Source of the DNA: a virus
Reading direction: 5' to 3' (one strand)
IMG/VR virus record: IMGVR_UViG_3300033049_000018
Location: 1 to 56,032 of that record
DNA length: 56,032 nt
Below the pieces are notes generated by a model. The model made no database searches and was not told the DNA's origin. It saw nothing but the letters and a program-made list of their open reading frames with translations. Below, piece by piece: positions 1 to 56,032 of the stretch. A program made the translations under genes and the position numbers. Position 1 is the stretch's first letter. Every line of letters begins with the position of its first letter.

Positions 1-2
1 CA

Positions 3-161
3 ACAACCTCAGGGCTGACGCCCAAGGGCAAGACGATCAACGCGATCCAGGACGAGACCGGCGCCGACATCGTTTGCGGACGCGCCTCAGACAAACATGG
101 GCGCAGCATCAACGTTGGTGTTGACAACTGTTGCAGCATATGTTACAGGTTCTGTCATTGA
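3..161 (+). CDS. 3' end of an unidentified gene, KH-like motif
   Basis: An open frame enters from the left edge and stops with TGA at 159-161, leaving 52 C-terminal residues. Residues 6-20 of the visible part (TPKGKTINAIQDETG) resemble the GxxG region of a type I KH domain as found near the C terminus of polynucleotide phosphorylase, where a glycine-lysine loop is followed by I..IQ.ETGA. The resemblance is a short motif match only. The tail after it is Cys-rich and not KH-like. It could equally be the end of a structural gene lying before the lysis genes. The 5' part is outside the window, so no function is assigned. Confidence 0.4.
   Translation, partial: TTSGLTPKGKTINAIQDETGADIVCGRASDKHGRSINVGVDNCCSICYRFCH
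12..23. repeat. Short hairpin, TGAC loop
   Basis: GGGC-TGAC-GCCC, a perfect 4 bp stem around a TGAC loop. It lies inside the partial left-edge gene and belongs to the dispersed GTCA/TGAC hairpin family. Confidence 0.55.
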
Positions 162-217
162 CTACAATGGCGGCATCGGGAATATGCTTAAATCCAAAGA
201 TTAATCACGAGGCGGCT

Positions 218-586
218 ATGTTACTAACGATCATAGGATTCTTTTCCAGCCCCAAGAAGCTCATGTATTTGGCAGGAGCTTTGATTGCTGGATTCCTTAT
301 GATACAGGTAGTTTCATTTGTGAACACCGCCGTAGATAATGCCCGCATAGTTGCGGAGCAAGCGATCACCATCCAAATTCAGGAAGGTGAAATATCCACC
401 CAGAAAGCCCTAACAGAGCAAATGCACCGCACGGCAGCAATCTCTGAGTTGGCGCGGCTTGAAGCCGAACGCCGTGAGGGAGAATTGCGTCAGATAAGTG
501 ACGATGCCATACGTGCAAGGGATGAAGACGATGGTGCTATTGCCCCAGTTCTCGAAAATACTCTTCGCGCTTTGCGTCACCGCTAG
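218..586 (+). CDS. Rz-like inner-membrane spanin (i-spanin)
   Basis: 122 residues. One N-terminal transmembrane segment (about residues 15-34, YLAGALIAGFLMIQVVSF) is followed by a charged, Ala/Glu/Arg-rich stretch predicted to be a periplasmic coiled coil up to the C terminus. This is the i-spanin plan: anchored in the inner membrane, spanning the periplasm and fusing with the outer-membrane partner in the last step of lysis. The next gene starts inside this one in another frame and is a lipoprotein, the classic Rz/Rz1 arrangement, which supports the call more than sequence similarity does. ATG at 218 was chosen because GAGG lies 5 nt upstream; longer TTG/ATG starts at 131/140 have no clear ribosome site. 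No endolysin or holin is visible, so they probably lie to the left. Confidence 0.75.
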   Translation: MLLTIIGFFSSPKKLMYLAGALIAGFLMIQVVSFVNTAVDNARIVAEQAITIQIQEGEISTQKALTEQMHRTAAISELARLEAERREGELRQISDDAIRARDEDDGAIAPVLENTLRALRHR

Positions 587-842
587 TTTGTCCGCTTGTA
601 CTGGACAAAATGGACCATTGGTACAGACGCATATCGCTGAGATAACAATTCCACCGCAGAACAGAAGCTGTCCGCAGTTACCGTTGGCACCTGATCCAGA
701 CGATCCAGAGATAACGCAACGGGACGTGGCTATTCATTTAGTGTCGCTGACGCAAATGGCTGAGCACTGTAAACGTGACTTGCGTACGACGATCAGTATT
801 ATAGATGATTTTAATCAAACAGCAAAAGAAAAGGCCCGCTGA
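531..842 (+). CDS. Rz1-like outer-membrane spanin lipoprotein (o-spanin)
   Basis: 103 residues from ATG 531 (AAGG about 10 nt upstream; GTG 498 and ATG 522 are in the same frame). A signal peptide ends in a lipobox LSAC with Cys23 as the predicted lipidated residue. The mature part is short and Pro-rich (QLPLAPDPDDP), typical of o-spanins. The first 56 nt overlap the 3' end of the i-spanin gene in a different frame. Together the two subunits should bridge the envelope and disrupt the outer membrane at lysis. Its TGA stop lies in the loop of the 832-851 hairpin. Confidence 0.78.
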   Translation: MVLLPQFSKILFALCVTASLSACTGQNGPLVQTHIAEITIPPQNRSCPQLPLAPDPDDPEITQRDVAIHLVSLTQMAEHCKRDLRTTISIIDDFNQTAKEKAR

Positions 843-851
843 CGCGGGCCT
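832..851. terminator. Bidirectional terminator hairpin, TGAC loop
   Basis: AGGCCCGC-TGAC-GCGGGCCT, a perfect 8 bp GC-rich stem between the convergent o-spanin and dUTPase genes, followed on the plus strand by ATTTCATTT and on the minus strand by TTTCTTTTGC. The o-spanin stop codon TGA forms part of the loop. Position and stem strength fit a terminator for both transcripts. It is the longest member of the TGAC-loop family. Confidence 0.75.
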
Positions 852-854
852 ATT

Positions 855-1307
855 TCATTTACCGGTACTCCCGTATTTTCCGCCACCACGTTCCGTTTCG
901 GTCAATTCCGACGAAAATATATCCCCGCGAATATACGGGGTAATAATCATCTGAGCGATCCTGTCGCCGTGTCCAACACAGTAGTTTGCGTCTCCGTGAT
1001 TGATCAGAATGACACCGATTTCGCCCCGGTAATCGCTGTCAATGACACCAGCCATTACGTCAATGCCGTGCTTGTATGCCATGCCAGAACGCGGAGCAAT
1101 GCGTCCATATACCCCTTGTGGCATTTGCACGGCGATCCCTACCTTGAACAGTTTTCGTGTGCCGGGTGTTAAGACAATCGACTCCGTATTTTCGTTTGTA
1201 AAGTCGGCGTACAAGTCCATGCCTGCGGCTTCAGCGCTACCGTAAGTTGGAAGTTTCGCCCCCACAGTCAATAACTTTGTTGGGACATTGTCGGGAATAT
1301 TTAGCAT
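855..1307 (-). CDS. dut: dUTPase (deoxyuridine 5'-triphosphate nucleotidohydrolase)
   Basis: 150 residues, the usual trimeric dUTPase length. All five motifs are visible: 1 AGMDLYA (28-34), 2 PRSGMA (72-77), 3 GVIDSDYRGE (87-96, with catalytic Asp90), 4 GDRIAQM (114-120) and 5 RGGGKYGSTG (140-149). Motif 5 has Lys-Tyr where most family members have Gly-Phe; Tyr can still stack on uracil. The enzyme hydrolyses dUTP to dUMP and PPi, keeping uracil out of phage DNA and supplying the substrate of ThyX encoded 4 kb away. It is the last gene of the long minus-strand block, and the preceding small gene ends 10 nt before its start. Confidence 0.95.
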   Translation of the reverse strand: MLNIPDNVPTKLLTVGAKLPTYGSAEAAGMDLYADFTNENTESIVLTPGTRKLFKVGIAVQMPQGVYGRIAPRSGMAYKHGIDVMAGVIDSDYRGEIGVILINHGDANYCVGHGDRIAQMIITPYIRGDIFSSELTETERGGGKYGSTGK

Positions 1308-1316
1308 GATAGTATC

Positions 1317-1415
1317 CTAATTCTTATTGGTGATTGAGTTGAGGACATCTTCAGCCGCAGGACCCAAGTACAGTCCCGCCAAAAATGCTACGACACATAG
1401 AATGGTTGTCAACAT
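1317..1415 (-). CDS. Small single-pass membrane protein (32 aa)
   Basis: A 32-residue ORF with an excellent ribosome site, AAGGAG 7 nt before its ATG. Residues 3-20 (TTILCVVAFLAGLYLGPA) form a hydrophobic helix, followed by a short polar tail ending NKN. It lies between glutaredoxin and dUTPase on the same strand, 9 nt before the dUTPase start. No family recognised. The tight spacing and strong Shine-Dalgarno sequence argue that it is translated. Confidence 0.65.
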   Translation of the reverse strand: MLTTILCVVAFLAGLYLGPAAEDVLNSITNKN

Positions 1416-1481
1416 GATAGTCTCCTTATTGCGTCACACGTGAACCATATGACGGTGTAATGGGCCATACATGACCCATAA

Positions 1482-1495
1482 GCCGCGTCAGCGGC
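1482..1495. repeat. Short hairpin, GTCA loop, at the glutaredoxin stop codon
   Basis: GCCGC-GTCA-GCGGC, a 5 bp perfect stem. On the minus (mRNA) strand the loop reads TGAC and contains the TGA stop of the glutaredoxin gene, repeating the arrangement at the o-spanin stop. It may act as a 3'-end or terminator hairpin; there is no U-run. Confidence 0.6.
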
Positions 1496-1739
1496 GGTTT
1501 ACCGGCCATCTTTGGCCTCTTATATTGCTTTCCAACTGGTCGAACCCACCGACGAGGCGCATACCGTGATAAATGATTGGCACTGTCTTCATGTGGGCTT
1601 TCTCTGCCCACACTAACAGCTTCTCCCGCGTCAGCGGGCGCACGTCGCACTCCAAGCCATATGAGTGGATTAGTGTGACAGATTTGTCACACCATTTGCA
1701 TTCAACATCTACTTGCTTGTACAGCGTAAAACTTATCAT
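1488..1739 (-). CDS. Glutaredoxin-like thiol reductase
   Basis: 83 residues, typical for a phage glutaredoxin. The dithiol active site is Cys14-Lys-Trp-Cys17; the cis-proline motif TVP is at 51-53 and a glutathione-site-like VGGFDQL at 62-68. It sits two genes downstream of the ribonucleotide reductase gene, so the likely job is to re-reduce that enzyme's C-terminal cysteine pair. ATG 1739 follows an AGGAAAGG ribosome site. The start region overlaps the end of the GIY-YIG gene by about 38 nt. The CDS contains one GTCA hairpin and its stop codon lies in another. Confidence 0.88.
   Translation of the reverse strand: MISFTLYKQVDVECKWCDKSVTLIHSYGLECDVRPLTREKLLVWAEKAHMKTVPIIYHGMRLVGGFDQLESNIRGQRWPVNRR
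1625..1638. repeat. Short hairpin, GTCA loop
   Basis: CCCGC-GTCA-GCGGG, a perfect 5 bp stem inside the glutaredoxin gene, where it encodes Pro-Leu-Thr-Arg. Identical copies lie at 32521-32534 and 54531-54544. Confidence 0.6.
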
Positions 1740-2448
1740 GACCTTTCCTCTGTGGATTATCTTGGATATTAAGAATTCTATGTGTTTTTGCCATTTGTAT
1801 TATTGTATTCTTTTCCAATTCACGGGCTTCCGCCCACGGAATTTTATCTTTAGTCAATATTACTAAGCTAACTGAACGCGTTAATTCTCCGACTGCATCG
1901 TTTCTTCTTTTATGATCTTGATGTCTATAGGAATCGGGGTATCCAGATATACCTACATAAGCATTGACAGTATCAGCGTACATATACACATGGACCTTTG
2001 GTTTTTTAATCATGTGAGCGCAGACGCTATCTAAAATATTTAAGCGTTGGGCGGCTTGGTATCCCCCATAATATTCATGTTTAAATTCCATTCTAGATTC
2101 ACAGGTAAACGCCGATTCTCTAATTCTATTTTCGGTCCAAGGTAATGTGGCTGGTTCCATTCCCACCCGTATAACAGCAAGCCAACCATTTTTCCTAGCA
2201 CTGTCGTAATCTTTGGGGCATTCTGCAATGAATTCAGACATTGTATTATACGGTTTAGCGGCAGTAATTACATCATCTACATTTCGTTTATATTGTGGTG
2301 GTGCCATGTGTGAACACATTTCTTCCAATATATTTTGGCGACGGGCTGCTTCGTACGCCTGTTTACTCCCCATGCGGAAGGCACCCCGATTCCTGTATCG
2401 GGACGCTTCGTCTGCGATTGCCGCTTTATGCCATTTATAGGCAGACAT
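1702..2448 (-). CDS. GIY-YIG endonuclease with N-terminal DNA-binding repeats
   Basis: 248 residues from ATG 2448, which overlaps the RNR stop as TGATG. The N-terminal two thirds hold about three copies of a ~40-residue repeat ending in a Cys-x-His-Met signature (SYRNRGAF..GS..AYEAA...NIL..MCSHM; the middle copy is degenerate; the third ends VCAHM near 143-146). The C-terminal ~100 residues look like a GIY-YIG nuclease: VYMY at 154-157, YVGIS at 164-168, Arg175 and His176, and a Glu in AEARELE near 210. GIY-YIG homing enzymes of phages pair such repeats with this nuclease. Position directly behind a conserved RNR gene fits a free-standing homing endonuclease. The same repeat occurs alone in the protein at 50318-50671. 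Confidence 0.78.
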   Translation of the reverse strand: MSAYKWHKAAIADEASRYRNRGAFRMGSKQAYEAARRQNILEEMCSHMAPPQYKRNVDDVITAAKPYNTMSEFIAECPKDYDSARKNGWLAVIRVGMEPATLPWTENRIRESAFTCESRMEFKHEYYGGYQAAQRLNILDSVCAHMIKKPKVHVYMYADTVNAYVGISGYPDSYRHQDHKRRNDAVGELTRSVSLVILTKDKIPWAEARELEKNTIIQMAKTHRILNIQDNPQRKGHDKFYAVQASRC

Positions 2449-4496
2449 CACCTTATTGGGCACATACCGGAACTGCAATCATCCAAATCCAATAGCTCAT
2501 CACGATCCGTTCCTTCGAAATTAACAGTCGAAAGCACTTGAACGTAATCGTTGTATGTCTTCTCATCCACAGGTTGTTGTGGCAAATATGGAAAGCCAAG
2601 GTCTTTTGCAGTCTTCGTCGGGTCTGTCCGATACAGGAAAGATACCCCAACGTAGGTGTCCCAGTTGTCCATCAACCAATCAACAATGTCTGGCACTTCG
2701 CCAAGATCATATGACACAGTGATCGAGCAATTGTGATCGACGTAATTCTCTTGGAGCAACTTGTAGCGATCCAATTGGTCGATTGCGCTTTCCAAGTTCA
2801 CTTCAACTGTGCGAGTCTCTCCTCCAACCACCATTTCAACAGTGTCAAATTCCATGCCGGTGAATTCTACTGGAATGGTAATGATCCTTCCAGTATCGTC
2901 GTAAGGGTTGACCGCTATCTCATATCCGGCTTCGGCGCATGCAGCGACAATAGGATCGTCCTTCGAGAAGTTGATGCGGTTGAAAATGTACCGCGCCATA
3001 GGCTTGTGGGCACCTTCACCAAGTTCGTCCCCGACCTGTCCAAACACCTTTGTCTGTGTGCCGCTGGGCTTGACTGTAGTAACCAGCTTAGCATGTGGCA
3101 GACCTAGTTCGTCTGCCATACTGTTGACACCGTCGGTGGCTACCTCACGTAGCTCCTGCCACGCTTCCGGGTCCTTGTGAAACTCCCAGCCGACGATGCC
3201 AGTAACACCAACACCACACAGGCGCAGGAATTCATTCAACTCGTGCCATGTGCGCTGTAGGACGCCGTCGTCCAAGTTTACGCATGTCTGGCGGTAGTTT
3301 GCACGGGCAATAAGCCAGTGAGCGCGGTGCAGCCCCTTCTCGTCGCCGTTGAACCGTGACACAGCCGTTTCTACCAAGTTACAGAATGATTTGTCTCCGA
3401 GAAGAATCTCGGCGCACGGATTGACACCCTTGAAATAAGGGGCACGCTTTAGTGCTGCTTCGCCGTTGATGAATCCGGGTTCTGACCCACCAGCTTGCTC
3501 GATCATCTTGAAGATTTTATTCAACTGACGCCGGGTTGGCTTGTGATAAAACACGAGGCTGTTGTTGGACATGCCGCGATGTGGTAAACCCTTCTCAAAG
3601 TGATCTTTCTTTGCTACTGCAAATGCTTCCCACTCAGGACCGCCGTATTCGTACAATGCAATTTCCGCAGAGCGCCGTGAAGACAAGATGGTTCCAAGGT
3701 GATTCTCGATATCCAACACGTCGATGGCTGACAAGATTCTTCCAGCGCTACGGTTCATTACTTCGAAGATTCCTTCGACGGCGAGAATTAATTGAGAGTC
3801 GCCAGAAGAAATCCAACCGTAACCAGACAAGCGATATCCAGCCGGACGAATCTCAGAACAAATTACGACAAGCTTCTTGGCGCGGCCTTTGAACGCCATG
3901 ATCTTTCCAAAAAACTTTGCCCAAGCTTCGGCACTGTCCCCAACCGTGATGGTCCACACGCCAGTGGTTTTGTCAAATGTCTCTACATTCTTTGGGTTTC
4001 CTTTGAGCGCCGTATCGGAAATAGGATTGCCGTCTTTGTCGCGCGGCAATACTTTGGTTGACCGAACAATCTCAATCTCGTCAATGTGTACAGTGAATCC
4101 ATTTAGAACACCAACATTAGCCCGGAACCCGACGCCACAGCCTTGCAGCAACAACCAGATCGTATCGACCACATCGTGTACGGTCTGGACTTCACCGAAC
4201 GCACAATTAAATTGCGAAGATTCGCGCTTTTTAGCAACATCTGTACCGCCAAGCCAGCGCGTGCGCCCGGACACAGTAACTTTTCGGCTCATGAATAATC
4301 CATAAAGCTCTTCAAGTTCAGCCAGTTCCACAATGTCCAGAGGTTCACCTTTAGCTCGCTCCCACAGCCAATGCTGGTGGTTGATAACTCTGCGCCATGC
4401 TTGTTTCGGCGTCTCAAATTCAGTACCGCTTGAATTGGTTGGACGTAAGTAAGTGCGGCGCTCGACAATCTGCGCGCGGATACTCTGGTTTGTCAT
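2448..4496 (-). CDS. nrdJ: Class II (adenosylcobalamin-dependent) ribonucleoside-triphosphate reductase
   Basis: 682 residues from ATG 4496, which follows GGAG at a 6 nt spacing; a longer frame to 4610 has no such site and runs into the leader hairpin. Features of the monomeric Lactobacillus-type RTPR are visible: Cys98 (SQFNCAF) as one partner of the substrate-reducing pair, NPCAEI at 359-364 with thiyl Cys361 and Glu363, second partner Cys372, and C-terminal Cys674/Cys679 (DDCSSGMCPIR) for re-reduction. It converts NTPs to dNTPs with coenzyme B12 and works with or without oxygen, but needs cobalamin from the host. Glutaredoxin downstream is a plausible reductant. No intein was seen. Confidence 0.93.
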   Translation of the reverse strand: MTNQSIRAQIVERRTYLRPTNSSGTEFETPKQAWRRVINHQHWLWERAKGEPLDIVELAELEELYGLFMSRKVTVSGRTRWLGGTDVAKKRESSQFNCAFGEVQTVHDVVDTIWLLLQGCGVGFRANVGVLNGFTVHIDEIEIVRSTKVLPRDKDGNPISDTALKGNPKNVETFDKTTGVWTITVGDSAEAWAKFFGKIMAFKGRAKKLVVICSEIRPAGYRLSGYGWISSGDSQLILAVEGIFEVMNRSAGRILSAIDVLDIENHLGTILSSRRSAEIALYEYGGPEWEAFAVAKKDHFEKGLPHRGMSNNSLVFYHKPTRRQLNKIFKMIEQAGGSEPGFINGEAALKRAPYFKGVNPCAEILLGDKSFCNLVETAVSRFNGDEKGLHRAHWLIARANYRQTCVNLDDGVLQRTWHELNEFLRLCGVGVTGIVGWEFHKDPEAWQELREVATDGVNSMADELGLPHAKLVTTVKPSGTQTKVFGQVGDELGEGAHKPMARYIFNRINFSKDDPIVAACAEAGYEIAVNPYDDTGRIITIPVEFTGMEFDTVEMVVGGETRTVEVNLESAIDQLDRYKLLQENYVDHNCSITVSYDLGEVPDIVDWLMDNWDTYVGVSFLYRTDPTKTAKDLGFPYLPQQPVDEKTYNDYVQVLSTVNFEGTDRDELLDLDDCSSGMCPIR

Positions 4497-4520
4497 GAAG
4501 TTCTCCAATTGAACAAAAGA

Positions 4521-4556
4521 TGCCGTCACGCAGGCCGGTCGGCGCGTGTTACGGCA
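4521..4556 (-). promoter_or_regulatory. Stem-loop in the nrdJ leader
   Basis: On the minus strand TGCCGT pairs with ACGGCA and CACGC with GCGTG, with a 2 nt bulge and a GC-rich loop; TCTTTTG follows. It lies between the putative promoter and the nrdJ start, so it could be an attenuator or mRNA-stabilising hairpin. I do not see a B12-box, so there is no basis for calling it a cobalamin riboswitch. Confidence 0.45.
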
Positions 4557-4598
4557 CAATAGGTTGTGGGGGTTGCTACACTGGTAGCATGTTCTAGT

Positions 4599-4627
4599 AA
4601 CGTAGGCCAATAATTAGCCAGAGTCAA
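4599..4627 (-). promoter_or_regulatory. Putative promoter of nrdJ
   Basis: On the minus strand TTGACT (4627-4622), 17 nt, TACGTT (4604-4599). The -35 matches 5 of 6 positions, the -10 only 3 of 6. Transcription would begin near 4592 and give a leader of about 95 nt containing the 4521-4556 stem-loop. Confidence 0.4.
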
Positions 4628-4661
4628 ACTAAACCACTGTCAAGAGCCACAGGGTTATGTT

Positions 4662-4871
4662 TCACATATTTCTTGGGTGCATCGGGCTGTCTGGTAGAAT
4701 TTGCACAGTACTCCGAATCATGCGAGATTCAAACTCTCGTTGTGTAATCTTCTCGCCCCAACTTTGTTCCAGATTCTTTCGGTCCCAACCGTCTGGGTCC
4801 ATTATAAGTACCCCTGAAAACGCTGGTTGTGCCAACCACTCGTCCGATGTTCTCTCGATGTTCATAGTCAT
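4662..4871 (-). CDS. Conserved phage protein of unknown function (69 aa)
   Basis: A short soluble protein. The core MDPDGWDRKNLEQSW followed by an F..RMIRSTV segment resembles a small protein seen in many phages, function unknown. Its ATG overlaps the TGA of the upstream HTH gene as ATGA, so the two are probably translationally coupled. The nrdJ promoter lies just downstream. No cysteine motifs or membrane segments. Confidence 0.7.
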   Translation of the reverse strand: MTMNIERTSDEWLAQPAFSGVLIMDPDGWDRKNLEQSWGEKITQREFESRMIRSTVQILPDSPMHPRNM

Positions 4872-5224
4872 TTCTCATCCTTAAATTTTAGCCCAGCCGT
4901 GCGAATTACCTTTTCCGTATTGGCTGGTTTACCATCTAGGTAATATCCATACCCACGCCGTACAGTGAGCCGTGCACCAAGAATAGTTTCTGCGCGCTCC
5001 ATTACCGTGATCCCATCATCGGGTTCAGCGACAATCTCTCCAAATCTTGTTAGGTGGCTCGCGTGTGTGTTCCGCGCCTGCTTGGTCGGGCGTGGTATGT
5101 TCATGTCTTTGATCCAGCGGCGTACCGTTGTGAGACTTACATTGTAATGCTTAGCGATTTGTTCTCGCGTCATGCCCTCAGTCTCACGTAAATTTATAAG
5201 ATCGTCACGTGTTGGTGCTGTCAT
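4868..5224 (-). CDS. Helix-turn-helix DNA-binding protein
   Basis: 118 residues. Residues 16-38 (EGMTREQIAKHYNVSLTTVR, then RWIKDM) form a clear helix-turn-helix of the Hin/transposase-like or sigma-like type: acidic helix, turn at YNVS, recognition helix TTVRRW. The C-terminal half is unrecognised, with a Tyr/Gly-rich segment (RRGYGYYLDGKPANT). Probably a phage transcription regulator, or an endonuclease relative that kept only the DNA-binding part. ATGA overlap with the downstream gene. Confidence 0.7.
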   Translation of the reverse strand: MTAPTRDDLINLRETEGMTREQIAKHYNVSLTTVRRWIKDMNIPRPTKQARNTHASHLTRFGEIVAEPDDGITVMERAETILGARLTVRRGYGYYLDGKPANTEKVIRTAGLKFKDEK

Positions 5225-5225
5225 T

Positions 5226-5471
5226 TTATTTATTCTCTTTAAAGTGCGCTTTGATTGCGTCTGCCGGGTTTATCCCATCTGAAGCGCCCTCCAATGCTAT
5301 TTGCCCAGCCCTTGCGAGCATTCCGTTTTCGAACATGGCCTTGGTGGCGAGGGACAGGATCGCCGCCGGAGTTGGGCGATCCAAGTCTTTGTCCTCATCT
5401 GGAACGTCGATATCTAGGTCGAATTCTACCGTCCTAGCACCCCGGTCAGTGAAGGTTATCGTGGCCTTCAT
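5226..5471 (-). CDS. Hypothetical protein (81 aa)
   Basis: The protein begins MKATITFTDRGARTVEFDLDID. The start at 5471 overlaps the thyX stop as ATGA, which decides it against the 7-codon-longer frame. It has an N-terminal beta-rich half, an acidic DVPDEDKDLDRP linker and a helical half rich in Ala. No family recognised. It lies between thyX and the HTH gene in one co-transcribed run. Confidence 0.65.
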   Translation of the reverse strand: MKATITFTDRGARTVEFDLDIDVPDEDKDLDRPTPAAILSLATKAMFENGMLARAGQIALEGASDGINPADAIKAHFKENK

Positions 5472-6421
5472 CGGACGTAGGTGGCGACACATTCTCCATC
5501 AATCATCTTGCGATATTGCTGCCACCCACTGAGGTTGCCATGCAAGTATGGGTGCTCCCACATATCTAGGTCTTCGACCCATATTCTGGTGTCAGGCGTT
5601 GCTTGGTGTTCTGTAGGGGACGCGTGAATAGGCTGAGACCCAACAAGGCGGTCGTGCAGTGCCAAGTCAGCTTCTAAGGATGGAGAGGCCCCATCATGTG
5701 TCAGATAGCTCACACGCGCGCAACGTGCGGCGCTGCACTTGATTAAATTGCCTATCGGATACACGGAAGGTTCATGCTGATTTTGGATTTGTTCCTGCTC
5801 AGTTACATATGGCAAATGCCAATTTGATGTTGTTAATTGTTCTCTTGAATCCAGAGCAACGGGAAGGTAGCGCGGTATTGACGAATCTCTCGCAGCATAC
5901 ATAGCGTCAGCCAGTGCCCGAATCTCCGGCTGGGCGTCTGGGTGGCAACGTAATGCAAAGAAATTGTCGTACTGACTCGCTGTGACCACTACAACAATGT
6001 GAGAAAATGGTTCGAGAATGCGGTTGACGATTTGCTTGTGGTAACCCGCCTTAACAAAAGCTTCAGCAACCTCAATCGCCCGGTCGCGGGCTTCAAGCCA
6101 CGCTTCCTGCGCCGTGAAATCTCTGTATACTCGGTCGTATCCTTGTGTTGCTTTACACAGATTGACTGGTGCATCGGTTGCCTCGTCCGCCTGCATGCCC
6201 TTCTGATTCTTGCCCCAATGAATAGGCATCGCTGTGTCTTCGCGGATCATCTGAATTTGCTTCTCAACAGGGATGGCTCGACTGGACGATGCGTTCCGGC
6301 TAAACTGGCGGTGAGTTAAAAATTCAGCATGAATGAACCGTGGGTATTTCAATTGAAAGGTGGTGAGGCGGGAGGTGTTTGGGCCGATACTATCGGCGAT
6401 AACTTTTGCTGTTATTGTCAT
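5468..6421 (-). CDS. thyX: Flavin-dependent thymidylate synthase ThyX
   Basis: 317 residues. The signature motif is at 37-48 (HRQFSRNASSSR), matching the ThyX RHRxxSxNxxSxR pattern. The enzyme methylates dUMP to dTMP using methylene-tetrahydrofolate, FAD and NADPH, following dUTPase in the same pathway. It is longer than cellular ThyX (usually about 210-270), with extra sequence in the middle and a long C-terminal part (CSAARCARVSYLT and beyond), as in other divergent phage ThyX. Its start overlaps the HNH gene stop as ATGA. Confidence 0.92.
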   Translation of the reverse strand: MTITAKVIADSIGPNTSRLTTFQLKYPRFIHAEFLTHRQFSRNASSSRAIPVEKQIQMIREDTAMPIHWGKNQKGMQADEATDAPVNLCKATQGYDRVYRDFTAQEAWLEARDRAIEVAEAFVKAGYHKQIVNRILEPFSHIVVVVTASQYDNFFALRCHPDAQPEIRALADAMYAARDSSIPRYLPVALDSREQLTTSNWHLPYVTEQEQIQNQHEPSVYPIGNLIKCSAARCARVSYLTHDGASPSLEADLALHDRLVGSQPIHASPTEHQATPDTRIWVEDLDMWEHPYLHGNLSGWQQYRKMIDGECVATYVR

Positions 6422-7050
6422 TCTGTTTTGTCCTTGAACTCTTGTTCTGTTAGGTTTCTTTTTTTACTGTTGCATGTTCCACACGCCATCGTTAAATTTG
6501 TCGCCGTGTGCGCACCATTTCTGGATAGCGGAGTCTTGTGATCTGCGGTTCTATGCTTTCGTTGTATAGGTTTTTTGCAATAATGGCAATGCGTTTGGGC
6601 ATACAATTGTTTTAAGAAGGCATCGGTCACAGACTTGTCACTCGTTATTTCTATCTGAGTGCGCCTCTTGAATTGATATAGCCTTTGCTGCGATCTGCGT
6701 CTTTCTGGATGGTTTTTTCTGTACCGGGTAGAGGCTTCTCGACTTTTATCTGCATCATAATATCTTTTCTTCACACAGGGTTTACAGTAAGCGCTTAGCC
6801 CTCTCCGCCCTCTCTTGCTTTTGTGAAACTCACTATGTGCCTTCCACTCACGACAGTCTACACACGTCTTTTCTGTATCGGTTATTTCAGATAGACGCTT
6901 AAGTTTTAACTTGGACTTGGACTTGGACTTTACCTCTGGCTTTTTTCGGGAGTCTCTTGCGGCTTTGGCTCGACACTTCTTGCACCAATATCTGTTAGTA
7001 CCAATACCCACTTCTGGCGCTGGTATGTGACATTTGGTGCACGTCTTCAT
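6418..7050 (-). CDS. HNH endonuclease with zinc ribbons
   Basis: 210 residues. The N terminus has CxxC pairs (CTKC and CKKC, then CVDC and CKPC), probably two zinc ribbons separated by a Lys/Ser linker. The C-terminal HNH domain shows CHYC, the catalytic ADH, an Asn in TNLTMAC and the second pair CGTC, i.e. a zinc-bound treble-clef HNH. The middle is very basic. Position immediately upstream of thyX, with a 4 nt overlap, suggests a free-standing homing endonuclease; thymidylate synthase genes are frequent homing targets. Confidence 0.85.
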   Translation of the reverse strand: MKTCTKCHIPAPEVGIGTNRYWCKKCRAKAARDSRKKPEVKSKSKSKLKLKRLSEITDTEKTCVDCREWKAHSEFHKSKRGRRGLSAYCKPCVKKRYYDADKSREASTRYRKNHPERRRSQQRLYQFKRRTQIEITSDKSVTDAFLKQLYAQTHCHYCKKPIQRKHRTADHKTPLSRNGAHTATNLTMACGTCNSKKRNLTEQEFKDKTE

Positions 7051-7068
7051 ATCTGGTTTGCCACTTAT

Positions 7069-7191
7069 TTTGCCGGTTGTTTGGCCGGTTCGTTGCCGAC
7101 TTTGTTTTCTGTATTAATGTTTTCGCACAAAGGCTTAATGATGTCAATAGCTATTTTTGCCGATGTTTGTTGCCGGTTATTTGTCCGGTTA
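7069..7191. repeat. Imperfect direct repeat of CCGG-containing units
   Basis: The unit TGCCGGTTnTTTGnCCGGTT occurs at about 7070-7089 and again at 7170-7189, 100 bp apart, in the stretch between the HNH gene and the next upstream gene. Each copy contains two CCGGTT boxes. Not otherwise explained; it could be a protein-binding or homing-associated site. Confidence 0.5.
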
Positions 7192-7443
7192 CCACATTCT
7201 GGTCCATACCGCCCCATCCACCATGGTCCAGATGCTGCCACACAGGCCACAATGGTGCCGCTCGCCCTCCAGAGTCTTTTCAACAAATCCGCCAATGAAT
7301 CCATCATCGCTGTCTTCATATACACTGTGGCGCACCGAAGTAGGCTCTATATCAACGGCGGACTCCGGGTGGGCACATTCTTTTCTAATCTTCGCAATAA
7401 GCTCTTCGCGTTCGCGTATCTCTCTCTGCAATCTCTCGATCAT
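7189..7443 (-). CDS. Hypothetical protein with coiled coil and zinc-ribbon-like motif
   Basis: 84 residues. The N terminus (residues 1-22) is a charged helix or coiled coil (IERLQREIREREELIAKIRK). It is followed by CAHPES and, near the C terminus, HHCGLCGSIW: one Cys-His pair and one CxxC that could bind a zinc ion. AGGGG lies 6-7 nt before the ATG. No known function. The 123 bp after its stop carry no convincing gene but hold the CCGG direct repeat. Confidence 0.7.
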   Translation of the reverse strand: MIERLQREIREREELIAKIRKECAHPESAVDIEPTSVRHSVYEDSDDGFIGGFVEKTLEGERHHCGLCGSIWTMVDGAVWTRMW

Positions 7444-7452
7444 GTGTATCCC

Positions 7453-7803
7453 CTAAGACACTAAATTGTAATATCCTGCCGAGTAATGGACCTTGCCATT
7501 AGGCATGGTAACTTCTCCGACCCACACACGGTCGCCATTATCCAGACGGACGCTTTCAAATAACTTTCCAATCGAACCCACGCGGGCGTGCATTTCTGGA
7601 TATACGTCTCTGGCCCACTGACACGATCCGGGTAGATCGGTGATTCCATATACAAGGTCACCACCTTCAACCATGTGGATCACTGGAATAACTTCGTCTG
7701 GTGTCTCACAGATGAAGTGTATCAATTGATCATTTCCGGCGTAGGCAGGCGCTGACGCGCATGCCCCAACAAACAACAGTGCAGCTAATTTCAGGATGCC
7801 CAT
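7453..7803 (-). CDS. Predicted exported protein with a cysteine pair
   Basis: 116 residues. A signal peptide (MGILKLAALLFVGACASAP, then AYA) has a cleavage site after AYAG. The mature ~94 residues contain two cysteines (FICETP and GSCQW) that could form a disulfide in the periplasm, and several aromatic, beta-prone segments. No family recognised. Two other genes of the block (16426-16728 and 17918-18274) have the same plan of a signal peptide with a small Cys-containing domain, hinting at a group of envelope-acting proteins. Confidence 0.75.
   Translation of the reverse strand: MGILKLAALLFVGACASAPAYAGNDQLIHFICETPDEVIPVIHMVEGGDLVYGITDLPGSCQWARDVYPEMHARVGSIGKLFESVRLDNGDRVWVGEVTMPNGKVHYSAGYYNLVS
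7749..7760. repeat. Short hairpin, TGAC loop
   Basis: GCGC-TGAC-GCGC, a perfect 4 bp stem in the signal-peptide coding part of the exported protein gene. Confidence 0.5.
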
Positions 7804-8042
7804 ATGTTAACGTCCTCTCCTGCCTTATCTCCGACCAATCGGTAGACCGATCCAGTAAATGTGTAGGCCAAGTCCCCAACAATATTATCAATGCGGGAGG
7901 TGTGCACCCACTGACCATCTGGAAATCTGTTACGAACGTCGTCGTAAATGAAGCCCCATAGCACGTATGTTCCATCAGACCGGCATACGTGCTTACGCCA
8001 CTCTCTAAGCTCTCCGGCTATGCTGAATTCCGCATCATTCAC
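7791..8042 (-). CDS. Conserved phage hypothetical protein (83 aa)
   Basis: Contains GTYVLWGFIYDDVRNRFPDG and, close by, WVHTSRI. This kind of sequence, found in other phage early genes, may be a small nucleic-acid or membrane-associated regulator; no function is known to me. It overlaps the next gene by 13 nt and the previous one by 8 nt, so it belongs to the same transcript. Trp/Tyr-rich, one Cys, no membrane segment. Confidence 0.65.
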   Translation of the reverse strand: MNDAEFSIAGELREWRKHVCRSDGTYVLWGFIYDDVRNRFPDGQWVHTSRIDNIVGDLAYTFTGSVYRLVGDKAGEDVNIWAS

Positions 8043-8511
8043 GATTACTCTCCTTCACTGCGTTGCGTACCATTGACACAACAAGGCCCCATGCTGGGAT
8101 GTCCTTATCACGCTTAGGCGCAGAAATCACCTCTTTAATTCTTAAGAAAGGTTTGGAACTGGTATATTTGTAACAGTGCCAGTCAATCTCAAGCAATCCA
8201 GCCCAATCTGGAATCTCGTCGCGAGGGATTATATCAACCGGGGCGATGTACCAGAACCGATCAGAAAACAGTCTAGCGCCGCGCTGTTTGATGAAGGAAT
8301 CCCGGCGAAAGTCGGCGCGAGAGATTTTAATCTCGTACGCATCTACCTTATTGCCTGTAGAAGGGGCGACGTTCAGCGCCAAGAAATCAACACGACTCTG
8401 ATTTGCAAACCCAGACGACAGGCGTAATTCGCGAAAACACATATCTTTGTCGTGTCTCTTGAATAGAGCGTCTTCGATCTGGGTAGCAGTTATCGAGTCG
8501 TTTCGGTACAT
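8035..8511 (-). CDS. MmcB-like PD-(D/E)XK nuclease
   Basis: 158 residues. The core RVDFLALN, 15 residues later VDAYEIKISRADF, has the Asp...Glu-x-Lys order of a PD-(D/E)XK nuclease. The flow KxDxxxEIKxSRADFxxD, then FWYIAP and P.WAGLLEI, resembles the alphaproteobacterial MmcB DNA-repair family. It would act on DNA, in repair or in breakdown of foreign or host DNA. It overlaps the downstream gene by 8 nt and its start abuts the dNMP kinase stop. Confidence 0.75.
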   Translation of the reverse strand: MYRNDSITATQIEDALFKRHDKDMCFRELRLSSGFANQSRVDFLALNVAPSTGNKVDAYEIKISRADFRRDSFIKQRGARLFSDRFWYIAPVDIIPRDEIPDWAGLLEIDWHCYKYTSSKPFLRIKEVISAPKRDKDIPAWGLVVSMVRNAVKESNRE

Positions 8512-9194
8512 CAGTCTATCCGAACTGTTTGATGATTGTGTTTAAACCAGTCTTCGTCTAGTGGTTTGGACATGCACCCACCCTCTGGGTAACGTGTTGG
8601 AAACACATTGATACCACTAATTTTCATTCCATCCATGACTAGTTCCAGCACGGATACTTGTAGATCACCGATACTTCTGTCATTTATGATGTCGAAGTCT
8701 GTAGGGATATTATCAAGCTCCGTTTCAGATGCGTGCTGTGATGCTTTATCTGAGACCGCGTCAGCGGTCGGGCGAACGATGCGATATTTGACGGCACCAA
8801 GCTCATCTAGAATCACCCCTTCGTGCTCGAAGCGATAATCAGAACAAACGATCCTGTCTCCAAGATTACCAGACAGAACAGCCTTCCTGAACATTTCTGA
8901 CCACAACTGTGTGTTGATCATGTTGCGCCATTCAGTGCCAAGTGTTTGCATGGCATAGCGTGGAGTCTTCCCCATAAGCCATTCACACGGAACCTCTTTT
9001 AGGTCGCCCTCGATCTTGCGTTCGACCGTGTTAACATCAACGCCACATGTCTGGTACATGGCGCGAAGCATGTTCTTCAATTGGTCCGCAAATTTAAGTT
9101 CACGGAAACCAAGTTTCTCTACCAGAACTCGCGCCGCTTCGGATTTACCAGAACCGCGCTTCCCAGTGAATGCCACTACAATAGGTGTCGTCAT
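8511..9194 (-). CDS. Deoxynucleoside monophosphate kinase-like P-loop protein
   Basis: 227 residues from ATG 9194 (AAGG 7 nt upstream, overriding the longer frame to 9221). The Walker A motif GKRGSGKS is at 11-18, directly after the first strand, as in nucleotide kinases. Further on, TLGTEWRNMI and IVCSDYRFEHE resemble the substrate and lid regions of the T4 gp1-type dNMP kinase fold. Likely phosphorylates dNMPs released from host DNA or made by ThyX. The C-terminal ~40 residues (after MKISGINV) appear to be an extension. A GTCA hairpin lies within the gene. Confidence 0.75.
   Translation of the reverse strand: MTTPIVVAFTGKRGSGKSEAARVLVEKLGFRELKFADQLKNMLRAMYQTCGVDVNTVERKIEGDLKEVPCEWLMGKTPRYAMQTLGTEWRNMINTQLWSEMFRKAVLSGNLGDRIVCSDYRFEHEGVILDELGAVKYRIVRPTADAVSDKASQHASETELDNIPTDFDIINDRSIGDLQVSVLELVMDGMKISGINVFPTRYPEGGCMSKPLDEDWFKHNHQTVRID
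8754..8769. repeat. Short hairpin, GTCA loop
   Basis: GACCGC-GTCA-GCGGTC, a perfect 6 bp stem inside the dNMP kinase gene, coding Thr-Ala-Asp-Ala-Val. Confidence 0.6.
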
Positions 9195-9196
9195 AG

Positions 9197-9400
9197 TTAA
9201 CCTTCGTTCATTGCCATCCATAGGCGGTTCTCAAGCGATGTTAGTTTCGCTTGCTGTTCTTTAATTTGTGCGGCCATTTTCAGTACCAGTTCACTTAGGT
9301 CTTGAATGTATACAGCCAAATCATCGGAGTCAACACTTAATACCGTTCCCAGCATGTCTGTATTCTTGCGAATATATTCAACGTCTTCTTCTTGTATCAT
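9197..9400 (-). CDS. Small coiled-coil protein (67 aa)
   Basis: Start at 9400 overlaps the helicase stop as ATGA; the longer frame to 9550 lies wholly inside the helicase gene. Acidic N-terminal half; residues 32-62 (IQDLSELVLKMAAQIKEQQA and onward) form a heptad-like amphipathic helix. It could be a partner or regulator of the helicase. No family recognised. Confidence 0.6.
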   Translation of the reverse strand: MIQEEDVEYIRKNTDMLGTVLSVDSDDLAVYIQDLSELVLKMAAQIKEQQAKLTSLENRLWMAMNEG

Positions 9401-10788
9401 ATCACCACCGTTAGCTGCTTTGCCGCACGCGTGATTCCAGTATACAGCCACCGCGCCCCTTGATCCCTGAACACACCACTTTCGTCGTGCACGACAACGT
9501 CGTCCCATTCCGATCCCTGCGACTTGTGGACCGTCAGCACGTGGCCCCAATCCATTTGCTCACACGATACCTTAGCGCGAAACACTTCTTGTGGTGACCC
9601 ACTATAGCTGTTGCGCTTGCGGAACAAGTGCTCTTCAAAGAAGCACTGCGCGCCCCACAATCCGTACGGAAGGTTCTCCGCCTCTGGGTCCAAAAGGTCC
9701 AGTTTAATACGAGTGTTTCCGCCGATCAAGTCTCCGTGATCAGTCGTGTTCATGAGGATGGTACCGTTTACCAGTGATGGGAATTGGCGAGAGTTCTTGT
9801 TCACCAAGATTGGTTCACCAGCCATCGGGCCGGTGGCAGTGATACCTAAAGCCGCCCGAATTTTCTTGGTGATCATCCACCGCTTTTTGTGTGTGCCAAC
9901 AAGTATCATGGCATCACGATCCATGTTTAGGGTAACGTCGTCGTCTTGCCTCTTCACGACCTTCACACCATCACCGTAGTCACCGGGGCGCAACAACTCA
10001 CCCTTTCGCGCCAGCGTCGCCAGCCGAATTATCGGATTGTCAGCAGCTTGCCGATGAATTTCTGTCAGGAAAACGTCTGGTTCTTCCATGGCAAAACCCC
10101 ACTCGTCTGCCACGGGCGGCAACTGTCCGGGGTCGCCGATAGCCAGCACAGGGACGTTGAATCGTAGAAGATCGTTGGCCACTTCTGTGCCTACCATTGA
10201 CGCTTCATCAACAACGAATAGCTTGATTCCCGGAGGTATATCCTCTGGGCGCTTGAGGGCGAATGATGGTCCCTCAGAATCCATTGCTTCACGCAGTGCA
10301 TTTTCAAGTTCTGCCACACGCACTTCAAGCTCTCGATCTGACATAGCCTCGAATCTGTCGTCAGCATCACTGTCGGCGTCACGGCGCGTTTCGAGTGCCA
10401 TTTCTGCTGCTTCCAAATCCTTTTGGATAACGTCAGCCTTGGCTCCACGCGGCATATAAATAGCTTTGTGGATTGTCGTAGCCGGTTGGTTCCACCCATC
10501 AGCACGCAGCTTACCGGTCAAGACTTTCGCCGCCTTGCCTGTCGGTGCCATGTACATGACCTGTTCTTCGGTCAATTTCAGGTGGTCGATCATTGTGCCA
10601 ACACAGGTTGATTTACCCGATCCGGCATATCCTGCGAACACAAAAGACTGGCCAACGACTGAACTATCTTCTGTTGTGTCTCCGAAGAACCGATCATAAC
10701 TCGGTTCGTAGTGCTGACTGGCATTCTCATACCAATCAGCGGCCCGCTTCACAGCGGCCCACTGATGATCTGTAAGCGTAATGCCCAT
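9397..10788 (-). CDS. RecD/Dda-like superfamily 1B DNA helicase
   Basis: 463 residues from ATG 10788 (GGAAAG about 10 nt upstream). Motifs in order: Walker A GYAGSGKST (53-61), motif Ia APTGKAA, Walker B VVDEASM, motif III GDPGQLPP, motif V VLTVHKSQGSEW and motif VI YTGITRA. This is the RecD2/Dda plan of a 5'-3' helicase used to open origins or restart forks. An acidic, Arg-rich insertion of about 60 residues (DADSDADDRFEAMSDREL region) sits between motifs Ia and II and may be a coiled coil. Flanked by small coiled-coil proteins. Confidence 0.92.
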   Translation of the reverse strand: MGITLTDHQWAAVKRAADWYENASQHYEPSYDRFFGDTTEDSSVVGQSFVFAGYAGSGKSTCVGTMIDHLKLTEEQVMYMAPTGKAAKVLTGKLRADGWNQPATTIHKAIYMPRGAKADVIQKDLEAAEMALETRRDADSDADDRFEAMSDRELEVRVAELENALREAMDSEGPSFALKRPEDIPPGIKLFVVDEASMVGTEVANDLLRFNVPVLAIGDPGQLPPVADEWGFAMEEPDVFLTEIHRQAADNPIIRLATLARKGELLRPGDYGDGVKVVKRQDDDVTLNMDRDAMILVGTHKKRWMITKKIRAALGITATGPMAGEPILVNKNSRQFPSLVNGTILMNTTDHGDLIGGNTRIKLDLLDPEAENLPYGLWGAQCFFEEHLFRKRNSYSGSPQEVFRAKVSCEQMDWGHVLTVHKSQGSEWDDVVVHDESGVFRDQGARWLYTGITRAAKQLTVVI

Positions 10789-10792
10789 TTGC

Positions 10793-11107
10793 TTAGCTTT
10801 CCAGTTTGTGTCCGGCGTCGGCCTTTTTGGATGGCGACATGGCATCAACATTGACGGGAGCGTCAGCACTGAACAACTTTTCGAGATTTGCGATCAAGGC
10901 TGCGGCGCGGAGTTCTTCTTCCACGGCGGACTTGATTGTTGCATTCTCGGTGTTCTCGACCTGCTTAACGGTTGCGCGGGCGGTCTTGATACGACTTTCC
11001 GCACTAGCCTTCCGTGCACGCTGTGCATCCAGAACAATCTTCAAGTTGGTCTTGATCTTCTCAAATGGCGCGATTGCTTGGGCCACGGTCTTTGGTGTAA
11101 TAAACAT
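10793..11107 (-). CDS. Helical coiled-coil protein of unknown function (104 aa)
   Basis: Almost entirely helical, Ala/Lys/Glu-rich, with heptads from about residue 15 to 75, ending PSKKADAGHKLES. A strong ribosome site, AAGGAG 7 nt before ATG 11107, predicts high expression. It lies between the hairpin at 11131-11162 and the helicase gene. A DNA-binding or scaffold role is possible but nothing in the sequence proves it. Confidence 0.6.
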   Translation of the reverse strand: MFITPKTVAQAIAPFEKIKTNLKIVLDAQRARKASAESRIKTARATVKQVENTENATIKSAVEEELRAAALIANLEKLFSADAPVNVDAMSPSKKADAGHKLES

Positions 11108-11130
11108 AGTTATCTCCTTGTGATGTGATT

Positions 11131-11162
11131 AAGGTAAGCCCATGTCGGGATGGGCTTACCTT
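11131..11162. terminator. Strong hairpin between two minus-strand genes
   Basis: AAGGTAAGCCCAT and ATGGGCTTACCTT form a 13 bp perfect stem with a 6 nt loop. On the minus strand the stem follows the stop at 11183; the plus side ends in TTATTTCATT. It may attenuate transcription between the abundant protein gene upstream and the coiled-coil/helicase genes downstream, or protect mRNA ends. Confidence 0.65.
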
Positions 11163-11182
11163 ATTTCATTAGAATCTACGTG

Positions 11183-11989
11183 TCAACCAAGATTCTTGGT
11201 GCGCGCACCCCGGCGTCCGGCGCGGCCTGTGGGGGCCTCACTTTTCTCCGTTGCTGGCGTATCCGCTACCTTTTCTGACTCTTGTGCCGGAGCGTCCGCC
11301 ACATCATCATCATAGTCTGCATCATTTTCGCCAGTCGCGGCCATCATGTCTTCCGGCGACAGCCAGTCAACAATCTTCATCACAGGGGCGTGGCGAGTAC
11401 CAACACCCTTCACTTTCGACTTGTACTTGTTAGTCGTCAGTTCGATAACCGGGTCTTTACCGGCCTCGATCTTGTAACGACGACCAAACGCCTTACGCAG
11501 TGCATCAAAGCCGCGAATGCTGACTCCTCCACCCAAGCGCATGGTGTATTCCTCGTCGTTGCCGTCCATGGACAGCATTTCGAACGAAGCTTGGATGCTC
11601 CACCCGTCCCGGAAATTAGCCGGGTCTTCCTTCTGCATCTTGCGGATTTCGTCCAGCGTCATATCAATGTCGCCTTCAGGATCATCCGGCAAGAAGTCTG
11701 GCATGTGCTTATTCAGCAACGGTTGTTCCCGAAGGAGTTCATCAACCGTTCCCATCACCTTGCCATCCCACCAGAACGACCAAATCCAACGCGCTTCAAA
11801 GATGTTCGCGATGAACTTAGTACCGTGGGCGATTTCGTCTTCGTCCGAACCTGCGAGATACTCGCCGCTGGCCCCACGAAACTTAACGTAGGTGGACATT
11901 CCGGCTTCCGCGCCTGCGCTGAACGGGTCAGCGCCTTCGTGGTTCATTACTGCGTTCTGTGCAGACTGATCTACCAGTGAATTACTCAT
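11183..11989 (-). CDS. Conserved phage protein next to replication genes
   Basis: 268 residues from ATG 11989 (AAGGA about 10 nt upstream). The N-terminal ~190 residues carry STYVKFRGASGEYLAGSDED, then WIWSFWWDGKVMGTVDELL. The C-terminal ~65 residues are low complexity, acidic (DADYDDDVADAP) then basic (GRAGRRGARTK). Similar proteins occur in phage replication modules, and a single-strand-binding or replication-accessory role is conceivable. I do not recognise a named family, and the tail lacks the usual SSB acidic tip. The strong hairpin downstream suggests a separately regulated, abundant product. Confidence 0.6.
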   Translation of the reverse strand: MSNSLVDQSAQNAVMNHEGADPFSAGAEAGMSTYVKFRGASGEYLAGSDEDEIAHGTKFIANIFEARWIWSFWWDGKVMGTVDELLREQPLLNKHMPDFLPDDPEGDIDMTLDEIRKMQKEDPANFRDGWSIQASFEMLSMDGNDEEYTMRLGGGVSIRGFDALRKAFGRRYKIEAGKDPVIELTTNKYKSKVKGVGTRHAPVMKIVDWLSPEDMMAATGENDADYDDDVADAPAQESEKVADTPATEKSEAPTGRAGRRGARTKNLG

Positions 11990-12088
11990 CGTATGGTTTC
12001 CTTGTTTTTTGGTCTCTTGTTTGACGGTGCTTAAATTAACCCGACACACCCACCGACAAGTGTGACGACAATCCGCTCATGCGGAATT

Positions 12089-12364
12089 CTATTTAAGATG
12101 TGGTGGGATCACCCCATTGACCTGATCACCCTCAGTCAGTAAGCGCAAGAGCATGGCGATGGTTTGGACCACCTCACCCTCAAGCTCTTCCCAAGTTAGG
12201 CGATCCTCGGCGTAATGTACTGCCGCACGGACAACTTCACCAGCTTCTTCTGCCACTTTTAGCGCGACATAATTTGGCTGGGGGAATTTTTTCTTGGCCT
12301 TTTGCATTGACACTGTTGCCTTGGCAAAGATAGTGTCGATGTATGTTTGTTCTTTTGCGTTCAT
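12089..12364 (-). CDS. MazG-like nucleotide pyrophosphohydrolase
   Basis: 91 residues. All-alpha NTP-PPase core: KVAEEAGEVVRAA (EExxE) followed by EELEGEVVQTIAM (ExxxE). The usual ExxD aspartate of the second motif is replaced by Gln in EVVQTI, so metal binding may be altered. MazG-type enzymes hydrolyse NTPs or dNTPs, sanitise the pool or lower ppGpp. Overlaps the nuclease gene by 4 nt. A small hairpin (TCCGC-ATGA-GCGGA) lies in the 40 bp downstream. Confidence 0.75.
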   Translation of the reverse strand: MNAKEQTYIDTIFAKATVSMQKAKKKFPQPNYVALKVAEEAGEVVRAAVHYAEDRLTWEELEGEVVQTIAMLLRLLTEGDQVNGVIPPHLK

Positions 12365-13500
12365 TGTACTGCCGTAACAGTCAGCTTTTCAAAGCTGCCG
12401 CCTTCCTGCATATATCTATCGGGGTCAACGCCGTCAGCAATCATTAATGCTTTCGACAGGGTTTTTCGTCCAGCCTGTGATGTGTATGTGACTTTCCAAT
12501 CTCCGCCAACTACGCGACTTTCTCCCTTGGCGATCAACGCTTGCCTGATTTGCTCGTTGATTTCCTCAAGGGCGACCTTTGTTTCTTTACCAACTTTACT
12601 GAGGGTATTTCGTTGTAACACAAGGGGCGTAAGGCTGTCAATGAATTTCTGGTCCTGTTCGCTGATTTCTTGCTTGTTCAACGCTTTTCTTGCTGAAGGT
12701 ACCCGCTCCCGCGTTATTTCGTTGCAGGCGTCCTGATAATTGCAGTACTTGCATAGGCCATCCAGCTTGCCTTCTGTGGCAAACGCGTTGGCTGTGTCTT
12801 CTGCAAAAACCTTTTCGTTGCGGGCGCGCCCAATATTGTAAACCGCGTCGTCGTACGGAATAGGGAACAAGCGCATGTCTGTCAACCAAGATGCGTTGAT
12901 GTACATCAGAGCCGAGAACTCTGGCTTGTAGTCCGTGGTGTCACGAACCAATCCCATCTGCATTTGCACCTGCCCACGGTGAACCGGCTTTTCGTGTTCC
13001 AGCGTCAGGCGCGGGTCAAACGATTTCATTTCAAGATTGAAACAATCGGACTTAATGTCAGGCACATCGTAGAATGCCAAAACATCGGAAGGGGCGTCGA
13101 TAACGAGTCCGTCAAGTGTCGCGGAATGGATGCCATCAATGATGGTGTCTTGTCCGTCTCCTGCCATGATCAAGTCCATACCACGTCGGCGCAGACCACT
13201 CTCCATTGCCGGGACAATGAAGTGGTTTTCTATCATGTTGCCACGTTCCATAGCACCCCAATTGTCTTCGTGATCCGGGTCTGTCTTGACGCCGAACTCG
13301 TGTCCGCGCTTGGTGAACCACGTCTTACGGATACACCCAAAGCACTCAGACGCACCGACTGTCAACCGACGATCTTGTTTCCACGTCTTTTGGTTGTTGG
13401 CAATGTGTTCGTCGTAAAGGTCTTCGAACGCAAAACCATCTTGTGGGATTGAATCCGGCACACCATTGGCGATCAGTTCATCAAAATATGTCTTAGTCAC
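12361..13500 (-). CDS. Cas4/RecB-like exonuclease (PD-(D/E)XK, Fe-S cluster)
   Basis: 379 residues. Domains: ASECFGCIRKTWF near 50-62 (first cluster cysteines and the RK.W entry helix), a conserved His in the N-terminal helix region, HSATLDG (motif II Asp), FNLEMKS (motif III E-x-K) and a Gln-containing helix GQVQMQMGL, then CKYCNYQDAC near 255-264 supplying the remaining cysteines. This is the Cas4/AddB-like 4Fe-4S nuclease plan. In phages it resects DNA ends for recombination. A helical domain of about 100 residues follows. Precedes MazG with a 4 nt overlap. Confidence 0.85.
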   Translation of the reverse strand: MTKTYFDELIANGVPDSIPQDGFAFEDLYDEHIANNQKTWKQDRRLTVGASECFGCIRKTWFTKRGHEFGVKTDPDHEDNWGAMERGNMIENHFIVPAMESGLRRRGMDLIMAGDGQDTIIDGIHSATLDGLVIDAPSDVLAFYDVPDIKSDCFNLEMKSFDPRLTLEHEKPVHRGQVQMQMGLVRDTTDYKPEFSALMYINASWLTDMRLFPIPYDDAVYNIGRARNEKVFAEDTANAFATEGKLDGLCKYCNYQDACNEITRERVPSARKALNKQEISEQDQKFIDSLTPLVLQRNTLSKVGKETKVALEEINEQIRQALIAKGESRVVGGDWKVTYTSQAGRKTLSKALMIADGVDPDRYMQEGGSFEKLTVTAVQ

Positions 13501-13512
13501 TGGACAATACCT

Positions 13513-14130
13513 TCATTTAGTTTTAGATTGCTCACGTTCGAATACTCCCGTATCCATGAGGTAATAAAATACTCTGGCTGTGTCTCTGACGTCCACTAGC
13601 GCATCGTGTGCTCCGTCAGATTTGTACCCAAACAGCTTCTGTGTACACTCTTCCAGTTTTGGCCACTTCCACTGCCTGCGCCTCTTTGGCGTGGCCTTGA
13701 TCAGATCAATGCTGGCAAGCATCGTGCAGATAACTTTCTTCCCTTCAAACGGATCGCGGTATTCGGTGCCGGTTTCGTCCGCATACACTTTTCCTGCGTG
13801 ACGCATTACTACAATATCGAACGCGGCATTGTGCGCAACCAAGATATCGGCTGTGGCGACGTAATCGAGCCACACCTCGTATGCAGAAATAAGCTCAGTC
13901 CCAAACTCGTCAGCCAGAGCATTTGTGATGCCAGTGATTTCCGCAGCTTTAGGGTCTACTTTCCATTGTCCATGAGTTTTGATCATGAAGTTAACGGCAC
14001 CCATTTCCGCACGGTTTGCAGCATCCAACTTCATACCTAACTGAACAGGCATTGGCTGGTCTGGGTGGCAGTGATCCAACTTTGGCTTCGTAAGCCCGGT
14101 TGTTTCTGTGTCAAAAAATAGTACGTTCAT
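13513..14130 (-). CDS. DnaQ-like 3'-5' exonuclease (DEDDh)
   Basis: 205 residues. Exo I FDTETTG (6-12), Exo II HNAAFD near 99-104, Exo III HDALVDVRD near 174-182 with the catalytic His, so DEDDh type. Probably proofreading or DNA end trimming; PolA in the next upstream gene has its own exonuclease-like motif, so this may serve recombination or RNA turnover. It has its own promoter (14153-14180). Confidence 0.88.
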   Translation of the reverse strand: MNVLFFDTETTGLTKPKLDHCHPDQPMPVQLGMKLDAANRAEMGAVNFMIKTHGQWKVDPKAAEITGITNALADEFGTELISAYEVWLDYVATADILVAHNAAFDIVVMRHAGKVYADETGTEYRDPFEGKKVICTMLASIDLIKATPKRRRQWKWPKLEECTQKLFGYKSDGAHDALVDVRDTARVFYYLMDTGVFEREQSKTK

Positions 14131-14152
14131 GATTCGTTTCCTTAGTAGTGCC

Positions 14153-14180
14153 CTTATATCAGAGCTTCAATCCTTGTCAA
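14153..14180 (-). promoter_or_regulatory. Sigma70-like promoter for the exonuclease operon
   Basis: Minus strand: TTGACA (14180-14175, 6 of 6), 16 nt, TATAAG (14158-14153, 5 of 6). It lies in the 58 bp gap between PolA and the exonuclease gene, pointing at the latter. Confidence 0.75.
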
Positions 14181-14188
14181 GAGTTATT

Positions 14189-16426
14189 TTAGTGAGTTTC
14201 AGCCCACGTCATACCTATATTCGACTCCGCCGCCACAGGGCAGTTGAACCCGAAGTACTTGCCAGCTTCAGGTGCCATCTGTTCCATAATCTCGGCGGCG
14301 CGTTCTGCCAAGTCTTCACGCACTGAGATTTGAATCTCGTCGTGAGACCAGCTACAGAACGCGTATTCCTTACCTACGCCGTGATCCCAGCCTTCCGCAT
14401 AGAAGGCGTCGTCAACCATGAGACACCATTTCTTGGCGATCAAAGCCCCATCTGACTGCAACCGCATATTCAAGGCGGCGTGCTTGGCCCTAATATAAAG
14501 GCGGCGTCCGTCGAGGCCCGCAATAGTGTTGCCGTTCTTACGCGCTTCTTTATGAATCTCCTTGATCGCTTTGTTCAAGGACGGCATAGCTGCCATAAGT
14601 TTGGCACGCAACTGCTTTCCTAGTGAACGCTGGCGTCCTTCAGAAGCTAGTGGCTCAACGATTGATCCTAACTTGCCGTCCCCACCTCCATACATGGCTG
14701 CGTACAAAAGACGCTTGGCGATGGACCGCGAAATACCGGCGCTGTCTGCATTCCTCTGGTGGATATCCCCGTTGAGAACGATATCAACAAGTTCACCATC
14801 ATCGAACTGGAATGTCAGATTTGCAAGGCATCGGAATTCAATGCCGGACAGGTCACAACCAACTAATTTATATCCAACCGGAACAGTAAATAACTCACGG
14901 CAATCCCACCCGTGGTCGCCTTTACGCCCACGAACATAGATAGCCCATTCACCCTTTTTCTCGCTCCAACTGGCGTCCACGAATGTCCCAGCATCCTTGT
15001 GCTCGACAATCCAATCTAGGCCCTTGTTGTAATCCTTCGTCTCCAATACTTTTACGGCGGGTACCTGAGAGATATTTGGACGTGAGTGCGTAGCGCGACC
15101 GGTGACAGTGCCACCGACGTTAACTCGCCCATGAATACGCCCGTCGCTTCGTAGGAGCTTCAACCAGCCGTTCTTTCCGTCTACAACCATCCCTATACGC
15201 TTTTTGTAGTAGAACAACTCAGCGAGCACCCTTGCCAGCGGTATCTCGTCTACTAAGTTACGCAGAATCTCATCGTCAACTCTGGGGCTACCTTTCTCGG
15301 TGAAGTCCTGCGGTGTCCACCCATAAAGATGTGACAGCCGATCAACAATCTGCTGGCGACTATTGGGGTTAAAGTCGCGCAGTTCCACACGTACGAATGG
15401 CACGTCTTTTACAGTACTGGCGCGCATCTTTCGATAGTCGCCATCTAGTTTTGCATTCGATTTGGAGTAGCTTATCGTGCGCTTTGGTACGTCGATGTTG
15501 CCCCACGAACGGCGTTTTTTATTCTCGCCGCGATCTAAATCAATTCCAGAGCCATCCTCTTCTTGAGAATGCCAACGTGATGGGCGGAACCAGCGTCCAA
15601 TCTCGTCGGTTGCTTCGCCTGCAAAAATATCATATTCGGCCTGCAACTTGTCTCCAAGCTTGCGTGCGCGGACTTCATCAAAGAAGAACCCGTTGCGTTC
15701 CTGCTGCACCATAAGTGCGTGAATTTCGTGCTCAAGACGCATCGACTCGCGCGACCAATTGGTTTCGTCAATCTTGATCCACAATTTGTCGTTGACGTCC
15801 ACGTCGAGAACCATGTAATCGTGCATTGGCACATTCCACGTGCCCCACACATAGTGGTGCAGTTCTTCTTTTGTGGGCGGCTCTAGGCTGCGCTCTTTGT
15901 GTAGCGCCTTCAATTCTAATTCGCGATCTTTTTTGTAATCGCCTTTGGCCAAACCAAGCCGCTGTCCCCAAGCTTCCAAACCCTGCGTACCAATGAACTT
16001 ACCCTCAAGTGTGCCACGTGCAGCCATCCTGAAGTCTTTTTCTTTGATGTCAGCAAAGCACATGCGCACCATAACCAGTGTGTCGATTATGCGCGCGTCC
16101 GTTTGAAAGTCTGGATAGATCATTTCAATTGCTGGTAGATCAAAGTCAATTATGTTGTGACCGATCAAGGTCACGGCATTCGACAATAACTCAATACCTT
16201 CAGACAATGGACGCACGTAATTGTGGCCCAACTCACGCAGGGCATCAAGGACCAGAGAATTCAGAGGAAATAAATCGTCGTTCACATAACTGCGATGCTC
16301 TCCGGTTTCTATGTCTTTTATAGACAGGCAATGAATACGGTCCATGCAGAACGGCGGGTCAATGTGCGCCGGGAGCAGCCCGTTCGTTTCAATGTCGAAG
16401 ATTATGTGATCGAATGCTGATTGCAT
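14189..16426 (-). CDS. polA: Family A DNA polymerase (PolI-like) with 3'-5' exonuclease domain
   Basis: 745 residues. The N-terminal exonuclease domain starts FDIETNG (10-16) and continues with GHNIIDFD. Polymerase motif A is GCDLSGIEFR, the O-helix region RSIAKRLLYAAMYGGG (motif B, Arg/Lys/Tyr-Gly), and motif C is SHDEIQI with the second catalytic Asp. This is the replicative polymerase of T7-like or related phages. The start overlaps the upstream exported-protein stop as TAATG. A promoter downstream drives the next gene. Confidence 0.95.
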   Translation of the reverse strand: MQSAFDHIIFDIETNGLLPAHIDPPFCMDRIHCLSIKDIETGEHRSYVNDDLFPLNSLVLDALRELGHNYVRPLSEGIELLSNAVTLIGHNIIDFDLPAIEMIYPDFQTDARIIDTLVMVRMCFADIKEKDFRMAARGTLEGKFIGTQGLEAWGQRLGLAKGDYKKDRELELKALHKERSLEPPTKEELHHYVWGTWNVPMHDYMVLDVDVNDKLWIKIDETNWSRESMRLEHEIHALMVQQERNGFFFDEVRARKLGDKLQAEYDIFAGEATDEIGRWFRPSRWHSQEEDGSGIDLDRGENKKRRSWGNIDVPKRTISYSKSNAKLDGDYRKMRASTVKDVPFVRVELRDFNPNSRQQIVDRLSHLYGWTPQDFTEKGSPRVDDEILRNLVDEIPLARVLAELFYYKKRIGMVVDGKNGWLKLLRSDGRIHGRVNVGGTVTGRATHSRPNISQVPAVKVLETKDYNKGLDWIVEHKDAGTFVDASWSEKKGEWAIYVRGRKGDHGWDCRELFTVPVGYKLVGCDLSGIEFRCLANLTFQFDDGELVDIVLNGDIHQRNADSAGISRSIAKRLLYAAMYGGGDGKLGSIVEPLASEGRQRSLGKQLRAKLMAAMPSLNKAIKEIHKEARKNGNTIAGLDGRRLYIRAKHAALNMRLQSDGALIAKKWCLMVDDAFYAEGWDHGVGKEYAFCSWSHDEIQISVREDLAERAAEIMEQMAPEAGKYFGFNCPVAAESNIGMTWAETH

Positions 16427-16728
16427 TATTTTACCGTGTATGTGTAGGTGCCATTTCCATAGTCAACAAAATAGACTGACTTGTCTGTCCCGTCAACATC
16501 TTTTACGTGTGTCAGCGTGCCTTTAGACATGAAACCATATCTCTGTGTAAAATAGCCACAGGTAGTGGTCTCAATTAGTTGCTTTCGTATTTCTGGGTCC
16601 ACAGATGCCTCGGCGGCGGTAGCACTGTTGCAGAAGAAGTCTACATCTTCTCCGTAGGCCGTTGTCGCCCCCACCACGCAGAATAGCGTGACGAGGACCA
16701 TTGCTTCAAGAAATTTAGTGTGTGTCAC
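16426..16728 (-). CDS. Predicted exported protein with a cysteine pair
   Basis: 100 residues. Signal peptide with hydrophobic core AMVLVTLFCVVGATTA and cleavage after AYG. The mature part has two cysteines (DFFCNS, TTCGYF) and ends in aromatic strand-like repeats (YFVDYGNGTYTYTVK). No family recognised. It sits between the DNA polymerase and the PvuII-like nuclease genes, overlapping each by 1-4 nt, an odd place for an envelope protein. Confidence 0.72.
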   Translation of the reverse strand: MTHTKFLEAMVLVTLFCVVGATTAYGEDVDFFCNSATAAEASVDPEIRKQLIETTTCGYFTQRYGFMSKGTLTHVKDVDGTDKSVYFVDYGNGTYTYTVK

Positions 16729-17258
16729 GCCACCGCCATTTTCTTACCAGAAATCCATGCCGGGGCCACGTCTTTCATATACATGACCGTACCAACTTGG
16801 CGGACGAAGTCAATGGGGATTTTTGGATTGTTGAGGTGGTCCCTCTTTCCCCCAAGTGCCAACTCCCACTTCATGAAAATTGATTCCATTTCTATTGACT
16901 CTACAAGGTATGCTTCATCCAGCGTGATGTTGTCGTACATTGCAAACACCCACCGACGCGTGCGGTAATTACCAATCGTCTTCTTGGTTAGATGGTGATT
17001 GGTAGTGAAACCCCGAACGTTCTTGGCGGTGTTTACCGTCTTGACCTCGTATTCATTTCCCATGCGGTCGGCGTAGTCTGCTCCCATTCGTCCGGGCACA
17101 ATATCGAGACCTGTTGCAACGGCAAGTTGAACAACCTTTCCGCCGTTGTCAGCAAAAATATCCGGCACGCCGTATTGGTCGGCGAGGGCTTGGAATGCTT
17201 GGATTCCGGGCCACAGAGATTCAATCTCCGCGTAGCGCATATTAAGATGCGTTGGCAT
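16725..17258 (-). CDS. PvuII-like type II restriction endonuclease, no methyltransferase nearby
   Basis: 177 residues from ATG 17258. It aligns along its whole length with the PvuII endonuclease (157 aa) as I remember it. Shared blocks include DIFADNGGK (33-41; PvuII DIFQDNGGK), GLDIVPGRMGADYADRMGNE, YEVK, GFTTNHH, WVFAMY and NNPKIP. PvuII catalytic Asp58, Glu68 and Lys70 correspond to Asp61, Glu71 and Lys73; site-reading His84/His85 to His88/His89; Asn140/Asn141 to Asn143/Asn144; Asp34 to Asp37. Changes: PvuII Ser81 is Thr85 and His83 is Asn87. PvuII cuts CAGCTG as a dimer. No methyltransferase is encoded in the window and I found no CAGCTG in it. Possible jobs: cutting host or competitor DNA. 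Confidence 0.88.
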   Translation of the reverse strand: MPTHLNMRYAEIESLWPGIQAFQALADQYGVPDIFADNGGKVVQLAVATGLDIVPGRMGADYADRMGNEYEVKTVNTAKNVRGFTTNHHLTKKTIGNYRTRRWVFAMYDNITLDEAYLVESIEMESIFMKWELALGGKRDHLNNPKIPIDFVRQVGTVMYMKDVAPAWISGKKMAVA

Positions 17259-17856
17259 ACTGCAGCCCTCCTGATTTGTGTGCGTGTTGCATTGCTTTGT
17301 CGTACTCCTGCATGAACATTTTCCTTGCCAATCTCGGACGCCACAGGCAGAAGTTTTCGTCAATCTCCTGTAGCGTGTAATCGGCTTTCATTCCAGTATC
17401 CCACAGTTCCGATGGGATGCTGGTTATCTCCTGACTTTCGGCATAGAGAATCTGCATATCAGCCCACTTGACAACACGTTCAATTTCGTCGTCGTGCGGA
17501 ATGCCTAGATAGTGGCGCATAAGCTCCCCAGCGCCGTGCTCCAAGCGCTTGTATTCCGGCAGAATGGATTTGAGAGGGCTTGGCACATCAGTCCAATAGG
17601 CTTCTGGCATATCATGAGCAATGGCCCACGGCAGTGCGCGCTTTGGGGCACCGACCTTCACCAACAGCCAGTACACATACACACTGTGTTGTGCCACGCT
17701 GTAAATGTCGTCGTCGTATTGATCTGACAGGTGCCCGTTGTACCGACATATTCTCGACAGCGATGCTGCCATGTCTGGTACGTGAAATTCAGTCGGGTCG
17801 TTATTGAAATAGTGGTACTTACGGCCTGATGCCGTTAAAATCCATGGGCTTTCCAT
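17242..17856 (-). CDS. HD-domain phosphohydrolase (YfbR-like 5'-nucleotidase)
   Basis: 204 residues. HD superfamily metal ligands: His in SVAQHSVYV, the HD pair in AIAHDMPEAY and a later Asp in VVKWADMQ. The sequence HDMPEAYWTDVPSPLK is characteristic of YfbR-type 5'-deoxynucleotidases, which dephosphorylate dNMPs. It would tune the dNTP pool with MazG and the dNMP kinase. Own promoter at 17882-17910; overlaps the PvuII-like gene by 17 nt, so both share that promoter. Confidence 0.83.
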   Translation of the reverse strand: MESPWILTASGRKYHYFNNDPTEFHVPDMAASLSRICRYNGHLSDQYDDDIYSVAQHSVYVYWLLVKVGAPKRALPWAIAHDMPEAYWTDVPSPLKSILPEYKRLEHGAGELMRHYLGIPHDDEIERVVKWADMQILYAESQEITSIPSELWDTGMKADYTLQEIDENFCLWRPRLARKMFMQEYDKAMQHAHKSGGLQYANAS

Positions 17857-17881
17857 GCTTTTTCCTTATTTGTGTGATAGC

Positions 17882-17910
17882 TTTGTACTAGGTGTTTTAC
17901 AACGTGTCAA
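17882..17910 (-). promoter_or_regulatory. Sigma70-like promoter for the HD nucleotidase / PvuII-like operon
   Basis: Minus strand: TTGACA (17910-17905, 6 of 6), 17 nt, TACAAA (17887-17882, 4 of 6). It lies in the 61 bp gap before the HD gene. Confidence 0.7.
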
Positions 17911-17917
17911 CAGGTAA

Positions 17918-18274
17918 TTACTCTTTATGACAGCGTATGAGCCTTTTAGGATCAGGTCGGCACACGAGAATACCCCCGCTGGATTCAATGCGGGTCCGAT
18001 TCCCGGATCGCTTAGTGGTGCGTCCAACGGTTGCGCCATTGGATGCGATGAAGTCCACGCCACGGTTGTTGTTCACCCGCTCGCGAACCCGTTCATGTGT
18101 TCTTTGATTGACCCAAATGGTCCTGTCTCGATGGTCTTTTCGCTGGGTCCACTGGTCACCAGCGGCGTCTTTACAGACGGCTTGACCTCGGTGATTCGTT
18201 CGACACGGAGTCTCAGCCATCGCTGACATCGTCGTCATAAGGATAAGGGGTATCGCGATAATCCAGTGTGTCAT
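17918..18274 (-). CDS. Predicted exported basic protein with four cysteines
   Basis: 118 residues. Signal peptide with core HWIIAIPLILMTTMSAMA and cleavage at AMA/E. The mature part is very basic (Arg/Lys-rich), with cysteines at PCRTNHRGQAVC near its start and LVCRPDPKRLIRC at its end, likely disulfide-linked pairs. GGAG 7 nt before ATG 18274. It overlaps the SNF2 gene 3' end by 62 nt. No family recognised; an envelope-binding or cell-wall role is possible. Confidence 0.7.
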   Translation of the reverse strand: MTHWIIAIPLILMTTMSAMAETPCRTNHRGQAVCKDAAGDQWTQRKDHRDRTIWVNQRTHERVRERVNNNRGVDFIASNGATVGRTTKRSGNRTRIESSGGILVCRPDPKRLIRCHKE

Positions 18275-21107
18275 GTATTACTCCCATTTTGTCCAACAGC
18301 GCAATCGCCATCCGTGCTTCGATGGACCCATCTACCACAAGATGCTGGACAAGTACAGCATTAAGTTGGCCGTACCGCCACGCCCTGTCTTCAGCCTGTT
18401 CGATGAGTGCTGGCACCCAATCCAACTCAGCGAACACAACGAAACTGGCACGCGTTAGCGTGAAGCCAACACCCATGGCGATTATGTTTCCAAGGATCAC
18501 ATCGTACGAACCTGATTGAAAGTCGTCAACGACCTGCTGCCGCTTGTTTGATGCCACTGATCCTGTGACCACACCAACGCTTATGCCTACCTTCTCCAAG
18601 CGTTCTTTTATTGTCGATATCACAGACTTGTGATACGCAAAACAAATCACTGGCTCCTCGGAATCTACCAGCTTCTTGATGTGTTCTACCACCATTCCAA
18701 CTTTTGCAATTGCAACTTCTTCTCGTGCCAGACTTATTTCTGTGAACAAAATTTGATCAGGTTCTTCCATTGTCTTTACAGCTAAATCCCAATTAGGAGT
18801 TTCGCTGTCTTGTTCTTCGAGTGCTTTTGCAAGCTTGTCTGTGAGAGATTCAATGGCCTTTATGTATCGGAATGACCGGTCTTCTTCGCTTATTCCAATT
18901 ATACTTTCGTACACATTCAGCGCAGATTCCATTCGAGACAGTTCTTTTTTAACTGGCTTCTCTAATTTATCCTGCGGCAACATTATCAATTCGCGAGTCT
19001 TGTCTGGCAATTCTTTTAATACAGAGCGCTTGTCTCTGCGTACCATAAATCTCTCACGCATCAGCCGATTCAATTCGTCGGAATTGGATGCTCCCATAAC
19101 ATTTAAATGGTCACCTTCATAATATGCACCGCAGAAGTCGAAGACAAAATCATCATAGTTCTTACCGAGACCGGGACGATCACAGATTCTAATAAGGTTC
19201 CATAGCTCAACCGGCTTGGATAGAATAGGTGTTCCGGTCAGAAACAGTGTCTTGGTTGCTTCAATTGCAGTATAGGTCTTTGGCTTTCTGGTTTGTATTC
19301 CATTTTTTCTGGCACCCTTTCGTGCCCCGCCGAACACACATAATGTGCGCAGTGCCGTCTTTGTTTTTAAAAGATGCGCCTCATCACAAATCAGCAAGTC
19401 CCACGACACATCTTTTACGGCGTCGTTAAACGCATCCAGCATGTCGTAATTTATCATCACAACATCTGTGTCAGGCCACACGTGCTCAGTCCAGCGCTTT
19501 ACCCACTTTTCTTCCACGCCTTCGACTATTTCTTTTACTGTTTTTGTTCTGGTTTTTGAGTGTGCAATGCCTACGGAAAGGCCATGCACATCCCATTTTT
19601 CCCATTCCCGCTTCCAGTTCACTTTCAATGACGCTGGGCACACCACTAAAACACGTTTGGCTTTTGTTGCATTGTGCACTCCGATTGCCTGAATTGTATT
19701 GTGTGTCACAACATAATCTCTAGTGACGTATAAGTTGTCAGCCGCAGCTACAGAAATACATACGTGAGGACTCTTCCCTACCTTGGTAATAGAGTCAATA
19801 AACCTTCGGACACGGTGGTGCCTGCGATTTGGGGACCATTCGGTGGCTTTTCTAGTCAAGTGAAACGGGCATGTGTCGAGCGTTACGTTGATTCTCGTTT
19901 CATCGGACTTTCCATCGTGTCGCACGTAGGTACGCTCACTGGCAATGCCTCCTAAAGACCACACAAGCTGCTGTACGTCCGCCGCCAGATAAGGATTGCA
20001 CGAATGGAACGTTATTCTGTTTTGGCGTGCACTTCCATCAGAATCCATGAGACCCCGCAAAAGCTCAAGCCGTTGTTCTGCTGAGGCTGTTAAATATTCC
20101 GCTGGAATTCTTTTTTTATCACCCTTAACTGCCAGATTTAATCGCCGTAATTCGGTCATATATGTTGATGGAGATGAGCCACAGCGTGGGCGACTTATTG
20201 TATACTGCTTACAGCGATTAGTTTTATCTGCTTTTCGGGCGCTGTGTAGTCGGTATCCCGGCAGAATCTCTGCTTCCAGTCTATCTTTTATTTCTGACTC
20301 AAAATTTGCGATTGACACACATGGGCTGGATTGATGTAAACTCCCATCACCCAGCAGCACCCCCAATGTATATGGGGGTATCACAAACTTTCTCTCGGGA
20401 AATTCCACAGGACCCATAACCGGTACAGTCCACTTTTTGCGTGTACCTTCTTTCAATCCACGATCAGATATTTCAGATAGAGGTTTTACAGTAAAATCGT
20501 TTGTGCGTTTACGTCTATTGGAATCTGCCACAGCCCATAAGTGTGAATTGCTACAGAAAGTGGACGCACCGTCAGAAAACTTTACCTGATATGTATCTAA
20601 AATACCTTGCGGAAAAACTCCAACTACTTTGGTTTTTCTCCCGTCCACCCCAACCACAAAATCCCCAACACGCAACTCTCCCATGGTTGTCCACCCATTC
20701 GGGGTCAACACAGGCTCATCTACTGGTTGCGATTTACCTAGACCGGGTGGGTCAGCGATCAGAGTGTGTTTGCGTTTTATGGCGTACTCTATCCCAGCCT
20801 TTTGAAAGGGTAGGTAATGCTCCCCGTCAGGGGCCGGAAAGATTGTTTCGGTATCCTCGGCCCAAGATTCCGCTACAATAGCCTCGCGCACGCGCTCAGC
20901 CACTACCAGATGCTCTTTGGCGGCACCGACCGCGTGCTTTATGAGTGGACGTGCGTTCTCAATGTCTGGTGTGGTCCACCCCTTCGTATTGACGTCCCAC
21001 GACCATCCATTCCTTTTAAACATGAAACGATCCGGCTTTTTACACCCTGATCGTCCATCTGCAAATCGTGTGGTGAATTCACCGTTTATGCGGTCAAATG
21101 CTGCCAT
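18213..21107 (-). CDS. SNF2/SWI2-type helicase interrupted by an intein
   Basis: 964 codons; 619 residues after removing the intein (residues 126-470). N-terminal part (1-100) resembles the small domain before SMARCAL1-like helicases. Walker A reads DPPGLGK / T-IQAIG across the intein. Further motifs: VVCPASLKVNW (Ia), LLICDEAHLLK (II), LFLTGTPI (III), VVTGSVASNKRQ (IV), GVGFTLTRA (V), QAEDRAWRYGQ (VI). SNF2 proteins translocate on double-stranded DNA; phage forms help recombination, fork regression or replication. The gene overlaps the PD-(D/E)XK gene by 22 nt. Function of the host protein depends on splicing because the intein splits the ATP-binding loop. Confidence 0.92.
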   Translation of the reverse strand: MAAFDRINGEFTTRFADGRSGCKKPDRFMFKRNGWSWDVNTKGWTTPDIENARPLIKHAVGAAKEHLVVAERVREAIVAESWAEDTETIFPAPDGEHYLPFQKAGIEYAIKRKHTLIADPPGLGKSQPVDEPVLTPNGWTTMGELRVGDFVVGVDGRKTKVVGVFPQGILDTYQVKFSDGASTFCSNSHLWAVADSNRRKRTNDFTVKPLSEISDRGLKEGTRKKWTVPVMGPVEFPERKFVIPPYTLGVLLGDGSLHQSSPCVSIANFESEIKDRLEAEILPGYRLHSARKADKTNRCKQYTISRPRCGSSPSTYMTELRRLNLAVKGDKKRIPAEYLTASAEQRLELLRGLMDSDGSARQNRITFHSCNPYLAADVQQLVWSLGGIASERTYVRHDGKSDETRINVTLDTCPFHLTRKATEWSPNRRHHRVRRFIDSITKVGKSPHVCISVAAADNLYVTRDYVVTHNTIQAIGVHNATKAKRVLVVCPASLKVNWKREWEKWDVHGLSVGIAHSKTRTKTVKEIVEGVEEKWVKRWTEHVWPDTDVVMINYDMLDAFNDAVKDVSWDLLICDEAHLLKTKTALRTLCVFGGARKGARKNGIQTRKPKTYTAIEATKTLFLTGTPILSKPVELWNLIRICDRPGLGKNYDDFVFDFCGAYYEGDHLNVMGASNSDELNRLMRERFMVRRDKRSVLKELPDKTRELIMLPQDKLEKPVKKELSRMESALNVYESIIGISEEDRSFRYIKAIESLTDKLAKALEEQDSETPNWDLAVKTMEEPDQILFTEISLAREEVAIAKVGMVVEHIKKLVDSEEPVICFAYHKSVISTIKERLEKVGISVGVVTGSVASNKRQQVVDDFQSGSYDVILGNIIAMGVGFTLTRASFVVFAELDWVPALIEQAEDRAWRYGQLNAVLVQHLVVDGSIEARMAIALLDKMGVIHDTLDYRDTPYPYDDDVSDG
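19698..20732 (-). mobile_element. Intein with LAGLIDADG homing endonuclease in the SNF2 Walker A motif
   Basis: 345 residues inserted exactly between Lys and Thr of GLGKT. N-terminal block A begins Ser1-Gln (SQPVDEPVLTPNGW..GELRVGDFV), block B has SNSHLW with the conserved His, block F/G ends YVTRDYVVTHN, so the terminal His-Asn pair is present and Thr is the +1 residue. Ser as residue 1 in place of Cys is allowed. Homing endonuclease motifs: LGVLLGDGS (about 248-256 of the precursor) and LLRGLMDSDGS (349-358). All splicing and nuclease residues seem intact, suggesting an active element. Confidence 0.92.
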
Positions 21108-21607
21108 GCTTTTCTTAGCTCTTCCGGTGTTTTTGCATCCCAGCCAAGCAACAAATCATGTCGTATGTTGTGGCAATCGGCGTGGAATTTGAAGTTGTTG
21201 GAGAAGTCGTATTCTCCCTTCGTGTGAAACTTACTGTCGGCGTAGAACGCTGTCTTCGGATAAAACCCCAGTACATACGCTTTGTGCATGCGCGGAGTGA
21301 CCCTCACAAAGAAATAATAGTCACATTTTTGTGCGGTGTTGAAGTCTGCAACCGACGCCTCGTAATTACCTTTTGGTTTCGGTCCAGACTTCTTGGTCTT
21401 TACATCAACGGTCTTTCCGTCTTTAACAAGATCGTAATCAAACGTGTTATCTACGTCAGCGTCAAGCGCCTGCGCAACAACAAACTCGCCGATGCAGCCA
21501 ATTAAATTGCCCTCCCCCTTTTCTATGGAGTTGTGCAACACACCAATTTCTTGCGCCTTTACGAATGACTCCCCGACCATGTCACGGGTAACTGTCACTT
21601 CGAACAT
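21086..21607 (-). CDS. PD-(D/E)XK nuclease-like protein
   Basis: 173 residues. Pattern GEFVVAQAL (Glu), FDYDLVKDGKTVDVKTKK (Asp, then D-V-K-T-K), typical of a PD-(D/E)XK core where the Lys follows Asp. A later HxNxRHD segment. Similar small proteins occur in many phages near replication genes; the substrate is unknown (Holliday junctions or gapped DNA are candidates). The start forms TGATG with the upstream small gene. Confidence 0.72.
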   Translation of the reverse strand: MFEVTVTRDMVGESFVKAQEIGVLHNSIEKGEGNLIGCIGEFVVAQALDADVDNTFDYDLVKDGKTVDVKTKKSGPKPKGNYEASVADFNTAQKCDYYFFVRVTPRMHKAYVLGFYPKTAFYADSKFHTKGEYDFSNNFKFHADCHNIRHDLLLGWDAKTPEELRKAWQHLTA

Positions 21608-21765
21608 CAGCGCGCTCCGCGCTTTTGATTCTTTCTCATGACGCTCTCGTTAAGGTGCCGTGTACCAGCCTTGTCCTTGGCGCGCTGCATCTGCCGACGA
21701 ACTTGCCGCGACGGCGGCTTAGTCACCACTTCATTCACTGTGTTTGTGTTATTTTCGTTTTTCAT
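21607..21765 (-). CDS. Small basic protein (52 aa)
   Basis: Starts MKNENNTNTVNEVV, then a strongly basic Arg/Lys/Gln-rich stretch (RQVRRQMQRAKDK) to the end (KNQKRGAR). Possibly a nucleic-acid-binding peptide. ATG 21765 has AAGGAG 10 nt upstream; the longer frame to 21855 overlaps the RNA ligase gene and lacks such a site. Confidence 0.6.
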   Translation of the reverse strand: MKNENNTNTVNEVVTKPPSRQVRRQMQRAKDKAGTRHLNESVMRKNQKRGAR

Positions 21766-21769
21766 GACT

Positions 21770-22774
21770 TCATATCTCCTTACATTTTTCCAAGAACCAT
21801 GTCCGGGCTGCGCCAGCAACCCCACGCTGTACATCTTTCCAAACAAGCCCCGCATCTGAAAGTTCCTCCACAGATTCCTTGATGATATCCGTGTTTACCC
21901 ATTTGAGGAAATGCCCTGTCTTCTCTGGAATGGCGTTTCCACCAAGCTCCTCAGACAGGCCCTGTTGGCACCGCGCCTCGGTGACAAACATTTCAACGAA
22001 CTCCGAAACACCCTCTGGCACAACGATGTCGCGTGCAGCCGATGGCCCTTTGTTAACGTTGTGACCCTCAACCTTGACCTTGAACGTCAGGTGATTGTAC
22101 CAATCAACGTCTAGCTGTCCGTCCAGCGGATCACTTCCGGGGTTGCAGACAGGGCTGATAACCCAGCCCTCCCCCGGTGCGTCGATGCCAAAGATTCCGT
22201 GAATGAATGGGTCGCGTTCCTCGATATCTTTCACACGTTCGTTCAACATATCTCCGAATGATTCACATTCATCAGCGTTACCAAAGTCAACCGACTCTTC
22301 AAAGATGATGTCCCACGGAATTACGATGATGTTGTCGAGGTCTGGGATGGTCAACTCAATGTCGGCTGGTGTGGTGATGTAATTGTCACCTGTACGCACG
22401 GCGAAGACGAAGAAATACTTGGCATCAAGTTTGGTCACAGCATCCCCTTTTTGGATACCCAATCCGCCCCATTCTCCGTAGTAAATAACGTCTCCGACCA
22501 TCGCACGCAGCTTGTCGGTGCTAGGCATGCGCCACGCTTCCTCGTTCTCCTTGACCCAAGCAGCAAACCCGTAGTTATCATCACCAACGAAGATGTCACG
22601 CGAACGTGATTGTGCTACCACTGTACCGTCCCCGCCCAAACGCACAGCCGCGTTTGACCCATGCAATTTGATCTTTGCACCGTACTGAACAACAGCCGGG
22701 GTGTCAAAATATTGCTGGTGGCGGTAGACGTGGGCAAACGATTCAATGCTTGTCAGTTTTTGGAATTTGCTCAT
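21770..22774 (-). CDS. RNA ligase, Rnl2-like
   Basis: 334 residues. Nucleotidyl-transferase motif I KIKLHGSN with Lys36 as the AMP acceptor, motif III-like YYGEWGG, motif IV EGWVIS and motif V LTFKVKVEG. The N-terminal layout (FQKLTSIE.F) matches Rnl2-type ligases, which seal nicks in duplex RNA with a 3'-OH and 5'-phosphate. A second, Rnl1-type ligase is encoded at 30274. Possible roles are tRNA or rRNA repair. ATGA overlap with the upstream small gene. Confidence 0.85.
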   Translation of the reverse strand: MSKFQKLTSIESFAHVYRHQQYFDTPAVVQYGAKIKLHGSNAAVRLGGDGTVVAQSRSRDIFVGDDNYGFAAWVKENEEAWRMPSTDKLRAMVGDVIYYGEWGGLGIQKGDAVTKLDAKYFFVFAVRTGDNYITTPADIELTIPDLDNIIVIPWDIIFEESVDFGNADECESFGDMLNERVKDIEERDPFIHGIFGIDAPGEGWVISPVCNPGSDPLDGQLDVDWYNHLTFKVKVEGHNVNKGPSAARDIVVPEGVSEFVEMFVTEARCQQGLSEELGGNAIPEKTGHFLKWVNTDIIKESVEELSDAGLVWKDVQRGVAGAARTWFLEKCKEI

Positions 22775-22953
22775 TGGCTGTGCACCCCTTTTATGATGGT
22801 GACCACACCATTTTGGTCACGTGAAATTAGTTCCCCGTAATTCACAACAGGCTGATCTTCCCACATACGTGTGATTGGGTTGATCTGTGTGTGTGACACT
22901 GGGCGTGTCTCTTCTTTACCGTCAACTATGACGGTCATGCGCAACTGGTCCAT
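22771..22953 (-). CDS. Small hypothetical protein (60 aa)
   Basis: MDQLRMTVIVDGKEETRP onward; beta-rich, ends GVVTIIKGVHSQ. ATG 22953 follows AGGAGAAGAAA, a leader identical to that of the next upstream gene, suggesting a duplicated ribosome site. No family recognised. Confidence 0.62.
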   Translation of the reverse strand: MDQLRMTVIVDGKEETRPVSHTQINPITRMWEDQPVVNYGELISRDQNGVVTIIKGVHSQ

Positions 22954-22982
22954 TTTCTTCTCCTGATATAATTCGTGTGGTG

Positions 22983-23399
22983 TTAACCCGCAAGTGAACA
23001 CAAAATCCAGCAAGGCTCACCCTGAATATCGTGTTCTTTTGCCCACGCAGTGAACAAGCTAACAGCCATTGGGGAAACCTCTGGCAACCCATCCTTGAAT
23101 CCGTGTGGGTAACCTCTACTGGCGGTTACTTCGGTATTTGGTACCGCCAGTATGTACATTGCATAGTCGTAAGAGCAGTGCATACACAAACCAACTGGGT
23201 ACGAATCGTGAGCTTTTTTCCTAACAGCGTATTCCGCGTCTTCGGTGTCTGAAACGATGTCAATGTACTTGTCCATATCGACACCGTAGTCGTCCAGTTC
23301 TTCTTCAGTTAATACCTGCTTGAAAAACTCAGGAACGTCACCGTCTTCGCCCTCTAGCAAGATGCCATAAACCAAAATTCCGTCGGATGAGTAACCCAT
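22983..23399 (-). CDS. Conserved phage hypothetical protein (138 aa)
   Basis: Begins MGYSSDGILVYGILLEGEDG, a start seen in small conserved phage proteins of unknown role. Acidic in the middle (EEELDDYGVDMDKYIDIV), with cysteines near LCMHC and EPCWILC. AGGAG 6-9 nt before ATG 23399. Between rIIB and the RNA ligase. Confidence 0.68.
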   Translation of the reverse strand: MGYSSDGILVYGILLEGEDGDVPEFFKQVLTEEELDDYGVDMDKYIDIVSDTEDAEYAVRKKAHDSYPVGLCMHCSYDYAMYILAVPNTEVTASRGYPHGFKDGLPEVSPMAVSLFTAWAKEHDIQGEPCWILCSLAG

Positions 23400-23420
23400 T
23401 TTCTTCTCCTAGATGGTGGT

Positions 23421-23445
23421 GCCCCGCAACATGGTGCTGCGAGGC
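23421..23445 (-). terminator. Hairpin after rIIB
   Basis: GCCCCGCA and TGCGAGGC pair with one mismatch around a 9 nt loop in the 53 bp gap between the rIIB stop and the next gene start. No U-run, so it may be an attenuator or RNA-processing signal. Confidence 0.45.
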
Positions 23446-23452
23446 TATCTTG

Positions 23453-24715
23453 TTACGCGGCGGCTCGGATGGCTTTCAGCCATTCTTGTACAGTCGTGCG
23501 TGGGATATCATATTCCCGCTGGAAGCCACGCTGCCCGATATCATCAACGATATTGACGACCTGTGTGGCTGTGAACGCCTGCCGAGTGGCCTCATGCAAA
23601 AACGTGAGTGTTTCCTCAGCTACTTCTTCTTCCTCGATGGGTATGACGACACGAAGAACGGACTCTTCACCATCTGGCGACACGAATACTTCATCGCCAT
23701 CATAGAAGTGTACCGAAAACAAGGAGTAATCCCCTACGCTGTTGCGGGCAATATCTCCGGCGTCCCAAGCAGCGTTGTCCGGGTGATCTACATCGGTTAC
23801 GTCGATACATTCCTGATAAGTGACAGTGCCAATTTCGAGGCTTCCCGGCTTGATAACACAGTCACCATCTTCAGGCCATTCATCATGCAGTTCCCACTCA
23901 TCCGGCACGATATAGCCGTTGGCCATTGCCGTTGGTTTGGCGGCGTCGATGCGGTTTTCATCCGGCGTAGAAGCAACAACTTGGGCGCTTTCGATCTTGT
24001 CCCGGTGGCGCTCGTCCTCAACATCGCCAAGAACCAAATATTCACATACGCGCATCTTGGAATAGTTGTAGTCATTCGGCACCGACACCACGTCCCGTGG
24101 GTTGACCTTCACAGCGATAACCGTTTTGTTGCCCCAGAACGAGTCCAGATAATGGGATGCACACACATGCAAACCAGCACTACAAGTCCGTGTGGGGTCC
24201 TCCACCACATCGGCGCGGTCCATTTTAACTACCTTGCCGGGGCTGTTGTCGAATGTACCACTGTGGACGTCGGTATAGTCGTCGCGGACACCTTTGAAGG
24301 CCACGAAGCAGCCATCTTCGGTCAACGGTGTATCGAACCGTATGATGAATTCAAACAGACAATCGCGGGACACTTTCGACGGATTCTGCATGACGTTGTT
24401 CATGAAATTGACCCACGGTGCGGCGTCAAAGCCCTCGTCCATCATCAACACCAGCCGTGTCGCCAACGCATTGTGAACAGGCGCGCCATTGTAGAACACG
24501 GTGCTGCCGACAACCTTCACCTTACCAGATGTCAGACGGGCCATTGCCGCGCGCTTGTCCAGAAGTTGTGTGATCAATCCGGCGTCGTGCTTTGACCCCT
24601 TCAGGTGTTCAGACAGTGCGTTGAATCCGGCATGTGTGCGCGGAATCTTGTTCAAGGCTCCGTTGATCAGGATTGTGATGTTGGTCTCTGTGACCGTAAA
24701 TGGAAAGTTAGACAT
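23453..24715 (-). CDS. rIIB: rIIB-like protein
   Basis: 420 residues. The stretch GCFVAFKGVRDDYTDVHSGT, then DNSPGKVV, and CSAGLHVCASHYL are hallmarks of T4 rIIB-type proteins of many phages. The C-terminal 50 residues (FTATQVVNIVDDIG, then RTTVQEWLKAI) look like a helix-turn-helix, a domain found in some rIIB homologues. An acidic linker (IEEEEVAEE) separates them. With rIIA it is linked in T4 to lysis inhibition and to resisting the lambda Rex exclusion system; molecular function is unknown. rIIA lies immediately upstream, 16 bp away. Confidence 0.88.
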   Translation of the reverse strand: MSNFPFTVTETNITILINGALNKIPRTHAGFNALSEHLKGSKHDAGLITQLLDKRAAMARLTSGKVKVVGSTVFYNGAPVHNALATRLVLMMDEGFDAAPWVNFMNNVMQNPSKVSRDCLFEFIIRFDTPLTEDGCFVAFKGVRDDYTDVHSGTFDNSPGKVVKMDRADVVEDPTRTCSAGLHVCASHYLDSFWGNKTVIAVKVNPRDVVSVPNDYNYSKMRVCEYLVLGDVEDERHRDKIESAQVVASTPDENRIDAAKPTAMANGYIVPDEWELHDEWPEDGDCVIKPGSLEIGTVTYQECIDVTDVDHPDNAAWDAGDIARNSVGDYSLFSVHFYDGDEVFVSPDGEESVLRVVIPIEEEEVAEETLTFLHEATRQAFTATQVVNIVDDIGQRGFQREYDIPRTTVQEWLKAIRAAA

Positions 24716-24731
24716 GTTAACTATCTCCTTG

Positions 24732-26903
24732 TTAGGCCGCTACTGCGGCGGTTGTAGGGTTGGTCAGCGAATCATATGCTGCGGCCTTGTCGCACATTTG
24801 CACATATTTGGTCAGCTTGTCAACCTCATTTCTGAGATAATATGAGTCAAACTGATCCAGCAAAGGATACGCCTCTTCAATAGCCGCCAGATGCTGGTTC
24901 AGTTCTGGGGCCTCTTTGTTGGACCACTCTTCAATTACCTGATCCATGCCAAGCGCGCTGGCCAGAAGAATAATACCCTCAACTGCTGGTTTATTCATCT
25001 GTGCAACCTTGGCGCGGTACGCAATTGCGGCCAGCGCCTTTGAGTCTTTGTGCAACTCGGCGGTGATGATCTTTGAAGAAATGTGGCACAGCGTGGTGTC
25101 ACTAATGACTTTGCTTATCATATGTGCTGTTCCTACTGCCTTCCTCTTATGATTGCTCGCCTTGAAGGTTTCTGCGGCCAATTCGTAAATATTGATCCAC
25201 TGGTCGCCTTTGAACAGCTTCCATAGAGATTTCGGAGCACCGTAAAGGGGCGCAGTGCTGTCAACCGTTCCATTTCTCTGTAGAGCGTCCCAAACACATT
25301 CAGGCCCAGAACATTGGCTCGGCTTTACCGGGGTCATGCGCTCCAGCGGAACATAATAACCACCATCTTCAAACTGTTCTGGTGTGATATCTACCCGCTC
25401 ATCAAAGCCACCCCTATAATGCTTACGCACCTGTACAGGGCGGCGGATGCCATCACCACCAGTCAGGCGGGTGATTTCTGGAAGATCATCAATGTCGATA
25501 ATTTCCATGCCATCAAACATTTCAAGGAACCGAACCATTGATGCTGCGCCTTCTTTTCCACCTTCATACTTAATCCAAATAACCTGTGTATACTTCGCGG
25601 CAACCTGTGCAATCTTGATCTTTGCCGCAGCCCGCTTTGGCTTCACTTTACCTTCCATGTTTTCAATGAACACAACAGTGCTATGACCGGGAGAAATAGA
25701 GACCAAGTCACAGTAATAATCGAACCGGTACATTTGGTTCGACAGCTTAGTTGTCATGGACGTCATGGAGAAGCCCGCGCCAACGACCACGTCAGCCGTG
25801 CTACGCACGCCTACAGAAATTACTTTCTTCAGCGCCTGCCCTTTGTACACCGCGTTCTTTTCCAGAACATTCTTCACCGCTTGCGGGATGCCACCAGACC
25901 CACAATGTTCGCGGAACAAGATGCACGCATCCCAATACGTGTCGGCCTCGGCATATTGATCAGTGAACGACGAAACCATTTCTGCAATGATGGTCCTGAT
26001 CCGGTTTTTGATGGAATCTGCGGTCGGGTCTTTTGGTCCATACGACAAGGACTCCCGCGATGCGCTGATTTCAAGATCGCCCATGGCGAAGTCAATGATC
26101 ATTGTGCTTTGGCTCAGCAACCGCTTCTCTTCGCTGCTAAGATCAGACAGAGCTTCGACGTTGATGGGATAAAGAACACACCCCATTCGCGCGTAAGCGC
26201 GTGTGTTATAGCCTTCTACGGCTCCGCTTAGAAGCTTCCAACCGTCACCTTCCGACAGAATCTCCAGTGTGGGCCAACCAGAAAATGGCTCATCGTCTTC
26301 TTTTGTCACCACATTTGGCTTGAATTCAAAGCCGTGACTGACACGGTTTGCTGCTGAACGGAAGGCGCGAATGTCTTTGGTAGCAATGGGGAACGACACT
26401 TCAATGCCGTTTACCTCAGTGGTTTCTTCCGTCCCCATGAAGTGAATCTGTGGCACACCGTTTTCGGCAATCAAGGCACTGTAATAGCGCTTCTCGCCAT
26501 CCATATATGCCGTGACCGAGAATGTGTCAGTGTAGGCAAATGGCGACTTGGACCCAAGACCGAACTTTCCGACGGCGTCGTTTGTGTCCTCTTTAGTGGA
26601 CTCAAACACAGTCGAGTACAGACCCATGACGTCTTCATGACATAGTGAAGTACCATAGTCGCGAACCGAGAATACCGGATCAAAGATTGATGGGAACGTA
26701 ACGTCAAACAGGCGCTCCGGGGTTCCGGCTGCGACGTGGCTATCCAAGGCGTTCGCCCAGATTTCACGCACGATTGACTGGATTTTGTTCTCGTAAAGAC
26801 CGTTGATCAAGATGCGAAAAGCCTTTCCGTCGGCTTTGATGGTGAAGTCGCGGGACTCAGTCGTTGCAGTATTCACTGCGCTGGCTTGTGTATTAGTAAT
26901 CAT
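24732..26903 (-). CDS. rIIA: rIIA-like protein with GHKL ATPase domain
   Basis: 723 residues from ATG 26903, preceded by GGAGGT 8 nt upstream; the frame continues to 27278 without a ribosome site. N-terminal GHKL/Hsp90-type fold: N-box EIWANALDSH, G1 FSVRDYGTSL, G2 GKFGLGSKSP. The rest matches the long, divergent C-terminal part of rIIA-like proteins and has Ala-rich helices. Probable partner of rIIB. One GTAA hairpin is embedded. It is the first gene of the leftward block and diverges from the plus-strand operon. Confidence 0.88.
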   Translation of the reverse strand: MITNTQASAVNTATTESRDFTIKADGKAFRILINGLYENKIQSIVREIWANALDSHVAAGTPERLFDVTFPSIFDPVFSVRDYGTSLCHEDVMGLYSTVFESTKEDTNDAVGKFGLGSKSPFAYTDTFSVTAYMDGEKRYYSALIAENGVPQIHFMGTEETTEVNGIEVSFPIATKDIRAFRSAANRVSHGFEFKPNVVTKEDDEPFSGWPTLEILSEGDGWKLLSGAVEGYNTRAYARMGCVLYPINVEALSDLSSEEKRLLSQSTMIIDFAMGDLEISASRESLSYGPKDPTADSIKNRIRTIIAEMVSSFTDQYAEADTYWDACILFREHCGSGGIPQAVKNVLEKNAVYKGQALKKVISVGVRSTADVVVGAGFSMTSMTTKLSNQMYRFDYYCDLVSISPGHSTVVFIENMEGKVKPKRAAAKIKIAQVAAKYTQVIWIKYEGGKEGAASMVRFLEMFDGMEIIDIDDLPEITRLTGGDGIRRPVQVRKHYRGGFDERVDITPEQFEDGGYYVPLERMTPVKPSQCSGPECVWDALQRNGTVDSTAPLYGAPKSLWKLFKGDQWINIYELAAETFKASNHKRKAVGTAHMISKVISDTTLCHISSKIITAELHKDSKALAAIAYRAKVAQMNKPAVEGIILLASALGMDQVIEEWSNKEAPELNQHLAAIEEAYPLLDQFDSYYLRNEVDKLTKYVQMCDKAAAYDSLTNPTTAAVAA
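26188..26201. repeat. Short hairpin, GTAA loop
   Basis: CGCGC-GTAA-GCGCG, a perfect 5 bp stem inside rIIA; a loop variant of the GTCA family. Confidence 0.5.
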
Positions 26904-26948
26904 TCGGTTATACCTCCATAAATCATTCTTCGGCGTCTCGATGAGTAC

Positions 26949-26977
26949 TAGATAGGAGGCTTTAGACCGATTCGCAA
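26949..26977 (-). promoter_or_regulatory. Putative rIIA promoter
   Basis: Minus strand: TTGCGA (26977-26972), 17 nt, TATCTA (26954-26949); 4 of 6 and 3 of 6. The box CCTTGCGAATC around the -35 recurs on the plus strand at about 27648-27658, upstream of the recombinase gene, which supports a shared regulatory element. Confidence 0.45.
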
Positions 26978-26984
26978 GGGTTAG

Positions 26985-27013
26985 TTGACAGGAAAATGGT
27001 TTAATGCTAAAAA
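26985..27013 (+). promoter_or_regulatory. Sigma70-like promoter of the rightward operon
   Basis: TTGACA (26985-26990, 6 of 6), 17 nt, TAAAAA (27008-27013, 4 of 6), about 35 bp before the first plus-strand gene. Back to back with the putative rIIA promoter, so the 140 bp region is a divergent control point. Confidence 0.65.
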
Positions 27014-27047
27014 AATAGTGCTTGCCATTACTTAAATAGGTGGATAT

Positions 27048-27227
27048 ATGAATGACGACTGCACATGCGCTGACGACTGGCGCGCAATTCCCAAAGCTAA
27101 CCGGATCGTTCTGGAAGAGCCGGGGGCAGTGACGATTGTGGGGCGAAAACGTACTATAGATCGCTCCAAGGTACATGTATATGACCGTGACTGTCCGCAG
27201 CATGGTTATCAGGAGATAACTGAATGA
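27048..27227 (+). CDS. Small cysteine-rich protein (59 aa), possible zinc finger
   Basis: First gene of the rightward operon. Cysteines Cys5 and Cys7 (DCTCADDW) and Cys49 with His52 (DCPQHGY) could form a small zinc site, a layout frequent in early phage regulators. AGGTGG about 5 nt before ATG 27048. Ends with an ATGA overlap with the next gene. No family recognised. Confidence 0.68.
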   Translation: MNDDCTCADDWRAIPKANRIVLEEPGAVTIVGRKRTIDRSKVHVYDRDCPQHGYQEITE

Positions 27228-27628
27228 GTGATGAAGACCTGTCCCTAAACATATTCGAAGAATATGATGATTTAGCATGCGCGGTGCTGGACGACCGTAA
27301 TCCTAACATCGCAAACGACATGGATATAACCAACGCAGAAATGGCTGAAGAAGTGTGTGAACTTCTTGGTTGGGAGGATTTCGACCTTCTGGCCCCGCTT
27401 GACTTCGAAGGAATCTACGTCCGAGGTTCTATGGATCAATTGCTCGCTTATTTCTATATGTCCCACCTTCGCTTTGAACTATTCAATTCTGCTTACATGG
27501 GCCAAATCGGAGACCCTGTTCTGAATAACATAGCCATGGCACATTCTGAGTACTGGTATCTGATGCTGCGCGATAAATATGACTCCATGTATATTGGTAT
27601 AGAGACAAAACACTCGTGGCGCAACTGA
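27224..27628 (+). CDS. Hypothetical acidic protein (134 aa)
   Basis: Strongly acidic N-terminal third (MSDEDLSLNIFEEYDDLA), a helical middle, and an aromatic C-terminal part. No signal, membrane segment or known motif. Translationally coupled to the upstream Cys-rich protein by ATGA. Strong acidity could suggest DNA mimicry, but that is speculation. Confidence 0.6.
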   Translation: MSDEDLSLNIFEEYDDLACAVLDDRNPNIANDMDITNAEMAEEVCELLGWEDFDLLAPLDFEGIYVRGSMDQLLAYFYMSHLRFELFNSAYMGQIGDPVLNNIAMAHSEYWYLMLRDKYDSMYIGIETKHSWRN

Positions 27629-27647
27629 TTTTATAGGATAAATAATC

Positions 27648-27658
27648 CTTGCGAATCA
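27648..27658 (+). promoter_or_regulatory. CCTTGCGAATC element upstream of the recombinase
   Basis: An 11 bp box identical to the one at the rIIA promoter (opposite strand, about 26968-26978). It lies in the 79 bp gap before the recombinase gene. Either a promoter element (TTGCGA as -35) or a binding site for a shared regulator. Confidence 0.45.
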
Positions 27659-27707
27659 CTTAGACTTGCTGTACCCATACCTCATCGAAACAAGAGGAGT
27701 GGAACAT

Positions 27708-28388
27708 ATGTCCGGCGTCGCAGACATTATCAAAGACGGAGAACTGCCAGAACTCTTGCGTGCGGTTACCGCGAAAGCCAAGAATCCTGAGATAATGCGA
27801 TTGGCGTTTATGCTATCGTATTATGCAGGCTTGCGCGTTCAGGAAATTGCTGGATTGCAGTGGGTCAAGCATGTAATGACCCACGATGGTTTTTTGCGGA
27901 CTGAGCAGTTCCCTGTGTTCGACACTAATGGAGCGGCGGTAAAAGATGCTGACGGAGAATTAATCACCCGTCCGGTGCCTGTGTTGATCATAAGCGACGA
28001 TATCGGTAAATTAGGCATGCGTCGCGTTGTGCCGATAAGCCGCCACTTGGCGGAAGCTTTGAAGGATGGTTATACTGCACGCAACAAAGCTGTGCCGTTC
28101 ATTGTCCCCAGTGGTACCGAGCGCGCATCGCAAGGATTAAAACTTCGGGCACACGCCTTGAAAATGCGCATTAGTCGCATATATGTAGCTTTGAATATGG
28201 ATACCTTTTCGTCCCACAGTGGGCGGCGGACGTTCATCACGATCAGCGCGCGTAAGGCAAATGCCTTTGGCAATAGTCTGAAAGACGTGCAGAAAATGGT
28301 TGGTCACCGGAATCTATTGACCACCGAAGGATATATCGAAACGAGTGAGCGTTGGGCTGACTTGGTAGACAACATGTATGGAGGATAA
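27708..28388 (+). CDS. Compact tyrosine recombinase / integrase
   Basis: 226 residues from ATG 27708 (GAGGAG about 10 nt upstream). Catalytic signature: Arg in AGLRVQEIAGL, Lys/Arg region LGMRRVVPIS, HSGRRTFIT (His-x-x-Arg), MVGHRN (His) and Tyr in TEGYIE. The usual N-terminal core-binding domain is almost absent: only ~40 residues precede the first Arg motif, compared with ~150-170 in lambda Int. It might act without arm binding, in resolving genome multimers, or require partners. Genuine lysogeny cannot be judged; no repressor gene or attP core is recognised. Confidence 0.82.
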   Translation: MSGVADIIKDGELPELLRAVTAKAKNPEIMRLAFMLSYYAGLRVQEIAGLQWVKHVMTHDGFLRTEQFPVFDTNGAAVKDADGELITRPVPVLIISDDIGKLGMRRVVPISRHLAEALKDGYTARNKAVPFIVPSGTERASQGLKLRAHALKMRISRIYVALNMDTFSSHSGRRTFITISARKANAFGNSLKDVQKMVGHRNLLTTEGYIETSERWADLVDNMYGG

Positions 28389-28392
28389 TTAT

Positions 28393-28995
28393 ATGGAATA
28401 CATCACCCCAAAGACTGGCCTGCTGCCAAAGCACGTTCCAGAGGATCAATGGCTGGTCATGGAAGACGTCCATCTTGGATATACGTCGATCTGGACTGGC
28501 ATGTACGGAACACTGTTCTGTGATATCGACGGTACAATCGCTGACCTCGAACATCGCCGTGTGTATGTTGCCACCAAGCCGAAGAACTACCCGGCGTTTG
28601 AGAAGGGCATCATCGACGACGCTCCTATCCATCACATCATCGGCGCTGTCCAGCGTCTGCATGATGCTGGTTGGAAAGTTGTCATGTGCTCTGGTCGGCG
28701 GGAGACACAAAAGATTGCCACAGTGGCGTGGATGGAACAATATCATGTTCCGTATGACGCCCTGTATATGCGGCGTGAGTTTGTGTACAATGCTGACGGT
28801 TCGGTCAAGCTGACCCGCAAGGGTGACCCGATGCCTGACTACCGCGCCGACTACATCGTCAAGAAGGAACTGCTGGACGCTGCAAGGGCGGACGGTTGGG
28901 TCCCTGACGTTGTGTTTGACGACCGGGATCAGGTTGTGAAAATGTGGAGGGAGAATGGTATTCCGGTCATTCAGGTGGCGGAAGGGGATTTCTGA
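28393..28995 (+). CDS. Polynucleotide 3'-phosphatase (HAD, PseT phosphatase-domain-like)
   Basis: 200 residues from ATG 28393 (GGAGG 8 nt upstream). HAD motifs: FCDIDGTIAD (nucleophile Asp and general acid), MCSGRRE, and VVFDDRDQVVKMWR. This order and the GRRE signature match the phosphatase half of T4 polynucleotide kinase, which removes 3'-phosphates or 2',3'-cyclic phosphates from cut RNA. The kinase half is a separate gene at 31533, with an RNA ligase between. An N-terminal ~45 residue extension precedes the HAD core. Confidence 0.82.
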   Translation: MEYITPKTGLLPKHVPEDQWLVMEDVHLGYTSIWTGMYGTLFCDIDGTIADLEHRRVYVATKPKNYPAFEKGIIDDAPIHHIIGAVQRLHDAGWKVVMCSGRRETQKIATVAWMEQYHVPYDALYMRREFVYNADGSVKLTRKGDPMPDYRADYIVKKELLDAARADGWVPDVVFDDRDQVVKMWRENGIPVIQVAEGDF

Positions 28996-29657
28996 TGGGG
29001 TGGCACGAAACGCACAAAACGCGGTCGTCTATGAGTAGCTATTACGATGTTATTTGTGACGGCTGCGGAGCAACCGACGGGTACGGTCATGAGTATCTCA
29101 TGGCCGGACCGTGCGGTATGATGAAAGTCAACCACGATCAGAACACCATCAAGTTGCCGGGGAATGTGGACGCCTCCGTTGCATCGCTTAGAATCTTGTT
29201 TGGCAAAGAAACCCTGTACAAGCTGCGCTACAGTGGGCACGATCCTGCGGCGGCTAAGTGGCTGGAATTCGGAGCAATTATCGGACAGATCACGTACAAA
29301 CCGGGGTGGTATTTCCGTGTCGGTATTGATGGTGATCGTATGTGGGTTCAGATTGGCGTCACCGAAGAGGCTGAGATTTCCTTTGACCCAATAGCTGGGA
29401 AGAAGAACCCTTGGCGTGGTGGTAAGCACTATCTGTCGCCACATATGTGTCGCCAAGAAGTTGTCGGTATAGTGTTTCACGCCCTTGAGCGTGCTGAAAT
29501 GCACGAACTAAAAGAGTGGTTCAGGTACAAAGGGCGGTCCATTTACAATCCGCATCTTGACCCGGATAAACTTGTGGAGCTTGCCGCCAAGATAGACAAT
29601 TTTAATGTGCGTGAAAACGTTATGACCATGGAGGAACCAGATGGTAAAAGAGATTAA
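28995..29657 (+). CDS. Hypothetical protein with N-terminal CxxC (220 aa)
   Basis: ATG 28995 forms TGATG with the phosphatase stop and has GGAAGGGG upstream. Near the N terminus VICDGCGATDGYGHEYLM could be half of a zinc site, with another Cys at GPCGMM. The rest is beta-rich with many aromatic residues. No family recognised. Confidence 0.62.
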   Translation: MGWHETHKTRSSMSSYYDVICDGCGATDGYGHEYLMAGPCGMMKVNHDQNTIKLPGNVDASVASLRILFGKETLYKLRYSGHDPAAAKWLEFGAIIGQITYKPGWYFRVGIDGDRMWVQIGVTEEAEISFDPIAGKKNPWRGGKHYLSPHMCRQEVVGIVFHALERAEMHELKEWFRYKGRSIYNPHLDPDKLVELAAKIDNFNVRENVMTMEEPDGKRD

Positions 29658-29946
29658 ATATACATGTGATTGCTGCGGACAACGTGTTGATTACCGTGAC
29701 GCGGAGGGGGATTCGTTCGTTTCTGGGTTCTCTCGGCGCAACACCGAACTGTTGTGTGTTAATGTGCATGTCAGGTCGCGACATGGTTACAGTGGGTACA
29801 ATGTGCCACAAATGAATTTTGAAAACCTGTGTGGACCGGAATGTTTCAAAGAATACGCGGAAAAGTGGTTGGCGTCGGTTATGGATGCTGGACTCAATCA
29901 CTGGCGCGCGGCGGTTCCTGTTCTACCAAATGAGTTCATAACATGA
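29641..29946 (+). CDS. Hypothetical zinc-ribbon-like protein (101 aa)
   Basis: CDCC near residue 9-12 and LCGPEC near 64-69 could form a Cys4 zinc site. Overlaps the upstream gene by 17 nt; GGAGG lies 8 nt before ATG 29641. Ends with an ATGA overlap with the next gene. Confidence 0.65.
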   Translation: MVKEIKYTCDCCGQRVDYRDAEGDSFVSGFSRRNTELLCVNVHVRSRHGYSGYNVPQMNFENLCGPECFKEYAEKWLASVMDAGLNHWRAAVPVLPNEFIT

Positions 29947-30206
29947 GCGCCGATAAGAAACTGCAAACGCTGGATGATTTCGTATTATCAACGCTGTCTG
30001 ACGAAGATATGGAGACAGTGCTTGGGGATTACGAACGTCTTTCGGCTGATGGTATGATCGGCGAATGTCTGCTGCGTAAGACTGCATCTGACTACATTAA
30101 CTCTGTGCCATATGGTTGTTCGGGTGGCGTTACCACAACCATGCTTAGCATCGCGTTGGTGTGTTTTAGAGAGTTCGCTTGGCGCTATCTGGAACCTGAC
30201 GAATGA
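29943..30206 (+). CDS. Hypothetical protein (87 aa)
   Basis: Begins MSADKKLQTLDDFVLSTLSD; helical; a Gly/Thr-rich segment (GCSGGVTTTM) followed by a hydrophobic helix (LSIALVCFREFAW). No family recognised. ATGA coupling to the previous gene. Confidence 0.6.
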   Translation: MSADKKLQTLDDFVLSTLSDEDMETVLGDYERLSADGMIGECLLRKTASDYINSVPYGCSGGVTTTMLSIALVCFREFAWRYLEPDE

Positions 30207-30211
30207 TCATA

Positions 30212-30240
30212 TTGACATTGTTCTTGTAAGACGCTATCAA
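30212..30240 (+). promoter_or_regulatory. Sigma70-like promoter of the RNA repair / NAD operon
   Basis: TTGACA (30212-30217, 6 of 6), 17 nt, TATCAA (30235-30240, 4 of 6), 34 bp before the Rnl1-like gene. Confidence 0.7.
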
Positions 30241-30273
30241 CGGCTGACATAACCGAATCAAGGAGGAACAACC

Positions 30274-31536
30274 ATGGAACATTCTTACGACTTCCCGCTC
30301 ATCCAACACATTTCTCACGTTCTTCCACACATCGACGAGGACAGTTTTCGCGTTGTTGAGAAAGATAGTGGCCACACGTTCATCAACTATGTGAAGATGG
30401 GCGCTGACACTTTCCCACCGTTTGAAACAGAGGCGTACCCGTACGATCCATATGATCAGCACTGTGTTGACGAGTGGAACCTTCGTGCCGCTGTGCGTCG
30501 TGAGTGTCGCGGTATCGCGTTTCACACGGCATCAGGTGCGCTGGCTTCTCGTCCGTTTCACAAGTTTTTCAACGCCGGTGAGAACGAAGGTGTTGATATT
30601 TCTGTGTTGGACTTCTCTGCGCCACACTGGGTGTGTGACAAGGTTGACGGGTCAATGCTGCGTCCGTTGTGGACTTCTGCGGGCATCCGCTGGGGCACAA
30701 AGATGGGCATCACCGACACCGCGTTGGACGCCGAGGCGTGGATTCAGCAGCATCCGCGCTACGCAGCGATTGCTAATTACTACATAGAGCACGGCTACAC
30801 GCCATTGTTCGAATACATATCTCCTGCAAATCGCATTGTGGTTAACTATGGCGAGGAACCTGATATGGTCCTTCTAGCCATTCGCTACAACGACAGTGGG
30901 CGGTACATGTTGCCGGACGCGGTGGCTGCAATTGCAAAACGTTTTGGCGTTCCGTCAGCGCGTACTTACGATCCTATTGAAGGTGATCCGACACTCTACA
31001 TCGACGCTGTTAAAGCCAGCGACGATTTTGATGAAGGCATCGTCGTACAGTGGGAAAGTGGTCACCGTGTGAAGGTGAAGACGGCTACGTACAGCATCTT
31101 GCACAAGGTGAAAGAGGCGTCGCGTACTGAGCGTACTCTTGTTGAGGCCATCCTTGAAGGGAAGGTTGACGACTTGTTGCCGCTGTTGCCGGAGGACGAG
31201 CGTAAAAAGGTGTCAGCGTATGTTGACTCGTTCTGGGGTTTTGTCTATACCTTGGCTACAGACGTCTCGGCTCTTTACAATAGGTCACGGGATGGTTATG
31301 TATCTAAGAAGGACTTCGCCATAGGTTCCGAAGGAGATTTGACCAATCTGGAGCGTGCACAAGTGTTTGGCTTGTGGGATGGTAAAGTTGAGACACCATA
31401 TGACGGAGTCATGAAGATCATAAATAGCGGCTTGACATCGGAAACGAAGTGGGCTGAAATGCGTCAAAGTCTTGTTGATAGCACGGTATTCACTGCGCTT
31501 GACAACGAATGGAATATTAAGGAGGATTCAAAATGA
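30274..31536 (+). CDS. rnlA: RNA ligase 1 (T4 RnlA-like)
   Basis: 420 residues, close to T4 Rnl1 (374). Motif I CDKVDGSM with Lys about 123; motif Ia-like RECRGIAFHTASG and RPFHKFFNAGE upstream, as in Rnl1; motif III PLFEYISPANRIV; motif IV EGIVVQ; motif V VKVKTATY. It seals cut RNA loops, classically the anticodon loop of tRNAs cleaved by host PrrC-type nucleases. Between the separate phosphatase and kinase genes, so the three form a complete PNK-ligase repair system. GGAGG 8 nt before ATG 30274. Confidence 0.92.
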   Translation: MEHSYDFPLIQHISHVLPHIDEDSFRVVEKDSGHTFINYVKMGADTFPPFETEAYPYDPYDQHCVDEWNLRAAVRRECRGIAFHTASGALASRPFHKFFNAGENEGVDISVLDFSAPHWVCDKVDGSMLRPLWTSAGIRWGTKMGITDTALDAEAWIQQHPRYAAIANYYIEHGYTPLFEYISPANRIVVNYGEEPDMVLLAIRYNDSGRYMLPDAVAAIAKRFGVPSARTYDPIEGDPTLYIDAVKASDDFDEGIVVQWESGHRVKVKTATYSILHKVKEASRTERTLVEAILEGKVDDLLPLLPEDERKKVSAYVDSFWGFVYTLATDVSALYNRSRDGYVSKKDFAIGSEGDLTNLERAQVFGLWDGKVETPYDGVMKIINSGLTSETKWAEMRQSLVDSTVFTALDNEWNIKEDSK

Positions 31537-32030
31537 ACGATGGTTTTTTGAGCGGGATACAACATTCGGGGCCGTTCTTCGTTATGTTGAGCGGACTCCC
31601 AGCGTCTGGTAAAAGCACAATTCGTGCCCAATTCGAGGGTGATGGTGTACATCTGTCTACGGACGACTTGATCGAGGACGCCGCTGGGTGGCGTGGGTTG
31701 ACATATAACGACGTGTTTGCTGCGGAGATTAAGCCTGCCACCTCCGCAGTTCATGCGGCGTTTAAGCAAGCACTGAAGGATGGTGCGTCGATTGTCTGGG
31801 ATCAGACCAACCTGACTGAGAAGAAGCGGAAGGGTGTGCTGTCTCAGATTCCTGCGACATATTTCACTCTCTGCATTTTTGTGCAGACGGACGAAACCAC
31901 GCGGCAGACGCGCTTGTTGGGGCGTCCGGGTAAGACCATCCCGGACCACATCGACCTTTCTATGCGCAACTGCATGGTGGTGCCCACAGAGGCGGAAGGG
32001 TTTGACAAAGTGCTGGTGGTCAACACATGA
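31533..32030 (+). CDS. Polynucleotide 5'-kinase (PseT kinase-domain-like)
   Basis: 165 residues. Walker A LSGLPASGKST near 20-30, then STDDLIED (substrate Asp), WDQTNLTEKKR and a lid with Arg residues TRQTRLLGRPGKTIP. This follows the kinase half of T4 polynucleotide kinase, which phosphorylates 5'-OH ends of broken RNA. The phosphatase half is a separate gene at 28393. Overlaps the RNA ligase gene by 4 nt and the next gene by 4 nt. Confidence 0.88.
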   Translation: MNDGFLSGIQHSGPFFVMLSGLPASGKSTIRAQFEGDGVHLSTDDLIEDAAGWRGLTYNDVFAAEIKPATSAVHAAFKQALKDGASIVWDQTNLTEKKRKGVLSQIPATYFTLCIFVQTDETTRQTRLLGRPGKTIPDHIDLSMRNCMVVPTEAEGFDKVLVVNT

Positions 32031-32512
32031 GTACTATTTGTTACAAAGACGGAATCATCGCCGGGGATACTATGATGTCGTTCAACAGTGAGCTTTGTAA
32101 CGGCGTGAAAAAAGTTGGTAGGTTGGACGATTATCTGTTTGGTTTCGTTGGGCACTTGGCTATAATGCACCGCATGTATGCGTGGATTGATTTAATCCCA
32201 GACGATGTCGCTCCTCAAGATTTCTATCTGCATTTGGAAGACATGCCAGATATGGGGGAATTATCTGGCACTGTCATGCTGGTTGGGAAAGACCGCCGCA
32301 TCTGGTCAATCGGTAGTGATGGTAGTTCCCTGCGCTTGACCGGTGAGTACGAAGCTATAGGAAGTGGTTCCACCTATGCGCTTGGTGCTTTGCATGCAGG
32401 AAAATCAGCAGAAGAGTCAGTTAAAACGGCTATGCACTATGATGCTTACACAGGTGGAAATGTGGAAACTTTCACATTCTCTGATGGATTACACAATCCC
32501 GGACTATATTGA
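32027..32512 (+). CDS. Proteasome/HslV-like Ntn hydrolase
   Basis: 161 residues. N terminus MSTICYKDGIIAGDTMMS, with Thr3 a possible N-terminal nucleophile after processing and GDT/Asp17-like strand. Further: GVKKVGRLDDYLFGFVG, a catalytic-Lys-like position near 29-30, and GSGSTYALGALHAGKSAEES as in proteasome beta subunits and HslV. No partner ATPase is visible in the window. It may degrade or process host or phage proteins, or be an inactive relative. Confidence 0.72.
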   Translation: MSTICYKDGIIAGDTMMSFNSELCNGVKKVGRLDDYLFGFVGHLAIMHRMYAWIDLIPDDVAPQDFYLHLEDMPDMGELSGTVMLVGKDRRIWSIGSDGSSLRLTGEYEAIGSGSTYALGALHAGKSAEESVKTAMHYDAYTGGNVETFTFSDGLHNPGLY

Positions 32513-32513
32513 C

Positions 32514-32542
32514 TTGACAGCCCGCGTCAGCGGGTGTATACC
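32514..32542 (+). promoter_or_regulatory. Sigma70-like promoter of the NAD genes with a hairpin spacer
   Basis: TTGACA (32514-32519, 6 of 6), 17 nt, TATACC (32537-32542, 4 of 6). The 17 nt spacer is almost exactly the CCCGC-GTCA-GCGGG hairpin (32521-32534). Drives nadM and nadV. Confidence 0.65.
32521..32534. repeat. Short hairpin, GTCA loop, inside a promoter spacer
   Basis: CCCGC-GTCA-GCGGG, identical to copies at 1625 and 54531, but here intergenic and between a -35 and a -10 box. Confidence 0.65.
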
Positions 32543-32592
32543 AACAACAAGTCGTTGGATAGACAGACGCATACAAACGAAGGGATTTCGTT

Positions 32593-33621
32593 ATGGATTA
32601 TGATGTACTGGCTTTCATTGGCCGTTTTCAGCCGTTCCACATGGGACACAAGGCTGTCGTTGATACTGCCCTAATGCGCGCCAAAAAAGTGGCTATTGTG
32701 ATTGGGAGCGATCAGCAGCCGCGCACCGCGCGAAACCCATTCACAACCACAGAACGTATTGCAATGATTTCAGCCGTTTACCCGGACGAAGTCGCTGCTG
32801 GTTATATCCACTTCGTCCCACAGGTTGATCACGTGTATAATTTGCAGCGATGGTTGGGTGGAGTTCAGGCTGGAGTCATGACTGTTGCCAACACGCCGTT
32901 CACTCCTGATCCAGTACACATAGGATTGATCGGACACTCAAAAGACCCGTCTTCGTTCTATTTGCGCAGTTTCCCTACGTGGGATTCTGTAGAAGTTCCT
33001 AACTTCAATAATTTGAATGCGACGGGTATTCGTAACGCCTTATTCAAAGGCCACCGCCCCACGTCAGATGGGTGGCACTTACCGGCGGAAGTATCAGACT
33101 GGCTGGAAGATTGGCAAATGTCCGATGCCTACAAGCAGGTAAAAGCAGAACAGGAACATCTTATCTCCTATGCCAAGCAGTGGGAGTTTGCCCCCTATCC
33201 ACCGGTATTTTATACTGCCGACGCAATTGTTGTTCAATCTGGCCACATTCTTCTAGTTAAACGTGGTGCCCAACCCGGAAAAGGGTTGTGGGCGCTTCCG
33301 GGCGGATTTGTAAACCGTTATGAATCGCCACGCGACGCTGCTATTAGAGAGTTGATCGAAGAAACAAATATCAATCTTCGCCCTGAATTCCTGAATCGCA
33401 GCATCACAAGTTGGCAGGTATTCGACGATCCTTATAGATCGCAGCGTGGCCGCACAGTTACTACCGCGTTCAAAATTGACCTACGGGACAATACCGAGCT
33501 ACCGAAAATACGTGGTGGAGACGACGCTGCAAAAGCAAAATGGGTTCCTATCGCAAACCTGCGCCGCGATGCGCTGTTCGAAGACCATTTCGATTTGATT
33601 CAGTGTATGGTGCAAATCTGA
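32593..33621 (+). CDS. nadM: Bifunctional NMN adenylyltransferase / Nudix hydrolase
   Basis: 342 residues. N-terminal nucleotidylyltransferase: GRFQPFHMGHKAV (10-22) with the HxGH phosphate-binding motif, and NATGIRNALF as the ISTxR-like motif. C-terminal Nudix domain with the box GGFVNRYESPRDAAIRELIE, ending ETNI (about residues 236-259), all Glu ligands present. The first domain makes NAD+ from NMN and ATP; the second hydrolyses ADP-ribose or related compounds. With NadV it forms a two-step route from nicotinamide to NAD+, called NARP2 in phages. TGATG overlap with the HNH gene that splits the pair. Confidence 0.92.
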   Translation: MDYDVLAFIGRFQPFHMGHKAVVDTALMRAKKVAIVIGSDQQPRTARNPFTTTERIAMISAVYPDEVAAGYIHFVPQVDHVYNLQRWLGGVQAGVMTVANTPFTPDPVHIGLIGHSKDPSSFYLRSFPTWDSVEVPNFNNLNATGIRNALFKGHRPTSDGWHLPAEVSDWLEDWQMSDAYKQVKAEQEHLISYAKQWEFAPYPPVFYTADAIVVQSGHILLVKRGAQPGKGLWALPGGFVNRYESPRDAAIRELIEETNINLRPEFLNRSITSWQVFDDPYRSQRGRTVTTAFKIDLRDNTELPKIRGGDDAAKAKWVPIANLRRDALFEDHFDLIQCMVQI

Positions 33622-34157
33622 TGGAAAGATGGGCGCATGTGCCAAACACGGGAGGTATGTACGAAGTGTCTTCCGAAGGGCGTGTGCGATCAAACTATAA
33701 TTCTGGTAGAATACTTCAACCGTGCCACAATGGATCAGGATATTTTCAAGTAAATCTACGTACTTGGAAGAAGAAACCTATGCGCCGCTATATCCACCGG
33801 CTGGTGTTACAAGCCTTTGTCGGTGGTGGTGATGGGATGGATTGTAACCATCTTAATGGCAATAAATCTGACAATCGTTTGGTTAATCTGGAGTGGTTGA
33901 CGCGCGGTGATAACCATAGACACAGATACCGTGAATTAGGTCACACAAGTCCGATGAAGGGGCGGGGCGGCTCTGCACACCCTCGCGCCAAGAAATATTT
34001 GGTGACACACCCCTGCGGTAAGAAAGAAGTTATTCACGGTTTATCTGCTTTTTGTCGTGAAATGGGGATGGATGTATCAGGGTTGTACCGGGTGATGTCA
34101 GGGGAATGGAAATTACACAAAGGATTCAAATGTGAATCCATCATAACCACAGGATAG
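33621..34157 (+). CDS. HNH homing endonuclease (NUMOD4-type) between nadM and nadV
   Basis: 178 residues from ATG 33621. NUMOD4-like start ERWAHVPNTGGMYEVSSEGR with VRS next, then HNH core MDCNHLNGNKSDNRLVNLEW with His, Asn and the second His in RGDNHRHRYRELGH. The C terminus (KKEVIHGLSAFCREMGMDVS) resembles the DNA-binding NUMOD1/ENR repeat. Inserted between two genes of one pathway, which fits a recent homing insertion that leaves both intact. Confidence 0.88.
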   Translation: MERWAHVPNTGGMYEVSSEGRVRSNYNSGRILQPCHNGSGYFQVNLRTWKKKPMRRYIHRLVLQAFVGGGDGMDCNHLNGNKSDNRLVNLEWLTRGDNHRHRYRELGHTSPMKGRGGSAHPRAKKYLVTHPCGKKEVIHGLSAFCREMGMDVSGLYRVMSGEWKLHKGFKCESIITTG

Positions 34158-34190
34158 ACCTGTGGACGCAATATAGAAAGGGATTTTCTA

Positions 34191-35588
34191 ATGCACAAAC
34201 TACTTAATGTAATCACCCGCACCGACTCTTACAAGGTGTCTCACTTCGCTCAGTATCCTGAAAATGCTACGCGTGTGTCGTCCTATATCGAAGCGCGCGG
34301 CGGTAAGTTCCGGGAAACTGTGTTCTTCGGATTACAGGCGTTCATCAAAGAATACCTTCTTACCCCGATCACTTCGGATGATGTAAAGATGGCCAAAAAG
34401 CTTCTTGAGGCCCACGGAGAACCGTTCAATGAAGCTGACTGGATGATCATCGTCAACGAGCATGATGGGTTGTTACCAATCGAAATCAGTGCCGTTGCTG
34501 AAGGTACTGTACTACCCACTGGCAACATTCAGGTGCAGGTCGTCAACACTGATCCGCGCCTTCCTTGGCTTACCTCCTACGTGGAAACGGCCCTGCTGCG
34601 CGCTGTTTGGTATCCATCAACAGTTGCCACCGTGAGCCGAAAGGTGAAGAAGATTATTTACAACGGCTTGCGGATTACGTCCGACAATCCAGATGCAGAA
34701 ATCCCATTCAAACTACACGACTTTGGCTCACGTGGTGCGTCATGTTCCGAGGCAGCAATGCTTGGTGGAATGGGTCACTTGGTGAACTTCATGGGCACCG
34801 ATACCGTCGAGGCGCTTATCGGACCAATCATGTATTACAATGCCGATGGTCCGGTTGGATTCTCTATCCCAGCATCAGAGCACAGCACTGTGACAGCTTG
34901 GGGTCGCGATGGCGAAGTAGCCATGTTGGAGCACTATCTCGACGCACACCCCACCGGCATGCTCGCCTGTGTTATTGACAGCTATGATGCTGTGCACTTT
35001 GCGCGCAATATCATTGGCGGTAAGCTGCGCGACCGTATCATGGCCAGAGACGGGGTATTTGTGGCCCGCCCGGACAGTGGTGATCCTGTCCATATGCCTC
35101 TCAATATCATCGAAATTCTTATGGAACAGTTCGGTTATACGACTAATTCCAAGGGGTTCAAGGTTCTTCCGCCGCAAATTCGTGTGCTTCAAGGTGATGG
35201 CATGGATATCGAAAAGATCACTCAATTGGTGATTGCTGCGCACGATCACGGTATCTCAGGGGACAATTTCGCTGTTGGTATGGGCGGTGGTCTGCTGCAA
35301 AAGATCGACAGGGATACCTTGAAATATGCCATGAAGGCTAACGCAATCGAGATTGATGGTGTGTGGCAGGACGTGTACAAAGACCCTATGACAGATCATG
35401 ACAAGAAGTCAAAGAAGGGTATGCAAGCCCTAGTTAAGCGTGGGTTCGGGTTCAAAACTGTGCGCCGCGACAGTTTGGTTGTCGGAGCACATGGGTCAGA
35501 GAAAAACTATCTGCGCCCAGTGTACAAGAATGGAAAGCTTCTTGTTGACGACACGTTTGAGGCCATTCGGGAGCGCGCCTCACTTTAA
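34191..35588 (+). CDS. nadV: Nicotinamide phosphoribosyltransferase
   Basis: 465 residues, close to NAMPT (about 490). Conserved blocks: TDSYKVSHFAQYP (near 11-23), HDFGSRGASCSEAAM, the catalytic His in SIPASEHSTV, GDGMDIEKI and GMGGGLLQK. It joins nicotinamide and PRPP to NMN; the adenylyltransferase encoded before it finishes NAD+. This lets the phage recover NAD+ from nicotinamide, the product of NADases such as Sir2 or TIR effectors. AAAGGG about 8 nt before ATG 34191. Confidence 0.94.
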   Translation: MHKLLNVITRTDSYKVSHFAQYPENATRVSSYIEARGGKFRETVFFGLQAFIKEYLLTPITSDDVKMAKKLLEAHGEPFNEADWMIIVNEHDGLLPIEISAVAEGTVLPTGNIQVQVVNTDPRLPWLTSYVETALLRAVWYPSTVATVSRKVKKIIYNGLRITSDNPDAEIPFKLHDFGSRGASCSEAAMLGGMGHLVNFMGTDTVEALIGPIMYYNADGPVGFSIPASEHSTVTAWGRDGEVAMLEHYLDAHPTGMLACVIDSYDAVHFARNIIGGKLRDRIMARDGVFVARPDSGDPVHMPLNIIEILMEQFGYTTNSKGFKVLPPQIRVLQGDGMDIEKITQLVIAAHDHGISGDNFAVGMGGGLLQKIDRDTLKYAMKANAIEIDGVWQDVYKDPMTDHDKKSKKGMQALVKRGFGFKTVRRDSLVVGAHGSEKNYLRPVYKNGKLLVDDTFEAIRERASL

Positions 35589-35604
35589 GCGCAACAATTC
35601 TATG

Positions 35605-35641
35605 TTACGCGCAAGAAAGTTCTTGCGCGTAATTTCTTTTT
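35605..35641 (+). terminator. Rho-independent terminator after nadV
   Basis: TTACGCGCAAGAA pairs with TTCTTGCGCGTAA (about 12-13 bp, very short loop) followed by TTTCTTTTT. A textbook intrinsic terminator closing the RNA repair / NAD operon. Confidence 0.9.
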
Positions 35642-35675
35642 GGGCTATGTGTGTAAAAAATAAATGGAGAAATCA

Positions 35676-36830
35676 ATGTTCGGTGATATTGTTGGGAGTG
35701 CTGTTCTATATAAGCGCGGCGTCAAAGGTGAAGTACGCACGTGGAAAATGGAATTCGGAGAAGTCGTAAAAGGTGGTGGCCTTACTGGTGCCCATCGCGT
35801 CGTGTCTGGGGTTCTGGATGGTAAGGAAACCAACTCTGGTTGGACCGTTGGTGTTCCAAAGAACGTTGGAAAGAAGAACGAAACGACTTCGGTTGGGCAG
35901 GCGCGTGCTGAGATTGTCGCCCTATATAAGAAGAAACTCGCTCGCGGTTATTTCGAAGATATCGGGGCCGTTGATGAGGTTCCGTTTGTTAAACCTATGT
36001 TGGCCACCAAATGGGAAGACCGCCAGAAGCATGTGTCGGTGGAAGCTGGCGTGCACGCTCAGCCTAAACTGGATGGAATCCGCTGTATTGCGCGGGCCGA
36101 CGGGTTGTGGACCAGAACTGGCAAACCAATCTCAATCTCAGCCAAACACATCTTCGATGCGTTGAAGCCAGTATTTGCGGAAAATCCTGATATTGTCCTC
36201 GACGGGGAACTATACAACCATGACTTGCACGACGATTTTAACACGATAACTTCTCTGGTAAGAAAGCAAACACTGACAGACGCTGAGCTTAAAAAGGCGC
36301 AGACGCTGTTGCAGTATCACATATATGACATCGTCGATGCCGATAGTTTGTTCAGTCGTCGTCAGGCCGAATTGGGTAATGTTCTATTGAAAATACCTAA
36401 TGATGGGTGCCTGCGTATCGTCCAGACTCGCAAAGTAACTTCCATGGAGCAACTTGACGCCTTGTACGGTCGCTGGACTGCGGAAGGGTATGAAGGGCAG
36501 ATGATCCGTTTGGACACCCCGTATGATCACCGCCGGTCAAACTCCTTGATTAAGCGTAAAGAGTTCATCACAGAAGAGTTTCCAGTTGTCAGCGTCCACG
36601 AGGGTGACGGTAATTGGGCTGGGGCAGTGAAGCGTTTCACTTTGTCACTTCCTTCTGGTGTACACTTTGGTGCGGGCGTTCGTGGTACATACGAACACAT
36701 GGCTGAACTCTTTACTGACGATAGCGTCCCTGTGTGGGCAACAGTTCGATATTTTGAGTTGACTCCAGACGGAATCCCGAGGTTTGGGGTGGTACTTGAC
36801 TACGGATTTACCTCAGAAAGACGCGACTGA
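35676..36830 (+). CDS. ATP-dependent DNA ligase with N-terminal WGR-like domain
   Basis: 384 residues from ATG 35676 (GGAG 7 nt upstream). The first ~110 residues resemble a WGR domain (NSGWTVG, then QARAEIVALYKKK..GY). Ligase core: motif I AQPKLDGIRC with Lys about 130, motif III DGELYNH, motif IV YEGQMIR, motif V SLIKRKEF, and a C-terminal OB-like part. Joins DNA nicks, especially Okazaki fragments. It follows the nadV terminator; no promoter was identified in the 34 bp between them. Confidence 0.92.
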   Translation: MFGDIVGSAVLYKRGVKGEVRTWKMEFGEVVKGGGLTGAHRVVSGVLDGKETNSGWTVGVPKNVGKKNETTSVGQARAEIVALYKKKLARGYFEDIGAVDEVPFVKPMLATKWEDRQKHVSVEAGVHAQPKLDGIRCIARADGLWTRTGKPISISAKHIFDALKPVFAENPDIVLDGELYNHDLHDDFNTITSLVRKQTLTDAELKKAQTLLQYHIYDIVDADSLFSRRQAELGNVLLKIPNDGCLRIVQTRKVTSMEQLDALYGRWTAEGYEGQMIRLDTPYDHRRSNSLIKRKEFITEEFPVVSVHEGDGNWAGAVKRFTLSLPSGVHFGAGVRGTYEHMAELFTDDSVPVWATVRYFELTPDGIPRFGVVLDYGFTSERRD

Positions 36831-37003
36831 TGCAAAAAAGTGACAAATTGATGTTACAGGAAATGAATATGCCGCTACGCCCCGTTGGGGATAAGTTGCG
36901 TGCCATTTCGTCTAAGACACCACCCCTTGAGGGTAACCGCAAGCAGCGGCGTGCCTTTTTGGCTGCGCGCCGCCACATGCGTAAAAAGTTTCCGCGCAGC
37001 TAA
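36830..37003 (+). CDS. Small very basic protein (57 aa)
   Basis: Starts MQKSDKLMLQEMNMPLRPVG; the C-terminal half is Arg/Lys-rich (GNRKQRRAFLAARRHMRKKF). Its ATG overlaps the ligase stop as TGATG. Probably nucleic-acid binding. Internal Met starts exist and the exact N terminus is uncertain. Confidence 0.6.
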   Translation: MQKSDKLMLQEMNMPLRPVGDKLRAISSKTPPLEGNRKQRRAFLAARRHMRKKFPRS

Positions 37004-37081
37004 ACTGACCCAAAGTTTTCAAAGGGTTGCCAGTCGAGTAAAGTAGGTATAGGGTTCACCCTTGCCACGAGAGGATTAAGA

Positions 37082-40000
37082 ATGAACGTCATAGAGCTTG
37101 CCAGCCACATTTTTGGTGAAGGCGAAACCGGATTTGTTGTATTTGACGACGTAGAAGACCGCACTATCACAGACCTGACATTGGATTTAGACCAACTCAT
37201 CATGGATATGCCTGATGGGAGACTCGACTTTGAACTTGATGGTGAGGTGTTTGCGGTAGCTTCCGACACACTTCCCTTAGAGTTTGCGACGCTGGTGCAC
37301 ACTAAAGGTGACAAAGTGTTTGGAATATACGTCCTTGACGTTCCTGTCAGCGCTGATAAGGTTGACCAAGATGTATTCTCGTTGGATATTCCTGTGGGTC
37401 TTGGTTGGTCCTATGCGCTTGGCGACAATTCTCCATTACATCTGTTCGAAGACTTAGTGTCGCGCGTCAGCGCGGTGCCTGATGATGTGCTGGCAGATAC
37501 ACAATCAGAAGGGGGTGACGATGTCACTGACGATGTATATACACAGGTACCGTTGGAGGATTCTGTGGTGGCTGACGAAGAGGGAGAATCGGAATCTCCT
37601 GAAGAAGATTCGGAGCCAGAACTGACTGAAATTCAGATGATGAATGACGCAGAACTTCTGGGCGAAAGCACAGAAGAAATGCAGGAGCTACTGAATAAGC
37701 CATTCGTCTGCATGACCGGCAACATGTACGGGCAACACGACCGCCGCAACACGCAAGACAAAGACTGGCAGCGCTCAGACATGCCATTGCTGGCGTGGTT
37801 GGTTGGCGCGGACAAAGGTAAAAATACATGGGGCTTGTCACGTCACCCGGAGTCCAAAACCAAAGAAGGTGCATCAATTGTCTTCGCCGACGCAATCGGC
37901 GGTTCCCGTAAGGATGCAGCAATTGAAACAATGAGTTCAATCGGGCTGGACGTTGACAGCGGCGCTTCATTGGACGTCGTGATCGAAAAGTTGAAAAAGC
38001 TTGGCCTGTTCGCCATTGTCTACACGTCGCACAGTCACGGCAAAACCAAGCTGGAACTGAAGCACGACGATATTATGCGTAAGATGAAGTTGGACGCTAC
38101 GCCAAACCGGGCGCAGGTTCAGCAATACATGCGTGAGCATCACAAAGATCGCTATGACGAACCCTTCATCGACAGTATCAAGGTAATTGAATTTCGCAAG
38201 CAAACCGCCGAAGGTCTGCGTGTCATTATCGAAACCCCGCCGTTGGATAAGTTCCGCGTAATTCTGCCGCTTGCAGTGCCTGTAAAGCTTTCTGACCTAG
38301 CACCAACCGTAACAGGGTGGAAAGAGGTCTGGGCGGACGCTGTAACAGGCGTGGCAGTCAATATGATCGACGTGTCGTTTGACTCTACGTCCTGCGACGT
38401 CAACCGTTTGTTTTTCACACCCCGCCACCCGCCGGGTGCAGAGTGGTACAGTGCCATAATCCAAGGAACGCCTCTGCGTTTCGAAGACATTGAACCATAC
38501 AGCAAGGCAACATATGTCAAGACACGTGGCGCGGGCGAAGACCCGTTCATGGAAGGTACCGGGGGCAATGGCGCGGATGATCGCGACACATTCTACTCTC
38601 CTAAAGGGTTGAACCTTAACCGCTGGCACACGAAGCACAAAGAACGCTTCATGATGGCTGACGTTATCGAATCCTTCTGTCAAGACAAACTCCGCAAAGC
38701 GGGCGGCGAAAAGGTGGGTTCCGTTCACTTGGAATGCCCGTTCGAGCACGAGCATACAACAGAGGGTGGCACCGCCACCATGGCCATGAACCCGGACGCT
38801 AACAGCGAACACGGGTACTGGACGATGTTCTGCAAGCACGATGCTTGTCAGGGTCGGGACAAGTTGGAATTCCTCAAGCAAATGCTTGACGATGCGTGGT
38901 TTGACGAAACGCTGTTGAGGGATGATGAATGGAATATGGGCGAAGCAGATTCCCCAGAAGACGTGGTGGAAGAAGAGGCTGGACCTAAGACGCCGGAACA
39001 AGAGGCGGCTGAATTCACTAACGACTCAACTGAGGCAAAGATTCGCAAATTCATTAAGAGGCATTTCAAATTGGGTGCTGATTTAACTACACAGGGGGCA
39101 ATAAATGATGTATTGTCCACGCAAACGCGCCTCAACAAAACACAACTACGTAAGATGTGGGCTGATGTTCGTAATGATCACGCCCGCAGACAGCGTGAAG
39201 AAGCCGCAGAAAACAATCAAGACACAGATGCTATTCCAGTGGTAAACCAGTGGGACTTCAGCGAAATGGTATCTTGGGGCAATAAAAGAATCCAAGACGC
39301 CAACGCAGAACGTCCACGACTGTTCCACTACATTGACGACGTGGCGCGCATCGAAGAAACGGCAGATCGTCTGCCAAGAATTCGAATGCTAACTGAAAAG
39401 CAGTTTTCTGCTGAAATGAACCAATTCACTAAGTGGCACCACATTTCTGCCATGGGTGATATCGAGCGACGCCGTGCGGTTTCGATCCCAACAGAGGTAG
39501 TATCCCAATTGTTTTCATCAGCACACACAGTGTATCCTAAATTGCGCGGTCTAGTGACTACGCCAACATTCACACGTGATGGTGCCTTAATCACCACGCC
39601 GGGTTATCATGAAAGTGGGTTATTCTATTGGAATGATGGTGTTCTCGACGTCCCTCAAGTGCCAGACGTTCCCACAGAAGAGGACGTTGCAAAAGCTAAA
39701 CGACTTCTGGTTGAAGAAGTGTTTGCGGACTTTCCATTAGGGGGACTGACACGCGATGAGATTGTCGAGACTGCGCTGAACCCTGCAAGTGCGGGGGTGC
39801 CAGCCTTGACAAATGCAACAGCCATGTTGCTGTTGATGTTCTGCCGCGACATGGTTGATGGTCCTACGCCGGGTCACTTGCTTACAAAACCGTCCCCCGG
39901 TACTGGTGCATCATTGCTCACCGATGTTTGTTCTATCATCGCCAACGGCGAGGTTACGGCTGCAATGTCAATACCTACCAACAAAGAAGAAATGTCTAAG

Positions 40001-40837
40001 ACACTGTTGACCATCCTATCCGATGGTTCAAACATTATCTACTTCGATAACATTGGTGACAGTGTTGACAGTGGGGAATTGGCTTCTGCACTTACATCGC
40101 CTAAGTATAAAGGTCGGCAACTGGGGAAGACCCAGTCGATAGAAACAGAAGTGCGCGCCGTTTGGGTTCTTTGTGGTAACAACGTCCGCCTTTCCCCGGA
40201 ACTGGTGCGTCGTCTGGTCATGGTTGACCTTAATGCCAACATATCAAGCCCAGAGAGCCGCACAGGGTGGCGTCACGGCGATATTCGAGGGTGGATAGCT
40301 GACAATCGCGGGGAGCTTGTATGGGCTTGCCTGACGTTGATACAGAATTGGGTAGCAAACGGTATGGAAGGAGATAGTAGTGTGGTTTTAAACTCTTACG
40401 AAAATTGGTCACGTGTGATGGGTGGCATCCTACGCGATGCTGGTATGGGTGGCTTCTTAGCTAACCGCGACGAGTTGAAAGAGCGTGCCAGCGATGGTGG
40501 TGAAGACGATATTACATTGTTCCTCGACGCTTGGTGGACCACGTTCATCGACAAGCCGGTGCTGATGCGTTCCGCAGATCAAAGTGAGCCTGATCTTATT
40601 CAGATGGCTATTCAGGGTGACCTGCAACTGCCACTACGTCTGAAGCGTTCTGTTGACGATGAGCCTACGTATGACCCGCGTAACTTTGGCAAGTTCCTTG
40701 GCACCTACGAAGGCCGAGTCATGGCCTTGTCCGATGGTACAGAGGCGCAGGTATTGCGCGGCAAGCGTGGTAAGAGTGGCTATTATTGGTACCTGAAGGT
40801 AACCCAGCAGGCCCCGGAAAGTAATGTGGACCTCTGA
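37082..40837 (+). CDS. Large primase-helicase (AEP primase, zinc finger, SF3-like ATPase)
   Basis: 1251 residues. N-terminal ~200 residues unknown, with an acidic linker (EGESESPEEDSEPELTE). Then an archaeo-eukaryotic primase-like region: SHSHGKTKLELK, FRVILPLAVPV and CDVNRLFFTPRHP, as in plasmid/phage AEP primases. A primase-type zinc finger near 550-585 has CPFEHEH and FCKHDACQG. C-terminal SF3-like ATPase: PSPGTGASLL (about 936-945), IIYFDNIGDS (Walker B, about 984-993), VWVLCGNN (sensor 1). The Walker A Lys is replaced by Ala. One GTCA hairpin lies in the 5' part. GAGAGG before ATG 37082. Confidence 0.82.
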   Translation: MNVIELASHIFGEGETGFVVFDDVEDRTITDLTLDLDQLIMDMPDGRLDFELDGEVFAVASDTLPLEFATLVHTKGDKVFGIYVLDVPVSADKVDQDVFSLDIPVGLGWSYALGDNSPLHLFEDLVSRVSAVPDDVLADTQSEGGDDVTDDVYTQVPLEDSVVADEEGESESPEEDSEPELTEIQMMNDAELLGESTEEMQELLNKPFVCMTGNMYGQHDRRNTQDKDWQRSDMPLLAWLVGADKGKNTWGLSRHPESKTKEGASIVFADAIGGSRKDAAIETMSSIGLDVDSGASLDVVIEKLKKLGLFAIVYTSHSHGKTKLELKHDDIMRKMKLDATPNRAQVQQYMREHHKDRYDEPFIDSIKVIEFRKQTAEGLRVIIETPPLDKFRVILPLAVPVKLSDLAPTVTGWKEVWADAVTGVAVNMIDVSFDSTSCDVNRLFFTPRHPPGAEWYSAIIQGTPLRFEDIEPYSKATYVKTRGAGEDPFMEGTGGNGADDRDTFYSPKGLNLNRWHTKHKERFMMADVIESFCQDKLRKAGGEKVGSVHLECPFEHEHTTEGGTATMAMNPDANSEHGYWTMFCKHDACQGRDKLEFLKQMLDDAWFDETLLRDDEWNMGEADSPEDVVEEEAGPKTPEQEAAEFTNDSTEAKIRKFIKRHFKLGADLTTQGAINDVLSTQTRLNKTQLRKMWADVRNDHARRQREEAAENNQDTDAIPVVNQWDFSEMVSWGNKRIQDANAERPRLFHYIDDVARIEETADRLPRIRMLTEKQFSAEMNQFTKWHHISAMGDIERRRAVSIPTEVVSQLFSSAHTVYPKLRGLVTTPTFTRDGALITTPGYHESGLFYWNDGVLDVPQVPDVPTEEDVAKAKRLLVEEVFADFPLGGLTRDEIVETALNPASAGVPALTNATAMLLLMFCRDMVDGPTPGHLLTKPSPGTGASLLTDVCSIIANGEVTAAMSIPTNKEEMSKTLLTILSDGSNIIYFDNIGDSVDSGELASALTSPKYKGRQLGKTQSIETEVRAVWVLCGNNVRLSPELVRRLVMVDLNANISSPESRTGWRHGDIRGWIADNRGELVWACLTLIQNWVANGMEGDSSVVLNSYENWSRVMGGILRDAGMGGFLANRDELKERASDGGEDDITLFLDAWWTTFIDKPVLMRSADQSEPDLIQMAIQGDLQLPLRLKRSVDDEPTYDPRNFGKFLGTYEGRVMALSDGTEAQVLRGKRGKSGYYWYLKVTQQAPESNVDL
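37461..37474. repeat. Short hairpin, GTCA loop
   Basis: CGCGC-GTCA-GCGCG, a perfect 5 bp stem in the primase gene. Confidence 0.55.
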
Positions 40838-41013
40838 TGGCAAGACTTACTATACCATCCCGTCCTGACGTTATACGCGTTCAGGACGGGGACTGGGATG
40901 AAGCACATGCAAGTTATGTGTGTGATTGCGGTTGTCGGTACGACGAACACGTCCGTGTTCCGGGGTACGGATGGTTGCGCAGATTATGCGACGGTGAGTT
41001 GGTGAAGTTGTAA
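40837..41013 (+). CDS. Small CxCGC zinc-binding-like protein (58 aa)
   Basis: Start overlaps the primase stop as TGATG. VCDCGCRYDEHVRVPGYGW and the end RRLCDGELVKL are shared with the next gene, so the pair arose by duplication. Three clustered cysteines and a His plus a later Cys suggest a zinc site. Function unknown. Confidence 0.7.
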   Translation: MARLTIPSRPDVIRVQDGDWDEAHASYVCDCGCRYDEHVRVPGYGWLRRLCDGELVKL

Positions 41014-41213
41014 TGGATTATCCAGATGATGCCCAACTAGAGCGTGTTCGCCCTTACCGCCCTGACATTGTCCGAGTGGATCGTGGTGACTGGAAGCGCG
41101 CTGGTGGGGACTGTATTTGTGATGTATGTGGGTTTGTGTACTACGACCACCAAGTGGTGACAGGATACCGCTGGCTTCGTAAGCTGTGCAACGGCGAACT
41201 GGTGAAGTTGTGA
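41013..41213 (+). CDS. Small CxCxxC zinc-binding-like protein (66 aa), paralogue of its neighbour
   Basis: TAATG overlap with the upstream gene. Shared with it: PDIVRV, GDW, CDVCGFVYYDHQVVTGYRW, LCNGELVKL. Cys pattern C-x-C-x-x-C, His and a C-terminal Cys. Function unknown; tandem position after the primase hints at a replication-linked role. Confidence 0.7.
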   Translation: MDYPDDAQLERVRPYRPDIVRVDRGDWKRAGGDCICDVCGFVYYDHQVVTGYRWLRKLCNGELVKL

Positions 41214-41365
41214 CCGAGGAAATAGAAGCTGCCTACAGAAAGGGGCAATGGGAATCTCTTGATCGCGTTCTAGCCCTATTACAGACGTACGATAAAGATC
41301 ATGTGAAGAGAAGTAAGTTCTACCAAGACGTAATGAATATACGTCCTAGACAGTATGAGTTGTAG
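41210..41365 (+). CDS. Small helical protein (51 aa)
   Basis: GTG start at 41210 overlaps the upstream TGA as GTGA. Sequence MTEEIEAAYRKGQWESLD then a Leu-rich helix; charged, no cysteines. Last gene of the rightward operon; a terminator follows. Confidence 0.58.
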   Translation: MTEEIEAAYRKGQWESLDRVLALLQTYDKDHVKRSKFYQDVMNIRPRQYEL

Positions 41366-41386
41366 TCGGCTGATGTAACGGTTCAT

Positions 41387-41529
41387 AGGGCGAACCCTCC
41401 ACGCTTTCATCTTTCCGCCCACCGAAGGCGTATCCTCTCCGAGGTCCGGTGCCTTTTGTTTTAGGATAGTAAATCCCTTCCCACCGACGCGGGGCAAATC
41501 CGCACCTAGTTGCATACTAAGCAACGTGT
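41387..41529 (-). ncRNA. Candidate small RNA in the convergent region
   Basis: A consensus minus-strand promoter at 41536-41564 fires into ~145 bp that hold no credible gene, opposite the end of the rightward operon. The transcript would start near 41529 and contain a 5' hairpin (GTTGC..GCAAC), a Gly-poor GC stem with CCTC-GGA-GAGG, and AGGG-TTCG-CCCT near 41398-41387, a possible end. A minus ORF of 81 codons crosses it but has no ribosome site and runs into the opposite gene. Could be a regulatory or antisense RNA. Confidence 0.45.
41420..41463 (+). terminator. Terminator of the rightward operon
   Basis: CACCG pairs with CGGTG, with an inner CCTC-TCC-GAGG hairpin, followed by CCTTTTGTTTT. 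It lies between the last rightward gene and the convergent leftward block. Confidence 0.68.
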
Positions 41530-41535
41530 ACTGGT

Positions 41536-41564
41536 CATATAAGGATTGATTCGTTTGGTGTCAA
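41536..41564 (-). promoter_or_regulatory. Sigma70-like promoter pointing into the gene-free gap
   Basis: Minus strand: TTGACA (41564-41559, 6 of 6), 17 nt, TATATG (41541-41536, 4 of 6). It overlaps the stop of the 41561 gene; its only target is the candidate small RNA region. Confidence 0.68.
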
Positions 41565-41884
41565 TCTAAATCGACAAATCGTACTTCCATGCCATCAACA
41601 GATTCAGATGATGATGCAAAACCGGGCGCGTCAGCGCCATCACAAACGACATAGGCGTCAGCCCATTGCTTAGGCCCTAGTTCCCATCGGACAAGATAAC
41701 CATGTTCTCCGTCCTTTGGTGTGCGCAGTAAAGCCTTGCCACCAAAAATCTTAGAGGCGTTGTGTACGCTGGTCCACAGATCATACGCCGCGTCGTGCGC
41801 GGTGCTATATTGATCTACAGTGGTTAGGTATATCTCGTTGTTTCCCGTGTCGTCACGAACATTGATGGTCGGAATTAAGGGCAT
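41561..41884 (-). CDS. Hypothetical protein (107 aa)
   Basis: Begins MPLIPTINVRDDTGNNEIYL. Mixed alpha/beta, C-terminal acidic tail ending VRFVDLD. No family recognised. Overlaps the upstream gene by 32 nt. A GTCA hairpin lies in its 3' third. Last protein gene of the leftward block. Confidence 0.62.
   Translation of the reverse strand: MPLIPTINVRDDTGNNEIYLTTVDQYSTAHDAAYDLWTSVHNASKIFGGKALLRTPKDGEHGYLVRWELGPKQWADAYVVCDGADAPGFASSSESVDGMEVRFVDLD
41625..41638. repeat. Short hairpin, GTCA loop
   Basis: GGCGC-GTCA-GCGCC, a perfect 5 bp stem coding Gly-Ala-Asp-Ala in the 41561-41884 gene. Confidence 0.55.
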
Positions 41885-42257
41885 TTGCTATCTCCGTTGC
41901 TACGGTGTTTCGAACGTGTGTGAACTTTTTCTCTTGGTTTGATGTCGCATTTTGTATCACACACCATGTGCTAATCTCGTAATACATCACCGCTTTCTGT
42001 TCGTAGTGTGCGATGGTTATGTTAGCAATTTCAACCATATCGGAAGGCTTGCAGCACAACCGAACAGGGATAACGCGATCCTCGTATAATTCGTCTTTGT
42101 GTATCCACTGACCTTTGGCAGGACGCATTATGGTCAGTCCATTAGTGATCTTTCTGACGCGCCTGTCCCACTCACGGTGGTGGCGTGTGCGTATCGGCGT
42201 GCCGTCATTCCACTGGCACGGCACAAGTATTTCAAAAAGTGTTCTGGTATCATCCAT
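41853..42257 (-). CDS. Conserved phage hypothetical protein (134 aa)
   Basis: Contains TLFEILVPCQWNDGTPI, then WDRRVRKITNGLTIMRPAKG and HYEQKAVMYYEIS. This resembles a protein found in several phages without known role; it may be a small alpha/beta domain. GGAGGT lies 5-9 nt before ATG 42257. Overlaps the thioredoxin-like gene by 8 nt. Confidence 0.68.
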   Translation of the reverse strand: MDDTRTLFEILVPCQWNDGTPIRTRHHREWDRRVRKITNGLTIMRPAKGQWIHKDELYEDRVIPVRLCCKPSDMVEIANITIAHYEQKAVMYYEISTWCVIQNATSNQEKKFTHVRNTVATEIANALNSDHQCS

Positions 42258-42552
42258 CAATCACCTCCAATATCTGTTCCTCATTCAGCGCCCCGATTGT
42301 AGGATTGGTGGGCACCCCATCTTTGAACAGGACAAATAATGGGATACCGCGAACGCCATATCGTTCTGGAATGTCTGGGTTCCCATCTAAGTCAAACGTG
42401 GCAAACCTCACATCTTTTCTAGTCTTTGCCGCTTGGATAAATTCAGGCATAGACATATTGCACGTACCGGCAAACACCGCATGAAACATGACAAGAGTAG
42501 GCTTATCGTCGTACAAATACTTGTCAAATGTGATGTCTGAGAGTGCCAACAT
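42250..42552 (-). CDS. Thioredoxin-like protein with a single active-site cysteine
   Basis: 100 residues. Thioredoxin fold pattern: LVMFHAVFAGTCNMSMPEF, then FATFDLDGNPDIPERYGVRG with IPLFVLFKDG (cis-Pro strand). Where thioredoxins have WCGPC this protein has FAGTC, so only the second Cys remains. It may bind partners or polymerase rather than reduce disulfides (T7 DNA polymerase uses thioredoxin as a clamp), or act as a monothiol. Starts right behind the small membrane protein gene. Confidence 0.78.
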   Translation of the reverse strand: MLALSDITFDKYLYDDKPTLVMFHAVFAGTCNMSMPEFIQAAKTRKDVRFATFDLDGNPDIPERYGVRGIPLFVLFKDGVPTNPTIGALNEEQILEVIDG

Positions 42553-42740
42553 TACTTAATATAGCCCATAATGGCACCAAGAGGTGCAAATGGTATTCCG
42601 ACAAGTTGGGCGACAGTGGTGCCGTCGCTGTAGTCTATATTGTCCATGGATAGAACATTGACAAGATTTGAACCCCACCCATAAAATGCAAACGCCACCA
42701 CAAGCAGCCAAACGGCTATAATGCCACGAAAAACCCTCAT
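42552..42740 (-). CDS. Small membrane protein (62 aa)
   Basis: Two hydrophobic stretches: GIIAVWLLVVAFAFYGWG (6-23) and VGIPFAPLGAIMGYI near the end, joined by a short polar loop. Unknown function; small early phage membrane proteins may act in superinfection exclusion. ATGA overlap with the upstream gene. Confidence 0.65.
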   Translation of the reverse strand: MRVFRGIIAVWLLVVAFAFYGWGSNLVNVLSMDNIDYSDGTTVAQLVGIPFAPLGAIMGYIK

Positions 42741-43102
42741 ATCAACATACTCCCGCGCCCAGAACGAAGCGCCGCCTGCGCTTGATTTTGGTGTTCCATA
42801 TTTTGGATAAGCAGGGTAACTGAATCCTGAATATACAGCGCGAACATATCGACGTACGGTGCCGCCTTCAGGCGATCCTTGCGCGGGTCAAACCCCATTT
42901 CGCTGAACAGGTTTTCCAACAACGGGCGGGCAATGTCTTCCAGCGCCGCCGGGGGGAGTGCCCGCAATGCCGCCAAGAGCTTGACGTATGGTTCCAATGC
43001 GCCGAAGTTTTGCACTCCGGGGCTGATCCCAAAGAAGCTCAAGAGGAAGTCGCGTGACACTTTGAAGTTGTCCACGATGATGATGTCAATCTTGTTGTTC
43101 AT
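42737..43102 (-). CDS. Hypothetical helical protein (121 aa)
   Basis: Begins MNNKIDIIIVDNFKVSRDFL; mostly helical with Leu/Ala-rich segments (LLAALRALPPAALEDIARPL) and a Gln-rich end. No motif recognised. ATGA overlaps on both sides. Confidence 0.62.
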   Translation of the reverse strand: MNNKIDIIIVDNFKVSRDFLLSFFGISPGVQNFGALEPYVKLLAALRALPPAALEDIARPLLENLFSEMGFDPRKDRLKAAPYVDMFALYIQDSVTLLIQNMEHQNQAQAALRSGRGSMLI

Positions 43103-43458
43103 TTCAGTATTCCTTTCTTGGTGTACTCGTGCACCTGTTGCAATAATTCGATAATCTTTGGTAGCTCGTTGGTTTCAATAACAAATGCCGCAATATCTCC
43201 AGTAGGATTAGAACTGGTAACCTCTACACATGTTCGCCCCGGTATGCCATCAACGTGTGTCCTAACACGTATTACTGTCTTTTGCAGGCGCTGTGTCAGC
43301 GCCAACTCAGGCAAGTCTTTTAGCGTCTCTGGTGTCTTCTTCGTCAGATCAATGCGTCGCATGTCTTTCTGGGCGTAACTCAGACACACATCAGCGTTCT
43401 CCTGTGTTCTGCACCTATGTTTGTCTGTTGTCCCACAATAATGGCATTCAGATTCCAC
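43099..43458 (-). CDS. Hypothetical protein with N-terminal zinc-finger-like cysteines (119 aa)
   Basis: N terminus MESECHYCGTTDKHRC, then DVC: four cysteines and two His in the first 25 residues, a likely zinc ribbon. The rest is alpha/beta without recognised family. Contains the GGCGCTG-TGT-CAGCGCC hairpin. Overlaps neighbours by 4 and 11 nt. Confidence 0.65.
   Translation of the reverse strand: MESECHYCGTTDKHRCRTQENADVCLSYAQKDMRRIDLTKKTPETLKDLPELALTQRLQKTVIRVRTHVDGIPGRTCVEVTSSNPTGDIAAFVIETNELPKIIELLQQVHEYTKKGILK
43287..43303. repeat. Hairpin, variant of the GTCA family
   Basis: GGCGCTG-TGT-CAGCGCC, a 7 bp perfect stem; the GTCA core is shifted into the stem/loop boundary. Confidence 0.45.
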
Positions 43459-43675
43459 TGATCAACTCCAATTTACTAAGTCCAAGGTCCGTCAGGACCC
43501 ACGACGTTGTTATTTCCCGATCTTTCGGGTAAACCAGTCGGACTGCTCCAAACATGTGCATCCTCGCGACCAGCCTGCTATCTCCACACGGCATCCTGTA
43601 CCGCCGCCCACTGGCTATGCTTTTGAACACATTTCTAGCTCTTACCATACTCAGCAGCGTATCAAGTCCAGACAT
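43448..43675 (-). CDS. Hypothetical small basic protein, possible winged helix (75 aa)
   Basis: Start at 43675, 1 nt after the upstream stop; the frame upstream overlaps that gene. Basic core MVRARNVFKSIASGRRYRMP, then RLVARMHMFGAVRLVYP and SWVLTDLGLSKLEL, a pattern like a winged-helix regulator. No clear ribosome site, so translation is probably coupled. Confidence 0.5.
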   Translation of the reverse strand: MSGLDTLLSMVRARNVFKSIASGRRYRMPCGDSRLVARMHMFGAVRLVYPKDREITTSWVLTDLGLSKLELISGI

Positions 43676-43676
43676 A

Positions 43677-43880
43677 TTACTTTGAAACCATGCTGTCAAG
43701 GGCCTCTTTAGCATTAATTGCCGCCGATACGTTAGCATCCACCCCTTCGCGTGTGTTTGCGTTGTTAATACAGTCCCACAACGTGTCAAAAGTCACACCA
43801 GAAAAGAATGCGTTTCCTACGGCGCTGCCAATGTAATCGTAATCAGCTATTTTTGGTTCAAGATTCTGGGGTGACGACAT
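43677..43880 (-). CDS. Hypothetical protein (67 aa)
   Basis: MSSPQNLEPKIADYDYIGSA and a helical remainder with many Ala/Asn. No family recognised. Overlaps the upstream gene by 23 nt. Confidence 0.58.
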   Translation of the reverse strand: MSSPQNLEPKIADYDYIGSAVGNAFFSGVTFDTLWDCINNANTREGVDANVSAAINAKEALDSMVSK

Positions 43881-44190
43881 AATCTACAAACTCCTCTGAT
43901 ATTTCATCGGCGCGTTTTTGTGCAGCATCAAAAGCTCCGGGCATTTCCCGTTCCCAGCGCAACAGAAGCTCGCGATTTCCATTCTCTCTTACCCCAAACA
44001 CGATATAGTTAACACGCGGCATATCGACCGTGCTTAGCTCCCATTTCTCGATTTCATTTTTCGATAGGGGGCGGTCGTACGTAATCGTTCCGAAAGGCCC
44101 TCTACCGTCTGTTCTTGAGGTGCTGATGCAGCCTACCGGGCCTATGATGGCCCGGTGGTTGCGTCTGGTTGGTGCGTAAACAAAGTTCAT
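43858..44190 (-). CDS. Hypothetical protein (110 aa)
   Basis: Starts MNFVYAPTRRNHRAIIGPVG; beta-rich, with a helical acidic end. No family recognised. ATGA overlap with the CCA-adding enzyme gene. Confidence 0.6.
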   Translation of the reverse strand: MNFVYAPTRRNHRAIIGPVGCISTSRTDGRGPFGTITYDRPLSKNEIEKWELSTVDMPRVNYIVFGVRENGNRELLLRWEREMPGAFDAAQKRADEISEEFVDYVVTPES

Positions 44191-45386
44191 TCTTCCACCT
44201 CCTCTGTGACAACAGTGAGCAACATCTGTGCAGACGCCTGAAGGTTGGTTGCGTACCAGTACTCCTTCGCCAACGACAGCGCTTTTCCCATCACTGGTCC
44301 GGGTGTGAAGCCGTGATTCAGTAACATTGTGGCATTTAGTGGCATTTCTGCAACAGTACCTCTATCTACCGCACTTGGTTCAAAGGACAAGCCACGCACC
44401 ATCGCCGCAGTTATCGCTTCCTGTTGCCCGTACTTATGCGCCAAAGCCGACTGCCCATATATCTTGTAGTCATTGCATGCTTTAAACGTACCTTCGACCA
44501 GCTTGCGTTCGCGAGTGGACGCTGGGAATGGTATATCCATACGTCCTGTTGCCGCGAAATAGCGTCTGGACCACTCAGGCGTGAGATTGTAACGGCGTTC
44601 TTTCACCATCATATCTGATAGCGTTGGTGATAAGCTGGTGCCAAACAGCGCCATGAAAACACCAGTGGCTTCCATTTCACGTAGGGCTTCCGAAGGGCGA
44701 GGCAGCGCCATTATTTTCTTCAACTCGTCCCATATCCGTTCACCAGAAACGTTTTTCTGTATCTTTTGCGCATACTTCAGCGCCGCAGCGCTCTCCCACA
44801 TACCCATAGTTTTGCGCCCAAAACGTGCGTGAAACCTGAACAGCCGCAGGATACGCAGGTAGTCTTCCTGCACACGCTCTTCTGCATTGCCTACGAAGCG
44901 CACGTCTCCCGCGCTCAAATCGTCAAGACCTTCCCCGGTTGGGTCGTACACCTTACCATGTCGATCTGCGTACAGAGCGTTCATGGTGAAGTCACGCCGC
45001 TGTGCGTCAACCTGCATGGTGTCGGCAAATTCAACCGTCGCCCTGCGCCCGTCCGTGTCAACATCTTTACGGTATGAGGTGACTTCAACCTCATCCGTAC
45101 CTACGCGGACAGTCCACGTGCCATGGGCAACACCTGTTGGGTACAGGGCTACATCACCATTACGCATGGTTTCTTTCTGTCCGGTATAAGGTTTCACGCC
45201 AAATATTTTTGGCAGATCATGTGGGCGTGCGTTGGTTGCTACGTCTATGTCTTTAGCGGTAACGCCCGTTAGGGCGTCCCGCACACAACCACCAACGGCG
45301 TATGCTTCAAAGCCTGCCTCTTCCAGCGCAGTAGTGACGCGCAGGAACGCGGGGTTAGTCAGCCAGTTCGCATTTAGTGTAGTCAT
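44187..45386 (-). CDS. cca: CCA tRNA nucleotidyltransferase
   Basis: 399 residues from ATG 45386 (GGAGGT 4-9 nt upstream). Class II NTase head: AVGGCVRDALTG (30-41) and KDIDVAT (45-51) with the catalytic DxD, RRDFTMNALY, DPTGEGLDDL, RILRLFRFHARF as in bacterial CCA-adding enzymes, then helical neck, body and tail. It adds or repairs the 3' CCA of tRNAs without a template. Part of the tRNA-directed gene group with Thg1 and the RNA ligases. A GTTA hairpin lies inside. Confidence 0.93.
   Translation of the reverse strand: MTTLNANWLTNPAFLRVTTALEEAGFEAYAVGGCVRDALTGVTAKDIDVATNARPHDLPKIFGVKPYTGQKETMRNGDVALYPTGVAHGTWTVRVGTDEVEVTSYRKDVDTDGRRATVEFADTMQVDAQRRDFTMNALYADRHGKVYDPTGEGLDDLSAGDVRFVGNAEERVQEDYLRILRLFRFHARFGRKTMGMWESAAALKYAQKIQKNVSGERIWDELKKIMALPRPSEALREMEATGVFMALFGTSLSPTLSDMMVKERRYNLTPEWSRRYFAATGRMDIPFPASTRERKLVEGTFKACNDYKIYGQSALAHKYGQQEAITAAMVRGLSFEPSAVDRGTVAEMPLNATMLLNHGFTPGPVMGKALSLAKEYWYATNLQASAQMLLTVVTEEVEE
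45262..45277. repeat. Hairpin, GTTA loop
   Basis: ACGCCC-GTTA-GGGCGT, a perfect 6 bp stem in the CCA-adding enzyme gene; loop variant of the GTCA family. Confidence 0.5.
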
Positions 45387-45807
45387 TGAAACCTCCATTC
45401 AGCAGTTGCTTCCATGCAGGTTCTTTACCTGATTCGAGCATGTAGATCAACCACAAAAGAAATTCATTTGTCTTTGGTGCCCGTTCCGGCAGTTCTGACA
45501 AACCAGTGCCAAGCCCGTCGGTGGGCAGGACAATCATTTCTCTGGTCTCTCGGTGCGCGAACGCCCGCCGGAAGTCACCAGAGATTATCTCGGCGTTAGC
45601 CAAGAAAGTGTCGTCACTGAAATAGGAATCATCCATTTGGGATGGGAGTGCTTTGGTGGCGATGCCGCAGGCGTTTTGCTCACCACGCATTTCTTTTGCC
45701 TGTCCACCTAGTCCGCGCCGCTTGGTGTTGTCACCAAAGAGATACAGCACATTCGGGTTGTTGATCAGGTCGCTGCGCATGATCCATTGTTGCCGGTATA
45801 AAATCAT
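45355..45807 (-). CDS. Macro-domain-like conserved phage protein
   Basis: 150 residues from ATG 45807 (GGAGGG about 7-10 nt upstream). LFGDNTKRRGLGGQAKEMRG, ACGIATKALPS, then IVLPTDGLGTGLSELPERAP. The Gly-rich loops and the order resemble a short macro-like or related nucleotide-binding fold seen in several phages. If it binds ADP-ribose derivatives, it could be linked to the NAD functions in the genome; this is inference only. Its gene overlaps cca by 32 nt. Confidence 0.6.
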   Translation of the reverse strand: MILYRQQWIMRSDLINNPNVLYLFGDNTKRRGLGGQAKEMRGEQNACGIATKALPSQMDDSYFSDDTFLANAEIISGDFRRAFAHRETREMIVLPTDGLGTGLSELPERAPKTNEFLLWLIYMLESGKEPAWKQLLNGGFNDYTKCELAD

Positions 45808-45808
45808 C

Positions 45809-46444
45809 TTAATTTCCCTCCATACATTTCGTTGCATTAATCAGGGTCTCGTCCAGCATGTCGTTGCTTCGACCATTCCCTAAATTGTCCCGGTATACAG
45901 CTTGCAGTTCCGCGCAAGTCAGGCCGAGAGGTTCCCATACACTGTCGTCTTTACCTATGAACAGCCCGCTCCCATCACTTTTAAGCCACCCATCTACGCG
46001 GGCATATGCCCTGATGTGCCCGTAGCTTGCCAGAAAACTGGTGACCGCCTGCATTTTTATGCCTCTTTCTACGCGTAGGCGCTTGGTTGACATCATATAT
46101 GACACAGTTTTGGACAAACGGTCAATGATGCTTGCGGCATGGCCCATTGCATGCACAGCTTGTTCCATGTCCTGTGGACTCTCCAACGTGTACGGGACCC
46201 GTATTGTCTCCATGCTGCCGTTCTTGCGGTTACATAGTGCAAACCCCACAGATTGATCGTTGTCACAGTCGCGTTGAAACTTTGCCTCGATGATCGAGTG
46301 AACGATCTCATGAAGCATCTTCCAGTCTTCGTCAGTGATATCAACCCATCCGCCATCGCTGGCAACCGGAGTTTTGAGGAAGTCTTCGACCATATAAACA
46401 ACGGCATTGGGGATAGGACCTTCGAAGTTAAGCGGATCAGTCAT
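45809..46444 (-). CDS. Hypothetical protein (211 aa)
   Basis: Starts MTDPLNFEGPIPNAVVYMVE; helical with a charged middle and one Cys near LTCAEL. No family recognised. Separated from the 45807 gene by 1 nt. Confidence 0.6.
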   Translation of the reverse strand: MTDPLNFEGPIPNAVVYMVEDFLKTPVASDGGWVDITDEDWKMLHEIVHSIIEAKFQRDCDNDQSVGFALCNRKNGSMETIRVPYTLESPQDMEQAVHAMGHAASIIDRLSKTVSYMMSTKRLRVERGIKMQAVTSFLASYGHIRAYARVDGWLKSDGSGLFIGKDDSVWEPLGLTCAELQAVYRDNLGNGRSNDMLDETLINATKCMEGN

Positions 46445-46691
46445 AGATCACCCCCGGCTCAAGCTGAATTGCAGGCATGGAGGCAATAAACAACGCTCCA
46501 AACGCCATACCAATGACAAGGGTGACCAAAATAACGATAGGCATCGCCCACCCAGACATGGCACTTTTCCCGGCCTTGAATCCTTCAGAGAATCCTTCCG
46601 ATCTGCCGGTCTTCCATCCGTCAGCCCAGATAGCGTTTCCGAGTTCGGCGAACGGTTGTACGGGTGCTTTTTTCTTTGGTGCCTCTTCCAT
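46437..46691 (-). CDS. Single-pass membrane protein (84 aa)
   Basis: Polar N-terminal half (MEEAPKKKAPVQPF, then GWKTGRSEGFSEGFKAGKSA) and one transmembrane segment WAMPIVILVTLVIGMAFGAL. ATG 46691 starts 2 nt after the stop of the 36 aa gene; translation probably coupled. No function known. Confidence 0.65.
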   Translation of the reverse strand: MEEAPKKKAPVQPFAELGNAIWADGWKTGRSEGFSEGFKAGKSAMSGWAMPIVILVTLVIGMAFGALFIASMPAIQLEPGVIYD

Positions 46692-46693
46692 GA

Positions 46694-46804
46694 TCACAAC
46701 CACTTCAACAGAAGCGTCGGGTGGTCAAACAAATTCTTGTCAACCACGACAATAAGGCCAGCGCCAGCCAGCGCGGCAACAACATATCCTAAAAACTTTT
46801 CCAT
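46694..46804 (-). CDS. Tiny membrane protein (36 aa)
   Basis: MEKFLGYVVAALAGAGLIVV followed by a polar tail. AAGGAGG 6 nt before ATG 46804 is one of the best ribosome sites in the window, and a consensus promoter lies just upstream. Likely a real early membrane peptide. Confidence 0.7.
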   Translation of the reverse strand: MEKFLGYVVAALAGAGLIVVVDKNLFDHPTLLLKWL

Positions 46805-46831
46805 GTGATCCTCCTTTGCGTTTGTGTAACC

Positions 46832-46860
46832 TATATATTACCACAGGCTATACTTGTCAA
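46832..46860 (-). promoter_or_regulatory. Strong sigma70-like promoter
   Basis: Minus strand: TTGACA (46860-46855, 6 of 6), 17 nt, TATATA (46837-46832). The 8 nt after the -35 (AGTATAGC) recur after the -35 at 49008-49036. Drives the membrane protein to CCA-enzyme run. Confidence 0.82.
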
Positions 46861-46878
46861 GGACGCGGAGGAACTTTC

Positions 46879-47481
46879 TTACACTTTCAGATCAATATAC
46901 GAATTAATCCCAAGACATATGAACCGGGTACCGTCGATTACTTCGTCGCGGTTCTCGTGCCAATGGCCAAATATCCATATTTCCGGCTTGTGGCGGAGAA
47001 ACATGCCCTCCAACGCTTCGGCTGTTCTGGTCTTGTGCCACACCTTCTGAGTCCCTCTAATGAACATATCAAAAGAGACTGAGAGAGGTGCATCGTGCGT
47101 TACCATGATGCGTGGCTTGTGGTGCACATATAGTTCGTGCATGCGCGCCAGTTCTGGGGTATTCAACTCTTCCTCTGGCCACCACGTATATCCCGGTGTA
47201 CGGAACTTCCAGTCAATCGACCAAGCACCACCAACGTACAGAATTCCTCTGTCGTCGTACGTACCATCAGCGATGTATCCCGGACGCTTTTTACATAGCT
47301 CCGGGTCGTCGTGGTTTCCACGAATGAATTTGTGTTTTCCGTCTGCATGCAGAGTATCAACAAGACCATATTCATTTAAGAATCCAATCCCGAAGTCACC
47401 TACCTGTACTGATTCCGTGGAACCATCTATGATCGGCATGTACGAGAAAATCTCGCCATGAATGTCGCCAATGAATCTCAT
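46879..47481 (-). CDS. Calcineurin-like metallophosphoesterase
   Basis: 200 residues from ATG 47481. Metal-binding motifs: GDIHGE (5-10), VGDFGIG, RGNHDD, VTHDAP and FGHWHE. A diphosphatase or phosphodiesterase of the calcineurin fold; T-even and lambda phages carry relatives acting on phosphoproteins or nucleotides. Substrate unknown; 2',3'-cyclic nucleotides would suit the RNA repair context but this is not shown. Confidence 0.88.
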   Translation of the reverse strand: MRFIGDIHGEIFSYMPIIDGSTESVQVGDFGIGFLNEYGLVDTLHADGKHKFIRGNHDDPELCKKRPGYIADGTYDDRGILYVGGAWSIDWKFRTPGYTWWPEEELNTPELARMHELYVHHKPRIMVTHDAPLSVSFDMFIRGTQKVWHKTRTAEALEGMFLRHKPEIWIFGHWHENRDEVIDGTRFICLGINSYIDLKV

Positions 47482-47482
47482 C

Positions 47483-48001
47483 TTACTTCTTCCGTTCAAT
47501 CATCCCTAAGATTTTCTTCAACGCTTCAGCATTACCGCGTGCGTCGTCTAAGGCATCGTGGGTGTGCCTCGTTTTTCTGAACTTCTTCCACGCCGTAGCC
47601 TTTCGCGGGTCCTGCATGTGTCCGGCGTACAGGTCACCGATGCGGCGCATGCTGAATCCAAGTCGGTTGCCACCAGTATATTCGTGCATATCTGCGTTGA
47701 TGAACTGCCAATCAAAGGCTGGATTGTCCGACCAACTGGTTATCCGGTTATTCCCATATGTGTCGAGTAGGAATTCATCAAACAGCAGCATTTGTGTTTT
47801 TGGATTTGGACGATCCCACGCTTCTTCGTACGTCACACCAATTGCTTTAAGCGCCCCTGCGTCACAGTTCGATCCAATTCTTGGGCGCATCTTACAGGTG
47901 AATTCCGCTCCATTCAGATCGACAGCGCCGATCTGAATCATGGAATAAGATACCGGGTGGGGTCCGGTGGCCTCTACATCTATTACAAGCCCCTGTCTCA
48001 C
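47483..48001 (-). CDS. DEDDh exonuclease (DnaQ/RNase T-like)
   Basis: 172 residues. Exo I VIDVEATG (6-13), Exo II SWSDNPAFDWQF, Exo III THDALDDARGNA with the DEDDh His. A second exonuclease of this fold besides 13513-14130; smaller, closer to oligoribonuclease or RNase T. May trim RNA or tRNA ends, which would fit the neighbouring Thg1 and CCA genes, or DNA ends. Confidence 0.88.
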   Translation of the reverse strand: MRQGLVIDVEATGPHPVSYSMIQIGAVDLNGAEFTCKMRPRIGSNCDAGALKAIGVTYEEAWDRPNPKTQMLLFDEFLLDTYGNNRITSWSDNPAFDWQFINADMHEYTGGNRLGFSMRRIGDLYAGHMQDPRKATAWKKFRKTRHTHDALDDARGNAEALKKILGMIERKK

Positions 48002-48258
48002 CGGTTTTTAACCTCGTTGATCTTGTCAAGCAGCCAAGCCACCCCCATCAGGCTACCAAAACCAGTAGCACAGACCCCCAAGAACAATGCAAATAGAACA
48101 GGAATAATCAACAGATAGCCCATCAGGCTCCAGAAAATCAAAATACCCCAAGTCCACGCCGATCCCCACAGGGTTGCTGACACAGTCATTGCCACGCTCG
48201 ATGAAAACAACGCGGCTAGGCAGTAGCCCAAGAACAGGGCCATAGCATGTCTAATCAT
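47998..48258 (-). CDS. Membrane protein with about three transmembrane segments (86 aa)
   Basis: ATG 48258 follows AAGGAG 6 nt upstream, overriding the longer frame to 48306. Hydrophobic segments AMALFLGYCLAALFSSSV, then LWGSAWTWGILIFWSLMGY and LIIPVLFALFLGVCATGF. Polar tail DKINEVKNR. Unknown function. Confidence 0.7.
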   Translation of the reverse strand: MIRHAMALFLGYCLAALFSSSVAMTVSATLWGSAWTWGILIFWSLMGYLLIIPVLFALFLGVCATGFGSLMGVAWLLDKINEVKNR

Positions 48259-48284
48259 AATAAACTCCTTTTCAGTTTTGTTTT

Positions 48285-48313
48285 TGTCTACAGTGGTTGG
48301 CGGCATATGTCAA
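48285..48313 (-). promoter_or_regulatory. Sigma70-like promoter
   Basis: Minus strand: TTGACA (48313-48308, 6 of 6), 17 nt, TAGACA (48290-48285, 3 of 6), just upstream of the membrane protein at 48258. Confidence 0.58.
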
Positions 48314-48552
48314 GGACTATTTGTGTGTGTGTCTCTAGCCATCGCTACAAAATGATTCTCAAGTATCATGGCAAAGCGCTCTGGTGGGTGTTCTTTGTAC
48401 GCCTTCACGACACCCGGAAGTTTAAACATGCTTCTAACTGATACACCTTGTGGTGCGTTAGCAAAAACAGCGCGAACCACTTTTGGCAGAGAGTCATACG
48501 CACACATTTCAGCTTGTGCATACGCCTTTACAGCTAATTGTAAAGCGCCCAT
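48310..48552 (-). CDS. Hypothetical protein (80 aa)
   Basis: MGALQLAVKAYAQAEMCAYD and a Pro/Lys-containing second half. ATG 48552 overlaps the upstream stop as TGATG with GGAGG 7 nt before it. No family recognised. Confidence 0.6.
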   Translation of the reverse strand: MGALQLAVKAYAQAEMCAYDSLPKVVRAVFANAPQGVSVRSMFKLPGVVKAYKEHPPERFAMILENHFVAMARDTHTNSP

Positions 48553-48980
48553 CACCAATCCTCCCCAGCTTGTTGCATCGCAATTTCCATTTCAAGATCG
48601 TAAATTGTTGATGTATAGTATGTCTGACATACAAACATGGCGTCGATCATCGGTTGCAACTGCTTTCCGATGTTACTTACTTTCGTGTGCGGGGCTACAA
48701 TATTCCATGCGCGGTAGAATATAATGGCAAACTGATCCGCCGTATCCAACTCGGTCTTTCCGGGCATTGTTGGCACACGAAAGACGGCATCACCAAAAAA
48801 CCACTCAGCGAATAATTGATCAGGGTGTTCCTGTATCTTTTTCAACACGCCGATGGCTTCTTTCTTGGTCAGGAACACCCCAACCTCGTACGCCAAATCA
48901 AGCTCTGGATTTACTCCAACATTCAACAGGTTCCAACAGCGTCCGATAGGGCGTTTAGTAATCTTGTACTGTGCATCCAC
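48552..48980 (-). CDS. Hypothetical protein (142 aa), GTG start
   Basis: GTG 48980 has AGGAGG at a 7 nt spacing; the sequence then reads DAQYKITKRPIGRCWN. Alpha/beta protein with FLTKKEAIGVLKKIQEHP. No family recognised. First gene after a strong promoter. Confidence 0.65.
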   Translation of the reverse strand: MDAQYKITKRPIGRCWNLLNVGVNPELDLAYEVGVFLTKKEAIGVLKKIQEHPDQLFAEWFFGDAVFRVPTMPGKTELDTADQFAIIFYRAWNIVAPHTKVSNIGKQLQPMIDAMFVCQTYYTSTIYDLEMEIAMQQAGEDW

Positions 48981-49007
48981 AATGAGTCCTCCTTATTGGT
49001 TGACTTA

Positions 49008-49036
49008 CATATAATACACACTGCTATACTTTTCAA
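49008..49036 (-). promoter_or_regulatory. Sigma70-like promoter
   Basis: Minus strand: TTGAAA (49036-49031, 5 of 6), 17 nt, TATATG (49013-49008). AGTATAGC follows the -35, as in the 46832-46860 promoter. Confidence 0.72.
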
Positions 49037-49043
49037 CAAGCAA

Positions 49044-49217
49044 TCAGTGGAGTAGTGCTTTTAATTTGGTGATCAGTTCTTCTGCTTCTTCCTCTGTATT
49101 TTTTTCAGCGATAAAGTTGTGGGCTGGCCCACCAAAATCGGTATCAACCTTTGAAAATACCTGAACTAAGCCATCAGCGTGTGTGGTGTAATAAGACACT
49201 TTTGGGTTAATCAGCAT
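49044..49217 (-). CDS. Small hypothetical protein (57 aa)
   Basis: MLINPKVSYYTTHADGLVQV and an acidic helical C terminus (NTEEEAEELITKLKALLH). Its ATG lies 7 nt inside the Thg1 gene end, so translation is probably coupled. No family recognised. Confidence 0.62.
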   Translation of the reverse strand: MLINPKVSYYTTHADGLVQVFSKVDTDFGGPAHNFIAEKNTEEEAEELITKLKALLH

Positions 49218-50053
49218 GCTAGTGCCTTACGCCGTTCTTCCACACCAAACTTGTCGAAGATGAAGTCTTCACGCGCTTGTGCATCACCGACATCGCCAAG
49301 ATAGCAATTGGCAACAATTCGTACGTCGCTGCGTGTGTATAGCGTGTCCGGTTTCGGTCGATTCTTTTCAGGCATGCGGTTCCATACCTCCACTGGTAGG
49401 ATTCTGGTGTCTGTTACGCTCTTGAAATAGCCTCCGAACCTTTCTCGTTTACTACAATATTCACTCACTGGTGGTGCCCCAGCGGCGTGAGCCGCTTCAA
49501 GCATATCTTTCTGGCACAGGCCCTGCAATTTCTTGTGACTGACCCATTGCTGACAGAACACAGTTATACCGTTCCTGCGTGCATCCTGCGACCTCCACAG
49601 CAATGTGTTCGCAGCCTCTGCCTCGGATGGAACGGTCCATACACGGCAATCGAAGTGTGGCATGCGGTCAAATACTGCGTTGATGTTTCCCATATGTTTT
49701 GAAAGAGATTTGGCAAACACCATTGAGCACGAACTAGCAAGGACACTGCACAGTTTTTGTGTGCGTCCGTTGAAGAACATCTGTGACAGCGGATTATCGC
49801 TGGGACCCCAGATCAGTGTTATTTCATCGGACTGTGTGTAGCCTATATCGGCACCGGACATTTTCACTAGGTGTGTAGTTGCGTCGTCCATGGCGTATGT
49901 CATGCGAGAGTAGAAGGGTTTTTCAAAACCCTTGGTGAATTTAGAGAACCCCCGCCCATCTAGGCGTGCGATTACTGGTAGCGACGTATCCAAGCGTCGC
50001 TTTGCTTCAATGGCCTCGTAGCCCTTCATACGGTCGCCTAAATCATCTTGCAT
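49211..50053 (-). CDS. Thg1-like tRNA 3'-5' polymerase / tRNA-His guanylyltransferase
   Basis: 280 residues. Thg1 core: VIARLDGRGFSKFTKGFEKP (27-46) with Asp32, GYTQSDEITLI (71-81) with Asp76/Glu77, KLCSVLASSCS and RSQDARRNGI. Thg1 and Thg1-like proteins add nucleotides to RNA 5' ends in the reverse direction, making G-1 of tRNA-His or repairing truncated 5' ends. Bacteria usually encode G-1 in the gene, so in a phage a 5'-end tRNA repair role is attractive. A Cys-rich C-terminal end (EERRKALAC). Near cca and the exonuclease. Confidence 0.92.
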   Translation of the reverse strand: MQDDLGDRMKGYEAIEAKRRLDTSLPVIARLDGRGFSKFTKGFEKPFYSRMTYAMDDATTHLVKMSGADIGYTQSDEITLIWGPSDNPLSQMFFNGRTQKLCSVLASSCSMVFAKSLSKHMGNINAVFDRMPHFDCRVWTVPSEAEAANTLLWRSQDARRNGITVFCQQWVSHKKLQGLCQKDMLEAAHAAGAPPVSEYCSKRERFGGYFKSVTDTRILPVEVWNRMPEKNRPKPDTLYTRSDVRIVANCYLGDVGDAQAREDFIFDKFGVEERRKALAC

Positions 50054-50321
50054 CGTTGTTCACCCAATGTGGATTGTCGTCAATCCATACGTCTACGTTA
50101 ATTCCCTTTGCCGCCAAAAACGGTTGCTTTGCTTTCCGGCTGGTGTAATGTACGTCTTCGCATGCCGCGTGAAATGCTTGCATGTCACCAGCAGTTTCGT
50201 GTGGGTGCCTCATGGTAACACCAATCACCTTGTGCCCACGAACACGCATATGGATGGCGAACGTCGTCCACCCAGACACGTCCTGATCAAATGTACCATC
50301 GAAGTCTAGTGCAATAATCAT
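50043..50321 (-). CDS. Small HAD-family phosphatase-like protein (92 aa)
   Basis: Start at 50321 with an ATGA overlap to the upstream gene. HAD motif I IALDFDGTFDQD at the N terminus, then a Thr in VTMRHPHE and a C-terminal VWIDDNPHW, matching the DD motif. Short, without a cap domain, so a small soluble HAD phosphatase. Substrate unknown. Overlaps Thg1 by 11 nt. Confidence 0.75.
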   Translation of the reverse strand: MIIALDFDGTFDQDVSGWTTFAIHMRVRGHKVIGVTMRHPHETAGDMQAFHAACEDVHYTSRKAKQPFLAAKGINVDVWIDDNPHWVNNDAR

Positions 50322-50671
50322 GCTGCGGCTTCCTTTTCTTTCTGCTTCTTGCTTACATACCTCGGCATGTGCGCGCAAGCCTCGTCGAAGAAGCCTCGGC
50401 GCTTAGCGGCAGTGTAAGCTGCGCGACTACCGTTAGCAAAATCGGTGCGTGTCTTGTATTTCTTTGCCTCGTTCAAGATCATTTCTTTCGTCCACTTGAA
50501 CCTGCCAGTAAACATGTGGGTGCTGATGTCCGAGAGAATTCCACGACGAGCCGCTGTAACGAATGCAGACGAATCCCCATCGTAAAATGCACGCTTGGTG
50601 CGATACTCCGCAGCAATCTCAGCCAGATCAGCGTCTGTCAGCTTTCGGTATGTCTTCTTTGCAGACCCCAT
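50318..50671 (-). CDS. Stand-alone protein of homing-endonuclease DNA-binding repeats
   Basis: 117 residues from ATG 50671 (GGAGG about 7-10 nt upstream). Two clear repeats: YRTKRAFYDGDSSAFVTAAR with RGILSDISTHM, and YKTRTDFANGSRAAYTAAKR with RGFFDEACAHM. The same unit forms the N-terminal domain of the GIY-YIG gene at 1702-2448, but here no nuclease domain follows. It may be a remnant of a homing enzyme, or have become a DNA-binding regulator. Confidence 0.75.
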   Translation of the reverse strand: MGSAKKTYRKLTDADLAEIAAEYRTKRAFYDGDSSAFVTAARRGILSDISTHMFTGRFKWTKEMILNEAKKYKTRTDFANGSRAAYTAAKRRGFFDEACAHMPRYVSKKQKEKEAAA

Positions 50672-50706
50672 TTTTGTTCCTCCATGAAATTGTTGTTGTG
50701 CTATAC

Positions 50707-51399
50707 TTAGGCACACTTATCTGGTATGTCAAGCTTTTTTCCAGTGCGCTTGAAAACAAAATCGTTAACCAAGTCAGTCTGATCTTTGTAAAAGTGCAGG
50801 TTGTATTTCTCTTTTTCATCATTTGTTTCCGCAGTGTAAGTCATGCGGATATCATCTGAATTTGTTCCGGGGATGCTAAAACCTATAGTTGCATAACGCA
50901 CGGTTGGCATAGAATCTCCCCACAAATCCATGGTGCAGTCAAACATTCCTCCGAATGTGATTCCATCTGTTCCATACTTACCTTCGACGGTGGCCTTCAT
51001 CCTGTTGCGCCACTGCTCGGTCACCCTGTTTCTGTATTCCTTAGTGCGCTTGTGGTCGTCACTATGTGCCTCGCAGCAAAATATTTGCCCTCCGAACGTA
51101 CCAACAACATCAACTATGGACAGACCAAGATCATCCATTTCCTCAGAGTCTTGCTCGATGCGTATGCCACACTCCCAGCACTCGCCCCACCATCCAAGGC
51201 TCATCATTTCCCAGAATGGGATTGATCCAGCGTTTTCATATTTGTCAAATTTAGCCATACGCGTTACATGTACGCCGCCAAACTCACCATCATTATGTTC
51301 GTTTGCGGCTTCGCGGCGTGCTATAACAGCGTGATTGACGAAACGAATGTCGCCAACTGCTCCCTCGTCTGTCTCTACTGTTGCAAGATAGGCTGGCAC
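50707..51399 (-). CDS. Hypothetical protein with cysteine-rich middle (230 aa)
   Basis: MPAYLATVETDEGAVGDIRF; a middle segment GECWECGIRIEQ and IFCCEAHSDDH suggests a zinc-binding insert; C-terminal alpha/beta part. No family recognised. Its stop lies 35 nt before the repeat protein start. A TTGACA-17-TAAGTA pattern lies in this gap (50726-50704). Confidence 0.62.
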   Translation of the reverse strand: MPAYLATVETDEGAVGDIRFVNHAVIARREAANEHNDGEFGGVHVTRMAKFDKYENAGSIPFWEMMSLGWWGECWECGIRIEQDSEEMDDLGLSIVDVVGTFGGQIFCCEAHSDDHKRTKEYRNRVTEQWRNRMKATVEGKYGTDGITFGGMFDCTMDLWGDSMPTVRYATIGFSIPGTNSDDIRMTYTAETNDEKEKYNLHFYKDQTDLVNDFVFKRTGKKLDIPDKCA

Positions 51400-51836
51400 T
51401 ACATGTCCTCACACTCGAATACAACAGCAACGTTAGCTGCGGCTGCTACCCGGAGACCGGCGGCAAAGCGTCTGGTCAGTGCCACTTCTTCTAAATGCTT
51501 TGGGGACTTATATGTGAAGTCGCTGGAGTCGATCAAGTTCTCTGCCAAAGCTTCCAGTCGATCAGCCAGTGGAATAAGGTGGTTTGGATAGATGCAACCT
51601 TCATAGTCACAGTGGGCCAGCAACACCAATATAATGTCCTCTGGATCAGTCTCCCACACGCCCATGATATTCTCCATGGTCAGCATGTCAACATCAAGGT
51701 CTGGCACCAACAATGGTGTGTCGTCAATTCGGAACGTGACAACCCCAAACCCAGCCGCCTTAGCCAGTAGCAGCCGCCACGCGGCAAATGCCACAGGACT
51801 GCCGGAAAAACACCCTTGGGATACAGTAAGCTTCAT
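51399..51836 (-). CDS. Hypothetical protein (145 aa)
   Basis: ATG 51836 forms TGATG with the upstream stop. MKLTVSQGCFSGSPVAFAAW, then LLAHCDYEGCIYPNHLIPLA, LADRLEALAENLI. A widespread phage protein of unknown function resembles it. Confidence 0.62.
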   Translation of the reverse strand: MKLTVSQGCFSGSPVAFAAWRLLLAKAAGFGVVTFRIDDTPLLVPDLDVDMLTMENIMGVWETDPEDIILVLLAHCDYEGCIYPNHLIPLADRLEALAENLIDSSDFTYKSPKHLEEVALTRRFAAGLRVAAAANVAVVFECEDM

Positions 51837-52048
51837 CACAAGTCCTGCCAATCATAGAACGCGCCCACCCAGTCGATGTAGTCGCCATCAATGTAGTGGG
51901 CAGAATTCTTGAACGCCCACACATGGAACGCCTCTTGCTCAGTACTAAACAGGGCCGCGTATGGCTCTTCAACGATCAGGGTGTCGCACAGGTGCTCCAA
52001 AGCATCTTGCTTTGTCCCGTACTGGTCTAGGATAGTTTGGTTAGTCAT
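51836..52048 (-). CDS. Hypothetical acidic protein (70 aa)
   Basis: MTNQTILDQYGTKQDALEHL; acidic with an aromatic end (YIDWVGAFYDWQDL). GGAGG 5-8 nt before ATG 52048. No family recognised. Confidence 0.62.
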   Translation of the reverse strand: MTNQTILDQYGTKQDALEHLCDTLIVEEPYAALFSTEQEAFHVWAFKNSAHYIDGDYIDWVGAFYDWQDL

Positions 52049-52090
52049 GTGTTCCTCCATTCATTTCCCGTACACCGTAGCTGATTCGCG

Positions 52091-52429
52091 TTAGCGGTGC
52101 AAGTCACAATCGTACGAATTGCGCATGATGTAGGCTTTGATAGAACCATCGTCTGTGTTGAACCGAGTCACCACGACTTCGCCGGGGAACTCAGCCCGGA
52201 ATACATGTTGAGAGAATTTCTTGATCTTTTCGTCATGCTGATCGGCGTCTGGCCAGCCGTCCTTGGAACCGGATGGGGCAATCACAAACGTCTGCGACGA
52301 ATTTACGGTACCTTGCGCCGGTTGTGATACGCTTTCGCCGAAGATATCAACTGCGGCATACCGCATGGCCCAAAATTCATGGTCTAATTCACTTGTTACG
52401 GTGATGGTTGTGTGTGTGATGGTGCTCAT
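52091..52429 (-). CDS. Hypothetical protein (112 aa)
   Basis: MSTITHTTITVTSELDHEFW; beta-rich, with ADQHDEKIKKFSQHVF and AYIMRNSYDCDLHR at the end. GGAGG 8 nt before ATG. First gene after the 52461-52489 promoter. Confidence 0.62.
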   Translation of the reverse strand: MSTITHTTITVTSELDHEFWAMRYAAVDIFGESVSQPAQGTVNSSQTFVIAPSGSKDGWPDADQHDEKIKKFSQHVFRAEFPGEVVVTRFNTDDGSIKAYIMRNSYDCDLHR

Positions 52430-52460
52430 TTTCAGTTCCTCCTGTGTTTCTGTTGGAACT

Positions 52461-52489
52461 GATATAAGGGTGGTGGGCGACTATGTCAA
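52461..52489 (-). promoter_or_regulatory. Sigma70-like promoter
   Basis: Minus strand: TTGACA (52489-52484, 6 of 6), 17 nt, TATATC (52466-52461). Overlaps the stop of the 43 aa gene. Confidence 0.78.
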
Positions 52490-52617
52490 TAGTCGTCTCC
52501 ACTTAATCCGCTGTTGAAGCTATCCCAAGTGCCGCGTAAGGTTTCTCCCGTTGCCTCTGGGTTTATAATCAGAGACAACAGGAGGATAAGCACAAATACG
52601 CTGATGATATCACGCAT
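52486..52617 (-). CDS. Tiny membrane protein (43 aa)
   Basis: MRDIISVFVLILLLSLIINP forms a transmembrane helix; acidic end SGLSGDDY. TGATG overlap with the upstream gene. Function unknown. Confidence 0.6.
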   Translation of the reverse strand: MRDIISVFVLILLLSLIINPEATGETLRGTWDSFNSGLSGDDY

Positions 52618-52904
52618 CAGAAGCTCAAGCCATCGTCCGCCGCTTGTACAACGTCTTCAGGTGATGCTGTAGACAGCACTGGCTTCAAGGCGGATTCCGA
52701 CGAGAAATACACGATACTGTTGACGGACTCCGTCGGCCCTTCTTCCACAATGTTTGTGGCGGCGATGTGTTCCGGGCGCACATACATGTCAAACGTGTTG
52801 TGCTTTGCTGGTGCCACAACTTCCCCTTGTGGGAACTCTGGTGATGGTTGTCCTCGTTGTTCTGGTGTGAACGAAACCACTTCGATAGTAATAAAATCAG
52901 ACAT
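52617..52904 (-). CDS. Hypothetical protein (95 aa)
   Basis: MSDFITIEVVSFTPEQRGQP; Pro-rich with an acidic C terminus (SPEDVVQAADDGLSF). No family recognised. Overlaps both neighbours. Confidence 0.6.
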   Translation of the reverse strand: MSDFITIEVVSFTPEQRGQPSPEFPQGEVVAPAKHNTFDMYVRPEHIAATNIVEEGPTESVNSIVYFSSESALKPVLSTASPEDVVQAADDGLSF

Positions 52905-53100
52905 TTAGACTCTCCTTGATTGTCTCATAAATTGCCGTTACTGGCAATGAAGTAAACTGTCCCCCACTCGGATATAGAATGGAGTTGGCTTTCGGATATG
53001 CGGAATCGTCGATGGGGGAAAAAAGAACGATGGTGTCCATATTGATTGGCACCCTTGTGACCTTTCCATCTGAATCTACGATGTCAAATTCAATCCACAT
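52897..53100 (-). CDS. Hypothetical beta-rich protein (67 aa)
   Basis: Start 53100 (GGAGGG about 8-10 nt upstream), well inside the longer frame. MWIEFDIVDSDGKVTRVPIN, resembling a small phage protein that binds nothing known. Overlaps the upstream gene by 11 nt. Confidence 0.6.
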   Translation of the reverse strand: MWIEFDIVDSDGKVTRVPINMDTIVLFSPIDDSAYPKANSILYPSGGQFTSLPVTAIYETIKESLNV

Positions 53101-53314
53101 CGACGCGTCCCTCCTTAATTGCAGCATTCCATTTGCGCATGTAGCGCATGAATAGAATTGCTTTTTCTGTGTTGTTAAATGTGGCTGTGCCAGCCTCCGA
53201 AACAGGGACAGGGAACCTATCCCCATGTTCAGTCATGTACCACAACTCTCCATTGCAATAGTGGGAGAAGCTTACAACCCTCCTCGCTGACACGGCCCGT
53301 TTGATATCTATCAT
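53090..53314 (-). CDS. Hypothetical protein (74 aa)
   Basis: HYCNGELWYMTEHGDRFPVP and LFMRYMRKW are patterns seen in small conserved phage proteins. ATGA overlap with its upstream neighbour. Function unknown. Confidence 0.62.
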   Translation of the reverse strand: MIDIKRAVSARRVVSFSHYCNGELWYMTEHGDRFPVPVSEAGTATFNNTEKAILFMRYMRKWNAAIKEGRVDVD

Positions 53315-53607
53315 GGCTTACCCTTCATTTTCCACTCAACAATTGTCGCAAGCGCAACGTGGAGTAGTTGCCTATGTTTCTTGGCACTCTTTCCTGTGAT
53401 GGTAACATCAACAGGATCATGCAACGCCGCTTTGAAGGCTTCTTCCAAGCGTGTGCGGTGCTCTGCGGTATCTTTGTAACTCTTCGGCGCGGATACGATC
53501 TGCATCCCAACCTTGACATACTCAATGCCAGCGCCGAAGTCAACAGGAATCATCACCGCTGCACCGCCTACATTACGATGCAGTGTTACTTGTGCGCTGC
53601 CAGTCAT
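53311..53607 (-). CDS. Hypothetical protein (98 aa)
   Basis: MTGSAQVTLHRNVGGAAVMI; a Lys/Arg-rich C-terminal half ending EWKMKGKP. ATGA coupling on both sides. Confidence 0.6.
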   Translation of the reverse strand: MTGSAQVTLHRNVGGAAVMIPVDFGAGIEYVKVGMQIVSAPKSYKDTAEHRTRLEEAFKAALHDPVDVTITGKSAKKHRQLLHVALATIVEWKMKGKP

Positions 53608-54140
53608 TTTCCCTCCAATTCTTCCAACTTTGCCCGCGCGTCTTCAATCAGACGTTTCTTGTTGGCGTCTGTATACGCCGCACGGTCCTCTTCCACGCTG
53701 TCTGGTATCACAAGGCATGGGAACTTGTCAACCCATTTCTCCAACTGTGCGTAGTTTACGATCTTGCCTGTAACGTATCCGGGGCCAAATTTTATGCCTG
53801 ATTCACGCTTTTCAAACGCTTCCAGTACATAAATCCACAAAACCTCCAAAGCTTTGTTCAACTCTTTCTCAGTAGCAAAAAACTCGACAACTTCAGTTAC
53901 AACATCAGAACCCCAAGAATCTTTATTCCAATGTCCGATCCATTTGAACGTTCCCATACCGACGTTTTTAAGCGTCAACACACGCATGTCATTCTGTTGC
54001 ATAATTGTGGGCATGTGATATGTGTGAGTCCACGGCGGTAACGCCAAGGCATACATTTCTTCGCCGCGCATCAGTGCCAAAATCTCCTTGAACATGGGGT
54101 GTTCCTTCTCCCATGTGGTCAAGTCTTTTTCATGCTCCAC
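53604..54140 (-). CDS. Hypothetical protein (178 aa), GTG start
   Basis: GTG 54140 has GGAG at a 7 nt spacing; a longer GTG at 54158 has none. Reads VEHEKDLTTWEKEHPMFKEI, with a helical, acidic-basic C terminus (KKRLIEDARAKLEELEGK). No family recognised. Confidence 0.58.
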   Translation of the reverse strand: MEHEKDLTTWEKEHPMFKEILALMRGEEMYALALPPWTHTYHMPTIMQQNDMRVLTLKNVGMGTFKWIGHWNKDSWGSDVVTEVVEFFATEKELNKALEVLWIYVLEAFEKRESGIKFGPGYVTGKIVNYAQLEKWVDKFPCLVIPDSVEEDRAAYTDANKKRLIEDARAKLEELEGK

Positions 54141-54607
54141 CAGTTCTCTCCGGGCCACAATAGAACTTTGCCGAAGTTCGTGTAATGCCTTTTTGCCTCG
54201 GCCTTCTCCTCACGTAGATTGACGATAGATTTTTCAATGGCTGCAACCGGTGGTTGTGCCTGCAAGTTTTTCATCAGTATTTCAAATAGATGTTCAGCCG
54301 CAACCTCGTCTTCTTCGTATCCACCGTCATAAATATTCTGAACAACCACAATTGGATACACGTAAGCGGAGTTGCCGTGCACATGGTCAAAGAAAAACTT
54401 CTCTCCGGTGCTGTTGTAAACTTCTTGTCCTTGGGTAAACATTTTTGACTCCTTTACAGCTACGAGCTTGGCGTTGAATTCCGGGCCAAGGTCTTTTATT
54501 GTGTCTTCAGCGTCTGTGCGTTCAAACAGGCCCGCGTCAGCGGGTTCACTACAATATCCATGCCCACCATCACGCCAGTAGCCGCGATTGGTGCGTATGT
54601 GTACCAT
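54119..54607 (-). CDS. Hypothetical protein (162 aa)
   Basis: ATG 54607 (MVHIRTNRGYWRDGGHGYCS) follows GGAAG at 6 nt; an upstream ATG at 54619 overlaps the NTase end. C-terminal half is a charged helix. A CCCGC-GTCA-GCGGG hairpin lies near its start, coding Glu-Pro-Ala-Asp-Ala. Function unknown. Confidence 0.6.
   Translation of the reverse strand: MVHIRTNRGYWRDGGHGYCSEPADAGLFERTDAEDTIKDLGPEFNAKLVAVKESKMFTQGQEVYNSTGEKFFFDHVHGNSAYVYPIVVVQNIYDGGYEEDEVAAEHLFEILMKNLQAQPPVAAIEKSIVNLREEKAEAKRHYTNFGKVLLWPGENWWSMKKT
54531..54544. repeat. Short hairpin, GTCA loop
   Basis: CCCGC-GTCA-GCGGG, identical to 1625-1638 and 32521-32534, here inside a coding region. Confidence 0.6.
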
Positions 54608-54608
54608 A

Positions 54609-55283
54609 TCAGCTTCCATAGTCGTCGTCGTCCCCGTTGACATAGGCGGCGTAAGCCCGCTTATTTTTCTCTGATTCATAGACCTCGTCAGAGGTTGGTA
54701 GCCTGCTGGTGTTTGTCTTATTGACAGTGTCCTTAGCCGCTGGCAACTTATCGAAGGTATAATCGGGGAATTTTGCCATCAACTTATCTCTGTGGTGGTT
54801 TGCTCCCCGACCGTCTGTCTCGTTCCAGTTTGGTACCGCCCTGTCAAACGTAACCGTCTTGTTCTGGATAGTCTTGAGGAATGCCTTAGACACATAAACC
54901 CCCTCCATAGGAGAGTACGCACACTGGCATATGCTCGCCATGAACAGATGCTCAACATCTTCACACGCCATTAATCCAGACTGCGGATAGAATTTATGGT
55001 CAATGGTCAGCCCACCCATCTTGTAGACTGCATTCATGTATTCAATTCCGCCGTGGGTCTTGTCTGTGAACTTAACGTTGACACGATCCCAATACTGTGG
55101 CAAAAATGTCACATTGGACCCCTGACGCGTAGGTGAATAAACGTCGATGTCCCCAAATTCTTTACCGAGAAGAATATCCCTAACAACACCACCAACAATC
55201 ATATCGTCTGGGTCAAGTACGATCCCAGCGTCTTTCAGGAGATTGATCAATTGATTCTTTGCAATACGTAATGCCTGTTCCAT
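54609..55283 (-). CDS. Pol-beta-superfamily nucleotidyltransferase (CCA-enzyme head-like)
   Basis: 224 residues. IVGGVVRDILLG (29-40) and FGDIDVYS (43-50) repeat the GG..RD and DxD motifs of the CCA-adding/poly(A) polymerase head. The rest is shorter than in CCA enzymes and lacks a recognisable neck, body or tail; the C terminus is acidic. It could be a tRNA-modifying NTase or a toxin/antitoxin-type NTase. A full CCA-adding enzyme is encoded 9 kb away, so a second head-only NTase is unexpected. Confidence 0.78.
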   Translation of the reverse strand: MEQALRIAKNQLINLLKDAGIVLDPDDMIVGGVVRDILLGKEFGDIDVYSPTRQGSNVTFLPQYWDRVNVKFTDKTHGGIEYMNAVYKMGGLTIDHKFYPQSGLMACEDVEHLFMASICQCAYSPMEGVYVSKAFLKTIQNKTVTFDRAVPNWNETDGRGANHHRDKLMAKFPDYTFDKLPAAKDTVNKTNTSRLPTSDEVYESEKNKRAYAAYVNGDDDDYGS

Positions 55284-55284
55284 G

Positions 55285-55560
55285 TCAGCCCACCCAAAAC
55301 TCTTCGATGGCTTCCTTGGATACTTTCAGTCCATAACCTGTGATGCGGCGGTATGCCTTGATGGCATCAATAAGACCAGAAGCTGTAGTGGCGATATATT
55401 TTGCCAGTTCCCCAGTGTTTACAAGATTTTGTGCATACTGCAAATCGCTCTGCGCTGCGGTGAGTCTCTGAGCCAAACGTGTGTTCTCGTCGGTCAATCG
55501 TCTCACATCCATGTTCGCAGTGTATAGCATGTCGATCAGTTGATTAGTTTCTTGGGACAT
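55285..55560 (-). CDS. Coiled-coil protein (91 aa)
   Basis: N-terminal 45 residues form heptads (LTDENTRLAQRLTAAQSDLQ). Then an Ala/Gly-rich segment and a basic, aromatic end. GGAGGAACC before ATG 55560. Unknown function; stop lies 1 nt before the NTase start. Confidence 0.62.
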   Translation of the reverse strand: MSQETNQLIDMLYTANMDVRRLTDENTRLAQRLTAAQSDLQYAQNLVNTGELAKYIATTASGLIDAIKAYRRITGYGLKVSKEAIEEFWVG

Positions 55561-55587
55561 TGGTTCCTCCTGTGTTCAGTTGAGAAA

Positions 55588-55616
55588 TACATAATGGCTG
55601 AAGAATGATTCGTCAA
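55588..55616 (-). promoter_or_regulatory. Sigma70-like promoter
   Basis: Minus strand: TTGACG (55616-55611, 5 of 6), 17 nt, TATGTA (55593-55588). Drives the coiled-coil/NTase genes. Confidence 0.72.
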
Positions 55617-55663
55617 GCCTTATGTGTATATTTTGTCTGCTACCTGCTGTGTAAGGCTGTACA

Positions 55664-55681
55664 CCCCGCCGTTAGGCGGGG
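55664..55681 (-). terminator. Terminator of the Gly/Asn-rich gene, GTTA loop
   Basis: CCCCGCC-GTTA-GGCGGGG (on the minus strand the loop is TAAC), a 7 bp all-GC stem 13 bp after the stop of the Gly/Asn-rich gene. It separates that gene from the 55588-55616 promoter. Confidence 0.7.
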
Positions 55682-55693
55682 CGTACTATTCCC

Positions 55694-56032
55694 TTATTTC
55701 TTGCCACCGCCGGAGTTACCATTACCACCAGCGTTGCCGTTACCGCCGGAGTTACCATTGCCTCCACCATTGCCGCCGGAGTTACCATTGCCTCCACCAT
55801 TGCCGCCGGAGTTACCCGGTGAGCCTTGGTCGCCGTTACCTTGGCCGTTATTACCGTTTCCGCTGTTACCTACGCCGGAGCCACCGATGCCTTGACCAGA
55901 GTTACCATTGCCGGAGTTGTCACTGTTTTCGGCGTTGTTGTTTCCGCCAGAGTTACCCGGCGCGTTTTGGTCCCCATTGCCATGCCCATTGTTGCCGTTG
56001 CCGGGATTGCCGTTGCCGGGATTGCCGTTGCC
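55694..56032 (-). CDS. 3' part of a Gly/Asn-rich low-complexity protein
   Basis: The minus-strand frame ending at TAA 55694 is open to the right window edge (112 codons visible). It is built of short Gly-Asn units such as GGNGNSGGNGGGNGNS, with interspersed PGN, GDQ, GHG and SGQG blocks, ending SGGGKK. Some runs occur twice exactly. The plus-strand Pro-rich frame in the same DNA is judged a shadow because all neighbours are on the minus strand, a terminator follows this stop, and the plus frame lacks a ribosome site. Possibly a structural, adhesive or intrinsically disordered protein; no family recognised. Confidence 0.6.
   Translation of the reverse strand, partial: GNGNPGNGNPGNGNNGHGNGDQNAPGNSGGNNNAENSDNSGNGNSGQGIGGSGVGNSGNGNNGQGNGDQGSPGNSGGNGGGNGNSGGNGGGNGNSGGNGNAGGNGNSGGGKK

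What the first reader, a model, noticed from the sequence alone, without database searches (positions are those of the whole stretch)
16725..17258. Solitary PvuII-like restriction endonuclease in a phage, with no CAGCTG site seen in 56 kb
The protein aligns along its length with PvuII, keeping catalytic Asp/Glu/Lys (61, 71, 73) and the site-reading His and Asn pairs (88/89, 143/144). No DNA methyltransferase is encoded in the window. Reading the whole sequence by eye for AGCT contexts I found CAGCTT, CAGCTA, AAGCTG and TAGCTG many times each, about 55 one-base neighbours in all, but no CAGCTG; by chance roughly a dozen copies would be expected. A phage that carries an unprotected endonuclease and has purged its own genome of the site could use it to cut host DNA for nucleotides, or to destroy co-infecting phages. 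It shares a promoter with the HD nucleotidase, which could process the resulting dNMPs.
Basis: partly seen in the sequence, partly recalled or inferred. Interest (0 to 1): 0.93.

Follow-up and report, generated by a model that had tools for sequence, protein, structure and literature searches.

The report
Phage PvuII-like enzyme without protective methylase
A family of marine bacterial viruses carries an apparently intact DNA-cutting enzyme of the restriction type without the usual protective partner, and survives because its own genome contains none of the enzyme's target sites, so the enzyme can probably be turned on the host's DNA.

Summary
Confirmed: window 16725-17258 (minus strand) encodes a full-length PvuII homologue with all catalytic and site-reading residues, and CAGCTG is absent from the window (about 14 expected).

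The gene is inherited across a clade of roseobacter phages (DSS3P8, V10, RcXuper, MAL1, MD18, plus about 12 IMG/VR contigs), always in the slot HD-PvuII-DNA polymerase. It evolves under purifying selection like the polymerase. M.PvuII is absent and CAGCTG is zero in every member (five complete genomes: 0 observed, about 287 expected). Viral contigs carrying PvuII with its methylase do contain CAGCTG.

Correction: the enzyme did not cause the purge. Distant relatives that lack it have also lost CAGCTG, through avoidance of the wider motif SAGCTS. These phages have lost 7-31 six-base palindromes altogether, and one clade member that lacks the gene (RpAliso) still has zero sites. In gene-carrying crown phages, however, SAGCTS avoidance has lifted while CAGCTG stays at zero, as expected if the enzyme now polices it.

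Best reading: a naked restriction enzyme tolerated through pre-existing site absence and used to cut host DNA, next to a T5 Dmp-type nucleotidase and where relatives carry T5 A1-like host-takeover genes. Cleavage is untested.

The parts
16725..17258 (-). Solitary PvuII-type restriction endonuclease, 177 aa
   Evidence: PF09225 3e-39; PDB PvuII 1e-36; AlphaFold model pLDDT 88 matches PvuII crystal structures, TM-score 0.94 by target length; catalytic and recognition residues invariant; dN/dS 0.09-0.18
17242..17856 (-). HD-domain deoxynucleoside 5'-monophosphatase (T5 Dmp-like), directly upstream, 17-nt overlap with the PvuII gene
   Evidence: phrog_318 2e-46; the same neighbour in all carriers examined
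16426..16728 (-). Small ORF (100 aa, possible signal peptide) between PvuII and polymerase; start overlaps the PvuII stop codon
   Evidence: ORF list; no PHROG match; in other carriers this place is empty or holds other small ORFs
14189..16426 (-). T7-like family A DNA polymerase, the conserved downstream neighbour
   Evidence: 64-68% identity to the roseophage polymerases
13513..14130 (-). DnaQ/Pol III epsilon-like 3'-5' exonuclease, part of the same gene run
   Evidence: RNase_T family found among window proteins; syntenic gene in relatives
18213..21107 (-). SNF2-type helicase, conserved upstream member of the block, interrupted by an intein-like insert in this phage
   Evidence: (match to the uninterrupted DSS3P8 protein covers only 488 aa)
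1..56032 (.). Whole fragment free of CAGCTG (and of SAGCTS, RGATCY and most CCWGG)

Best explanation
The gene encodes a working PvuII-type endonuclease with no cognate methylase. The phage is immune because its genome has no CAGCTG. That absence is older than the gene: ancestors in the CbK-like superclade had already lost SAGCTS (hence CAGCTG), most plausibly under host restriction. This made it possible to adopt a naked endonuclease once, at the base of the roseophage clade. Since then the enzyme itself penalises any new CAGCTG, which explains why the site stays at zero in crown phages where CAGCTC and GAGCTG have returned. During infection it is expressed with the HD nucleotidase and the replication genes and cuts the unprotected host chromosome (roughly 2,000-3,000 sites in marine roseobacters). 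The fragments feed phage exonucleases and the Dmp-like nucleotidase, giving host shut-off and possibly nucleotide supply. Plasmids and unrelated co-infecting phages with CAGCTG would be collateral or secondary targets. Shown by computation: homology, residue conservation, synteny, purifying selection, lack of M.PvuII, zero sites, tree, host site density. Inferred: cleavage specificity, timing, host DNA as the main target.
For: Zero CAGCTG in 5 complete carriers (0 vs 287 expected by second-order and 294 by maximal-order models), in the window, and in 11 non-redundant carrier contigs (0 vs 20-36). No M.PvuII homologue at E<=1 in any carrier sequence searched, while all 11 PvuII R genes outside this clade that were examined have one (P. 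vulgaris from its record). Viral R+M contigs keep CAGCTG (7 in 55 kb). Crown carriers: CAGCTC 445 and GAGCTG 465 against CAGCTG 0; in MD18 even GAGCTC is back (13), so CAGCTG is the only SAGCTS member still at zero. dN of PvuII equals that of the polymerase (MAL1-MD18 0.04 vs 0.04; dN/dS 0.09 vs 0.06). Fold and active site match PvuII. Sampled roseobacter DNA carries 0.5-0.7 CAGCTG per kb with no avoidance, and none of 395 family genomes has a PvuII-family gene (the search finds known members). The neighbour is T5 Dmp-like, and T5 A1 homologues lie in the same block in phiCbK, RXM and Mwe-JY26 but are absent from the roseophages; T5 A1 is essential for host DNA degradation and Dmp degrades the resulting nucleotides (PMC13250531). 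Chloroviruses provide precedent for virus restriction enzymes degrading host DNA (PMC7019647).
Against: RpAliso lacks the gene and still has zero CAGCTG, so the enzyme is not needed to explain zero. RpAliso also shows that the enzyme is dispensable. No biochemical or expression data. Crown phages carry a distant NPPW-type MTase of unknown specificity, although RpAliso has it too and M.PvuII is of a different family. Host protection by an unrelated CAGCTG methylase has not been excluded.
Confidence: 0.6

Rival explanations
1. Weapon against unrelated co-infecting phages, prophages or plasmids rather than host chromosome destruction; the phage is immune by lacking the site.
For: Some roseophages do carry CAGCTG (RDJL Phi 1: 29; DSS3_VP1: 7). 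Solitary REase plus site absence is what such a weapon needs.
Against: Close relatives, including gene-less RpAliso, and same-host N4-like roseophage DSS3P2 (also EE36P1) have zero sites, so the commonest rivals are immune. The gene lies in a replication/nucleotide block, not an accessory region. In chloroviruses exclusion was tested and was not due to the restriction enzymes (PMC7019647).
Confidence: 0.17
2. Site absence has nothing to do with this enzyme: it is only avoidance of host Type II systems, and the PvuII-like protein is a neutral or repurposed passenger (for instance a nuclease with relaxed or changed specificity).
For: 7-31 palindromes are at zero in each genome; CAGCTG is zero in PvuII-less relatives and in RpAliso; SAGCTS explains the window's own zero.
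Against: Purifying selection as strong as on the polymerase with every catalytic and site-reading residue kept. CAGCTG alone stays at zero after SAGCTS relaxed in the crown. A naked active REase would kill a phage with sites.
Confidence: 0.15
3. Half of a split restriction-modification system: the distant NPPW-type (phrog_799) MTase in these phages is the cognate methylase.
For: A putative MTase is present in all complete crown genomes.
Against: It is also in gene-less RpAliso and, divergently, in PvuII-less phiCbK, RXM, Mwe-JY26 and Cp1R7A-A1; it lies about 60 kb away in DSS3P8; M.PvuII is an unrelated N4-cytosine enzyme; with zero CAGCTG there is nothing to protect.
Confidence: 0.05
4. A free-standing homing-type element that inserted between HD and polymerase.
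For: Clean insertion or loss between HD and polymerase (RpAliso has the two genes abutting); homing-type inserts (inteins, HNH) occur nearby.
Against: A 6-bp palindrome cutter whose site is missing from all relatives cannot home; single origin and inheritance as a clade.
Confidence: 0.03

Closest known systems
PvuII restriction endonuclease of Proteus vulgaris plasmid pPvu1 (R.PvuII, PF09225)
   Same: Full-length homology about 40%, same fold (TM-score 0.94 by target length), same catalytic and recognition residues
   Different: No methylase or C protein alongside; conserved extra N-terminal (MPTHxNLRY) and C-terminal (MYxKDVxPxW) segments; lives in a phage replication block; own clade
Chlorovirus restriction enzymes (e.g. 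those packaged by PBCV-1)
   Same: Virus-encoded Type II-like enzymes thought to degrade host DNA at the start of infection (PMC7019647)
   Different: Chlorovirus R genes are always next to a methyltransferase gene; here protection is by site absence and no cognate M was found
T5 pre-early host-takeover pair A1 + Dmp
   Same: Same gene block in CbK-like relatives has A1-like and Dmp-like genes beside the polymerase; here Dmp-like + PvuII
   Different: A1 is not a PvuII homologue; functional replacement is inferred from position only
Restriction-site avoidance of non-temperate phages (Rusinov et al. 2018, PMC6286503)
   Different: There the restriction enzyme belongs to the host; here one of the eliminated sites is the target of the phage's own enzyme
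Solitary restriction endonucleases of prokaryotic genomes (PMC3488263)
   Same: R gene without adjacent M
   Different: Those are cellular, and for many a separate M was identified elsewhere in the genome; this one is viral, inherited across a clade, with no M.PvuII-like gene in complete genomes

Membership tests
PvuII endonuclease family (PF09225) | Sequence homology over the whole domain above the curated cut-off | tested here: met
   134.9 bits against a cut-off of 25
PvuII endonuclease family (PF09225) | PD-(D/E)xK catalytic residues D58, E68, K70 | tested here: met
   D61, E71, K73 invariant
PvuII endonuclease family (PF09225) | CAGCTG-reading residues D34, H84/H85, N140/N141 | tested here: met
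   D37, H88/H89, N143/N144 aligned and conserved across the phages
PvuII endonuclease family (PF09225) | PvuII fold | tested here: met
   Model pLDDT 88; best PDB hits are all PvuII
PvuII endonuclease family (PF09225) | Cleaves CAGCTG as a dimer | not testable with these tools
   No assay; specificity inferred from residues and genome-wide absence of the site
Type II restriction-modification system (PvuII RM) | Cognate M.PvuII-type methyltransferase | tested here: not met
   No PF01555 match and no M.PvuII tblastn hit at E<=1 in the window and the 5 complete carriers; none in the carrier contigs either
Type II restriction-modification system (PvuII RM) | Any other phage MTase able to protect CAGCTG | tested here: inconclusive
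   PF00145, PF02086, PF02384 negative in carriers, but a distant NPPW-type phrog_799 MTase of unknown specificity exists
Type II restriction-modification system (PvuII RM) | C (controller) protein next to R | tested here: not met
   C.PvuII gives no hit at E<=1e-5 in carrier contigs; annotated neighbours are HD and polymerase
Homing endonuclease | Recognition site present at the empty insertion point of relatives | tested here: not met
   CAGCTG absent from all of RpAliso, whose HD-polymerase junction is empty
Virus-encoded host-DNA-degrading endonuclease | Host DNA has unprotected target sites | tested here: inconclusive
   Roseobacter samples 0.5-0.7 CAGCTG/kb, methylation state unknown
Virus-encoded host-DNA-degrading endonuclease | Host DNA is fragmented during infection | not testable with these tools
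   Needs infection experiments

The most novel reading that the evidence does not exclude
A restriction weapon without methylation: a phage lineage that had already lost SAGCTS adopted a naked PvuII enzyme as its host-genome shredder in the place of a T5 A1-type takeover gene, so that self and non-self are told apart by the absence of a word in the genome, and the enzyme has since been the force that keeps the word out.
Probability: 0.45. Interest if true: 0.86.

Novelty: new variant of a known kind. Interest (0 to 1): 0.74.

Why it matters
Restriction enzymes are normally lethal without their methylase. This clade appears to have solved the problem by genome-wide site absence and to use the enzyme offensively. 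It gives a clear natural series: an ancestral purge, one gain of the enzyme, relaxation of the wider motif with the enzyme's own site still at zero, and one loss. That makes the order of events (purge first, weapon second) testable, and it identifies a likely host-takeover nuclease in culturable phages of ecologically important marine bacteria. The published DSS3P8 and MD18 papers do not mention it.

Tried and rejected
(1) Purge caused by the enzyme: rejected as the original cause by gene-less relatives and RpAliso. (2) Zero sites as plain composition: rejected by dinucleotide, second-order, maximal-order and synonymous-codon controls. (3) Host origin of the gene: no PF09225 gene in 395 Rhodobacteraceae; origin remains unknown. 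(4) First AlphaFold run with 3 sequences was poor (pLDDT 44); repeated with 14 sequences, good. (5) genome-contig scan with the protein found nothing. (6) CMGCKG (MspA1I-type) as the purged motif: CAGCGG and CCGCTG are at expected levels. (7) Homing element: no target site in relatives. (8) Two control accessions guessed from memory were not held.

Full report
What was checked. The ORF at 16725-17258 on the minus strand (177 aa) is a full-length PvuII homologue: Pfam PF09225 at 3e-39, PvuII crystal chains at about 1e-36, and an AlphaFold model (pLDDT 88) whose best twelve Foldseek hits in the PDB are all PvuII, with 40% identity and a TM-score of 0.94 by target length for the first. Catalytic residues (D61, E71, K73) and the residues that read CAGCTG in PvuII (D37, H88/H89, N143/N144) are invariant in the phage proteins and P. 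vulgaris PvuII. CAGCTG occurs 0 times in the window against 14.4 +/- 3.5, 16.4, 6.2 with the strictest Markov model and 12.9 with synonymous codon shuffling, minimum 5 of 300.

What it belongs to. The window is a 56-kb virus record without known completeness. The same gene sits in five complete phage genomes of about 147 kb infecting roseobacters and Rhodobacter (DSS3P8, V10, DSS3_MAL1, MD18, RcXuper), between an HD nucleotidase and the DNA polymerase (a small extra ORF may intervene). IMG/VR adds contigs L003, L004, L222, L223, L224, L228, L300-L303 and L304/L226 (two records, the same stretch); where the contig reaches that far, the order is again HD - PvuII - polymerase. In the window HD, PvuII, a 100-aa ORF and the polymerase overlap end to start, so they are probably translated from one message. 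PvuII dN equals polymerase dN (MAL1-MD18: 0.04 and 0.04; dN/dS 0.09 and 0.06; other pairs 0.10-0.18): the protein is kept by selection.

No cognate methylase. No PF01555, PF00145, PF02086 or PF02384 match in the window or the five carriers (phiCbK alone has PF00145). M.PvuII gives no tblastn hit at E<=1 in any solitary carrier, but finds a methylase beside each of the ten other PvuII R genes searched, six on plasmids and four on viral contigs (L306-L309); P. vulgaris itself makes eleven. On the PvuII tree the solitary phage enzymes form one group (support 93/95). A caution: complete crown phages do encode an NPPW-motif protein of about 200 residues matching phrog_799 'DNA methyltransferase', far from PvuII, shared with gene-less RpAliso and divergently with the outgroups. 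It is not M.PvuII-like and its specificity is unknown.

Zero sites, and why. CAGCTG is 0 in all five complete carriers (expected 287) and 0 in 129 kb of non-redundant carrier contigs (expected 20-36). The four viral contigs with PvuII plus methylase hold 7 CAGCTG in 55 kb. It fails three controls. (a) PvuII-less relatives have also lost the site: phiCbK, Cp1R7A-A1 and Mwe-JY26 0, RXM 1; Bajun, CcrPW and Domovoi 0. (b) These phages have 7-31 of about 50-59 testable 6-bp palindromes at exactly zero while others are at expectation, together with RGATCY, CCWGG and GRGCYC members: general avoidance of Type II sites, a known strategy of non-temperate phages (PMC6286503). (c) RpAliso, nested inside the clade as sister of RcXuper, has lost the gene and still has 0 against 41 expected.

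The finer signal. In the window and in RXM, Cp1R7A-A1, phiCbK and Mwe-JY26 the whole set SAGCTS (CAGCTC, GAGCTG, GAGCTC, CAGCTG) is missing (at most one copy of any member). SAGCTS is a genuine Type II specificity: M.Ble402III of Beggiatoa methylates it (PMC4675945). So the window's own zero is explained by SAGCTS avoidance. In the crown carriers that pressure is gone: CAGCTC 445 and GAGCTG 465, both above expectation, yet CAGCTG remains 0. GAGCTC is held at zero with the other GRGCYC members, except in MD18, where GAGCTC (13) and GGGCCC (42) are back and CAGCTG is the only SAGCTS word still missing. GGGCCC in MD18 against MAL1 shows that a word can go from zero to 42 copies within a divergence at which 43% of fourfold sites differ. 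A keeper specific for CAGCTG is therefore needed in the crown, and the phage's own enzyme is the obvious candidate; a host PvuII isoschizomer is the alternative and would also explain RpAliso. RcXuper-RpAliso differ at 44% of fourfold sites, so RpAliso either lost the gene recently or has another keeper.

Mechanism. Marine roseobacter DNA carries 0.5-0.7 CAGCTG per kb, as expected by composition, hence roughly 2,000-3,000 cuts per genome if unmodified; no PvuII-family gene was found in 395 genomes of the family (the same search finds all known carriers). The upstream HD protein matches the phage deoxyribonucleoside 5'-monophosphate phosphatases (phrog_318), the T5 Dmp type. In phiCbK, RXM and Mwe-JY26 the stretch before the polymerase holds a T5 A1-like protein (phrog_1745) with no homologue in the roseophages. 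T5 A1 is essential for host DNA degradation and Dmp degrades the resulting nucleotides (PMC13250531). PvuII therefore sits where relatives keep a host-takeover gene, beside the same nucleotidase. Chloroviruses are the precedent for viral restriction enzymes attacking host DNA, but always with an adjacent methylase (PMC7019647), and there exclusion of rival viruses was not due to those enzymes. Exclusion of close rivals is unlikely here, since all close relatives and same-host N4-like roseophages have no site; distant rivals such as RDJL Phi 1 (29 sites) could be hit.

Verdict. The gene and the absence of sites are real; the enzyme did not create the absence but most likely exploits it and now maintains it. 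Host-DNA destruction is the best-supported use, at about 0.6; no biochemical evidence exists. The published DSS3P8 and MD18 papers do not mention a restriction enzyme, although GenBank entries for MAL1 and V10 name it PvuII.

Noticed in passing
whole window and complete relatives: On/off loss of restriction words: each CbK-like genome has 7-31 six-base palindromes at exactly zero, with RGATCY, CCWGG, GRGCYC and SAGCTS members missing, while other palindromes are at expectation; the set differs between close relatives.
   Followed up: partly
window, RXM, Cp1R7A-A1, phiCbK, Mwe-JY26: The degenerate motif SAGCTS is purged in basal lineages but its non-palindromic members are over-represented (about 2x) in crown roseophages.
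   Followed up: partly
window 18213-21107: SNF2 helicase ORF is interrupted by an intein-like insert after the P-loop; L228 and L003 helicases are also interrupted.
   Followed up: no
L228:11719-12371, L003:7567-8084, L302:6553-7298: DNA polymerase gene interrupted at the same place (residue 577/578) by inserts of about 520-745 nt, probably intein or intron.
   Followed up: no
RXM, Cp1R7A-A1, phiCbK genomes: GTTAAC is strongly over-represented (27/3, 33/5, 50/4 observed/expected); CTGCAG is over-represented in DSS3P8 and V10 (137/55, 135/56) but nearly absent in the window.
   Followed up: no
window: The non-palindrome GATGAC/GTCATC is absent (0, about 34 expected) in the window but not listed as absent in the complete relatives.
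   Followed up: no
DSS3P8 13103-13732 and equivalents: Small NPPW-type putative DNA methyltransferase (phrog_799) in every complete crown genome, annotated as hypothetical in DSS3P8; divergent relatives sit in the HD-polymerase region in RXM and Cp1R7A-A1.
   Followed up: partly
beside the polymerase gene in phiCbK, CcrPW, Bajun, Domovoi, RXM, Cp1R7A-A1: The place of PvuII in roseophages is held by DNA methyltransferases and/or T5 A1-like proteins in CbK-like relatives.
   Followed up: partly
window, one of the ORFs scanned in alignment A2: A Thg1-like tRNA-His guanylyltransferase domain (PF04446, 9e-30) is encoded in the window, unusual for a phage.
   Followed up: no
DSS3P2 (FJ591093), EE36P1 (FJ591094), N4 (NC_008720): N4-like phages also have zero CAGCTG and zero GTCGAC.
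   Followed up: no
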